Source: Paracoccaceae bacterium | Lineage (GTDB): Bacteria; Pseudomonadota; Alphaproteobacteria; Rhodobacterales; Rhodobacteraceae | Assembly: GCA_006226775.1 (NCBI GenBank) | Contig: SBGD01000016.1 | Location: 1-38,443 of the forward strand | DNA: 38,443 bases | Reading direction: 5' to 3' | Part shown: in pieces, positions 1-38,443 of the stretch | Numbering within the stretch: the first letter of the stretch is position 1 | How the letters are laid out: each line of letters opens with the position of its first letter | The notes under the pieces: model-generated | Told to the model about the DNA's origin: nothing | Databases searched by the model: none | Seen by the model: only the letters and a program-made list of their open reading frames with translations | Made by a program: the position numbers and the translations under genes

Positions 1-1
1 G

Positions 2-89
2 TGGGCGCATACCCCGGAATCGATGGGCGGATAAAATCGGAATGGGTGGGCGCATCAGATCGGAATCACCGGGCGCATGCGCCCGGAAT
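2..89. repeat. Four degenerate 20-bp direct repeats, possible end of an IS21-type element
   Basis: Four copies of a unit close to TGGGCGCATNNNATCGGAAT lie at 2-20, 24-43, 47-66 and 70-89, with a period of 22-23 bp. The last copy is followed by ACGCA. IS21-family elements carry several such terminal repeats downstream of istB, so this may be the right end of an element lying to the left of the window. No transposase is visible here. An isolated remnant is equally possible. Confidence 0.45.
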
Positions 90-133
90 ACGCAGTCAGG
101 CCAAAGAACCCTCCGCCCTGACCGAAAATCGTC

Positions 134-2923
134 TCAGAAATGCACCGACAGCGTATCGATCGGCGCCTGTTTCGGCGGCGCGAACTTGGTCAGGTCGATC
201 CCCTCCACCGCCGACTTGTACTCGTCGATGTTGGGCGTCCGGCCCAGAATGGCCGAGAGCACCACGACCGGCGTCGAGGCCAGCAGCGATTCGCCTTTCT
301 TGCCCTCGGCATCCTCCACCACGCGCCCCTTGAACAACCGGGTCGAGGTGGCCAGCACCGTGTCGCCCTTAGCGGCCTTTTCCTGGTTGCCCATGCAGAG
401 GTTGCAGCCCGGGCGCTCGAGATAGAGGATGTTCTCGTACTCGGTCCGCGCGGTGCTTTTCGGATCGGCGTCGTCGAACTCGAAGCCCGAGTATTTCTGC
501 AGCACCTCCCAGTCGCCCTCTGCCTTCAACTCGTCGATGATGTTGTAGGTCGGCGCGGCCACCACCAGCGGCGCCTTGAAGGCCACCGTGCCCGCGTCGC
601 GCTCGAGGTTGCGCAGCATCTGGGCGACGATCTTCACGTCACCCTTGTGCACCATGCAGGATCCGACAAAGCCCAGGTCGACCTTCTTTTCCGCCTTGTA
701 CCAGGAAATCGGCCGGATGGTGTCATGGGTATAGCGCTTGGAGACATCGGCGTTGTTCACGTCCGGATCGGCGATCATCGGCTCGTCGATGGCGTCGAGA
801 TCGACGACGACCTCGGCGAAATACCTGGCATTGTCATCCGGCTTCAGCGCGGGTTTCTCGCCCGAGCGGATCTCGGCAATGCGCGTGTCGGCGATGCCGA
901 TCAGCTTGGCCAGCATGCCGTTTTCATGTTCCATGCCCTTGTCGATCATGATCTGGATGCGCGACTTGGCAATCTCCAGCGACTCGATCAGCGTCTCGTC
1001 CTCGGAGATGCAGATCGAGGCTTTCGCCTTCATCTCGGCCGTCCAGTCGGTGAAGGTAAAGGCCTGGTCGGCCAGCAGCGTGCCGATATGCACCTCGATG
1101 ATCCGTCCCTGGAAGACGTTGTCGCCGAACTGCTGGAGCATCTGGCTCTGGGTGGCATGCACCACGTCGCGAAAGTCCATGTGCTCGGCCATCTTGCCCT
1201 TGAAGGTCACCTTGACCGATTCCGGGATCGGCATCGAGGCCTCGCCGGTGGCCAGCGCCAGCGCCACGGTTCCCGAGTCGGCGCCGAAGGCCACGCCCTT
1301 GGACATCCGCGTATGGCTGTCGCCGCCGATGATGATCGCCCAGTCATCCACGGTGATGTCGTTCAGCACCTTGTGGATCACGTCGGTCATCGCGTGATAC
1401 TTGCCCTTGGGATCGCGCGCGGTGACCAGGCCGAACTTGTTCATGAAGGCCATCAGCCGCGGCGTATTGGCCTGGGCCTTGAGATCCCAGACCGAAGCAG
1501 TGTGGCAGCCCGACTGGTAAGCGCCATCGACCGAGGGCGACAGCACGGTCGCCGCCATGGCCTCCAGCTCCTGCGAGGTCATCAACCCGGTGGTGTCCTG
1601 CGAGCCGACGATATTCACCTGCACCCGCACGTCCGATCCGGCGTGCAGCACCTTGCCCGGGGTCGCGCCGCGGGCATTGGCGTTGAAGATCTTCTCGACC
1701 GCGGTCAGCCCCTGGCCGTCATGGCTGATCTCCTTCGAGGGTGCAAAGACCAGCGGCGGCTCGATGCCCAGGGTCTCGGCGGCAAAGGTCTGCAGCTTCT
1801 TGCCGAAGACGATGGCATAGGATCCGCCCGCCTTCATGAACTCCAGCTTCTGCGGCGTGAAGGAGGCCGACATGTCGACCAGTTCCTCGCCGTCTTCGCT
1901 GAAGAGCTTCTTCTTGCGGGTGTTGATCTTCAGCACCGTGCCGGTCTCGACCGAGTATTTCTGCTCCAGCACCGGGTTGCCGTCATTGTTGAGGATCGGC
2001 TTGCCGTCTTCGTCCAGCTTCCTGACCCAGTTCTTCAGGTCCACGCCGATCCCGCCGGTCACTCCGACGGTGGTGAGGAAGATCGGCGAAATGCCGTTGG
2101 TCCCGGCCACAACAGGCGCATAATTGACAAACGGCACGTAGGGCGAGGCCGGCTTGCCGGTCCAGAGTGCGACGTTGTTGACCCCCGACATGCGCGACGA
2201 GCCCACGCCCATCGTGCCCTTTTCCGCGATCAGCATCACGCGCTTGCCCGGGTGCTGGAGTTTCAGCGCCTGGATTTCCTGCTGCGCGGTCTCGGAGATC
2301 ATGCACTTGCCGTGCAGCTCCCGGTCAGAGCGCGAATGCGCCTGGTTGCCCGGCGACAGCAGGTCGGTCGAGATATCGCCTTCGGCGGCGATATAGGTGA
2401 CCACCTCGATCTCTTCGTCGACCTCGGGCAGCTTGGTGAAGAATTCCGCCTTGGCATAGCTTTGCAGGATGTCGGTGGCGATCCTGTTGCCCGCCGCATG
2501 GGCCTCCTTGAGCCGGTCGGTATCGGCCTCGTAGAGGAAGACCTGGGTCTTGAGCACCTCGGCCGCCTGTTCGGCAATGGCCGGGTCCTCGCCGAGCGCA
2601 AGATCGAGCAGCACTCGCACCGAAGGCCCGCCTTTCATGTGCGACAAGAGCTCGAAGGCAAAGGTGGGGGCAATCTCCGGCACCTCTGCCTCGCCCAGGA
2701 TGATCTCCTTGAGAAAGGCGGCCTTTTCCCCGGCGGCGCTGGTCGTGCCGGGCAGAGTGTTGTAGATGAAGTGATGCAACGAGTCCGCGCGATGCGCGTT
2801 CCCGGCCTCCCGGATCCGGGCGATGATATCCTGGGTCAGCGCGCCATCATCGATGGGCTTGGGCGCAAGCCCTTGCTCTTTGCGCGTCTTGATCTCGGTC
2901 AGGTAGTTGGTGTAAAGGCTCAT
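134..2923 (-). CDS. acnB: Aconitate hydratase B (bifunctional aconitase / 2-methylisocitrate dehydratase)
   Basis: 929-residue AcnB, somewhat longer than the 865 residues of E. coli. It interconverts citrate and isocitrate through cis-aconitate in the cytosolic TCA cycle and can also hydrate 2-methyl-cis-aconitate. The [4Fe-4S] ligands are visible near the C-terminus: Cys756 in GSCMVHKG, and Cys840 and Cys843 in PGCNLCMGNQ. The AcnB-specific N-terminal helical repeat domain precedes the swivelling and catalytic domains. The open frame extends 49 codons upstream, but that stretch is unlike the family; the ATG at 2923, starting MSLYTNYL, matches the usual N-terminus. It is a single-gene unit with a long 5' region containing candidate operators. 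A core TCA enzyme on a repABC replicon is notable; a second aconitase elsewhere in the genome cannot be excluded. Confidence 0.96.
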   Translation of the reverse strand: MSLYTNYLTEIKTRKEQGLAPKPIDDGALTQDIIARIREAGNAHRADSLHHFIYNTLPGTTSAAGEKAAFLKEIILGEAEVPEIAPTFAFELLSHMKGGPSVRVLLDLALGEDPAIAEQAAEVLKTQVFLYEADTDRLKEAHAAGNRIATDILQSYAKAEFFTKLPEVDEEIEVVTYIAAEGDISTDLLSPGNQAHSRSDRELHGKCMISETAQQEIQALKLQHPGKRVMLIAEKGTMGVGSSRMSGVNNVALWTGKPASPYVPFVNYAPVVAGTNGISPIFLTTVGVTGGIGVDLKNWVRKLDEDGKPILNNDGNPVLEQKYSVETGTVLKINTRKKKLFSEDGEELVDMSASFTPQKLEFMKAGGSYAIVFGKKLQTFAAETLGIEPPLVFAPSKEISHDGQGLTAVEKIFNANARGATPGKVLHAGSDVRVQVNIVGSQDTTGLMTSQELEAMAATVLSPSVDGAYQSGCHTASVWDLKAQANTPRLMAFMNKFGLVTARDPKGKYHAMTDVIHKVLNDITVDDWAIIIGGDSHTRMSKGVAFGADSGTVALALATGEASMPIPESVKVTFKGKMAEHMDFRDVVHATQSQMLQQFGDNVFQGRIIEVHIGTLLADQAFTFTDWTAEMKAKASICISEDETLIESLEIAKSRIQIMIDKGMEHENGMLAKLIGIADTRIAEIRSGEKPALKPDDNARYFAEVVVDLDAIDEPMIADPDVNNADVSKRYTHDTIRPISWYKAEKKVDLGFVGSCMVHKGDVKIVAQMLRNLERDAGTVAFKAPLVVAAPTYNIIDELKAEGDWEVLQKYSGFEFDDADPKSTARTEYENILYLERPGCNLCMGNQEKAAKGDTVLATSTRLFKGRVVEDAEGKKGESLLASTPVVVLSAILGRTPNIDEYKSAVEGIDLTKFAPPKQAPIDTLSVHF

Positions 2924-2995
2924 GGCAATCCCGGCAGGTTGGCGTTCATGGACAAGCGCACCGGAAGAGGCTTGGTCGAATCCACCGGCGCGAAT

Positions 2996-3041
2996 TGTAT
3001 ACCGATGTATACCACAGCATCCGGCACTGCAAGAGACTTGC
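2996..3041 (-). promoter_or_regulatory. Candidate operators upstream of acnB
   Basis: Two direct copies of TGTATACC (2996-3003 and 3006-3013) are spaced 10 bp apart, one helical turn. Each contains the palindrome GTATAC. A further perfect inverted repeat, GCAAG-AGA-CTTGC, lies at 3029-3041. All are 70-120 bp upstream of the acnB start. GntR-type regulators often bind GTATAC-like sites, but the regulator here is unknown. Two further GTTGCAA copies at 3064-3070 and 3086-3092 are 22 bp apart. Confidence 0.4.
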
Positions 3042-3475
3042 CCATGACAACATGCCGCGGCCGGTTGCAAGAGGGTTTCGGAGGCGTTGCAATTGGGCGC
3101 TCAGCACTTGGGACAAACGTTTCAGGCGTTTCTTCGACAGACAGTAATCAACATAACCCCGATTACAGGCTTCCGGCATGTGGCCGCAAAGCTAACATGT
3201 TCCGGAACTGCAAAGAAATTGTAGACGTGCCGCACTCTGCGCCAAGAAAACAACCAGAGAGTATGGGCATGGGATGGGTATCGCTGCGCGAGCGCGAGTT
3301 GAAACAAGTCAAGGTTCCAAGCCCGGTGGCGGACATCTCCGATCTGGCGCGGGCAATTCTTCAGGGTCCCGAACGACCTTACCAGCACCTAAACGGAGGG
3401 CGACCGACACACCCTGTCGGTTGAAGGCCGACCCGAATACCCGGGACTCCCGAAATTAGTTACACATGAAACCAT
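3042..3475. other. Long intergenic region between divergent acnB and the VOC gene
   Basis: About 430 bp with no convincing gene; short open frames here have no recognisable family and no good ribosome binding site. The stretch is less GC-rich than its surroundings. It holds an inverted repeat, GTAATC (3144-3149) and GATTAC (3161-3166), separated by 11 bp, and a small hairpin CCGACA/TGTCGG at about 3403-3420. Confidence 0.5.
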
Positions 3476-3489
3476 TTGATCCAGATCAA
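3476..3489 (+). promoter_or_regulatory. FNR/FnrL-type box
   Basis: TTGAT-CCAG-ATCAA is an exact match to the Fnr/Anr/FnrL consensus TTGAT-N4-ATCAA. It is centred 62 bp before the VOC start codon, so a start site near 3524 would put it at about -41.5, the class II activation position. The Crp/Fnr protein at 17836-18567 has LSLVHTNK in its recognition helix rather than the FNR-type E-x-x-S-R, so it is probably not the cognate regulator; an FnrL elsewhere would be. Confidence 0.55.
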
Positions 3490-3513
3490 AGTCGCGCCCC
3501 GCCGCCACTGTTA

Positions 3514-3527
3514 GTTTCATTTGAAAC
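3514..3527 (+). promoter_or_regulatory. Perfect palindrome upstream of the VOC gene, likely MarR operator
   Basis: GTTTCA-TT-TGAAAC is a perfect inverted repeat that would cover the -10/start-site region of the VOC promoter. A related half-site, TGAAACCATTTG, lies at about 3468 and is echoed by TGAAACCAAATG at 3522. A MarR-family gene follows the VOC gene, making local autoregulation plausible (inference). Confidence 0.5.
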
Positions 3528-3544
3528 CAAATGCGGAGGATTCG

Positions 3545-4108
3545 ATGAACGCGCCCAACCTGAAAGTCGACCAGATCCATCACGTGGCCTATCGCTGCAA
3601 GGATGCCAAGGAAACCGTCGAGTTCTATACCAAGATGCTCAACATGGATTTCGTGCTGGCGATTGCCGAAGACCATGTGCCCTCGACCCATGAGCCCGAC
3701 CCCTACATGCACCTGTTCCTCGATGCCGGCAACGGCAACGTGCTGGCCTTCTTCGAGTTGCCGACCAAGCCCGAAATGGGCCGCGACCCGAACACGCCGG
3801 AATGGGTCCAGCACATCGCTTTCAAGGTGAAGGACCGCGAAGTCCTGATGGCCTACAAGGAGCATCTCGAGGCCAATGGCGTCGACGTGCTGGGGGTGAC
3901 GGATCATTCGATCTTCCACTCGATCTATTTCTTCGATCCCAACGGCCACCGCGTCGAACTGGCCTGCCCGGACCCCGAGGAAGACGCGCTGCTGAAAAAG
4001 CTCGACGCGGTGAAATGGGACATGCTCGAGGAATGGTCGCGGACCAAGAAGGCGCCGCGGCACGCCGACTGGCTGCACGCCAAGGAGTTGAAGAAGGAAA
4101 ACACCTGA
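3545..4108 (+). CDS. VOC superfamily protein (glyoxalase / extradiol dioxygenase-like)
   Basis: 187-residue protein with paired beta-alpha-beta-beta-beta modules of the vicinal oxygen chelate fold. Likely metal ligands are His13 (IHHVAY), Glu71 (FFELP), His90 (QHIAF) and Glu138 (HRVEL), the pattern of metal-dependent VOC enzymes. The acidic, lysine-rich tail from about residue 145 is an extension. The start at 3545 is chosen because GGAGGA lies at 3535-3540; an upstream in-frame ATG at 3521 falls inside the operator palindrome. It precedes a MarR regulator with a terminator between them. MarR-VOC pairs often occur in aromatic-compound metabolism, but the substrate cannot be read from the sequence. 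Confidence 0.85.
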   Translation: MNAPNLKVDQIHHVAYRCKDAKETVEFYTKMLNMDFVLAIAEDHVPSTHEPDPYMHLFLDAGNGNVLAFFELPTKPEMGRDPNTPEWVQHIAFKVKDREVLMAYKEHLEANGVDVLGVTDHSIFHSIYFFDPNGHRVELACPDPEEDALLKKLDAVKWDMLEEWSRTKKAPRHADWLHAKELKKENT

Positions 4109-4125
4109 CCTCTGCGGCACCGCGA

Positions 4126-4151
4126 GGCCCCTGCTGAAGCGGGGGCCTTTT
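4126..4151 (+). terminator. Rho-independent terminator after the VOC gene
   Basis: A 9-bp stem, GGCCCCTGC/GCGGGGGCC with one T-G wobble, closes a TGAA loop and is followed by TTTT, 18 bp past the VOC stop codon. Confidence 0.8.
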
Positions 4152-4236
4152 GCGCAGGGCCTCCCCTCGCTCGTTGCGACTGCAATGGTTGCGGGCTATG
4201 CTTGCGCAAAGGGCGACCTGGCAGGAAGGGCAAGCG

Positions 4237-4686
4237 ATGGGCGATCATGCACCGGAGGCGGCGGAGGTCTTCGATCTGGGCGCATTCCTGCCCTATCGCA
4301 TGGCGGTGGCGGCGGAAAGGCTGAGCGTCGGCATGTCGAAACGCTATCGCGACGAGTTCGGCATCTCGATTGCCGAATGGCGGGTGCTGGTGAATATTGC
4401 CGATCGCGGCGCGGTCTCGGTGCGTGACATCGAGCGCGAGGTGCATCTGGAGAAGTCCAAGGCCAGCCGCGCGGCCTCGCGGCTGGAGGCGGGCGGATAT
4501 GTGACCAAGGCGGTGAACGCGCAGGACCGAAGGCTGGTGGTGCTGCAACTGACCGAGGCGGGCGAGGCGCTGATGGCGCAATTGGCCCGCATCGCCATGG
4601 CCTACCAGGCGCGGCTGGACCAGATGCTGGCGCCCGAAATCGCACCTCTCAACCGGGCAATCGACCGCATCCTTTCCGACCTCTGA
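4237..4686 (+). CDS. MarR-family transcriptional regulator
   Basis: 149-residue winged-helix protein. The helix-turn-helix is at about residues 60-85 (VSVRDIEREVHLEKSKASRA), followed by the wing with the DRRLVVLQLT motif typical of MarR proteins. The helical N- and C-termini form the dimer interface. The start is set at 4237 behind GGAAGGG; an upstream in-frame start lies in the preceding terminator region and is unlikely. The gene is separated from the VOC gene by a terminator, so it may have its own promoter. It probably binds the palindrome at 3514-3527. The ligand is unknown; phenolic compounds are common for the family. Confidence 0.88.
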   Translation: MGDHAPEAAEVFDLGAFLPYRMAVAAERLSVGMSKRYRDEFGISIAEWRVLVNIADRGAVSVRDIEREVHLEKSKASRAASRLEAGGYVTKAVNAQDRRLVVLQLTEAGEALMAQLARIAMAYQARLDQMLAPEIAPLNRAIDRILSDL

Positions 4687-4699
4687 GCCGGGCGCCGGG

Positions 4700-4741
4700 C
4701 CGATCCATCGATGGATCGGGACCGATCTGTCGACAGATCGG
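4700..4741. repeat. Twin perfect 20-bp palindromes between convergent genes
   Basis: CCGATCCATCGATGGATCGG (4700-4719) and CCGATCTGTCGACAGATCGG (4722-4741) are both perfect palindromes separated by 2 bp. They share the outer CCGAT and a central TCGA. They sit between the convergent MarR and aldo/keto reductase genes, flanked by GGCGCC on both sides, and could form a bidirectional terminator or cruciform. No strong T-run follows. Confidence 0.85.
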
Positions 4742-4746
4742 GCGCC

Positions 4747-5709
4747 TCAGCCCGGCCGGTAGACCCGGTTGGCCTCCGGATCCACGCGCGTGGCCGGCAG
4801 CGCCGCCAGCGCCCGCGCGGCCTCGGGCGGGATCTCGGCGCGCGCCCAGTCCAGCGTCTGCTGCACCCGCTCCGGTTTCGAGACGCCGACAATCGTGGAA
4901 CAGATCCGCGGGTCGCGCATGGAGAACTGCAGCGCCGCGGCGCCCGGCGGCACGTCATGCGCGACGCAGATCGCCTCGATCCGCTGCACCGGCTCCAGCG
5001 CCTCGGCATCGGCCAGCTGATAGGTGATCCGCGGCATCACCGCGCTGCCCTTGGCCAGCACACCCCCGGCAAAGGGCGCGGCGTTGAGGATCGCCATGCC
5101 CTGGCCGGCGGCATGGTCGAACATCTCGTCCGCCGCGCGGTTCAGCAGGGTATAGCGGTTGTGGCTGATCAGCGCGTCGAACGGATAGGCGCGCAGGATC
5201 GGCAGCATCACGTCGAGCCGCCCCATGGCCAGCCCGACCGCGCCCGCCAGCCCCTCGTCGCGCAGCTTGAAAAGCTCGTCCAGCGCCCCGCCCTCGCCGG
5301 TGATCTCGGCCAGATCGCGCGCATGTTCCGGGTCATGCAGGTGCAAGAGGTCGATCCGCTCGAGGCCCAGCGCGGTCAGGCTTTCCTCGAGGCTCTGGCG
5401 CACTCGGGCGGCGTCGAAGCGCCGGGTCTCCATGTCCCGGTCGAGCTTGGTGGAGAGCACGAAGCCCTCGGGCAGCCCGCCCCGTGCGCGGATCGCGGCG
5501 CCGATGCGTTCCTCGGACCGTCCCATGCCGTAGTTGCGCGAGGTGTCGAGGAAATTGACAGGACCGTCGAAAATCGCGTTCAGCGTCTCGCGCGCGCGGG
5601 TCTCGGAGACGCTGTAGCCATAGGTATCGGGCATGTCGCCAAGCGCCGAGGCGCCGAAACAGATCGGCGTGACCATCAGGCCGGTGCGGCCAAGGGGGTA
5701 TTTGTCCAT
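4747..5709 (-). CDS. Aldo/keto reductase (D-threo-aldose 1-dehydrogenase-like)
   Basis: 320-residue NAD(P)-dependent oxidoreductase of the AKR superfamily with an (alpha/beta)8 barrel. The catalytic tetrad is visible: Asp55 and Tyr60 (NFLDTSRNYG), Lys88 (STKLDRD) and a His in LLHLHDPEH around 123-125. The overall pattern resembles the D-threo-aldose/L-fucose and pyridoxal dehydrogenase subgroup; substrate uncertain. The start at 5709 (MDKYPLGRTG) is preceded by GGAGAC. The 41-codon upstream extension of the open frame is low-complexity and unlike the family. It is transcribed alone, downstream of vapBC but separated by a palindrome pair. Confidence 0.9.
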   Translation of the reverse strand: MDKYPLGRTGLMVTPICFGASALGDMPDTYGYSVSETRARETLNAIFDGPVNFLDTSRNYGMGRSEERIGAAIRARGGLPEGFVLSTKLDRDMETRRFDAARVRQSLEESLTALGLERIDLLHLHDPEHARDLAEITGEGGALDELFKLRDEGLAGAVGLAMGRLDVMLPILRAYPFDALISHNRYTLLNRAADEMFDHAAGQGMAILNAAPFAGGVLAKGSAVMPRITYQLADAEALEPVQRIEAICVAHDVPPGAAALQFSMRDPRICSTIVGVSKPERVQQTLDWARAEIPPEAARALAALPATRVDPEANRVYRPG

Positions 5710-5829
5710 GTCTCGGGTCTCCGGTGAGGAAGCGGCGCGCGCCGGGGGACGATAGGAAAACCGGCGGGGGGACGGAAGGGACAATGCGCAGGGTGGAGGG
5801 CAGAGCGGCGCGCGTTGCCCCGGGGCGGA

Positions 5830-5872
5830 CAAAAGTTCTCGAGAACTTTTGCAAATTTCATCGATGAAATTT
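5830..5872. repeat. Second pair of perfect TCGA-centred palindromes
   Basis: A perfect 22-bp palindrome at 5830-5851 (core AGTTCTCGAGAACT) is followed after one base by the perfect 20-bp palindrome AAATTTCATCGATGAAATTT (5853-5872). They lie just downstream of the vapC stop on the minus strand and upstream of the aldo/keto reductase. The AT-rich arms could act as a terminator for vapBC. The twin layout matches 4700-4741. Confidence 0.85.
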
Positions 5873-5901
5873 CCCCGCGCCCCCGGCCAGCGTCGGCCCT
5901 G

Positions 5902-6309
5902 TCAGGCAAAGGGATCGCGGACCCGCGCGCCGGAGGGGGCGAAGTCGGCGACATTGCCGGTGACCACCACCGCATCGCGCGCCAGCGCCTGGGCGGCAAT
6001 CATCAGATCGGCGCCGGGATGGCCGAGACGGGCCGAGAGGTCGCCCCAGATCACCGCATCCGCCGCGGTGAAGTCGAGAACCCGGTCGGCAAAGATCCGG
6101 ATCGTCCGGTCCAGCCAGCGGCGCAGGTCTGCCGCGAACTCCGGGTTCACCGGCTCCTGCAGCCTGATGCCGCGCTCGATCTCGCCCAGGGTGATGACGC
6201 TGAGGAACAAGGCCCGCTCCTGCTGCGCCGCCAGCCAGGCCGCCACCTTCGGCGCCCGGTCGGGGCGGCGGGCGGCGGAAATGACATTGGTGTCGAGGAT
6301 GAAGCTCAC
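5902..6309 (-). CDS. vapC: PIN-domain toxin, VapC/FitB type
   Basis: 135-residue PIN-domain RNase. Conserved acidic residues are visible: Asp6 (ILDTNV), Glu43 (LGEIERG) and Asp101 (GADLMIAA), plus the closing TGNVADF motif near 117-123. VapC toxins are Mg2+-dependent RNases, often cutting tRNA. The start overlaps the upstream antitoxin gene by 4 bp (ATGA), so the two are translationally coupled. The IERGIR and LDF features resemble the FitB subgroup. Confidence 0.92.
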   Translation of the reverse strand: MSFILDTNVISAARRPDRAPKVAAWLAAQQERALFLSVITLGEIERGIRLQEPVNPEFAADLRRWLDRTIRIFADRVLDFTAADAVIWGDLSARLGHPGADLMIAAQALARDAVVVTGNVADFAPSGARVRDPFA

Positions 6310-6548
6310 AGGCGGACATCCCGGGGCCGGGCCTCGGCGCGCGCGATCTCGTCGCCGGGAAAGGCCAGCAGGTGTTCGGCAAAGCTTTCGCGCCGGGCCT
6401 GCGCGGCCTCGACCAACCGGTGATACTCTTCGGCAGAGATCACCACCACCGCCGGCTTGCCGCGACGCGACACCTCTTGGGGCCGCCCGGCCAATGCGGC
6501 CTCGACCACGGCACTGAAACGGTTCTTGGCATCCTGCAAGGTCAACAT
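6306..6548 (-). CDS. Phd/YefM-family antitoxin, partner of vapC
   Basis: 80-residue antitoxin. The N-terminal half (MLTLQDAKNRFSAVVEAAL followed by a PVxVxRRGKPAVVVISAEEY-like core) is the Phd/YefM DNA-binding fold; the Glu/Arg-rich C-terminus would wrap around the toxin. It is first in the operon, overlaps vapC by 4 bp, and starts 15 bp from an operator-like repeat cluster, consistent with autoregulation by the complex. Confidence 0.9.
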   Translation of the reverse strand: MLTLQDAKNRFSAVVEAALAGRPQEVSRRGKPAVVVISAEEYHRLVEAAQARRESFAEHLLAFPGDEIARAEARPRDVRL

Positions 6549-6562
6549 TGCACCCTCAACTG

Positions 6563-6588
6563 GCTAGCTATCTGTCTAGCTATATAGC
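6563..6588 (-). promoter_or_regulatory. Repeat-rich operator/promoter of the toxin-antitoxin operon
   Basis: CTAGCTAT occurs at 6564-6571 and 6576-6583, 12 bp apart. GCTAGC (6563-6568) and GCTATATAGC (6579-6588) are perfect palindromes. The cluster lies 15-40 bp upstream of the antitoxin ATG, as expected for an autoregulated toxin-antitoxin promoter. Confidence 0.6.
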
Positions 6589-6618
6589 CCTTCCCCACCG
6601 GCAACACAAGCCCGCGGT

Positions 6619-6647
6619 TTTCAAGCGGGCCACTCCTTGCTTATAGT
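6619..6647 (+). promoter_or_regulatory. Candidate sigma-70-type promoter of dctP
   Basis: TTTCAA (-35, 6619-6624) and TATAGT (-10, 6642-6647) are separated by 17 bp and lie 36 bp upstream of the dctP ATG. The -35 overlaps a small inverted repeat, GCCCGC/GCGGGC (6610-6615 and 6625-6630), a possible regulator site. Confidence 0.45.
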
Positions 6648-6683
6648 TGGCCCACAAACAACAAGACCAACCGGGAGATCATC

Positions 6684-7697
6684 ATGAACAAACTGCTCGG
6701 CCGCACGGCCGTTGCCGCCCTTGCCATCGCCTTTGCCGGAGAGGCCCTGGCCACCGAATGGAACGTCTCGCTCTGGGGCAAGCGCCGCGCCTTTACCGAA
6801 CATGTCGAGAAACTGGCCGAACTGGTCAGCGAAAAGACCAACGGCGAGTTCACCATGAACATCTCGTATGGCGGGCTGTCCAACAACCGCGAGAACCTTG
6901 ACGGTATCTCGATCGGCGCATTCGAAATGGCACAGTTCTGTGCCGGGTATCACCGCGACAAGAACCCCTCGATCACCGTGATGGAACTGCCGTTCCTCGG
7001 CGTCTCCTCGCTTGAGCAGGAGCGCGACATTTCCATGGCGGTCTACCAGCACCCCGCCGTGGCCGAAGACCTGGCGCGCTGGAACGCGACGCTTCTGATG
7101 CCCTCGCCCCTGCCGCAGTACAACCTGGTCGGCGTCGGCGATGCGCCCACGACGCTGGCCGATTTCGAGGGCATGAGCGTGCGCGCCACCGGCGGCATTG
7201 GCGAGGCGATGGCCACCGTCGGCGCCGTGCCCACCTCGATGACCGCCACCGAAGTGCGCCAGGCGATGGACAGCGGCGTGGTCAAGGCGGTCAGCTTCGC
7301 GCCGCATGCGCATATGTCCTTCGGCACCATCGAGAATGCCGAATGGTGGACCACCAACCTCAACCCCGGCACGGTGAACTGCCCGGTGGTGGTGAATACC
7401 GACGCGCTGGAGAGCCTGTCGGATGCCGAGCGCGAGGCGCTGATGTCCTCGGTCGACGCGGCGCTGGAGCATTACATCACCTATTACAACGACCAGACCA
7501 TGGCTGCCTGGGGCCCGGCGCTGGAAGAACGCGGCATCGAGCAGATCGAGTTTTCCGCCGATGAGATCGCCGCCTTCAAGAAGGCCGCCGCCGCCCCCGC
7601 CGCCGAGGCCTGGATCGAAGAGATGAACGGTCGCGGCATGCCCGCGCAGGAGCTTTACGATCTGGTCACCGGCATGGTTGCAGACGGCAACATGTAA
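6684..7697 (+). CDS. dctP: TRAP transporter solute-binding protein (DctP family)
   Basis: 337-residue periplasmic binding protein. An N-terminal signal peptide of about 23 residues (MNKLLGR, hydrophobic core, GEALA cleavage) precedes the DctP fold with its long hinge helix. Motifs such as SVRATGGIGEAM and the conserved Arg in VRATG are typical of substrate-carboxylate binding in DctP proteins. GGGAG lies just before the ATG. It is first in a transporter unit with the small and large membrane subunits downstream. A hairpin after its stop codon probably allows more binding protein than membrane subunits. The substrate is unknown; the nearby LysR and MttB-family genes suggest a methylated or carboxylated compound (inference). 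Confidence 0.92.
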   Translation: MNKLLGRTAVAALAIAFAGEALATEWNVSLWGKRRAFTEHVEKLAELVSEKTNGEFTMNISYGGLSNNRENLDGISIGAFEMAQFCAGYHRDKNPSITVMELPFLGVSSLEQERDISMAVYQHPAVAEDLARWNATLLMPSPLPQYNLVGVGDAPTTLADFEGMSVRATGGIGEAMATVGAVPTSMTATEVRQAMDSGVVKAVSFAPHAHMSFGTIENAEWWTTNLNPGTVNCPVVVNTDALESLSDAEREALMSSVDAALEHYITYYNDQTMAAWGPALEERGIEQIEFSADEIAAFKKAAAAPAAEAWIEEMNGRGMPAQELYDLVTGMVADGNM

Positions 7698-7704
7698 GCC
7701 CCCT

Positions 7705-7729
7705 GCCCCGCGGCCAGGCGCTGCGGGGC
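7705..7729 (+). terminator. Intercistronic hairpin between dctP and dctQ
   Basis: GCCCCGC (7705-7711) pairs with GCGGGGC (7723-7729) over an 11-nt loop. There is no T-run, so it is more likely an attenuator or mRNA-stabilising stem than a full terminator. Confidence 0.5.
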
Positions 7730-7751
7730 GCTATCCTTGAAAGGAGGGGTG

Positions 7752-8384
7752 ATGGCAGGTGCCTCCCTCGTGCTTACCGACGACAGCCGTCTCAGCCGGC
7801 TGGACCGCGGGCTATACCGGCTGGAGAAAGTGCTGGCGCTGGTCTCGGGGCTGGCGGTGTTTTCGCTGATGGTGCTGGCGGTGATCTCGGTCGGGGGGCG
7901 GAACTTCTTCAACCAGCCCCTGCCCGGTTACGTCGACTGGATCGAGACCGCCATGCCGCTGATCGCCTTCATGGGCATCTCCTACACCCAGCGCGACGGC
8001 GGGCACATCCGCATGGACATGGTGGTCGGCGCCCTGCGGGGCCGCGCGCTCTATGCCGCCGAGATCGTGACGACGCTCGCGGTGCTTGTGCTGATGGTGC
8101 TGCTGGTCTGGGGCACCTGGGCGCATTTCGCGCGCAGCTTCGATTTTGCCGCCCCGCTGTGGAGCCGCGACAGCACCATGGACATCGCCCTGCCGATCTG
8201 GCCCGCGAAACTGCTGGCGCCTCTGGCGTTTTTCGTGCTCTGCCTGCGGCTCTTGCTGCAACTCTGGGCCTTTGGCCGCGCCTTCATTCGCAACGACCCG
8301 CAACCGGTCGCCGTACCACTGGGGCAGAGCGCCGCCGAACAGGCCGCCCGCGAGGCCGAGCATCTTTCCGGCCATGACAGTTGA
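7752..8384 (+). CDS. dctQ: TRAP transporter small permease subunit (DctQ family)
   Basis: 210-residue inner-membrane protein with four expected transmembrane helices, around residues 28-50, 62-80, 100-122 and 150-172. The conserved DctQ stretch YVDWIETAMPLIAFMGISY and the QRDGGHIRMD motif are present. The start is set at 7752 because AAGGAGG lies at 7741-7747; an in-frame ATG at 7737 is upstream of that site. It works with DctM in sodium-coupled uptake. A 216-bp gap containing a large inverted repeat separates it from dctM, unlike the tight spacing usual in TRAP operons. Confidence 0.9.
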   Translation: MAGASLVLTDDSRLSRLDRGLYRLEKVLALVSGLAVFSLMVLAVISVGGRNFFNQPLPGYVDWIETAMPLIAFMGISYTQRDGGHIRMDMVVGALRGRALYAAEIVTTLAVLVLMVLLVWGTWAHFARSFDFAAPLWSRDSTMDIALPIWPAKLLAPLAFFVLCLRLLLQLWAFGRAFIRNDPQPVAVPLGQSAAEQAAREAEHLSGHDS

Positions 8385-8437
8385 GCGAGTTTTCCCTCCT
8401 GGAACTCCGGGCGCTCCATTGGCCAGGCGGACCAACC

Positions 8438-8581
8438 GGCGCGGATGCGCCATGCCCGACCTCCCCCCCGGGAGGGCATTCGTTGATCCACCGGCAACGC
8501 GTACGGCATTGATGCTTGGCAGAGTGACGGTCGCACCAGGCAAAACCGCCCTCCCGAGGTCGGGCATGGCGCATCCGCGCC
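8438..8581. repeat. 144-bp element with perfect 26-bp terminal inverted repeats between dctQ and dctM
   Basis: A 26-bp left arm (8438-8463, beginning GGCGCGGATGCGCC) is perfectly complementary to the right arm 8556-8581 (ending GGCGCATCCGCGCC). Inside, GGGAGGGC (8470-8477) pairs with GCCCTCCC (8548-8555), leaving a C-rich bulge in the left arm. The loop is about 70 nt. It could be a MITE-like insertion or an RNA hairpin setting dctQ/dctM stoichiometry. No target-site duplication is obvious. Confidence 0.85.
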
Positions 8582-8600
8582 TCCAAAAGGGACACCCCGC

Positions 8601-10001
8601 ATGACATCCATCGAAATCGGCCTGAGCGTCACCGCCGGCCTGCTGGTCCTTGTCGTCCTGGGGATGCGGGTGGCCTTTGCCGCTGGCTTGGCGGGGCTGG
8701 TCGGGCTGATCTGGATCTTCTGGTCCAAGAAGCAATACGGGCTCGACGATTTCGGCTGGGCGCTTGGCGTCGCGGTCAAGACCGCGGGCCAGGTGCCGCA
8801 TTCCAAGGTCTCCTCGCAGGCGCTGTCGCTGATCCCGACCTTCATCCTGATCGGCTATCTGGCCTATTACGCGGGGCTCACCAAGGCGCTGTTCGAGGCC
8901 GCCAAGCGCTGGCTCGCCTGGGTGCCCGGGGGGCTGGCGGTCTCGACGGTCTTTGCCACCGCGGGCTTTGCCGCGGTCTCCGGCGCTTCGGTCGCGACCT
9001 CGGCGGTCTTCGCCCGCATCGCCATCCCCGAGATGCTGGCCATCGGCTATGACAAGCGCTTTGCCGCGGGCGTCGTGGCGGCGGGCGGCACGCTGGCCTC
9101 GCTGATCCCGCCCTCGGCGATCCTGGTGATCTATGCCATCATCGTCGAGCAGGACGTGGGCAAGCTACTTTTGGCAGGGTTCATCCCCGGCGCCTTCTCG
9201 GCGGTGATCTACGGGCTTCTGATCATCATTCTGGCGCTGACCATCAAGGATTTCGGCCCGCCGGTCCGCGGATTCACCTGGCGCCAGCGCTTTGCTTCCT
9301 TGCCCCCTGCCCTGCCGATCCTGTTTGTCGTCGTGACCATCATCTTCTTCGTCTACAACCCCTTCGGCGGCGACGCCTGGGGCACGCCCACCGAAGGCGG
9401 CGCGATCGGCGCCTTCGTGGTCTTCCTGATGGCGCTGTACCGCGGCATGCGCTGGGCCGAGTTGAAGGATGCGCTGCTGGAAACCGCCAAGCTCAGCGTG
9501 ATGATCTTCACCATCATCTGGGGCGTGCTGATCTATGTCCGCTTCCTTGGCTTTGCCGATCTGCCGGGCGCCTTTGCCGACTGGATCACCTCACTCACCT
9601 ATCCGCCGATGCTGATCCTCGTGTGCATCCTCCTGGCCTACGCGGTGCTGGGCATGTTCATGGATGCCATCGGCATGCTGCTTCTGACCCTGCCGGTGGT
9701 CTATCCGGCGGTCATGGCGCTGAACGGTGGCGAGGCGGTGTCGGCGGCCGACTCGACCTTCGGCATGTCCGGCCCGATGTGCGCCATCTGGTTCGGCATC
9801 CTGGTGGTCAAGATGGCCGAGTTCTGCCTGATCACCCCGCCCATCGGCCTCAATTGCTTCGTGGTGGCAGGGGTGCGCGATGACCTGACGGTGCAGGATG
9901 TCTTCAAGGGCGTGACCCCCTTCTTCATCGCCGATGCGATCACCATCGGGCTGCTGGTGGCCTTTCCGATCATCGTGCTCTGGCTGCCCGGCCAGGCCTG
10001 A
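8601..10001 (+). CDS. dctM: TRAP transporter large permease subunit (DctM family)
   Basis: 466-residue polytopic membrane protein, about 12 transmembrane segments, forming the transport channel of the TRAP system. Family features include GASVATSAVFARIAIPEM, GGTLASLIPPSAILVIYAI and the C-terminal ITPPIGLNCFVVAG motif. It lies downstream of dctP and dctQ and is probably co-transcribed despite the inverted-repeat element. Its 3' end overlaps the convergent LysR gene by 32 bp. Confidence 0.93.
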   Translation: MTSIEIGLSVTAGLLVLVVLGMRVAFAAGLAGLVGLIWIFWSKKQYGLDDFGWALGVAVKTAGQVPHSKVSSQALSLIPTFILIGYLAYYAGLTKALFEAAKRWLAWVPGGLAVSTVFATAGFAAVSGASVATSAVFARIAIPEMLAIGYDKRFAAGVVAAGGTLASLIPPSAILVIYAIIVEQDVGKLLLAGFIPGAFSAVIYGLLIIILALTIKDFGPPVRGFTWRQRFASLPPALPILFVVVTIIFFVYNPFGGDAWGTPTEGGAIGAFVVFLMALYRGMRWAELKDALLETAKLSVMIFTIIWGVLIYVRFLGFADLPGAFADWITSLTYPPMLILVCILLAYAVLGMFMDAIGMLLLTLPVVYPAVMALNGGEAVSAADSTFGMSGPMCAIWFGILVVKMAEFCLITPPIGLNCFVVAGVRDDLTVQDVFKGVTPFFIADAITIGLLVAFPIIVLWLPGQA

Positions 10002-10887
10002 GCCCCGCCCCCTGCCCCGCCAGCCAGTCGCAGAGCAACAGCGACTGCGGCGAGGCATCGGGGCTGACCTTGATGTAGAAATCCAGCGGCGAGGGCAGCA
10101 CCGCGTCCATGAGCGGCACCAGCCGCCCGGCGCGCTCGAGCCCCTCGGTCAGCCCCTCCCAGCCCAGCACCGCGCCCATGTCGTCCTCGGCGGCCTGCAG
10201 GGCGATGACGTAGTTGTTGACCCTTGGCCCCGCCCCCACCGGCCCGTCATGGCCCAGCGCCCGGCACCAGTCGCGCCAGGAGGTCCAGCCGGTCTCGGCC
10301 CGGTCGACATGGATCAGCGGCAGATCGGCGAAATCCGCCAGCGCGCTGACCGGATGCGCCTCGGCAAAGCGCGGACTGGCCAGCGCCTTGATGCAATCGT
10401 GCATGAGCAAGCGGCAATCGCCGCTGTCGCGGGCCATGTCGCCGTAGTGGATGGTCAGGTCGTTGTCGTCGGTCCCCTGCCCCAGGTCGGTGACATTCTG
10501 CGCCACGGTGATCTGCGGATAGGCCCGCCAGAAGGCCCCCAGCCGCGGCGTGAGCCAGAGCGAGGAGACCGCCGTCGACGACCGGATCGTCACCGAGGGC
10601 CGATGCCTGCGAGCGCGCAACTGGTCCACCGCGCCGGCCATCTCCTCGAAGCCGCGTTGCAGCGCCACCAAGAGGTAAGCGCCGGTCTCGGTCAGGCTGA
10701 CGCCGCGGTGATGGCGGCGAAAAAGCTGCTGGCCCAATTCACGCTCCAGCGCCTTGACCTGGTGGCTGACGGCGGCGGGGGTGACGTTCAACTCCTGCGC
10801 GGCGGCCTTGAAACTGTCGTTGCGCGCCGCGGCCTCGAAACTGGCGAGCGCGGTCAGGGGCGGCAGGTCATAGGGGCGCTTTGACAT
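9970..10887 (-). CDS. LysR-family transcriptional regulator (GcvA-like)
   Basis: 305-residue LTTR. The N-terminal winged helix-turn-helix spans about residues 10-68 (LTALASFEAAARNDSFKAAAQEL, then VTPAAVSHQVKALERELG), followed by the linker helix and a periplasmic-binding-like co-inducer domain from about residue 95. The sequence pattern is of the GcvA/AmpR-like group. It is divergent from the MttB-family gene, with an LTTR-type inverted repeat between them, and convergent with dctM, overlapping its last 32 bp. It probably controls mttB and perhaps the transporter. Confidence 0.92.
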   Translation of the reverse strand: MSKRPYDLPPLTALASFEAAARNDSFKAAAQELNVTPAAVSHQVKALERELGQQLFRRHHRGVSLTETGAYLLVALQRGFEEMAGAVDQLRARRHRPSVTIRSSTAVSSLWLTPRLGAFWRAYPQITVAQNVTDLGQGTDDNDLTIHYGDMARDSGDCRLLMHDCIKALASPRFAEAHPVSALADFADLPLIHVDRAETGWTSWRDWCRALGHDGPVGAGPRVNNYVIALQAAEDDMGAVLGWEGLTEGLERAGRLVPLMDAVLPSPLDFYIKVSPDASPQSLLLCDWLAGQGAGLRPGRAARAR

Positions 10888-10935
10888 TATGCTGACTTGA
10901 CCAGGGGATGCGACGGACGCGCTCTGGCAGGGCTC

Positions 10936-10958
10936 ATGGCTTATCTGACCTAAGCCAT
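10936..10958. promoter_or_regulatory. LTTR-type operator between lysR and mttB
   Basis: ATGGCTTA (10936-10943) and TAAGCCAT (10951-10958) form a perfect 8-bp inverted repeat with a 7-bp spacer, containing the T-N11-A motif of LysR-type regulators. It lies 49 bp from the lysR start and 76 bp from the mttB start. Confidence 0.65.
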
Positions 10959-11033
10959 AGCCGAGAATTATTGCAATTGCCAGCTTTTCCGGGCGGGCGG
11001 AAGATACCTCACCCCCCTGCCCCGAGGTCTGTC

Positions 11034-12617
11034 ATGAACATGCTGCCGCCTGCCACAGAACCCGCCGTCAAACCCGCCCGCAGAAGCCGCCGCAAGGCCC
11101 GGCCCGAACGCTCGGGCACCCCCGGCCAGAACCCGCATCTCGAGGTGCCCTTCATCCGCCGCGGCATCCCGACCTACGATCTTCTGACCGAGGACAACCT
11201 CGTGAAGATCGAGGGCGCGACCGACCGCATCCTCGCCGAGATCGGCATCGAGTTCCGCGAAGACCCCGAAACCGTCGAATTGTTCCGTAAGGCCGGTGGC
11301 ACGGTGACCGAGAAGGCCCCCGATACCTGGACCATCCGCTTCGAGCCGGGGCTGATCGGCGAACTGCTGAAAACCGCCCCTGCCCGCTTCACCCAGCACG
11401 CTCGCAATCCCGCCAACAACGTGGAGATCGGCGGCGATGCGGTGGTGCTGGCGCCCGCCTATGGTTCGCCCTTCGTGATGGACCTCGACCAGGGCCGCCG
11501 CTACGGCACGCTCGAGGATTTCCGCAACTTCATCAAGCTGGGCCAGTCCTCGCCCTGGCTGCACCACTCCGGCGGCACCATCTGCGAGCCGACGGACATC
11601 CCCGTGAACAAGCGCCACCTCGACATGGTCTACAGCCACATCCGCTATTCCGACCGCGCCTTCCTCGGCTCGATCACCCACCCTGAGCGTGCGGCGGATT
11701 CGATCGAGATGTGCCGCATCCTCTTCGGCGCGGAGTTCGTCGATGCGCATTGCGTCGTCATGGCCAATTTCAACACCACCTCGCCGCTGGTTCTGGACGG
11801 GATCACCACCCGCGGCATCCGCACCTATGCCGCGGCCAACCAGGGCGCGATCATCGTCCCCTTCCTGCTGGGCGGCGCGGTGTCGCCGCTGACCATGGCC
11901 GGTGCCATCGCGCAATGCATGGCGGAATCGCTGGTCGGCTGCGCGTTGACCCAATTGGTGCGCCCCGGCGCGCCGGCGGTTCTGGGCGGGTTCCTGTCGT
12001 CGATGTCGCTGCGCTCCGGCTCGCCCACCTTCGGCACGCCCGAACCTGCGCTGGGCTCGCTGGTCATGGGGCAACTGGCACGGCGGCTGAACCTGCCGCT
12101 GCGCGCCGCCGGCAATTTCAGCACCTCCAAGCGGCCCGACGGACAGGCCATGCAGCAGGCCATGATGTCGATGATGTCCGCGGTGCAGGGCGGGGCGAAC
12201 TACATCCTGCATTCCGCCGGGTTCCTCGACGGTTTGCTCAGCATGTCCTACGAGAAATTCGTGATGGATTGCGACATGTGCGGGGCATTGCACGCCTATC
12301 TGCGCGGGCTGGAGGTCACCGACGAGACGCTCGGCCTGGACGCGCTGGCGCAGAACGGCCCGGGCGAGCATCTCTTCGGCACCGATCACACGCTGCGCCA
12401 CTACCAGACCGCCTATTGGGACAGCGGGCTGAACGACGACCAGCCCTGGGAGACCTGGGACGAGCAAGGTGCTGTGGACTACGCCGCCCGGGCAAACCTG
12501 CGCTGGAAGGAGATCCTGCAAGGCTACGTGCCGCCGCCGCTGGACATGGACACCGACATGGCGCTGCAGGACTTCGTCGCGCGCAGGAAGGCGTCGATGG
12601 CGGATGCCTGGTATTGA
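11034..12617 (+). CDS. MttB-superfamily corrinoid methyltransferase, non-pyrrolysine type
   Basis: 527-residue member of the trimethylamine methyltransferase (MttB) superfamily, a TIM-barrel enzyme that moves a methyl group from a quaternary or tertiary amine to a corrinoid protein. The frame is continuous without an internal TAG, so it is the non-pyrrolysine type (as in the glycine betaine methyltransferase MtgB). The N-terminal 35 residues are basic and low-complexity, outside the core. The ATG at 11034 is preceded by GAGGT; an open frame further upstream crosses the LTTR operator. No corrinoid protein (MtbC-like) or second-step methyltransferase is encoded in the window, so partners must lie elsewhere. 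The neighbouring LysR regulator and TRAP transporter suggest uptake and demethylation of a methylated amine (inference). Confidence 0.88.
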   Translation: MNMLPPATEPAVKPARRSRRKARPERSGTPGQNPHLEVPFIRRGIPTYDLLTEDNLVKIEGATDRILAEIGIEFREDPETVELFRKAGGTVTEKAPDTWTIRFEPGLIGELLKTAPARFTQHARNPANNVEIGGDAVVLAPAYGSPFVMDLDQGRRYGTLEDFRNFIKLGQSSPWLHHSGGTICEPTDIPVNKRHLDMVYSHIRYSDRAFLGSITHPERAADSIEMCRILFGAEFVDAHCVVMANFNTTSPLVLDGITTRGIRTYAAANQGAIIVPFLLGGAVSPLTMAGAIAQCMAESLVGCALTQLVRPGAPAVLGGFLSSMSLRSGSPTFGTPEPALGSLVMGQLARRLNLPLRAAGNFSTSKRPDGQAMQQAMMSMMSAVQGGANYILHSAGFLDGLLSMSYEKFVMDCDMCGALHAYLRGLEVTDETLGLDALAQNGPGEHLFGTDHTLRHYQTAYWDSGLNDDQPWETWDEQGAVDYAARANLRWKEILQGYVPPPLDMDTDMALQDFVARRKASMADAWY

Positions 12618-12742
12618 GCGGGCGAATTGCGGTTTCGTTTTTTTGGCGGGCCAGCGCTGATCGGTCTTCTCGATTGTAAGCCGGGCAGGGGCTTCGGACC
12701 TGATCCATCGCTTCGTCGGGTGTCTCAATGTTCGGCGCGCGA

Positions 12743-12798
12743 TTATGACCGCGGTCATAAACCCCCATGTCACCCGCTTGGATATGACCGCGGTCATA
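12743..12798. other. parS: Candidate parS centromere: two identical palindromes
   Basis: The 16-bp perfect palindrome TATGACCGCGGTCATA occurs at 12744-12759 (18 bp counting flanking T/A) and again at 12783-12798. The centres are 39 bp apart; the second copy overlaps the 3' end of repC. repABC plasmids carry palindromic parS sites of about this length, bound by RepB, near or within the operon. Confidence 0.75.
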
Positions 12799-13900
12799 CT
12801 GCGCAGCACGCCGGTGCCCGTACCGTTCCGGCGGCCACCGCATTGCCCTTCCGATACTCCGAGATCATCTGTTTGACATAGCCCGCCGGGTTGGAAATCC
12901 TGTTCATGCGCCCGGCAATGTAATCCGCGACCCGCACCGCCTTGGCCAGCCCGAAGGTTGAGACCACGGTTTCCTTCATTCCCTGTCCAAGTCCCAGGAA
13001 TCCAAGAAATTCAAACAAAGCCCCGGCCATCGCATGAACTGACTTGGGGGTTTCCGGGTAATACTCCGGCAGGCTCTTGCAACGCGCCCAGGCCTGTCGC
13101 GGATCGGCCTCACCGGGCGCTTCCCTTGTAATTTCTTTTCTTGGGGACTCTATGTGCCGGACACTCCGGCTGTCATCGGCGGACATTTTCGCGGCATCAG
13201 GCACAGCCCCGGCGGCGTCCTGTCCCGGCAGATCCGGCGACACCGGGGCATCTTCCCCGGCCAGCCCCTCGACCTCGCATGCGATCCGGCCCAACTCCTC
13301 CAGCGTCAGAGTGCGCCGGCGGATCAGATTGCGATAGCGCGCCAGCTGCTGGCCGAGCGCGTCGGGAATCTTGCCCAGGTCCTCGAGCGCCCGGCGTTTG
13401 ACCGCGGACAGGCAGGCGCTGATCCGGCTGCGCAGGGCGCGTGTCCGGGCCTGCGCGTCGCGATGGTCTTGCAGGGCCACTTGCAACGCATGAACCCGGG
13501 AAAACAGCGGCGCGAGGTCGATGCCGTAAGCGTCGATGACCCGGCCCTTGCCGTCGCGCACCGGGAACCGCCGGCCATTGCCCGAGAGCTTGCGGGTCAC
13601 GAACCCCAGCTCTTCCAGCCGCGCCTCGCCGCGCCGGAAGCGCCGTTCGTCCATGCAATTGGCGCGCTCGAGGATGCCCGAGACCTGGGCGTAGGAGACC
13701 AGCATCTGGCGCGGGTCCAGCCGGCCCTTGGGCAAGACGCTCAGATGCGCGGCCAGGATCGAGATCTCGCGTTCGCGGATGCCGGTCAGCGGCGCGCTGT
13801 CCTTGACCAGTTGCAGCACGGCCCAACGGTCCAGCAGGCCGGCGGCGGGCATGGCGTCGCCCGGCCCCCGCGTTGCCTGCGCGGTGGTTTGTGTCGTCAT
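12794..13900 (-). CDS. repC: RepC replication initiator of a repABC replicon
   Basis: 368-residue RepC. The N-terminal domain (about 20-180) holds the winged-helix part with LLDRWAVLQLVKDSAPLTGIREREISILAAHL-type sequence and the PVRDGKGRVIDAYGIDLAPL motif. The C-terminal domain (about 275-360) contains PKSVHAMAGALFEFLG and MNRISNPAGYVKQMI. RepC initiates replication at an origin usually located within its own gene, and its level sets copy number. The middle of the gene (codons about 230-270) is more AT-rich than its flanks. No strong Shine-Dalgarno precedes the ATG; a two-codon ATG-TGA lies immediately upstream, and the antisense RNA region is in the leader, so translation is probably controlled. 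Confidence 0.93.
   Translation of the reverse strand: MTTQTTAQATRGPGDAMPAAGLLDRWAVLQLVKDSAPLTGIREREISILAAHLSVLPKGRLDPRQMLVSYAQVSGILERANCMDERRFRRGEARLEELGFVTRKLSGNGRRFPVRDGKGRVIDAYGIDLAPLFSRVHALQVALQDHRDAQARTRALRSRISACLSAVKRRALEDLGKIPDALGQQLARYRNLIRRRTLTLEELGRIACEVEGLAGEDAPVSPDLPGQDAAGAVPDAAKMSADDSRSVRHIESPRKEITREAPGEADPRQAWARCKSLPEYYPETPKSVHAMAGALFEFLGFLGLGQGMKETVVSTFGLAKAVRVADYIAGRMNRISNPAGYVKQMISEYRKGNAVAAGTVRAPACCAV
13110..13160. other. AT-richer segment inside repC, candidate oriV
   Basis: Around 13128-13152 the sequence drops to runs such as TTGTAATTTCTTTTCTTGG within otherwise GC-rich repC. In studied repABC plasmids the replication origin lies in a central AT-rich part of repC. The assignment rests on that analogy and base composition only. 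Confidence 0.35.
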
Positions 13901-13946
13901 TTCACATGTCAGACGGCAAAACTTGCCCGTTCACCGAAGATCGATG

Positions 13947-14031
13947 TTGAAAGTGATTCGCTGGCGGGGTATCAAGTAGGTGCTTAATCGACTTGAGAAC
14001 CCTTCAGAACTCCGGTTTTGGGGGGTTTTCT
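13947..14031 (+). ncRNA. Antisense (counter-transcribed) RNA between repB and repC
   Basis: On the strand opposite repABC, TTGAAA (13947-13952) and TATCAA (13970-13975) form a promoter with 17-bp spacing. A transcript starting near 13982 would be about 50 nt. It ends in a stem formed by GAGAACCC (13995-14002) and GGGTTTTC (14023-14030). repABC systems encode such a ctRNA between repB and repC that represses repC and acts in incompatibility. The location, orientation and terminator fit. Confidence 0.65.
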
Positions 14032-14116
14032 TATGCCTGTTGTCTGCTCCCTCGACTCTGGTTGAAATTGGCGGCCTTGCGCGGGGTTTTTCCGTCTTCA
14101 GGCCGCGGGTGATGCC

Positions 14117-15046
14117 TCATTTCGCTTGCTTTTCGTAGTCGTCCAGCAGGTCCTGTAGCCGGTCCTGCAGGTAGTCGAGAAACCCCTCCGGCGCGGTCGT
14201 CGTCCGGATCACCAGTTGCTTGCCGCGCCGCGTTGCCGTCACCGGGCCCTCGGCGGGCGGGGAGGGGGCGCGCTTGGGGCGCGTCACGGGGGTCGTGCCT
14301 TCCAGCCTGCCCAGCAGCGCGTCGAAGCGCGCGGAACTGTCGCCCGGCGTGTCGGGCATCTGCGCCAGGGCCTCTTGCGGGCCAAGGGTGCTGACCAGTT
14401 TCTGCAGGCGCTCCCATTTGCGCCGACCGGTGCCGCGCGCCGGGCCGATCGCGAGCACGAGGTCCTCGCCGATGCCGGAATAGATCGACTTCATGCGCGA
14501 GATCATGCTCTGGTCGACGCCGAGGAACTTCTCGACCTGGACCTGGGTGAACCCGGCCTCGAGCGCGGTGACGATGGTGCGGGCGCGTTCGATGAACGAG
14601 GTCTCGAGCCGGGCGTTGTTCTCGACCCCCTGGGCGACAAAGGCGTCCTCGTCGCTCATCCGGCGAACGAAGGCCTGGATGGTGTCGCGCCCGAGGTCGC
14701 GGGTGGCCTGAAGCCTCCGCCGCCCGGTGACGATCTCGAAGCGGTCGCTGTCGGGCTTGGGGCGCACCAGGATCGGGATCTGCTGGCCCTCGGAGGCCAG
14801 GCTGGCCTTGAGATCCTCGAGCCCCTCGGTCACGTCGATCCGGTCGAGAATGGGCGAGGGGTCGATCAGGTCGACCGGCAGGTTGCGATACATCCGCTCT
14901 TCCGCGGCGGCGGATTTGGCGGCGTTTTCCAGGCTGGCCGCCCCCTTGGCGAACATCGGCGCGCGGCGCATCGGCTTGGGCGTGGCGGCGGTCTCGGTGC
15001 CGGGCTTGGGCGGATCGGGAAACACCGGGCGTGATTTGCGCGCCAT
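14117..15046 (-). CDS. repB: RepB plasmid partitioning protein (ParB family)
   Basis: 309-residue ParB-family DNA-binding protein. The ParB/Srx N-terminal domain lies at about residues 55-150 (LIDPSPILDRIDVTEGLEDLKASL, then PILVRPK and TGRRRLQATRDLG), with the helix-turn-helix at about 160-195 (FTQVQVEKFLGVDQSMISRM). It binds parS and stimulates RepA. Its ATG overlaps the repA stop by one base (TGATG), showing translational coupling. Confidence 0.95.
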   Translation of the reverse strand: MARKSRPVFPDPPKPGTETAATPKPMRRAPMFAKGAASLENAAKSAAAEERMYRNLPVDLIDPSPILDRIDVTEGLEDLKASLASEGQQIPILVRPKPDSDRFEIVTGRRRLQATRDLGRDTIQAFVRRMSDEDAFVAQGVENNARLETSFIERARTIVTALEAGFTQVQVEKFLGVDQSMISRMKSIYSGIGEDLVLAIGPARGTGRRKWERLQKLVSTLGPQEALAQMPDTPGDSSARFDALLGRLEGTTPVTRPKRAPSPPAEGPVTATRRGKQLVIRTTTAPEGFLDYLQDRLQDLLDDYEKQAK

Positions 15047-16269
15047 CAGTCAGCCTCCCTTTGAAACGGCTCGCGCCCCCAGGCGCGCATGATCTCGGCG
15101 TCGACCTCGTCGGCAATGCCGGAAAGCGACTCGAAGATGCGATCATAGGTGCGCCGGTGGAAACTGGAGGGCGGAAGCTCCAGCAGCGGGTTCATGGTAT
15201 TGCCGGCGTCGGCCACCGCGGTGGAGCTGACGAAATCATGGCTCAGCATCGAGCCGCTGAGATGCGAGCGCAGGAAGGACGACAGCTGCAATTGCGCCGG
15301 GTCCGAGGCCGAGTAGCGCGTCAGCACGAAGCGGATGAAATCGTAGCGCTTGTCCTGATGCTGTTCGACCACCTGCATGGTGCTGGCCGCCAGCTCGAGG
15401 AACTTGGCAAGCGAGACCACGTCGAGCATTCCCGCCGACAGCGGGATCAGCATTCCTGTTGCCGCGTAAACTGCTGAAATGACGGCGAAACTCATGTGCG
15501 GCGGGGTGTCGAAGATCACCAGGTCATAAGTGTCGTCGACCATTTCCAGCGCGTCCGATATCCGCCGGTGAAAGGGCGTGCCTTCCGATCCGCTGCGGAA
15601 ATTGGCCGAGGTCTCGAACTCGAATTCGGTCATCGACATCGAGCCGGGCACAATGTCGATATTCGGCACATAGGTGGCCTGGATCGCCTGGGTGATCGGG
15701 ATCGGGCCTTCGCCGCTGTCGGCATCCGAATAGCGCAGCACGTCATAGATTGAAGGCAGCCCCTCGACATCGGCCTGGATGTCGAACATGTCGGAAAAAC
15801 TGGCCTGCGGGTCGAGGTCGATGGCAAGGATCTTGTAGCCGCTCAGCGCCAGGAACTGCGCCAGGTTGACCGAGAGCGAGGTCTTGGACACGCCGCCCTT
15901 GAGGTTGTAGACCACCAGCCGCGCCTGCGGATCGCCGGGCAGGCGCCGGGGATAGCGGCTGTCCTCCAGCTTGCCGGCCTTGCGCAGCACCTCGAGGATC
16001 TGGTTGATTTCCTCGGCCGAGAAATACTTGCGGTTGCCGGGCTCGACCGTGCCCTCGGGCATCCCGTCAAGCGTGTTGAGATACTGCCGCAGGGAGTTGT
16101 ACTTGACCCGCAGCGCATGCGAGACTTCGCGCACCGAGAACAGGCGAAGCGGGGTGTCCGACTTGCGGCTTTCGGGCGCGTGCAGAAGTGCCCGCTGCTG
16201 TGCCAATGCGGTGTCGATGATTTCGCTGAAATTCATCAGCTGCTCGGATGCCAAAAGTCCTGCCGCCAT
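15046..16269 (-). CDS. repA: RepA plasmid partitioning ATPase (ParA family)
   Basis: 407-residue ParA-type ATPase. A deviant Walker A, KGGVSKT, is at residues 124-130, followed by DLDPQASFS and the Walker B-like DLVIFDTPPHMSF. The N-terminal 110 residues hold a MerR-like helix-turn-helix (FSVREVSHALRVKYNSLRQYL) used for operator binding. RepA partitions the replicon and represses the operon. The first ATG (16269) has GAGG very close to it; a second ATG at codon 12 (MNFSEI) is an alternative start. It is first in repA-repB-repC and is preceded by a palindromic operator. Confidence 0.95.
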   Translation of the reverse strand: MAAGLLASEQLMNFSEIIDTALAQQRALLHAPESRKSDTPLRLFSVREVSHALRVKYNSLRQYLNTLDGMPEGTVEPGNRKYFSAEEINQILEVLRKAGKLEDSRYPRRLPGDPQARLVVYNLKGGVSKTSLSVNLAQFLALSGYKILAIDLDPQASFSDMFDIQADVEGLPSIYDVLRYSDADSGEGPIPITQAIQATYVPNIDIVPGSMSMTEFEFETSANFRSGSEGTPFHRRISDALEMVDDTYDLVIFDTPPHMSFAVISAVYAATGMLIPLSAGMLDVVSLAKFLELAASTMQVVEQHQDKRYDFIRFVLTRYSASDPAQLQLSSFLRSHLSGSMLSHDFVSSTAVADAGNTMNPLLELPPSSFHRRTYDRIFESLSGIADEVDAEIMRAWGREPFQREAD

Positions 16270-16299
16270 CGCCTCTGCTCTTATCTTGCTTTTTTCCTG

Positions 16300-16330
16300 T
16301 CTATATCACGATTGTGAGATAGATCCACAA
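16300..16330 (-). promoter_or_regulatory. repABC promoter with overlapping RepA operator
   Basis: The imperfect palindrome CTATaTCAC-GATT-GTGAgATAG (16301-16322) lies 32-53 bp upstream of the repA ATG. On the minus strand TTGTGG (16330-16325) and GATATA (16307-16302) could serve as -35 and -10 with 17-bp spacing, placing the palindrome across the promoter, as needed for RepA autorepression. Confidence 0.55.
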
Positions 16331-16623
16331 ATTATTGACATGGCGGCGGATCGTGATGCAGGCCCTTGTTTGCTGACAAGGTCAAGTATCTGATTTCAAA
16401 GAGCTATTGTGAAATGAGCGGGTGCGGCGCCCTCGGCACGTGGTGCGCGTGCCTGTGGAAAACTGCCGAACAGCCGCGCCGGACGAGTCGCAATCCCGCG
16501 GGCTTTGAATGGGCCGCAGCGAGGCCGAGACGTCCGGGTGTGCGGACTTCCAAGGCCAATGCCCCGCGCTTTTCTCCCGCTTGTGCAGGAGCAATTATCG
16601 GACAAGCCGAGAGGCCGAAGGTT
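16331..16623. other. Intergenic region between repA and the AI-2E permease gene
   Basis: About 290 bp with no supported gene; short frames lack ribosome binding sites and family resemblance. The part near repA is AT-rich. A loose inverted repeat, TTTCA and TGAAA, lies at about 16395-16415. Confidence 0.5.
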
Positions 16624-16662
16624 GCGGCGGTTTCAGCCGGAAAATGACCGTAAAACCGCCGC
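16624..16662 (-). terminator. Stem-loop downstream of the AI-2E permease gene
   Basis: GCGGCGGTTT (16624-16633) and AAACCGCCGC (16653-16662) form a perfect 10-bp stem with a 19-nt loop, beginning 4 bp after the stop codon. There is no clear T-run on the minus strand. Confidence 0.6.
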
Positions 16663-16665
16663 GCC

Positions 16666-17724
16666 TTACTTCTCCCCCGGCACCTCGTCGCCTTCGTCGA
16701 AGACATCCAGCATGACCAGCGCGATCGCCATCGTGGGGATGGCGACGATGGCGCCGATCGGCCCCCAGAGCCAGAGCCAGACCACCAGCGACACGAAGAT
16801 CAACAGCGGATTGACCGCCAGGTGCTTGCCCAGCAGCGCCGGCGTGACGAATTGCGCCTCGATCAGGTTGAACAGCAGGAAGATCGCCGGCGGCGCGATC
16901 ACCATGATGCCGTCGAAGGCCACCAGCCCGGCCAGCGCCAGGCCTGCCGTCACGGTCATCGGCCCGATATAGAGGATGTAGTTCAACAGCGCCGCCGCCG
17001 CGCCCCAGATCGCCGCACTGGGCAGGCCGATCAGCGCCAGCGCGCCGCCAAGCGCCGTGCCGAGCCCGACATTGATCATCGAGATGGTCAGGAAATAGCG
17101 CGACACCACGCGTTCCGCCCGGGTGAGGCGCGCCATGATCTCGGAGGTATCGGCGGACGAGCCGATCTTGCGCGAGGTCCAGACATAGATGCCCTTGCGG
17201 GTGAACAGGAAAAAGAACAGCGTGCCCATGAAGATCAGGAACTGCGCCATGAAGACCGGCGCGAGGTAGATCGCGCTGGTCAGGTTGGGCACCATGGTCT
17301 CGGAGTCCTTCTCGGCGCTGCCGCTGCCATCGCCGCCCAGGGCGGCCTCGACTTCGCGGTTCATCTCGTCGAGACCGCGGATCAGCCCGCGCAATTCCTC
17401 GATCACCGTGCGCAGCTCGTAGCGGATGCGCGGCACCTCCTCGGCGACGCTCCAGACCACGGGTTCGATCAAGAGGACCAGAAAGGCGATGCCGATGATG
17501 CCGACCACCAGAACCACTGCCGAGGCCAGCCCTTCCGACAGGCCCAGCCGCACCAGCCCGTCGGTCACCGGCGCCAGCATCACCCCGGTGATGGTGGCCA
17601 GCACCAGCGGCGCAAAGATATCCGCCCCGGCGCGCAAGGCGGCAAAGACGAGGATGACCGCGATCACGATGACGGCGCTGCGCAGCACGGGGTCGGGGGG
17701 AGGGGGGGATTTGATCATGATCAC
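16666..17724 (-). CDS. AI-2E family (PerM/TqsA-like) membrane transporter
   Basis: 352-residue inner-membrane protein of the AI-2E/UPF0118 family. About seven or eight transmembrane segments are expected: two near the N-terminus (residues 14-55), one at 63-88, a long soluble helical stretch at 90-160 and several in 155-340. The family motif ILYIGPMTVTAGLALAGLV and the LVVWLWLWGPIGAIVAIPTMA segment are clear. Members export small molecules or ions, and substrate cannot be assigned. A GTG at 17724 and an ATG at 17718 are both possible starts; an EcfG-like promoter immediately upstream would produce an almost leaderless message. Confidence 0.88.
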   Translation of the reverse strand: MIMIKSPPPPDPVLRSAVIVIAVILVFAALRAGADIFAPLVLATITGVMLAPVTDGLVRLGLSEGLASAVVLVVGIIGIAFLVLLIEPVVWSVAEEVPRIRYELRTVIEELRGLIRGLDEMNREVEAALGGDGSGSAEKDSETMVPNLTSAIYLAPVFMAQFLIFMGTLFFFLFTRKGIYVWTSRKIGSSADTSEIMARLTRAERVVSRYFLTISMINVGLGTALGGALALIGLPSAAIWGAAAALLNYILYIGPMTVTAGLALAGLVAFDGIMVIAPPAIFLLFNLIEAQFVTPALLGKHLAVNPLLIFVSLVVWLWLWGPIGAIVAIPTMAIALVMLDVFDEGDEVPGEK

Positions 17725-17727
17725 TTC

Positions 17728-17752
17728 AACCTTTCGCCGAAGGCTTTGTTCC
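17728..17752 (-). promoter_or_regulatory. EcfG-like promoter before the AI-2E permease gene
   Basis: On the minus strand GGAAC (17752-17748), 16 bp, then GGTT (17731-17728). The spacing matches general-stress sigma promoters, but the -10 is only 3-9 bp from the possible start codons, which weakens the call. Confidence 0.4.
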
Positions 17753-17835
17753 GCCGGTTGCGCGAAAGACTACAAGCGATCCGAAAGCGTGTCGCCCCGG
17801 GCCGATGGGCCCCGCCCGAACCCGCCGCCGCGCGC

Positions 17836-18567
17836 TCAGATCAAGGGGCGGGTCACCGGTTCGCGGTCGGTCTCGAGCTGCGCCAGATCGCAGAGCGCGG
17901 GATAGTCGGTGACGCTCAGCACCCCGTCGCGCCAGCAGGCAATGCCCCGGTCGCGCAGCCGGGCCAGCATCTTGTTGGTATGAACCAGCGACAGGCCCAG
18001 CGCATCGGCCAGGTCCTGCTGCCGGTAGGGCAGGGGCATGGTGCCGTTCTCGGCCAGCCCCAGCGCCGCGGCGCGGTCGTGCAGCCGCACGAAGGCGCGC
18101 GCGATCCGCTCGATTCCCTGCATCCGGCCCAGGATGGCCAGGCTCTCGCCCAGAAGATGCTCTTCCACCGCGGCGATCCAGGTCAGGTCATAGGCCCGCC
18201 CCGGGTGGTCCTGAAACAGCGACCAGAGTGCCTTGCGGTCGAAGACGCAAAGCCGCATCTGCGTCGTCGCCTCGACCGAATGCTGCATCTCGGACATGAC
18301 ACCGGCCTGCAGCCCGATGAAATCGCCGGGAAAGACGAAGTTGATCACCTGCCGCTCGCCGGTCGGCAGGGTCTTGTAGCGCAGCCCCATGCCGTCGAGC
18401 AGGGTGAACAGCTGCGGGCTGTTCGAGCCTTCCATCATCAGCGTCGTGCCGCCCGCGATGGTGATCTCGCCGGTCTTGAACCGTTCCATGAACCCCAGCT
18501 CGGACTCGGTGAGCGGATCGAAGATCGGCCATTTCCGCAGCGGGCAGTTCCGGCATTGGGTGGGCAT
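17836..18567 (-). CDS. Crp/Fnr-family transcriptional regulator
   Basis: 243-residue regulator with an N-terminal cyclic-nucleotide-binding-like beta-roll (about 20-135), dimerisation helix and C-terminal helix-turn-helix (about 185-210, RQQDLADALGLSLVHTNKML). Cys5 and Cys8 (CRNC) at the N-terminus plus Cys104 (RLCVFDR) recall FNR-type cluster ligands, but a complete four-Cys set is not evident. The recognition helix lacks FNR's E-x-x-S-R, so the target is probably not the TTGAT-N4-ATCAA box. The start at 18567 follows GAGG; an upstream ATG at 18594 has no ribosome binding site. It is divergent from the receiver-like gene, with about 85 bp between them. Confidence 0.88.
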   Translation of the reverse strand: MPTQCRNCPLRKWPIFDPLTESELGFMERFKTGEITIAGGTTLMMEGSNSPQLFTLLDGMGLRYKTLPTGERQVINFVFPGDFIGLQAGVMSEMQHSVEATTQMRLCVFDRKALWSLFQDHPGRAYDLTWIAAVEEHLLGESLAILGRMQGIERIARAFVRLHDRAAALGLAENGTMPLPYRQQDLADALGLSLVHTNKMLARLRDRGIACWRDGVLSVTDYPALCDLAQLETDREPVTRPLI

Positions 18568-18653
18568 GGAAGAAACCTCGTGTCGATATGTCATACTTTA
18601 ATGCACATCGCGCGTGCAGGTGGCAATACACTGGGGCAAGTGGAGGGCAACCG

Positions 18654-19052
18654 ATGAAGGACTGCGTCAAGACCGGCGCCGAGCTGCCGCAGGACGGCAC
18701 GCCGGTCATCCTTGTCGTGGAACACGACACGCTGATCGCCGACGACATCGCGGGGTCGCTGATGGCGGCCTGCGCCTGCCGGGTGATCCATGTCCGTCAT
18801 CCCGCCGACATCCTGTCCAGCCTGATCCACGAGGCCCGGGTCTTTGCCGCCTTCCTCGAAATGCGCCTGTCGCAGGTGCTGGAAAGCGGGTTGGACCGCA
18901 GCCTGGCCGAACGCGGCGCCCGCATCATCCTGACCCGCGGCGACGAGGACGAGGACGAGGTCCGCGCGCTGGGCTGGGGCATGCTGGTGCGGCCGTTTTC
19001 CGACCGGATGATCCGCGACGCGGTCTCCTCGCTCAAGCTGCCCTGCCGCTAG
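18654..19052 (+). CDS. Degenerate response-regulator receiver protein
   Basis: 132-residue single-domain protein with the receiver fold pattern: beta-1 VILVVEHD (Glu23, Asp25), conserved Thr94 (IILTRGD) and an RPF motif near 113-115. The phospho-acceptor position is Glu69 (FLEMRLS) instead of Asp, and the conserved Lys of KPF is Arg113. It is therefore probably unable to be phosphorylated; Glu could mimic the active state. No output domain is present. GGAGGG at 18642-18647 supports the ATG at 18654. It is divergent from a Crp/Fnr regulator and upstream of csbD. Similar pseudo-receivers occur in stress-signalling loci, but partner and role are unknown. Confidence 0.75.
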   Translation: MKDCVKTGAELPQDGTPVILVVEHDTLIADDIAGSLMAACACRVIHVRHPADILSSLIHEARVFAAFLEMRLSQVLESGLDRSLAERGARIILTRGDEDEDEVRALGWGMLVRPFSDRMIRDAVSSLKLPCR

Positions 19053-19205
19053 ATCCCGCCTGCGCAAGCGGTCCGCCTTTGCATGGCCGGGGCGACCCGC
19101 ACCGTCTTCCGACACCGCGTCTTTCGCCGGGGGCAACCCGGCACCCATGCGCTGCCCATGGGCGGAAATCCGCGCCGGTTTGTCGCTTTTCTTTTGCGCA
19201 GGCTC

Positions 19206-19230
19206 GGAACCCTTTCCGCCGCTCCACGTT
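19206..19230 (+). promoter_or_regulatory. EcfG-type promoter of csbD
   Basis: GGAAC (19206-19210), 16 bp, CGTT (19227-19230): an exact match to the general-stress sigma consensus, 43 bp upstream of the csbD ATG. Confidence 0.8.
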
Positions 19231-19273
19231 GGGTGAGTGGAAGATAAGACGCAACCTTGAAAGGAGAGACGCC

Positions 19274-19471
19274 ATGAATTGGGATCAAATCGAAGGCAAC
19301 TGGAAGCAGTTCAAAGGTCAGGCCCAGACCAAGTGGGGCGAGCTGACCGATGACGAGGTCCAGCAGGCCGAAGGCCGCCGCGAAGAGCTGGTGGGCAAGG
19401 TGCAGGAACGCTACGGCATCGCCCGCGAAGAGGCCGAGAAACAGGTCGACGACTGGGCCAGCAAGCTCTGA
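19274..19471 (+). CDS. CsbD-family stress-response protein
   Basis: 65-residue small hydrophilic helical protein. It begins MNWDQIEGNWKQFKGQ and has the WGELTDDE turn and the AEGRREELVGKVQERYG stretch diagnostic of CsbD. Members are strongly induced by general stress sigma factors, and their biochemical role is not established. AAGGAG precedes the ATG, and a consensus EcfG promoter lies upstream. It is followed by a 290-bp gap with hairpins and then the small membrane-peptide gene. Confidence 0.95.
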   Translation: MNWDQIEGNWKQFKGQAQTKWGELTDDEVQQAEGRREELVGKVQERYGIAREEAEKQVDDWASKL

Positions 19472-19754
19472 AGCCGGCATAGCGCCACGAGGGCAGGGTG
19501 CGCGACCCTTGGCGCACCGGCCCGCGCGACGCCTTGCCGGGCGCAGATCGGGCGGCACAGACAGCCCCGTGATGCGTCCACCGCCCCGCGCCCGGTCGAA
19601 AGGCCGGACCGGGACGGGAAATCGACATCGCCTGACCCATCCTGATTGCCGAACGGCACAGCGACCGCGCCCATCCGGGGGCGGGCGAAGGATGGGCTGC
19701 GGACCTTCCCATCGGTCCGGGGCGACAGCCGGCCGCACGGCCGCAGACCCAAAC
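19472..19754 (+). other. Untranslated spacer with hairpins after csbD
   Basis: No gene is supported. Two stems are visible: GGTGCGC/GCGCACC (19497-19503 and 19512-19518) and GCCCATCC/GGATGGGC (19669-19676 and 19690-19697). The first could end or stabilise the csbD message. No GGAAC-type promoter was seen in this stretch, so the source of transcription of the next genes is unclear. Confidence 0.5.
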
Positions 19755-19764
19755 GGAGGCTTAC

Positions 19765-19833
19765 ATGCACGCCATCATCTATCTCGTCGGACTTGTCGTG
19801 ATCGTGCTCGCGATCGTCAATTTCGTATTCTGA
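19765..19833 (+). CDS. 22-residue single-pass membrane peptide
   Basis: A tiny gene with a good GGAGG at 19755-19759. The product begins MHAIIYLVGLVVIVLAIV and is almost entirely hydrophobic, long enough to span the membrane once, with no charged residues except His2. It lies 21 bp before the next gene, which has its own AGGAG. Its placement in a stress cluster encoding membrane proteins suggests a small membrane-associated stress peptide. There is no named family I can assign with certainty; a chance frame is possible but unlikely given the ribosome binding site and composition. Confidence 0.7.
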   Translation: MHAIIYLVGLVVIVLAIVNFVF

Positions 19834-19854
19834 ACGATGCCAGGAGACCCGGAC

Positions 19855-20490
19855 ATGAAGACCCCACCCGACCAATCCGCCGGCGCGACAGGGACCACCG
19901 ATCCCCAGACGGCGAAATCCGCAACCGAAGACCTGGCCCGCCAGGCCGACAGCGCTGCCCGCGACCTCGGGGAAACCGTGGCGCAGGACGCGCGTGACCG
20001 GGCCGAAGACGCCAGGGAAGGCGTGGCCGAAGACATCTCCTCGGTGTCGCAGGCGCTGCGCCGGGCCTCGGACGATCTGCGCGACGGCTCACCGCAGGAA
20101 CGCAGCTTCGGCGCCGCGGCCAATGCGCTGGCCGACCTGGCCGAGACCGTGCGCGACAAGGACCTGGGCCAGATGGTCGACGAGCTGGGCGATTTCGCCC
20201 GCCGCAACCCGATGGCCTTTCTCGGCGGCGCTGCCCTTCTGGGGTTTGCCGGTGTCCGCATGGCCAAGGCCTCGCAGCGGGCGCGGCTGGCCGATGACGC
20301 CGACGCTACGCGCCCGTCTTATCGCGGCGATCCCGCACGCGGAGCAACCGGCGCAGGTCCGGTGACCGCGACCGGCACCAACCGCGGCGACCCCGCGCGC
20401 GGCGCAACCGGCGCAGCTCCGGTGACCGCGACCGGCACCAACCGCGGCGACACGCCGGCCCACCTGCAGCAGACAGGAGAGACCCCATGA
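19855..20490 (+). CDS. Helical, membrane-anchored stress protein (DUF883/nutrient-deprivation-protein-like)
   Basis: 211-residue protein. Residues 1-110 are highly charged, Ala/Asp/Arg-rich and predicted helical or coiled-coil. A hydrophobic segment follows at about 122-140 (RRNPMAFLGGAALLGFAGV), the pattern of ElaB/YqjD-like DUF883 proteins. The C-terminal 55 residues are low-complexity and contain two 20-residue repeats plus a partial third. The ATG at 19855 is preceded by AGGAG; an in-frame ATG at 19837 precedes that site. Its stop overlaps the next start (ATGA). Function unknown; related proteins are stress-induced and membrane-tethered. Confidence 0.75.
   Translation: MKTPPDQSAGATGTTDPQTAKSATEDLARQADSAARDLGETVAQDARDRAEDAREGVAEDISSVSQALRRASDDLRDGSPQERSFGAAANALADLAETVRDKDLGQMVDELGDFARRNPMAFLGGAALLGFAGVRMAKASQRARLADDADATRPSYRGDPARGATGAGPVTATGTNRGDPARGATGAAPVTATGTNRGDTPAHLQQTGETP
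20323..20451 (+). repeat. 60-bp tandem repeat within the preceding coding region
   Basis: Two 60-bp units (20323-20382 and 20383-20442) plus 9 bp of a third encode RGDPARGATGAxPVTATGTN. The copies differ by a few mostly synonymous bases, so the duplication is recent but not new. Length variation between strains would be expected. Confidence 0.9.
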
Positions 20491-20885
20491 CCCATGACCC
20501 CAATGAAAGCACCACCGGCCTGATCGGCGATGCCATGACCCATGTCAGCGCCTTGCTGCGCGGCGAGGTCGACCTGGCCCGGGCCGAGATCGACCGCAAC
20601 CTGCGCCGCGCCGGCACCGCCCTCGGCCTTCTGGCCGCGGCGCTTGTCGTCGCCCTGACCGCGCTCAACGTGCTGACCGGAGCCATCGTCGCCGGGTTGA
20701 CCGAGGCCGGGATGGAACCGGGCTGGGCCGCCTTTGCCGTCGGCGTGGTGCTGGCCATCCTTGCCTACGGCTTTGCCCGCAAGGGCACCAATGATCTCAA
20801 ACTGAACAGCATCGCCCCCAGCCGCACCGCGGCCAATGTGCGGCGCGATGCCCAAGCTCTGAAGGGAACCGCAGATGCCCGATGA
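20487..20885 (+). CDS. Phage holin superfamily III-like (Holin-X) membrane protein
   Basis: 132-residue protein. An amphipathic N-terminus (LLRGEVDLARAEIDRNLRRAG, about residues 23-43) is followed by two transmembrane helices, at about 45-70 and 78-98, and a basic cytoplasmic tail. This is the layout of the DUF1469/Holin-X family, which is common in bacterial stress operons and not necessarily phage-derived. It overlaps its upstream neighbour by 4 bp and the next gene by 11 bp, so the genes are translationally coupled. Confidence 0.85.
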   Translation: MTHDPNESTTGLIGDAMTHVSALLRGEVDLARAEIDRNLRRAGTALGLLAAALVVALTALNVLTGAIVAGLTEAGMEPGWAAFAVGVVLAILAYGFARKGTNDLKLNSIAPSRTAANVRRDAQALKGTADAR

Positions 20886-21987
20886 CGCCAGAACCCCCGA
20901 CCAGATCGAACGCGATATCGAACGTGACCGCGCCCGGCTGGCCGATACCTTCGATGCGCTCCAGGACAGGTTTTCGCCCGAGGCCGTGATCCGCGAGGTC
21001 GCCGGCGGGCTCACCCGCCATGGCGGCGAAATCGGCACCGCCGTGACCCGCTCGGTCAAGCAGAACCCGCTGGGGCTGGCGCTGACCGGGGTCGGCCTTG
21101 CCTGGCTGATGTTCGGCCGCTCGCATGACGACCCGGCGGAACCGATCCGCCGCCGAAGCCCCGCTGCGGATGGCTATGACCGCGAGGATTTCGAGACCGG
21201 CCAGTCGCCGCATCCGGCCGGTGGCTATGCCGCCCGCGACCGCTATGACGGCGCCGACACGCGCCGCACGGGGCGCCCGACCGGGGCCTATTACCCGGCC
21301 TGGGCGCGTCTGGAGCTTGACGAGGACGACGCCCCGCGCGCCGCGGATGATGGCCCCTCGCTCGGCGACCGCGCCTCGGATGCGGCCTCCGCCGCGGGCG
21401 AGGCCGCGCGCTCGGCCCGCTCCGCCGTGGCCGAGACCGCCCAGGAGGCCGCCGACCGCGCCAGCCGGGCGCAGGCGCGCCTGGCCCGCGGTACCGAAGA
21501 TCTCGGCGAAGCCGCCCGCGCGCGTATCCTGGCCGCCCGCCAGCGCGCGCTGGAGGTGGCCGAACAGACCGAGGCCGCGGCAAGGCGCAACTATGCCAGG
21601 GGGCGCGACGCCACCGCCGATTTCTTCGAGGAACAGCCGCTGGTCGCCGGGGCCCTGGCGCTTGCGGTCGGTGCCGCCCTTGCCGGTGCCCTGCCGCGCA
21701 CAAGGCGCGAGGACGAGGTGATGGGCGAGACCCGTGACCAGCTCTTCGACGAGGCCGAACGCATCTTCCGCGAGGAACGCGACAAGGCCGAACGGGTGGC
21801 GCGCGCCGCCGCCGACGAGGCCGCGACCATCGTCGAAGAGAAACGCGATGCCGCGGATGCCGCCGCACCGGGGCGGAAATCCGCCGCCGAGGCCGCCGCC
21901 GACGAGGTGCGCGATGCCGGCCGTCGGGTGGCCGATGCGGCGCGGCAGAAGGCCGAGGATGAAGACCTGGGCCATCCGAAGGGCTGA
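20875..21987 (+). CDS. DUF3618-containing membrane/coiled-coil protein
   Basis: 370-residue protein. The N-terminal DUF3618 motif (RTPDQIERDIERDRARLADTFDAL, residues 6-29) is followed by a weakly hydrophobic segment near 66-82. A long Ala/Arg/Glu-rich helical region spans about 160-260. A second hydrophobic stretch lies near 258-276 (LVAGALALAVGAALAGAL), and the C-terminus is charged and helical, with LEA-like composition. It probably tethers to the membrane and forms extended coiled coils. No enzymatic motif is seen. Confidence 0.8.
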   Translation: MPDDARTPDQIERDIERDRARLADTFDALQDRFSPEAVIREVAGGLTRHGGEIGTAVTRSVKQNPLGLALTGVGLAWLMFGRSHDDPAEPIRRRSPAADGYDREDFETGQSPHPAGGYAARDRYDGADTRRTGRPTGAYYPAWARLELDEDDAPRAADDGPSLGDRASDAASAAGEAARSARSAVAETAQEAADRASRAQARLARGTEDLGEAARARILAARQRALEVAEQTEAAARRNYARGRDATADFFEEQPLVAGALALAVGAALAGALPRTRREDEVMGETRDQLFDEAERIFREERDKAERVARAAADEAATIVEEKRDAADAAAPGRKSAAEAAADEVRDAGRRVADAARQKAEDEDLGHPKG

Positions 21988-21991
21988 AGGC

Positions 21992-22954
21992 ATGTCGGAC
22001 ATCCCCGGCCGCGATGCCGCCCACCCGCGCGACATCCCGCTTTCCGCCTGGAAGATGATCGCCGGGCGGGTCTGGCACCAGATCGGAGACGACCACATCG
22101 GCCTGATTGCGGCCGGTGTGGCGTTTTACGGACTCCTCGCGCTTTTTCCCGCGATCACCGCGCTGATGGCGATTGCCGGGCTGATCTTCGACCCGGCCCA
22201 GTTCACCGGCGAGATCGAGTCTGTCACCGCCTTCGTGCCGCCCAACGTGGCCGAGATCGTGCTGGGCCAGGCGGTCGCGGTCTCGGGCTCGCAGGAGGGG
22301 GGGCTCGGTCTTGCCGCCCTCTTCGGTATCGCCGTGGCCTTCTATTTCGCGTCGAACGGCGTGGCGAGCCTGATGGAGGGCATGAACGTCGCCTATGACG
22401 AGGCCGAGACCCGCGGCTTCGTCCGGCTGACCGTCACCAAGCTGTTGCTGACCTTCGTGCTTCTGATCGGGCTGATCCTCGGGTTGGGGGCGACGCTGGT
22501 GCTGCCCGGCATCCTGTCGATCCTGTCGCTGGGGCCTTTGACCGAACTGCTGATCGGGCTGGGCCGCTGGGCGGTGCTGCTGGCGATGACCATCGGCGGC
22601 ATCCTGATCATCTATCGCCACGCGCCCGACCGCGCCTCGGCGCGGCTGATCTGGCTCTGGCCGGGGGCGATCCTGGCCTGCCTGCTGTGGATCGCGGCCT
22701 CGGTGGGGTTTTCGCTCTATGTCGAGAATTTCGGCCGCTACAACGAGACCTTCGGCGCGCTGGCCGGGGTGGTGATCCTGTTGATGTGGCTGTGGCTGTC
22801 GGCCTATGTGCTGCTTTTGGGCGCCGAACTCAATGCCGAGGCCGAGGCCCAGGTGCGCCCCGACACCACCACCGGCCCCGGCATGCCGCTCGGCCTGCGC
22901 GGCGCGGTCAAGGCCGATGAACTGGCCGGGCGCAAGGGGTCCAGGCGCGGCTGA
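21992..22954 (+). CDS. YihY/virulence factor BrkB-family inner-membrane protein
   Basis: 320-residue YihY/BrkB-family protein with about six transmembrane helices. Family signatures include AAGVAFYGLLALFPAITALMA near residue 45 and NETFGALAGVVILLMWLWLSAYVLLLGAELNAE near 250-283. It was once misannotated as RNase BN; transport or envelope functions are suspected. It is last in the csbD-side run of tightly spaced genes, 4 bp after the DUF3618 gene, and convergent with the cytochrome c gene only 8 bp away. Confidence 0.9.
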   Translation: MSDIPGRDAAHPRDIPLSAWKMIAGRVWHQIGDDHIGLIAAGVAFYGLLALFPAITALMAIAGLIFDPAQFTGEIESVTAFVPPNVAEIVLGQAVAVSGSQEGGLGLAALFGIAVAFYFASNGVASLMEGMNVAYDEAETRGFVRLTVTKLLLTFVLLIGLILGLGATLVLPGILSILSLGPLTELLIGLGRWAVLLAMTIGGILIIYRHAPDRASARLIWLWPGAILACLLWIAASVGFSLYVENFGRYNETFGALAGVVILLMWLWLSAYVLLLGAELNAEAEAQVRPDTTTGPGMPLGLRGAVKADELAGRKGSRRG

Positions 22955-22962
22955 CCGCGGGT

Positions 22963-24042
22963 TCACTTGCCGGTCCGGTCCAGCTTCGCCGGGGCGAGCG
23001 AAGCGTAATAGGCCGCCAGCGCGGCAATATCCTCTTCCGTCAGGTCGCGCGCCGCGTGGTGCATCAGTTGCGCCACCGGCCCGCCACCACGCGCCGCCTC
23101 GCGCCAGAGCCTGAGCTGCTGGCGCAGGTAGGGCGCGTGCTGACCGGCGAGCGACGGAAAGAGCGGGTTGAGCGCCGCGTCCCAGGGCCCATGACAGGCC
23201 GCGCAGGAGGGCACGTCGCCGCCGCCGCCCCGCAAGGCCAGCGCTTCGCCGCGCCGGGCCAGCGCGTTCATGGGCTGCGCCGGTCCGACCGGCACCTGCG
23301 CCGCCATGCGCGCCGCGATCTCGGGGATCGCCGCTTCCGGTACATGCGACATCGCCTCGGCCATGATGCCGCTGTCGCGCGCGCCGCTGCGGTAGGCCCG
23401 CAGGCTGGCGGCGATATAGGCCTCCGAGAGTATGTCCAGCCGCGGGATCTGCGGATTGCCGGAGGCGCCCCCGGCCCCGTGGCACATGGCACAAGACTGC
23501 CCCTCGGGACTTTCGGTGAGGTCCCGGTAGGTCTGCGCACTCATGTCCGGCGCCGCCCGCAGGAAGGCCACCACCGGCCAGACGTCATCGGCGCGCGTGG
23601 CGGGCCAGGCCGGCATCCCGGTCATCTTGGCGCCCTGGTGCACGATCCAGTGCAGTTCCTGCGGCTGCCACTGCCCGGCGATCGCGCTCACATGCGGCGG
23701 CGCGGGCACCATGGCGCGCACCGTGGCCGAACGCGGGCGGCCCGGGCTGGCGTGACAGGTGCGGCAGGCGCTGTCGAAATGCCGCGCCCCGAGGGCGACC
23801 ATGGCGGGGCTGTCGAGATCCTCGGGCGGCGTGGCATCGGCGCGCAGCCGGACGGCATTGCGGAAAGTGGTGTGCAGCACCCAGCTGACCCCGGCCCAAT
23901 GGCCCGACTTGGCCGAGACATTGTAAAGCCCGAAACCCACGACCGCCCCGGCCCCGAGCAGCCCGGCCAGCGCCAGAAAGCCCAGCGTTTTCACCACCGA
24001 CCGCCCGTCGCGCGGCAGAGAGAGAAGCCCGCGCCAGGTCAT
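22963..24042 (-). CDS. Membrane-anchored tri-heme c-type cytochrome
   Basis: 359-residue protein with an N-terminal membrane anchor (about residues 18-40) and three CXXCH haem sites: Cys93-Cys96-His97, Cys184-Cys187-His188 and Cys280-Cys283-His284. The last two lie in tandem cytochrome c4-like domains; the first is in a separate mono-haem domain. It would sit on the periplasmic face and deliver electrons to the CuA/haem c of subunit II. It is last in the caa3 operon, overlapping ctaG by 4 bp (ATGA). An upstream extension of the open frame is in the shadow of ctaG and is not coding. Confidence 0.9.
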   Translation of the reverse strand: MTWRGLLSLPRDGRSVVKTLGFLALAGLLGAGAVVGFGLYNVSAKSGHWAGVSWVLHTTFRNAVRLRADATPPEDLDSPAMVALGARHFDSACRTCHASPGRPRSATVRAMVPAPPHVSAIAGQWQPQELHWIVHQGAKMTGMPAWPATRADDVWPVVAFLRAAPDMSAQTYRDLTESPEGQSCAMCHGAGGASGNPQIPRLDILSEAYIAASLRAYRSGARDSGIMAEAMSHVPEAAIPEIAARMAAQVPVGPAQPMNALARRGEALALRGGGGDVPSCAACHGPWDAALNPLFPSLAGQHAPYLRQQLRLWREAARGGGPVAQLMHHAARDLTEEDIAALAAYYASLAPAKLDRTGK

Positions 24043-24605
24043 GCCACCTGCTCCCGCAGCGCCGAGGCGGTCAGCGCAAGCCCGGCCAGAAGATAGACCG
24101 GCGTCGCCAGCGTCAGCATCAGGATGCCGCCCAACTGCTGGCCGCCGAGATCGGGTGCGCGGCCGCAGACCTCGGCGTAGAGATCCGCGGGCGCCAGCAC
24201 CAGAAGCGCCCCCAGCAGGGTCATGTGCATCGAGGTCAGGAGCAGCCCGCCAGCTCCGGCAAGCGGCGGGGCAGGGGGCAGGGCACTGGTCCAGACCGCC
24301 AGCCCCGCCGCCAGGAACAGCGCCTGTTCCAGCACCAGCGCCAGACCGCCCGCCTGCGCCGGGGCGTGCCAGGCGGGCAGGTGGAAGCCCCAGACCACGG
24401 CGAACTCCAGCGCTGTGGCCAGCATCACCGGCGGCGCCCAATATCTCACAAGCGGCAGAGCCAGCGCGATCAGCGGTGCCGCCACCACCACCAGCAGCAT
24501 GTGCCGAAGCATGTGGCCGGGAAAGGCCCCCAGCCGCGCGGCCCAGTCGGGGCCCCAGGCGAGGCCGAGCGCGAGGGCGGCCCCCATGGCAAGTGCGGCG
24601 CGCAT
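24039..24605 (-). CDS. ctaG: Cytochrome c oxidase assembly protein, CtaG (caa3) family
   Basis: 188-residue multi-spanning membrane protein, about five or six helices, of the Bacillus-type CtaG family, which is needed for caa3-type oxidase assembly. Typical residues include HMLRHMLLVVVAAPLIALALP, the FHLPAWHAPAQ segment and SMHMTLLGALLVLAP with conserved His/Met that may handle copper. The start at 24605 overlaps the upstream stop by one base (TGATG). The longer open frame upstream is out of frame with the neighbouring gene and lacks family similarity. Confidence 0.88.
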   Translation of the reverse strand: MRAALAMGAALALGLAWGPDWAARLGAFPGHMLRHMLLVVVAAPLIALALPLVRYWAPPVMLATALEFAVVWGFHLPAWHAPAQAGGLALVLEQALFLAAGLAVWTSALPPAPPLAGAGGLLLTSMHMTLLGALLVLAPADLYAEVCGRAPDLGGQQLGGILMLTLATPVYLLAGLALTASALREQVA

Positions 24606-24967
24606 CACAGGCAACTCCCGATATAGAAGGCCGGCGCGGCGACGAAACTCACCCCGATGGCCGAGACCATGGACAAAAGCAGCCCGGCATGACCGAGAAA
24701 CCGCCTCCGGTGCCCGTCGGTGGGCGCGTCGTGGACATGATCGTTCTCCGACAAGAGGTCCCATTGCCGCCAGGCCCGCCAGGCGAAGACCGCGATCAGC
24801 CCCAGCGCCGCCAGCGTCATCAGCGCCACGCCCAGCCGCGCCTCCTCGGCGGCCCCGGCATGGGCGCAGGCCGAGGCGGTCCAGGCGTAGACCGCGCAGA
24901 AATGCACCGCCCAGACAATGGGCGCGGCGATCATCTGCCAGAGGCTGGTGTGACGCGCCTTCTCCAT
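24605..24967 (-). CDS. Small membrane protein of the caa3 oxidase cluster
   Basis: 120-residue protein with three likely transmembrane helices, at about residues 9-29, 45-67 and 93-115. PIVWAVHFCAVYAW and the C-terminal APAFYIGSCL are distinctive. Homologous small genes sit between oxidase subunits and ctaG in many proteobacterial caa3 clusters; the function is unknown, possibly assembly or a subunit IV-like role. The stop overlaps the ctaG start by one base, and the gene starts one base before the end of the fused oxidase gene. Confidence 0.75.
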   Translation of the reverse strand: MEKARHTSLWQMIAAPIVWAVHFCAVYAWTASACAHAGAAEEARLGVALMTLAALGLIAVFAWRAWRQWDLLSENDHVHDAPTDGHRRRFLGHAGLLLSMVSAIGVSFVAAPAFYIGSCL

Positions 24968-27565
24968 TCACAGCGCCCCCGGCAGCAGCCCGATCACCGC
25001 GGCGGTGACCAGGCAGGTGAGCACGAGGAAATGCCAGAACAGCGTCGTGTTCCACAGATCCGCATCATGGCGCGGCGTCAGCTTGCCGGCAAAGGCCCCG
25101 GCAAGGCAGTAAAGCTGCATCAGCACCCCGGCGAGGATATGGGCGCAGGTCCAGACCACCAGCGCCCAGATGATCGCCGGGTAGACATGCGACGTGGGCT
25201 CCATGTCCGGGACGGTGACGGCAAGGACGAACGCGCCGCCCCCCGCCAGCGCAAGCACCGGCGCGGCGGCCAAGAGCGCCCGGGTCAGGCCATGCCAGGC
25301 CCGGCGGTTGACGCTGCGCGCGACGCGGGTCGCGCCCCAGCTTGCGCAGAGCAGCATCGCCGCGGCAGCCACGAAGACCGGATCGGCATGTATCGCGCCC
25401 TCGGGCGGGAAATCCGGCCGCGCCGTCCAGTAGAAGAACACCCCGAAGACAAGGCTGGCAAATCCCGTCGCATCGCCCAGCATGGTGATGAAGACCCCCC
25501 ACCAGCCCGGCGCCTGCGGGCCCGAGACGTAGGTGGGCAGGCGCAGGCCCAGCCCCACGTCCTTCAGCGGCGCTTCGGGCACCTGCGCCGTCGAGGTCCA
25601 GAGCCACCAGACCACCGCCGCCAGTGCCAGCAGCGCCGAGATCACCGCCGGGACATACATGTGAAACGTGGGAAAGATGAAGGCCCCGCCGGTGAAGGCC
25701 GCCGCCCAAAGCGTGCACCACGCCGGGCCGGTGATCCGCGCGACATGCTGCGGCACCGCATCCACCGCCGAGGTCACCACCGTCTCGCGCAGGCCCTCGG
25801 GCGCGTCGGGGATGTAGAACCGCCCGCTATCCAGCCGGTCGAGGAACTCCTCCTGCTCCCAGAGCGGATAGCGCGAGGTGATGTAAGGCACGCTGCGCGA
25901 CCCCCAGCCGGGATCGGGCACGTCATGCGACCATTCCAGCGTGCCGCCCTGCCAGGGGTTGCGCTCGGTCGGCGGCTGGCGTTTCGGGCGCAGCAGGTCC
26001 CAGGCGAAGACGAGGATCCCGGCGGCCACCACGAAGGCGCCGACAGTCGAGATCAGGTTCAGCCAGTCCCAGCCGATCCCGCCGGGATAGGTATAGACCC
26101 GCCTTGGCATCCCCTGAAGCCCGGTCAGGTGCATCGGCAGGAAACAGATGTTGAACCCGGTGAAGGTCAGCCAGAAGGACCAGCGGCCCAACCGCTCGGA
26201 CATCTTCTTCTTGGCAAAGAACGGATAGTAGTAATAGACCCCGCCGATCACCGGAAAGATCATGCCGCCGAACAGCGTGTAATGCAGGTGCGCCACGATG
26301 AAATAGGTGTCATGCACCTGCCAGTCGAAGGGCGCGATGGCCAGCATCACCCCGGTCAGCCCGCCGGCGGTGAAGATCGCCACCGCCCCGGCGATCCAGA
26401 GCATCGGCAGGATCATCCGCACCCGCCCCAGCATCAGCGTCGCCATGAAGGCGAAAAGCTGCACGCCGGTGGGGATCACCACCGCCTCCGACGCCGCCGA
26501 GAAAAAGCCCAGCGACAGCGAGGGCAAGCCGGTGGTGAACATGTGATGCACCCAGAGCCCGAAGCTCAGGAAGCCGGTGCCGACCGCGCTGAGCACGATC
26601 CAGGAATAGCCCGCGATGGGCCGCTGCGCCGCGGTGGGCACGACCATCGCGGCAATGGCGATCGACGGCAGAAAGACGATATAGACCTCCGGGTGCCCGA
26701 AGATCCAGAACAGGTGCTGCCAGAGCATCGGGTCGCCGCCGCGCGCCGGGTCGAAGAACGGCCAGTCGAAGCTGCGCTCCATCTCGAACAGGAAATCCCC
26801 GGCGATCAGCGGCGGAAAGGCGAACAGGATCATGCCGCCCACCACCAGCACGTACCAGGCGTAAAGCGGCATCAGGTTGATGCGCATCCCCGGCGGGCGG
26901 CACTTGATGACGCCGACGATCAGCTCGACCGCGGCGGCGATGCTGGCGACCTCGATGAAGCTCAGGCCCAGCAGCCAGATGTCCGATCCCGGCCCTTCCG
27001 CCTTGGTCGCCAGCGGCGGGTACATGAACCAGCCGGAATCGGGTGCCACATTGAACAGCAGCGAGCCCATGACGAAGATCCCGCCGATCAGGAAACACCA
27101 GTAGCCATAGGCCGAGAGCCGCGGGAAGGGCATGTCGCGCGCACCCAAGAGGGCCGGCAGCAGCAGGATCGAGATCGCCTCGAACATCGGCACGGCAAAG
27201 AGGAACATCATCGCCGAGCCGTGCATGGTGAAGAACTGGTTGAAGCGGTCGGCGGTGAGGAAATCGTTTTCCGGCACCGCCAGTTGCACCCGCATCAAGA
27301 GCGCCAGCACCCCCGCGGCCAGCATGAAGCCGAAGGCGGTCAGCGAATACCAGGCGCCGACCTCGGAATTGTTCACCGCCGAGATGTAGCGCCAGCCTTT
27401 CGGTTGCGCCCAGACCGCCCGCAGCCGCTTTTCCTGCGCCTGCTGCACCTTGGGGTCGACCGGCGCGCGCAGCATCTCCTCGGTCGGCGGATAGATACCC
27501 TCGGGTGCGGCCTGGGGGATGGGATCGTGCCAGGCGCGGGGCGGCTCGGGGCGGGGTCGGGTCAT
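24968..27565 (-). CDS. ctaD: caa3-type cytochrome c oxidase subunit I-III fusion
   Basis: 865-residue fusion. Residues about 60-560 are subunit I, with twelve helices and the haem/CuB ligands and motifs HGSAMMF, GHPEVYIVFLP (CuB His and cross-linked Tyr), WVHHMF and VHDTYFIVAHLHYTLFGG (two haem His). A subunit III domain begins at about residue 640, with AWCTLWAAAFTGGAFIF and ending TLFWHFLVLTCLVTAAVIG. Such fusions are normal for caa3/CoxMNOP-type oxidases. The start at 27565 overlaps the subunit II stop by 4 bp (ATGA). It reduces O2 to water and pumps protons. The operon is preceded by an EcfG-type promoter. Confidence 0.95.
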   Translation of the reverse strand: MTRPRPEPPRAWHDPIPQAAPEGIYPPTEEMLRAPVDPKVQQAQEKRLRAVWAQPKGWRYISAVNNSEVGAWYSLTAFGFMLAAGVLALLMRVQLAVPENDFLTADRFNQFFTMHGSAMMFLFAVPMFEAISILLLPALLGARDMPFPRLSAYGYWCFLIGGIFVMGSLLFNVAPDSGWFMYPPLATKAEGPGSDIWLLGLSFIEVASIAAAVELIVGVIKCRPPGMRINLMPLYAWYVLVVGGMILFAFPPLIAGDFLFEMERSFDWPFFDPARGGDPMLWQHLFWIFGHPEVYIVFLPSIAIAAMVVPTAAQRPIAGYSWIVLSAVGTGFLSFGLWVHHMFTTGLPSLSLGFFSAASEAVVIPTGVQLFAFMATLMLGRVRMILPMLWIAGAVAIFTAGGLTGVMLAIAPFDWQVHDTYFIVAHLHYTLFGGMIFPVIGGVYYYYPFFAKKKMSERLGRWSFWLTFTGFNICFLPMHLTGLQGMPRRVYTYPGGIGWDWLNLISTVGAFVVAAGILVFAWDLLRPKRQPPTERNPWQGGTLEWSHDVPDPGWGSRSVPYITSRYPLWEQEEFLDRLDSGRFYIPDAPEGLRETVVTSAVDAVPQHVARITGPAWCTLWAAAFTGGAFIFPTFHMYVPAVISALLALAAVVWWLWTSTAQVPEAPLKDVGLGLRLPTYVSGPQAPGWWGVFITMLGDATGFASLVFGVFFYWTARPDFPPEGAIHADPVFVAAAAMLLCASWGATRVARSVNRRAWHGLTRALLAAAPVLALAGGGAFVLAVTVPDMEPTSHVYPAIIWALVVWTCAHILAGVLMQLYCLAGAFAGKLTPRHDADLWNTTLFWHFLVLTCLVTAAVIGLLPGAL

Positions 27566-28572
27566 TTCAGCCCCTCCAGGAAGGTCGCCAGCGCCGCAAG
27601 GTCCGCCGCCGCGAGATGGCCATAGGCGGGCATCCGCACGCCGGGCTTGATCGCCTCGGGCGCGCGCAGCCAGTCCTCGAGTGCGGCGCGGCTCATCGGC
27701 AGCACCCCCGCGGCCAGCGTGCGGCGCCCGCCCAGGTGGGTGAGATCCGGCCCGATCGTGCCGCGCGCGCCCAGGCCGCGGATGGCGTGACAGGCGCCGC
27801 AGCCTTCGCGCAGGAACACCGCCTGGCCGCGGCGCGCGGTCTCGGTCTCGGGCGGCGTGGCGGGGGCGGCCTGCTGCTCCAGCCAGGCGGCGAATTCTTC
27901 GGGGGGCAACACCACCGCGCGCAGGGCCATTTTCGCATGGCTTTCGCCACAGAACTCGGCGCATTGCCCGCCGTATTCGCCGGGCGTCACCGGCTCCAGC
28001 GACATGCGGGTTTCGCGCCCGGGGATCAGGTCGGTCTTGCCGCCAAGCGCGGGGATCCAGAGCGAGTGGATATAGCCGTTCGCCGCCAGCTCAAGTTCGC
28101 TGCGGCTGCCGGCGGGCAGGCGGATCTCGTTGGCGCTGATGACGGGGGTTTCGGTGTCCTCGGTGCGATATTCCACCCGCCACCACCAGGATTCGCCGGT
28201 CACCCGCAGGGTCAGCCCTTCGCCGAGGTCGCGCTGGCGCGGCATCTCCGACAGGGCAAAGGACAAAAGCACCGCCAGCACCACGGTCGGAAAGACCACG
28301 CCGCCGAACACGATCAGCCGGTCGGCGGCCTGCGGCGAGAACGCGCGTTCCTTCATCCGGGTGACGTAGAAAAACAGCCCGTTCATCGCCAGCCAGAGCA
28401 GAACCGCCCCGCCGAGCATCCACCAGAACAAGACGGCCAGCACCTCGGCATCGCGGCCTGCGGGGTCGAGCACCGATTGCGGCCCGCTGCAGGCAGTCAG
28501 CAGCAGGGCGCCGCCGCCCCAGCACAGCCGCCGGGGCGCGGTGGTCGAACCTTGCGCGTCCTCGTCCTGCAT
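27562..28572 (-). CDS. ctaC: caa3 oxidase subunit II with fused cytochrome c domain
   Basis: 336-residue lipoprotein. The N-terminus has a lipobox LTAC (Cys28), then two transmembrane helices at about 48-70 and 87-108. The CuA site is complete: His169, Cys204, Cys208, His212 and Met215 (GQCAEFCGESHAKM). A C-terminal cytochrome c domain has CGACH (Cys258-Cys261-His262) and a distal Met in GVRMPAYGH. It is the electron entry point for caa3 oxidases. GGGGAGG lies directly before the ATG. First gene of the operon. Confidence 0.95.
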   Translation of the reverse strand: MQDEDAQGSTTAPRRLCWGGGALLLTACSGPQSVLDPAGRDAEVLAVLFWWMLGGAVLLWLAMNGLFFYVTRMKERAFSPQAADRLIVFGGVVFPTVVLAVLLSFALSEMPRQRDLGEGLTLRVTGESWWWRVEYRTEDTETPVISANEIRLPAGSRSELELAANGYIHSLWIPALGGKTDLIPGRETRMSLEPVTPGEYGGQCAEFCGESHAKMALRAVVLPPEEFAAWLEQQAAPATPPETETARRGQAVFLREGCGACHAIRGLGARGTIGPDLTHLGGRRTLAAGVLPMSRAALEDWLRAPEAIKPGVRMPAYGHLAAADLAALATFLEGLK

Positions 28573-28651
28573 GGCCTCCCCTGGTGTTGGACCCGGCCCG
28601 ACGCCCTGTCAGGTGGATCTGCCGCGTCGCGTCAAAAGACCCGCGTGTCCC

Positions 28652-28676
28652 AACGCGGGCCGCGCGATCTTGTTCC
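28652..28676 (-). promoter_or_regulatory. EcfG-type promoter of the caa3 oxidase operon
   Basis: On the minus strand GGAAC (28676-28672), 16 bp, CGTT (28655-28652): exact consensus, 80 bp upstream of the ctaC ATG. A small hairpin, CCCGCGT/ACGCGGG, overlaps the -10 region and early leader. Confidence 0.75.
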
Positions 28677-28704
28677 CGGCGAATTTCCGGGCCGCAAAAG
28701 CAGA

Positions 28705-28726
28705 AAGCCCGCCGGGGGGCGGGCTT
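28705..28726 (-). terminator. Terminator after the PRC-barrel gene
   Basis: A 9-bp stem, AAGCCCGCC/GGCGGGCTT, with a 4-nt loop, followed on the minus strand by TCTGCTTTT. It lies 22-44 bp beyond the stop codon and separates this gene from the oxidase promoter. Confidence 0.8.
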
Positions 28727-28748
28727 CCTTTGGGTCATGCTGCGCGGG

Positions 28749-29594
28749 TCAGCTTTCGTGGGAGGGCAGCGCGTTCAGCTGCTCTTCGGTCATCGAGATA
28801 TAGACCCGGGTCTCCGAACCGTCCTCGGAGCGCAGGATGTCGATCTCGGACAGTTCCAGCTCGACCGGCTTTTCGCCGATGCCGAGGAAGCCGCCCACGT
28901 CGACGATCACCGATTTCACCTGGCCATCGTCATTGAGCAGGATGTCCGACACTTCGCCGATCCATTCGTCGTTGCTGTCATAGGCGGCGGCCCCGGTCAG
29001 GGTCTCGGCGGTCAGTTCCGCGCGCGGGGCCACCATGTAGCCTTCGCGTTCCACCATGCCGGCGCCATAGCCGACCGCCGGCTCGTTCATGTCGGCTTCG
29101 GCCATTCCCTCTTTCTCGGCGACCTCCATTTCCTTGGCGTCCGCGTCGGTGGCCATCTCGGTGGTCATAGCGGCGCGTTCATAGGCCGGGGCGTTTTCCA
29201 GGTCCGCGACCGGCGCATTCAGCACCAGGAAGAAATCGCTGTCATCGTCGGCGGTCGAATCGTCGGACACGAACTTCACCTGGTCCATGTCGACGGCGAC
29301 CTGGTTCTCACCCATGCCGAGGAAGCCGCCGATGTCGACGAGCACCGAATCGACGTCGCCGTCACGGGTCAGAATGACGTCGTTGATCTCTCCGATGTCG
29401 TCCCAGTCGTCCTGCAGGCCGTCGACGCCCATGCTGTCGGAGGCTTCGGCGCGATAGACTCGCATGCCGATGAATTCAGAGGCATGGATGGCCATCGGGT
29501 CGGCCTCGGCACGGAACATGGTATTGGCGTCCTGCGCGGAGGCGATGCCCCCGGTAAGGGCCACGAGTGCTGTCGAAATCATGAGCTTTTTCAT
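28749..29594 (-). CDS. Secreted two-domain PRC-barrel protein
   Basis: 281-residue exported protein. The signal peptide (MKKLMISTALVALTGGIASA, cleavage before QD) is followed by two PRC-barrel domains, at about residues 35-115 and 190-270. Each holds a VDSVLVDIGGFLGMGE or VKSVIVDVGGFLGIGE core. The linker between them is acidic and Met/Glu-rich. PRC-barrels occur in proteins for RNA processing and photosynthetic reaction centres; exported versions are common in alphaproteobacterial stress regulons, with no established reaction. AAGGAG precedes the ATG at 29594. An EcfG-like promoter lies about 55 bp upstream. Confidence 0.88.
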   Translation of the reverse strand: MKKLMISTALVALTGGIASAQDANTMFRAEADPMAIHASEFIGMRVYRAEASDSMGVDGLQDDWDDIGEINDVILTRDGDVDSVLVDIGGFLGMGENQVAVDMDQVKFVSDDSTADDDSDFFLVLNAPVADLENAPAYERAAMTTEMATDADAKEMEVAEKEGMAEADMNEPAVGYGAGMVEREGYMVAPRAELTAETLTGAAAYDSNDEWIGEVSDILLNDDGQVKSVIVDVGGFLGIGEKPVELELSEIDILRSEDGSETRVYISMTEEQLNALPSHES

Positions 29595-29648
29595 AGCTTT
29601 GTTCTCCTTCTCGGATTTTCCGGTAGCGCTGCGAGCGCCTGGATTGAG

Positions 29649-29673
29649 AACCGGCGGGGCTGGGGTTTGTTCC
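29649..29673 (-). promoter_or_regulatory. EcfG-like promoter of the PRC-barrel gene
   Basis: On the minus strand GGAAC (29673-29669), 16 bp, GGTT (29652-29649), 55 bp before the ATG. Confidence 0.6.
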
Positions 29674-29782
29674 GGCAGGACGGCAAGAATTCGCAAAATT
29701 CTTTTCCGGCTGCCGAAGTTTCCGCAGCGTCCGATCCGGGCCTCCGGCGCCCAAATCAGGCCCCGGTTCAGGCCCCTGCGCG

Positions 29783-30382
29783 TCACAGCAATTGGCCGCC
29801 GATCAGCCAGGCCAGACCGGTGTAGGGCAGCAGTGCGAGCAGGAAGAAAACCCCGTCGCGCGTCAGCAGCGACAGCGCCATGAAGGTGACGCCGATGGCC
29901 GCCACCGACGACGAGAACGGGATGAATTCCAGGAACGGCATCGCCAGCCCCGAGAGCAGGCAGAGCACCAGCGGCAGGTGGATCAGCGGCCGGTGAAACA
30001 GCACCGAGAGCCGGTCATGGGTGTGCCGGTCGACCCAGGCCATCACCGGCTGCGAGGTGTCGAGCGCCTTGCGCACCGCCTTGGCGCTGACCGATTGCCG
30101 CAACAGCCGCTGCGGCAGCCAGACCTCGTCGACGCTCAGCAGCAGTTGCGCCGAAATGATCGCGATCAGCACGCCGCAGACCATCGACACGCCGGGCACC
30201 CCCGACAGCGGCGTCGCGCAGAGCAGCGCCGGCACCAGCAGAAGCGGCAGCAGGCTGCGATGGCCCACCGCGTCGACGATGTCCTGCACCGTGACCTTGT
30301 CACCCTTGCTGACCGACCGGATGCTGTCGGCCAGATCGCCCAGAGAGCCCTGCTTCGGGCCGTGCTGCGTCGTTGTTGCCAT
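29783..30382 (-). CDS. exoD: ExoD-family membrane protein
   Basis: 199-residue membrane protein of the ExoD family (exopolysaccharide synthesis, first described in rhizobia, with a role in alkali tolerance). Residues 1-40 are soluble and include the GDKVTVQDIVDAVGHRS motif. Hydrophobic segments follow at about 45-85, 130-165 and 170-195. It has a very strong ribosome binding site (AGGAGGTGA) before the ATG at 30382. It is divergent from nepR2 with interlocked EcfG-like promoters between them. Confidence 0.88.
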   Translation of the reverse strand: MATTTQHGPKQGSLGDLADSIRSVSKGDKVTVQDIVDAVGHRSLLPLLLVPALLCATPLSGVPGVSMVCGVLIAIISAQLLLSVDEVWLPQRLLRQSVSAKAVRKALDTSQPVMAWVDRHTHDRLSVLFHRPLIHLPLVLCLLSGLAMPFLEFIPFSSSVAAIGVTFMALSLLTRDGVFFLLALLPYTGLAWLIGGQLL

Positions 30383-30404
30383 AATGTCACCTCCTGGAGG
30401 TGCA

Positions 30405-30430
30405 AACCCGGGCCTCGGTCCGAATGTTCC
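30405..30430 (-). promoter_or_regulatory. EcfG-like promoter of exoD
   Basis: On the minus strand GGAAC (30430-30426), 17 bp, GGTT (30408-30405), 22 bp before the exoD ATG. Confidence 0.55.
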
Positions 30431-30437
30431 CGCAATC

Positions 30438-30462
30438 GGAACCCGGAGGCGGCTGCGGGGTT
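30438..30462 (+). promoter_or_regulatory. EcfG-like promoter of the second nepR
   Basis: GGAAC (30438-30442), 16 bp, GGTT (30459-30462), 47 bp before the nepR2 ATG and back to back with the exoD promoter. Confidence 0.6.
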
Positions 30463-30509
30463 GGGATCCCGAGCGATCAGACCGGAATGACAGATGGCAG
30501 CACAGTATC

Positions 30510-30668
30510 ATGCAGCAAAGTGACACCGAAACCGACACCTGGCTGAAGGCGCAGGTCGAGACCAACCTCAAGCGCGTCTATGGCGCGCCCGACCGCGCGC
30601 CCTTGCCGGAGCGATTCGAGAAACTGCTTGCGGATCTGCGCCGGGCAGAGGCGGAGCGTCGGCAATGA
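30510..30668 (+). CDS. nepR2: Second NepR-family anti-sigma factor
   Basis: 52-residue NepR paralogue. The core NLKRVYGAPDRAPLPERFEKLL aligns with NLRRVYSDLSEEPLPDRFVQLL of the canonical NepR at 31785-31961. NepR proteins bind EcfG in unstressed cells and are sequestered by phosphorylated PhyR. No sigma gene is coupled to this copy, and it ends at a bidirectional terminator shared with phyR. The start codon lacks a strong Shine-Dalgarno sequence. The paralogue may bind another EcfG or tune feedback (inference). Confidence 0.82.
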   Translation: MQQSDTETDTWLKAQVETNLKRVYGAPDRAPLPERFEKLLADLRRAEAERRQ

Positions 30669-30754
30669 CCGGCACCTGAGTCCTTGCGCCCCGGCCCGGC
30701 CGGGGCTGCCGCGGGCAACCGCGGCGCGGTGATGTAACGAGTGAGCGGTTGAAG

Positions 30755-30786
30755 AAGGCGCCCGTGCCTTGCGGCAGGGGCGCCTT
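30755..30786. terminator. Bidirectional terminator between nepR2 and phyR
   Basis: AAGGCGCCC (30755-30763) pairs with GGGCGCCTT (30778-30786), with an inner TGCC/GGCA extension. The convergent genes end on either side. Confidence 0.75.
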
Positions 30787-30854
30787 TGACGTGGCAGCGG
30801 GCGCCATCGCCCCCGCCGGTCCCGGCGTGGCAGGCACCATGCCGGGGGTTGGCG

Positions 30855-31676
30855 TCAGGAGGTCTTGAGCGTCTGGGTGCTGGCGAAGAAATTCGCCTGG
30901 CTCACCGCCGATTGCACCTGCTCCTCGGAATAGGGCTTGGTGATCAGGAAGGCGGGCTCGGGGCGTTCGCCGGTCAGCAGCCGCTCGGGGAAGGCGGTGA
31001 TGAAGACCACCGGCACCTCGCCCATCTCCTCCATGATGAGGTTCACCGCGTCGATGCCCGAGGAATTGTCGGCCAGCTGGATATCGGCGAGGATCATGTC
31101 GGGGGGCGTGCGCCGCGCCAGCGCCACCGCCTCGTTGCGGGTGCGCGCGGTGCCGGTTACCTCGTGGCCCATGCCCTCAACGATGGCGGAAATGTCGAGC
31201 GCGATGATCGCCTCGTCCTCGATCACCAGCACCTTGCCGCGGATCGTGCCCGACATCTCGTTGCGGGCGATGACCACCAGTTCGGCGGCCTCGTCCTGCG
31301 TGACATCCAGGATCGACGCGATGTCGCCGATCGGAAAGCCCTCGATCGAATGCAGCAAAAGCGCCTCGCGGGTATTGGCGGTCAGCCCCGACAGCCGCCA
31401 CTGCGCCCGCGCCTCGGGCGAACCTGCGGCATCGCTTTCCTCCACGGGAGAGCCGGAAGAGGCCCAGATGCCGTGGAAGGTCCGGAACAGCGCCACCTTG
31501 GGGGCCATGTCGCCGCCCAGGATCTCGGGGTCCGACAACAGCGCCTCCAGGGTCGCGGCGGCATAGTGATCGCCGGTCTGCTGATTGCCGGTCAGCGCGC
31601 GTGCATAGCGCCTGAGATAGGGCAATTCCGCAGCGATCTGCCCGGTCATGTCGGTGGCGGTCTGGGTGTCTGTCAT
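30855..31676 (-). CDS. phyR: PhyR anti-anti-sigma response regulator
   Basis: 273-residue PhyR. Residues 1-140 form the sigma-like domain (sigma-2 and sigma-4 parts) that mimics EcfG; residues 147-265 are the receiver domain. The phospho-acceptor is Asp198 (MILADIQLAD), with acidic pair Glu153/Asp154, Thr227 and Lys247 (ITKPY), in the PhyR-type PEPAFLITKPY context. When phosphorylated, it captures NepR and frees EcfG. GAGGAT precedes the ATG at 31676. It is divergent from nepR-ecfG, the classic arrangement. Confidence 0.96.
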   Translation of the reverse strand: MTDTQTATDMTGQIAAELPYLRRYARALTGNQQTGDHYAAATLEALLSDPEILGGDMAPKVALFRTFHGIWASSGSPVEESDAAGSPEARAQWRLSGLTANTREALLLHSIEGFPIGDIASILDVTQDEAAELVVIARNEMSGTIRGKVLVIEDEAIIALDISAIVEGMGHEVTGTARTRNEAVALARRTPPDMILADIQLADNSSGIDAVNLIMEEMGEVPVVFITAFPERLLTGERPEPAFLITKPYSEEQVQSAVSQANFFASTQTLKTS

Positions 31677-31705
31677 GGGATCCTCGAAAAATGTGTCTGC
31701 GATCT

Positions 31706-31730
31706 GGAACCAAACGCCGTTCTGCGTGTT
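31706..31730 (+). promoter_or_regulatory. EcfG-like promoter of nepR-ecfG
   Basis: GGAAC (31706-31710), 16 bp, TGTT (31727-31730), 54 bp upstream of the nepR ATG. The -10 deviates from CGTT, but the site overlaps the opposing phyR promoter in the expected place for autoregulation. Confidence 0.6.
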
Positions 31731-31737
31731 ATGTTCC
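31713..31737 (-). promoter_or_regulatory. EcfG-type promoter of phyR
   Basis: On the minus strand GGAAC (31737-31733), 16 bp, CGTT (31716-31713), exact consensus, 36 bp before the phyR ATG. It interlocks with the opposing nepR-ecfG promoter. Confidence 0.75.
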
Positions 31738-31784
31738 GGCGATGGTGCAAAAAAGCATCCGGCGCTTCTCAGAACTGTATCGGC

Positions 31785-31961
31785 ATGATGGCAAAAAACA
31801 GCAAGACAACCAAGCTCGAACGGCAAATCGATGAAAACCTGCGGCGGGTCTACTCGGACCTGTCCGAGGAACCCCTGCCCGACCGTTTCGTCCAGCTGCT
31901 TGACGAATTGCGCAAGCAGGAAAACTCCAAATCCGACACCCAGTCCGGGGAGGACTCGTGA
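31785..31961 (+). CDS. nepR: NepR anti-sigma factor
   Basis: 58-residue NepR, starting MMAKNSK; a second ATG at 31788 gives 57 residues. The two-helix core LERQIDENLRRVYSDL and EEPLPDRFVQLLDEL is diagnostic. It holds EcfG inactive until phospho-PhyR binds it. It overlaps the ecfG GTG start by 4 bp (GTGA), so the two are translationally coupled and produced in fixed ratio. Confidence 0.93.
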   Translation: MMAKNSKTTKLERQIDENLRRVYSDLSEEPLPDRFVQLLDELRKQENSKSDTQSGEDS

Positions 31962-32512
31962 ACAAGACCCGTGATCCGAAAGAAGAGCTCGTCGAGCATC
32001 TTCCGGCCATGCGCGCCTTTGCCATGAGCCTGACCCGCAACAATGCGGCGGCCGATGACCTCGTGCAGGACGCCGTCGTCAAGGCGTGGTCGAATTTCGA
32101 CAAGTTCAAGCCCGGCACCAACCTGCGTGCCTGGCTGTTCACGATCCTGCGCAACACCTATTATTCGCTCTACCGCAAGCGCAAGCGCGAGGTCGAGGAT
32201 CCCGACGGCATCATGGCCGGCAAACTGTCGGAAAAGCCGGCCCATGACGGGCACCTGGCGATGGCGGATTTCCGTGTCGCCTTTGCCCAGCTCACCGACG
32301 AACAGCGCGAGGTGCTGATCCTGGTGGGGGCCGAGGGCTTTTCCTACGAGGATGCCGCCGAGATGTGCGGCTGTGCCATCGGCACCATCAAGAGCCGCAC
32401 CAACCGCGCCCGCGCGCGGCTGGCGGAACTGATGCACCTGGACGAGGATGCCGACCTGGGGATCACCGATGCGGCCACCTTGGCCGTGGTGACCGGGAAA
32501 CCCGCCGCATGA
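31958..32512 (+). CDS. ecfG: EcfG general stress sigma factor
   Basis: 184-residue ECF sigma factor of the EcfG (ECF15) group. Sigma-2 spans about residues 12-80 ([25 protein letters not shown]); sigma-4 spans about 108-160, with the helix-turn-helix [20 protein letters not shown]. It directs RNA polymerase to GGAAC-N16/17-CGTT promoters, nine of which are proposed in this window. The GTG start has GGGGAGG before it and overlaps nepR. Its stop overlaps the kinase start (ATGA), giving one nepR-ecfG-kinase operon. Confidence 0.95.
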
Positions 32513-34254
32513 CACTGCCGTCGTCGGCTCTCAGCCGGCTTGCCCGGCCGGGGCTTGCCTTGCGGCTGGCGTTCATCCTGAGCCTTGCGATCCTGCCGCT
32601 GGGGCTGATCTCGGTATTGCAGACCGGCAAGGTGATCGAGGAACGCCAGAGCCTGTCTGCCGCCGCCCTGCTGGAAGAGACCCAGCGGGCGGTCTCGGTC
32701 ACCCGCGACATGATCCGCGCCGCCGAGGATACGGCGCAGACCCTGCGCCTGACGCTGCCGGACCTGCGCGACACGCCCGGCACCTGCACCGCGGTGCTGA
32801 CCCGGATCGCCGAGAATTCGCCGGATTTCGTCTTTGTCGGCTTTGTCGATGGCGACATGGGCGTGACCTGCAGTTCGCGCGGCGCCTTTGTCCTTGACGG
32901 CCCGGTGTCGAACAACCCCGACCTTCTGGCGCGCCAGCCGGGCATCTTCGTCTCGACGGTGGAGTTTCTGGCCGGTCGCGCCACGCTCAACGTCACCGTG
33001 CCGGTGATGTCCGAGGACGGCTTTGCCGGCGCGGTCTGGATCGCGGTGCCGCTGGTCAACCTCAACCAGGCGCTGGCCGAGACCGCGCCGGATGTCGACC
33101 TGGTGCTGTTTCGCCCCGATGGCGCGGTGCTGGCGACCGAGCAATTGTCCGACGACCGGCGCCTCGTTCTGCCCCGCGACCGCACGCTGGCCGCGCTTGC
33201 CACCGAGGGCCGCCAGGCCTTTCGCGCCGAGAACCGCGAAGGCATGGAGCGCGATTTCGCCGTCGCGCCGATCGTCGAAGGTGCGGTGCTGGTGCTGGGA
33301 AGCTGGGCGCCGCGCCATCACGGGCTGGTGCTGTCGACCTATGCCGAGGCGATTGCGCTCTATTTCCCCTTCGCCATCTGGATCATCGCGGTGCTGGTGG
33401 CCTATGTCGGCGTGCATCGCCTGGTGATCCGCCACGTCCGCCGCTTGCGGTCGTGGATGCGGCTCTATGCCCAGGGCCAGATCGATTTTTCCCGCGCCCG
33501 GCTGGACAACCCGCCGCTTGAACTTGAGGAGGTGGCCGACGCCTTTCGCGCCATGACCGAACGGCTCAGCGAGCAGGACCGTCACCGCCAGGAGGATCTC
33601 GAGGAAAAGACCGTGCTGCTGCGCGAGGTGCATCACCGGGTCAAGAACAACCTGCAACTGATCTCGTCGATGATGAACATCCAGATCCGCGCCACCGGCA
33701 ACCCTGTGGCCAAGCACCTGCTGCGCCGGATCCAGGACCGGGTGATGGCACTCTCGGCGATCCACCGTTACCTCTACATGGCGCGCAAGCTGTCGATGGT
33801 GCGGGCCGATACGCTGCTGGCGGACATCATCCAGCAACAGGTCGCGGTCGGCACGCTGGAAGAGGCGGGCCACCATATCCGGGTCTCGACCCAGCTTGAC
33901 CCGATCGAGGTCAACCCCGACCAGTCGGTGCCGCTGTCGCTGCTGGTGGCCGAGGCGGCGGTCAATGCGGTCAAGCATTCCGGCGCCGATCAGGACCCCG
34001 GCGGCGGCTGGATCGACATCGCGCTGAAAAAGGTCGACAACGGCATGGTCACGCTCAGCGTGGTCAATTCGCGCAACGAGGCCGAGGACGGCAGCGCGGA
34101 GGACCCCCCCGACGGCACCGGCCTCGGCTCGCGCCTGATCCAGACCTTCGCGGCCCAGTTGAACGGCACCATCGAGACCTCCGAGACGCCCGAGCGCTAC
34201 GAATTGCACGTCACCTTCCCCCTGGCGTGGCACGACAGCGACCCGGACCAGTAA
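32509..34254 (+). CDS. phyK: HisKA_2-type sensor histidine kinase, probable PhyR kinase (PhyK)
   Basis: 581-residue membrane kinase. Transmembrane helices are at about residues 16-38 and 281-302, enclosing an extracytoplasmic sensor domain of about 240 residues with CACHE-like length and no assigned ligand. A HAMP-like linker (303-360) leads to the HisKA_2 dimerisation domain with [12 protein letters not shown] (His375/His376). The HATPase domain has its N-box at about Asn486 (VNAVKHSG) and G-box GTGLGS at about 536. This architecture is that of PhyK-type kinases, which phosphorylate PhyR. It is coupled to ecfG by a 4-bp overlap. Confidence 0.92.
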
Positions 34255-34282
34255 GCGTCCGGCTTTTTCCTGGCGCAGCGGG

Positions 34283-34307
34283 GGAACCCGATGCGCCGCG
34301 GCGCGTT
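34283..34307 (+). promoter_or_regulatory. EcfG-type promoter of the PLDc_N gene
   Basis: GGAAC (34283-34287), 16 bp, CGTT (34304-34307), an exact consensus, 55 bp before the ATG. Confidence 0.75.
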
Positions 34308-34362
34308 TGGCTTGCGACGACAACAAAGACAACGAAGACAGTAAAGACTGGAAGGACGCAAC

Positions 34363-34548
34363 ATGTTGGAGATCACCGGACTCGGCGGCCTGATCGTACT
34401 GGTACTGGACATCTGGGCCATCGTATCGGTCGTGGGCTCCACGGCATCGACGGGCAAGAAGGTGCTCTGGGTGCTCCTGATCCTGCTGCTGCCGATCCTG
34501 GGCTTCATCATCTGGCTGGTGGCCGGCCCGCGCGCCGCGCGCGCCTGA
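34363..34548 (+). CDS. PLDc_N-domain small membrane protein
   Basis: 61-residue protein with two transmembrane helices (about 5-25 and 33-54). The PLDc_N motif WAIVSVVGSTASTGKKVLW is followed by LLPILGFIIWLVAGPR. The domain normally forms the membrane anchor of cardiolipin synthases; stand-alone versions are widespread. GGAAGGA precedes the ATG, and an EcfG promoter lies upstream. The phospholipase D-like gene follows 238 bp later; together they may act on membrane lipids under stress (inference). Confidence 0.85.
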   Translation: MLEITGLGGLIVLVLDIWAIVSVVGSTASTGKKVLWVLLILLLPILGFIIWLVAGPRAARA

Positions 34549-34786
34549 GCCGAGGCGCGCCGGGCAGGGGTGCGCCGGGCGCGCGACGATGCTATGCACC
34601 CTGTACGGGACTTTACCCCTGCGGCGCCGGATGTGCCGCAATGCGCCCCGGGCCGCGGGGCTCTTGATGCGGTCGACCCGGAGGCACCGCCCACATCCGC
34701 TGTGAGCGGCGCCTCCTGTCGAGGGCGGGGCAGGGCACCCGCCCCCGGACCATTCATCGGCTCAGCGGGCAGAGGCGGGACAGACG

Positions 34787-36370
34787 TTGGAACGACACGC
34801 GCAGCAAGGTTCACCAGGGGCGGCGTCAGGCCCCGCCGCGGTCGAGACCCTGAAGGTGCTGGTCACCGCCTCGGAAACCTATCCGGAACTGGAACGCGCG
34901 TTCCTAGCGGCGGAGAAGGTCGTGCTGGCCGGGTTCCGCATCTTCGATCTGTCGACGCGGCTGCACGCGCCCGAGGCGCGCGAGATCGGCGAGACCTGGG
35001 CCGATCTTTTTGTTCATACCCTCGACCGGGGGGTCTCGATCGCGCTGACCGTGGCCGATTTCGACCCGATCGCCGCGCCCGAGCTGCATCGTCTGGCCTG
35101 GTCCACCCAGCGCCAGATCGACGAGGTGCGCGCGCGCACCACCGCCCCCGGGCGGCTGACCTTCAAGGTGGCGATGCATGACGCCCGGGTCGGGCTGCTC
35201 CACAAGATCCTGTTCTACCCGGTGGTGCGCCACCGCGAAGCCCGCCTATCCCGGCAGTGGCTGAAGATGTCGGACGACGAAAAGGCGCTGTTCCGCCAGG
35301 AAACCCCCGGCCTGCAGCAGCGCTGCTACGAGACCGAGGACGGGCGGCTCTGTTTCCGGCTGCAACTGGCCGATCTGCACCCAGCGACCCATCATCAGAA
35401 GATCGCCGCCATCGACCGCAGGGTCGCCTTCATCGGCGGGCTCGACCTGAACGAGCGGCGCTATGACACCAAGGCGCATGACCGCCCGGCCGAGGAAACC
35501 TGGCACGACATCCAGGTGCGCGTCACGGGCGGCGTGGCCGAGGATGCGCACCGCCATCTCGAGAGCTTCACTGATGTGGTCGCCGGCAAGGCCGATCCGC
35601 CGGTGGTCTCGCCGGCCTTCCTGCGCACGCTGTCGCGCTCGGCCGGGCCGCTGGCGCGGCTGTCGCCGGCCAACCTCGTCAACGAGATCGAGACGCGCCA
35701 TCACCACGAGATTGCCCGGGCGCGCAAGCTGATCTACCTGGAAACCCAGTACCTGCGGCATCGCCCGCTGGCCCGCGCGCTGGTGCGCCGGGCGCGCGAT
35801 TGCCCCGAGCTCAAGCTGATCGTGGTGCTGCCCGCCTCGCCGGAAGAGGTGGCCTTTTCCCATACCCGGGGCCTCGATGCCCGCTTCGGGCTGTTTCTCA
35901 AGCTGCGCTTCCTGCGCGATCTGCGGCGGGCCTTCGGCAAGGACCGCCTGCTCGTCGCCTCGCCGGTGCAGGCGCGCAGATCCGAGGGCAACGGGGCGGA
36001 CACGCTGCGCCGCTCGCCGCTGATCTACGTGCATACCAAGGTGTCGATCTTCGACGAGACCGCCGCCATCGTTTCCTCGGCCAACCTCAATGGCCGCAGC
36101 TTCCGCTGGGATACCGAGACCGGCGTCGCGCTGACCCGCCCCGAGGATGTGGCCCAGGTGCGCAAGCGCGTCATGGGCCATTGGGTGCCCGAGGGCGCGG
36201 GGGCCGACCATCTGGACATCGACACCTGTTTCGAGCTTTGGCAGGCCTTCGTCGACGCCAACAGCACCTGCCTGCCCGAGCATCGCAGGGGCTTCCTGGT
36301 GCGTCACGATTCCAAGGCGGGCGAGGATATTGCCGTCCCCGCACCCGGGGTGCCCGAAGAAATGGTCTGA
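34787..36370 (+). CDS. Phospholipase D-family protein
   Basis: 527-residue PLD superfamily enzyme with two HKD motifs: HHQKIAAID (His203, Lys205, Asp210) and HTKVSIFD (His416, Lys418, Asp423), each followed by the usual IGGLDLNERRYD or SSANLNGRSF segment. There is no signal peptide or clear membrane helix, so it is probably cytosolic or peripherally membrane-bound. It is most like PLD-type phospholipases that cleave or transfer phosphatidyl groups. A TTG at 34787 is the only start that keeps the whole N-terminus; a GTG near 34856 is an alternative. GAGGCGGGA lies upstream of the TTG. It is followed at 38 bp by the flavoprotein gene. Confidence 0.88.
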   Translation: MERHAQQGSPGAASGPAAVETLKVLVTASETYPELERAFLAAEKVVLAGFRIFDLSTRLHAPEAREIGETWADLFVHTLDRGVSIALTVADFDPIAAPELHRLAWSTQRQIDEVRARTTAPGRLTFKVAMHDARVGLLHKILFYPVVRHREARLSRQWLKMSDDEKALFRQETPGLQQRCYETEDGRLCFRLQLADLHPATHHQKIAAIDRRVAFIGGLDLNERRYDTKAHDRPAEETWHDIQVRVTGGVAEDAHRHLESFTDVVAGKADPPVVSPAFLRTLSRSAGPLARLSPANLVNEIETRHHHEIARARKLIYLETQYLRHRPLARALVRRARDCPELKLIVVLPASPEEVAFSHTRGLDARFGLFLKLRFLRDLRRAFGKDRLLVASPVQARRSEGNGADTLRRSPLIYVHTKVSIFDETAAIVSSANLNGRSFRWDTETGVALTRPEDVAQVRKRVMGHWVPEGAGADHLDIDTCFELWQAFVDANSTCLPEHRRGFLVRHDSKAGEDIAVPAPGVPEEMV

Positions 36371-36408
36371 GCGGGAACCGGGACCCGTCGCAGCCAGATA
36401 GGAGTGTC

Positions 36409-37812
36409 ATGAAACACCTCACCTGTGATGTTGCCGTGATCGGCGCCGGGACCGCGGGGCTCGCCGCGCAAAGCGTCGCCCGCAAGGCCGGCGCGCAAGT
36501 GCTGCTGATCGATCCGGCCTATTCCGGCACCACCTGCGCCACCGTGGGCTGCATGCCCTCGAAACTCCTGATCGCCGCCGCCGATGCGGCGCATGGCGTG
36601 CGCACCGCCGAGACCTTCGGCATCCGCGCCACGGCCGAGGTCGATGGCCCCGCGGTCATGGCCCGCGTCCGCAAGCTGCGCGATCATTTCGTGGCCGGGG
36701 TGACCCGCGCCATCGACCGCCTGCCCGAGGAGGTGCGGATCACCGCCCGTGCCAGCTTTTCCGGCCCCGGAACCCTCGATCTTGACGATGGCCGCAGCGT
36801 CGCCGCCCGCGCGGTCGTCATCGCCACCGGCGCGCGCCCGGCGATCCCCGGGCCGTTCAAGGCAGTCTCCGAGCATATCCTGACCAACGAAAGCCTGTTC
36901 GAGATGACAGACCTGCCGCGCTCGGTCGCGGTGATCGGCGCCGGGGCGCTGGGCCTCGAAATGGCGCAGGCGCTGCATCGGCTGGGGGTGCGGGTCGAGG
37001 TCTTCGACATGGGCGAGACGGTCGCGGGCCTGCGCGACGCGGCGGTCTCGGAGGTGCTGCGCGACCTGCTCAAGGCCGAGATGCCGCTGCACCTGGGCGT
37101 GAAGCCCGAGGTTTCCCCGGAACCGGAGGGCGTGACGATATCCTGGGAGGGCCGCTCGCGCGACTTCCAGCACCTGCTGGTCGCCGCCGGGCGTCCGGCC
37201 AATCTCGACGGGCTGCACCTCGAGCGTGCCGGGATCGACCTGGGCGAGGATGGCATGCCCGGGATCGACCCCGAGACCCTGCGCTGCGGCGAGACCTCGG
37301 TCTTCATCGCCGGGGACGCCAATGGCCACATGCCGCTTTTGCACGAAGCCTCGCACGAGGGCTGCATCGCCGGGCGCAATGCCGCCGCCTTCCCCGAGAT
37401 CACCCGTTTCGCGCGGCATGTGCCCTTCGTGCTGACCTTCACCCGGCCCGAAGCCGCCCAGATCGGCACCATCCCCGACGAGGACGGCAGCGAGATCGTC
37501 ACCGCCTCGGCCTCCTACGAGGACCAGGGCCGCGCGCGGGTCGAGGCGCGGCTGGGCGGTCTCTGCCGGATCCATGCGCGCCGCTCGGACGGTCGGCTGA
37601 CCGGGGCGAGCCTTTGTGCGCCCGATGCCGGTCATCTCGGTCATCTCTTCGCGCTGGCCATCGACGCGGGGCTGAGCGCCGGCGATCTGCTGGCCATGCC
37701 GTTCTATCACCCGACGCTGGAGGAAGGGCTGAAACCGGCGCTGCGCGCATTGTGCGAGCAGGTGGATCAGCCGCATGATGCCAGCCGCCAGGACGACGCC
37801 CCCTGCGCCTGA
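36409..37812 (+). CDS. Dihydrolipoamide dehydrogenase-like flavoprotein disulfide reductase
   Basis: 467-residue class I pyridine nucleotide-disulfide oxidoreductase. The FAD-binding GAGTAG motif is at residues 12-17, the redox-active disulfide is Cys43/Cys48 (CATVGC), the NAD(P)-binding GAGALGLE is near 183, and the C-terminal HPTLEE (His434, Glu439) supplies the active-site base. The interface domain is intact. Lipoamide dehydrogenases usually cluster with their complexes; none is here, so a stress-related disulfide reductase role is possible (inference). GGAG is located at 36401-36404. It is convergent with PaaX, 6 bp away. Confidence 0.9.
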   Translation: MKHLTCDVAVIGAGTAGLAAQSVARKAGAQVLLIDPAYSGTTCATVGCMPSKLLIAAADAAHGVRTAETFGIRATAEVDGPAVMARVRKLRDHFVAGVTRAIDRLPEEVRITARASFSGPGTLDLDDGRSVAARAVVIATGARPAIPGPFKAVSEHILTNESLFEMTDLPRSVAVIGAGALGLEMAQALHRLGVRVEVFDMGETVAGLRDAAVSEVLRDLLKAEMPLHLGVKPEVSPEPEGVTISWEGRSRDFQHLLVAAGRPANLDGLHLERAGIDLGEDGMPGIDPETLRCGETSVFIAGDANGHMPLLHEASHEGCIAGRNAAAFPEITRFARHVPFVLTFTRPEAAQIGTIPDEDGSEIVTASASYEDQGRARVEARLGGLCRIHARRSDGRLTGASLCAPDAGHLGHLFALAIDAGLSAGDLLAMPFYHPTLEEGLKPALRALCEQVDQPHDASRQDDAPCA

Positions 37813-37818
37813 CAGGGC

Positions 37819-38443
37819 CTATTTGCCGGGATCGCCGCCGATTGCCGCTTCGAGATCCTCGAGCCGCGGGCGGGGGTAGCGGTCCAGGAGGTCGGAGACG
37901 AGGTCGCGGCAGCGCGGTCCCTGCCAGGCCGGGGGAAAGACGTGATCGGGCAGGACCGGGGTCTTGAGCACGATCCGCCGCCAGCCGTGCACCACCAGCA
38001 CCCGGATCGCCGCGACCTCGAGCGGGCCGAGGGCCGGCGCGGGATCGAGACAGGGGCGCACCGCCGCCAGCGCCGCCGCGAAGTTGCGCGTCATCATGAC
38101 GGTGGCGTCATCGCAGACCCGGCTGGTCATCCAGTCGGGCAGGGCGGTGCTGGCCTCGACCTTCGTGACAAAGAGCCCGGAGCCGACCGGCGCGACCGCG
38201 GTCACCAGCACATGCGACGCGATCCAGACGCCCGGCATCCCGTCGCCCGGCGCGGGCTGGCCGGGGTTGGCCAAAGCGACCCAGGCGCGCTCGGCCGCCT
38301 GGCCGGTGGCATAGATGCGCGGCGAGGCTTCGGTGGTCTGGGCCCGGCCCCGAGGGGTCAGGAAATAGACGCTGGTGCGGCCGTGGCGCTGGCTGTCGAT
38401 CCAGCCGTCCTTGCGCAGGCGGTGAATGGCGACCCGCATCGCC
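37819..38443 (-). CDS. PaaX-family regulator, cut by the window edge
   Basis: Partial gene; the 5' end lies beyond 38443. The readable C-terminal 200-odd residues begin within the winged helix (AMRVAIHRLRKDGWIDSQRHG), with the wing SVYFLTPRGRAQ, and continue into the PaaX effector region, including ALEVAAIRVLVVHGWRRIVLKTP-like sequence and FPPAWQGPRCRDLV near the end. PaaX represses phenylacetate catabolism and responds to phenylacetyl-CoA. No paa genes are visible in the window. Confidence 0.85.
   Translation of the reverse strand, partial: AMRVAIHRLRKDGWIDSQRHGRTSVYFLTPRGRAQTTEASPRIYATGQAAERAWVALANPGQPAPGDGMPGVWIASHVLVTAVAPVGSGLFVTKVEASTALPDWMTSRVCDDATVMMTRNFAAALAAVRPCLDPAPALGPLEVAAIRVLVVHGWRRIVLKTPVLPDHVFPPAWQGPRCRDLVSDLLDRYPRPRLEDLEAAIGGDPGK

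Follow-up and report, generated by a model that had tools for sequence, protein, structure and literature searches.

The sigma factor of the general stress response (GSR) is commonly regarded as part of the core genome. Among Rhodobacteraceae, the PhyR-NepR-EcfG locus of R. sphaeroides (RSP_1272-1274) is chromosomal (PMC5830050), and in Rhizobium etli the plasmid-encoded EcfG2 is a paralogue that accompanies a chromosomal EcfG1 (PMC3892343). The 153-kb chromid of D. shibae is a RepA-I replicon on which a kinase gene, a sigma factor gene and an adjacent gene are up-regulated in light starvation and many other genes are down-regulated in the dark, according to a report that also describes four replicons besides the 72-kb chromid as having no vital function under the conditions used (PMC4373377). 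Another paper calls the 153-kb chromid essential, at least in salt shock (PMC9426580). The three light-starvation genes are taken here to be the GSR core. No paper found in the open-access literature searched names such plasmid loci as GSR.

The window analysed here, the whole of contig SBGD01000016.1 (38,443 bp) from the draft genome of a marine bacterium, carries a canonical GSR switch, the mechanism of which is known and the location of which is a variant, unusual but recurrent. As the initial annotation had claimed, PhyR, NepR, EcfG, a HisKA_2 kinase and a second NepR lie together on this contig, each with a Pfam match exceeding the curated cut-off (Table 1), and csbD is located nearby. 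PhyR scores 349.5 bits against the NCBIfam PhyR model (cut-off 240) and is matched by solved PhyR structures across almost the whole protein; EcfG lies above the cut-off of the NCBIfam equivalog NF009198. The 58-aa NepR, whose gene shares a 4-base overlap with the adjoining ecfG, gave no match to NCBIfam models or, at E 0.01, to solved structures. For the kinase, the best NCBIfam match is the PhyK model (209.9 bits, under the cut-off of 750), and its ATPase domain falls slightly under the Pfam cut-off (24.8 against 26.4 bits). Scans of the window with Rfam and ARAGORN returned no match, and the gene starts come from our own non-standard, codon-usage gene caller. The names Crp/Fnr, trpS, murJ, rnhB, clpB, pyrF, rhomboid, ArsR, LigD and Ku are putative assignments made by inspection of the sequence.

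Table 1. Features of the window discussed in the text (positions in bp; an empty cell means that no value was given).
Feature	Position	Strand	Remarks
Perfect palindrome TATGACCGCGGTCATA	12743-12798		two copies downstream of repC
repABC cassette	12794-16269	-	
RepC	12794-13900	-	best NCBIfam match 128.5, cut-off 150
RepB	14117-15046	-	best NCBIfam match 199.8, cut-off 201.5
RepA	15046-16269	-	best NCBIfam match 339.4, cut-off 348.45
AI-2E family permease	16666-17718	-	
EcfG-type site	17728-17752		10 bp upstream of AI-2E permease (weak case)
Crp/Fnr-like regulator	17836-18567	-	counterpart at M. algicola locus
EcfG-type site	19206-19230	+	upstream of csbD
CsbD	19274-19471	+	E 7.6e-21
Holin-X-like	20487-20885	+	
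DUF3618	20875-21987	+	
YihY/BrkB-like	21992-22954	+	
Cytochrome oxidase module	22963-28572	-	cytochrome c, CtaG-like, subunit I (long ORF), subunit II-cytochrome c
EcfG-type site, CGTT	28652-28676	-	80 bp upstream of oxidase module
PRC-barrel protein	28749-29594	-	
EcfG-type site	29649-29673		for PRC-barrel gene
ExoD-like protein	29783-30382	-	
EcfG-type site, N17	30405-30430		for ExoD-like gene
EcfG-type site	30438-30462	+	upstream of second NepR
Second NepR, 52 aa	30510-30668	+	Pfam 29.6 bits, cut-off 25.7
PhyR, sigma-like domain and receiver	30855-31676	-	Pfam, NCBIfam, solved structures
EcfG-type site	31706-31730	+	for nepR-ecfG; overlaps divergent site 31713-31737
EcfG-type site	31713-31737	-	for phyR; overlaps divergent site 31706-31730
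NepR, 58 aa	31785-31961	+	Pfam 54.7 bits, cut-off 25.7
EcfG sigma factor	31958-32512	+	Pfam sigma regions 2 and 4; NCBIfam
HisKA_2/HWE histidine kinase, PhyK-like	32509-34254	+	Pfam HisKA_2 71.1 bits, cut-off 22.3
EcfG-type site	34283-34307	+	upstream of PLDc_N gene
PLDc_N small membrane protein	34363-34548	+	
Phospholipase D-family protein	34856-36370	+	
Pyridine nucleotide-disulphide oxidoreductase	36409-37812	+	right limit of M. algicola synteny

In gene set, in the divergent arrangement of phyR and nepR-ecfG and in promoter motif, the locus resembles the chromosomal loci of Rhodobacteraceae. As with R. etli EcfG2, an EcfG-type sigma factor appears to be encoded on a plasmid; unlike in R. 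etli, the only EcfG copy found in the genome is the one on the repABC contig. The D. shibae chromid, pDSHI02, is likewise extrachromosomal, combines PLD, Crp/Fnr and PLDc_N genes with the same core and, among the matches listed, also holds the sole PhyR copy of its genome, whereas its DNA is 73.7% identical across 41% of the core and it has a single NepR within the 40.8 kb read.

Seven sites of the form GGAAC-N16/17-NGTT fall within the 5,736-bp interval of the island, whereas 2,000 simulated first-order Markov sequences averaged 0.16 and never exceeded 3, in agreement with an earlier count of at least seven consensus-like target promoters within 6 kb. Across the whole window, nine sites occur at spacer 16 and 0-3 at each other spacer from 8 to 29, and simulation and spacer profile together rule out a chance origin of the seven; a gene follows 9 of the 10 N16/17 sites of the window. 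The -10 element of the seven is strict CGTT in three cases, GGTT in three and TGTT in one, the GGTT and TGTT variants being found family-wide too. Putative EcfG-type promoters precede both core and stress genes. Where relatives share the divergent phyR / nepR-ecfG layout, sites in both directions are present in 94 of 106 loci; in the plasmid loci of R. litoralis and S2214, the stretch that separates phyR from nepR-ecfG lacks an EcfG-type site.

EcfG would be held by NepR; under stress, HisKA_2/HWE kinases, both the contig's own and others encoded elsewhere, would phosphorylate PhyR, and phosphorylated PhyR would then bind NepR and release EcfG for transcription at GGAAC-N16/17-NGTT promoters. 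We infer that this phosphorylation-driven partner switch operates in the window's organism. The predicted targets include phyR and nepR-ecfG, which would constitute positive feedback, as well as the oxidase module, local stress genes and, beyond this contig, genes such as one for sigma-32, while the second NepR, behind an EcfG-type site of its own, would be a likely negative feedback brake. Promoter activity and feedback are alike predicted from sequence.

The explanation considered probable is that the cell's sole GSR switch and its neighbouring targets reside on an extrachromosomal repABC replicon, govern genes on other contigs and have been relocated. The repABC cassette, which lies 14.6 kb from phyR (about 15 kb had been estimated initially), is complete but divergent: its frames are open and ordered A-B-C, and the C-terminal Pfam domain of RepC, like the NCBIfam matches of all three proteins, scores under the cut-off. 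No match to RepC was found in PLSDB at E 1e-20, and a laxer limit gave distant matches only, the top-ranked at 32.6% identity. The palindromes after repC are possible candidates for a centromere (parS). It is unlikely that the contig is instead chromosomal, with repABC an integrated or decayed remnant and the GSR merely elsewhere on the chromosome. Such a reading can draw on the subthreshold Rep scores, on contig ends that are open and show no terminal overlap, and on the 23 of 39 fetched relatives in which the PhyR contig reaches at least 2 Mb, a length that is likely chromosomal; it is opposed by the open, ordered rep frames and perfect palindromes, by four further repC loci beyond this contig (repC being the only replicon marker used), which indicate a plasmid-rich genome, by an acnB at the left contig end with 82% DNA likeness to plasmid acnB of Leisingera, Paracoccus and Shinella, and by the emptiness, in the window's genome, of the site that the locus occupies on the Marinovum algicola chromosome. 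The contig probably belongs to an autonomous extrachromosomal replicon. In a DNA search with positions 1-24900, the best 12 rows cover acnB or TRAP genes only. A dedicated GSR plasmid lineage was rejected, as the RepC relatives in four other genomes (39-50% identity; G127:C28, G182:C74, G175:C5, G062:C26) and the PhyR or EcfG matches listed for those genomes lie on different contigs.

Relocation is suggested by comparison with congeners. M. algicola FF3 carries the locus on its chromosome, beside trpS on a contig that also contains an rRNA operon (NZ_FNYY01000008). Two of the three congeners lack it, and the M. algicola site is empty in these two as well. The island is therefore not a constant chromosomal feature of its relatives; had it been, the proposal would have failed by the initial annotation's own criterion. 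Genome G003 was tested separately from the family-wide PhyR and EcfG searches. The window and M. algicola have about 16 kb of neighbours in common, in an order conserved from the AI-2E permease through the oxidoreductase, as well as the second NepR; the window differs in lying on a repABC contig and in its additional cytochrome oxidase module and PLD gene. Arrival of the locus on the plasmid by horizontal transfer from outside the genus, rather than from a Marinovum-like chromosome, would accord with its absence from two of three congeners and its patchy presence across the family, yet it is rather unlikely, though the least so of the alternatives weighed here, given that PhyR and EcfG are sister to those of M. 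algicola (support 99) and that gene order and second NepR are held in common. That the locus changed place between chromosome and replicon, either in the genus itself or among its near relatives, is accordingly probable as part of the explanation as a whole, and any direction given to this move would be inferred.

PhyR and EcfG are each present in one copy in the draft genome, the completeness of which is estimated at 100%. A second, mobile GSR alongside a chromosomal one, an alternative that had been raised initially, is thus not supported, no other copy having been found in the draft. The earlier description of the island as self-contained is wrong, because promoter-position sites and three additional HWE kinases are found on other contigs. 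Of the 42 strict sites on other contigs, 14 occupy promoter positions, whereas 3 of 60 do so in the PhyR-less congeners (Fisher p 2e-4), and the addition of M. algicola (7/19) brings the first figure to 21 of 61 (p 3.4e-5); the PhyR-less congeners have a GC content of 0.59-0.60 rather than 0.65-0.67 and an intergenic share of fetched DNA of 0.24-0.26 rather than 0.16-0.18, and their larger amount of intergenic sequence makes the control conservative despite the lower GC. The notion of a plasmid stress module with small effect outside its own genes was hinted at by the raw counts of the strict motif, which show no genome-wide excess (47 against 57 for the reversed pattern) and are dense on GSR contigs (5 of 47 on 0.8% of the genome here, 9 of 28 on about 4% in M. 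algicola), but the position test speaks strongly enough against it to make it quite improbable, as do the genes that the off-contig sites precede, which include DUF892, DUF3309, DUF7218, DJ-1/PfpI, MgtC, hemerythrin and sigma-32 genes and a receiver-like gene (under the Pfam cut-off) next to an HWE kinase. On the other hand, only two of the 14 promoter-position sites were seen at an equal distance before the like gene in M. algicola. Single PhyR and EcfG copies, the empty chromosomal site and off-contig sites before genes thus favour the alternative, voiced at the outset, that control over stress responses in the cell may lie with the replicon.

Given that the only switch found lies on a plasmid-type contig and that sites on other contigs suggest wider control, the cell may depend on a plasmid for its stress tolerance. 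If the locus is extrachromosomal and single-copy, loss of one replicon would abolish the stress response, and gain of such a replicon could confer the response on a cell with an unwired chromosome. Likewise, a testable reading of the D. shibae literature is that the 153-kb chromid is essential, at least in salt shock, since it carries the species' GSR switch. The genus offers a natural experiment: the locus is on a contig of the chromosome in one species, on a repABC contig in another and missing from two, and across these species promoter-site positions elsewhere in the genomes differ in step with its presence.

Beyond the genus, PhyR has a patchy distribution (207 of 395 family genomes, the searches covering 394-395 genomes evenly drawn from a larger group). 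The initial statement that the core is normally chromosomal holds for many relatives, as the 23 contigs of at least 2 Mb attest, but a plasmid location is not exceptional: PLSDB, whose results possibly lack records very close to the window's genome, has GSR loci on plasmids from ten further strains or species of Rhodobacterales, including D. shibae pDSHI02 and the photosynthesis plasmid of R. litoralis. Three sampled genomes (G031, G254, G300) have PhyR at places that correspond to plasmid records in PLSDB, and in each of them PhyR is single-copy among the matches listed. On a tree of 58 rows (the window and 57 of 107 distinct loci), 38 were labelled by plasmid record or by a contig of at least 2 Mb, the exceptions being M. 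algicola, classed as chromosomal from its content, and the window, classed as plasmid from its repABC; the plasmid label requires nine changes, at least seven of them forced by well-supported branches, and clusters no more than shuffled labels do, which rules out a single plasmid clade. Repeated relocation of the locus between chromosome and replicon in the family is a probable component of the same overall explanation. Chances appear evenly balanced for the broader proposition that the Rhodobacteraceae GSR switch is an accessory, replicon-hopping module, unfound in about half of the family and shifted repeatedly between the chromosome and plasmids or chromids, which as a sole copy on a replicon makes a chromosome-wide regulon plasmid-dependent and to which Marinovum adds a second, EcfG-controlled NepR as a brake. 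Roseobacter litoralis pRLO149_94 and R. ponti p1 resemble the window in having a plasmid-borne GSR core; their loci occupy a different position in the tree, and pRLO149_94, in contrast to the window, also carries photosynthesis genes.

The mechanism of the general stress response (GSR) encoded in the window is canonical; its setting is unusual: a repABC contig carries the sole switch, which is absent from the place it occupies on the sister species' chromosome and is apparently wired to genes elsewhere. The initial annotation had described PhyR, NepR, EcfG, a HisKA_2 kinase, a second NepR, and at least seven target promoters, and this inventory was borne out: the core runs as PhyR on the reverse strand, then NepR-EcfG-kinase on the forward strand, with the second NepR (52 aa) 186 bp past the phyR 3' end. 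PhyR is named by an NCBIfam model above its cut-off and matches solved PhyR structures across nearly its full length, and PhyK is the top NCBIfam match of the kinase, under the cut-off. Seven EcfG-type sites lie in the GSR interval, against a simulated mean of 0.16 and maximum of 3 (2,000 simulated sequences). GGAAC-N16-NGTT occurs nine times in the window and each other spacer from 8 to 29 zero to three times; with N17 included there are ten sites, nine correctly oriented upstream of a gene and the tenth within acnB. The divergent phyR/nepR-ecfG layout recurs in 106 of 107 distinct relatives' loci, 94 of which have a site facing both ways in between, while two, from the plasmids of R. litoralis and S2214, have none in either direction. 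Given that GGTT and TGTT recur among the relatives' 198 sites (-10 variants CGTT 133, GGTT 28, TGTT 27, and AGTT 10), window sites with these two variants are of a common kind; a spacer-21 peak in the relatives' site table is, in our reading, a product of overlapping inverted sites.

Counting of copies in the source genome, a draft of 4.58 Mb in 104 contigs of which the window is one complete contig (38,443 bp), gave one PhyR (remaining matches ≤25 bits) and one EcfG (runner-up 45 bits, 27% identity), with three more HWE kinases on other contigs. The earlier suggestion that the replicon may control the cell's stress response is favored over the reading in which it carries a second, mobile system. 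PhyR is present in two of the four genomes of the genus; in the two PhyR-less congeners, EcfG was not found, just generic ECF matches at 24-30% identity. The replicon's RepA, RepB, and RepC frames are open but divergent and score under their NCBIfam cut-offs, and two perfect palindromes follow repC. The top-ranked matches in the plasmid database PLSDB reach 42.9% (RepA) and 32.6% (RepC) identity, no PLSDB record reaches 60%, and a search of 394 genomes found RepC relatives at 39-50% identity in four. The cassette is thus distant from every PLSDB record and may represent an undescribed compatibility group. The window contig is not closed, and its genome has five repC loci.

Positions of features in the window and in related or linked contigs
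Feature	Sequence	Position	Remark
acnB	window	134-2923	contig end; DNA 82% alike to plasmid acnB of Leisingera, Paracoccus denitrificans, and Shinella
PIN-domain toxin and PhdYefM antitoxin	window	5902-6548	6 kb from repC
repABC cassette	window	12794-16269	
Stretch collinear with M. algicola	window	16.7-37.7 kb	C24 41.0-57.1 kb
Cytochrome c oxidase module	window	22963-28676 (23.0-28.6 kb)	inside stress gene cluster; EcfG-type site 80 bp upstream
GSR interval	window	28572-34307	
PLD gene	window	34.9-36.4 kb	
PaaX-like regulator	window	37819-38439	truncated at contig end
PaaX-like regulator	D. shibae pDSHI02 (L118)	10798-11592	near GSR locus
Second EcfG (43% identity), weak NepR-like gene on opposite strand, and presumed LigD and Ku genes	M. 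algicola C24 (L091 = C24 60001-80000)	69107-69783 and 72715-75984	region ~14-20 kb from GSR core; several EcfG-type sites
Single-domain receiver-like gene beside PAS-HWE kinase	window's genome, contig C58 (L194)	41.0-43.1 kb	EcfG-type site 41 bp upstream

By PhyR, the nearest named relative is Marinovum algicola FF3 (82%), a member of the same genus, to which the window is sister on a PhyR+EcfG tree (support 99). The GSR contig of this species, C24 (210,360 bp; tested stretch identical to NZ_FNYY01000008), is taken as chromosomal because it carries a complete 16S-23S-5S operon together with genes that, from their sequence, we take to be trpS, murJ, rnhB, clpB, and pyrF. Comparison of gene order with relatives, as had been proposed, finds a collinear, apparently chromosomal locus, at a site that is empty in the window's genome and in both PhyR-less congeners. 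Relative to M. algicola, the window adds the cytochrome oxidase module and the PLD gene, whereas the M. algicola locus has a few small genes missing from the window. On C24 the GSR locus starts directly after trpS and a rhomboid-like gene, which lies 43.7 kb from an ArsR-like gene, and the insert also contains non-stress genes along with the second EcfG and the weak NepR-like gene; in the PhyR-less congeners, rhomboid, ArsR, permease, PLD, and murJ are consecutive without an insert, and in the window's own genome murJ directly adjoins rhomboid, likewise without one. The C24 region with the second EcfG presumably also encodes LigD and Ku, as named from sequence.

Raw genome counts of the strict motif GGAAC-N16-CGTT show no excess over the reversed pattern, whether in the window's genome (47 versus 57), in M. 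algicola (28 versus 60), or in the PhyR-less genomes (32 and 28 versus 84 and 102). When genes were called around all strict sites of these four genomes other than those on the two GSR contigs, promoter positions accounted for 14/42 sites in the window's genome and 7/19 in M. algicola, compared with 2/32 and 1/28 in the PhyR-less congeners (pooled 21/61 versus 3/60, Fisher p = 3.4e-5; window's genome alone, p = 2e-4); position, not raw count, separates the two groups. Among the genes downstream of these 14 sites are a sigma-32 factor (site 270 bp from the gene start), DUF892, DUF3309, DUF7218, DJ-1/PfpI, MgtC, hemerythrin, a PRC-barrel protein, a carbohydrate phosphorylase, DUF305, one gene without any family match, and a receiver-like gene (27.1 bits, under the Pfam cut-off of 30.2). 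For MgtC and DJ-1/PfpI, the distance from site to gene (30 and 34 bp) is the same at the like genes of the other species, and most, though not all, of the 14 are taken to be real. All 14, and 39 of the 42 in total, are on contigs without detected repC, the sole replicon marker used, so each of the 14 is likely chromosomal. The receiver-like gene and PAS-HWE kinase on C58 possibly form a second phosphorelay arm.

Plasmid location of the GSR recurs in the family, which renders the window less singular and more interesting as a pattern. PhyR matches occur in 37 PLSDB records (E 1e-15), 15 of which belong to Rhodobacterales and represent ten strains or species: seven annotated loci (D. shibae pDSHI02, R. 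litoralis pRLO149_94, R. ponti, G. aquarius, SC52, K. vulgare, and S2214), one read without annotation (P. turbinis), and two read via genome contigs of equal length (R. antarcticum and G. fulvus, L142 and L143). K. vulgare has no kinase gene adjoining ecfG, and pRLO149_94 (L283) is a photosynthesis plasmid with the GSR core ~13 kb from pufC. PhyR is single-copy in all three plasmid-locus strains among the sampled genomes, and on the 58-row PhyR+EcfG tree the plasmid label requires nine changes, at least seven forced by well-supported branches. With PhyR in 207/395 genomes of the family (E 1e-20) and EcfG in 209/395 (E 1e-40), the system itself is patchy. The PaaX-like regulator near both the window and pDSHI02 loci may be a coincidence.

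Earlier reports describe R. sphaeroides PhyR as chromosomal, with a role in membrane stress rather than general stress (PMC5830050), and the R. etli EcfG2 subgroup as paralogous and on a plasmid (PMC3892343). A kinase, a sigma-factor gene, and a neighboring gene of the D. shibae 153-kb chromid, reported to be up-regulated in light starvation, are taken to be the pDSHI02 core because gene order fits; the same study holds that, under the conditions it used, only the 72-kb chromid was vital, and that expression of many genes on the 153-kb chromid drops in the dark (PMC4373377). In another paper, salt shock is given as at least one condition that makes the 153-kb chromid essential (PMC9426580). 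A search of open-access papers found nothing on plasmid-borne EcfG in Roseobacter, and among the open-access records listed by related searches no title or opening of an abstract mentions a sole GSR on a plasmid, both weak evidence of absence.

Lastly, oxidase markers were seen neither in relatives' loci (mostly 10 kb each side) nor at the M. algicola locus. Among the 107 relatives' loci, a set that excludes the window and was mostly read 10 kb each side, a genuine second NepR near the core was found in M. algicola and L078 only; a third two-match locus, L131, proved to hold a weak overlapping antisense match. In M. extorquens, NepR paralogues are reported to bind PhyR, one has an EcfG promoter, and negative feedback is discussed as a possibility (PMC4814048); by analogy, the window's second NepR would act as a brake.
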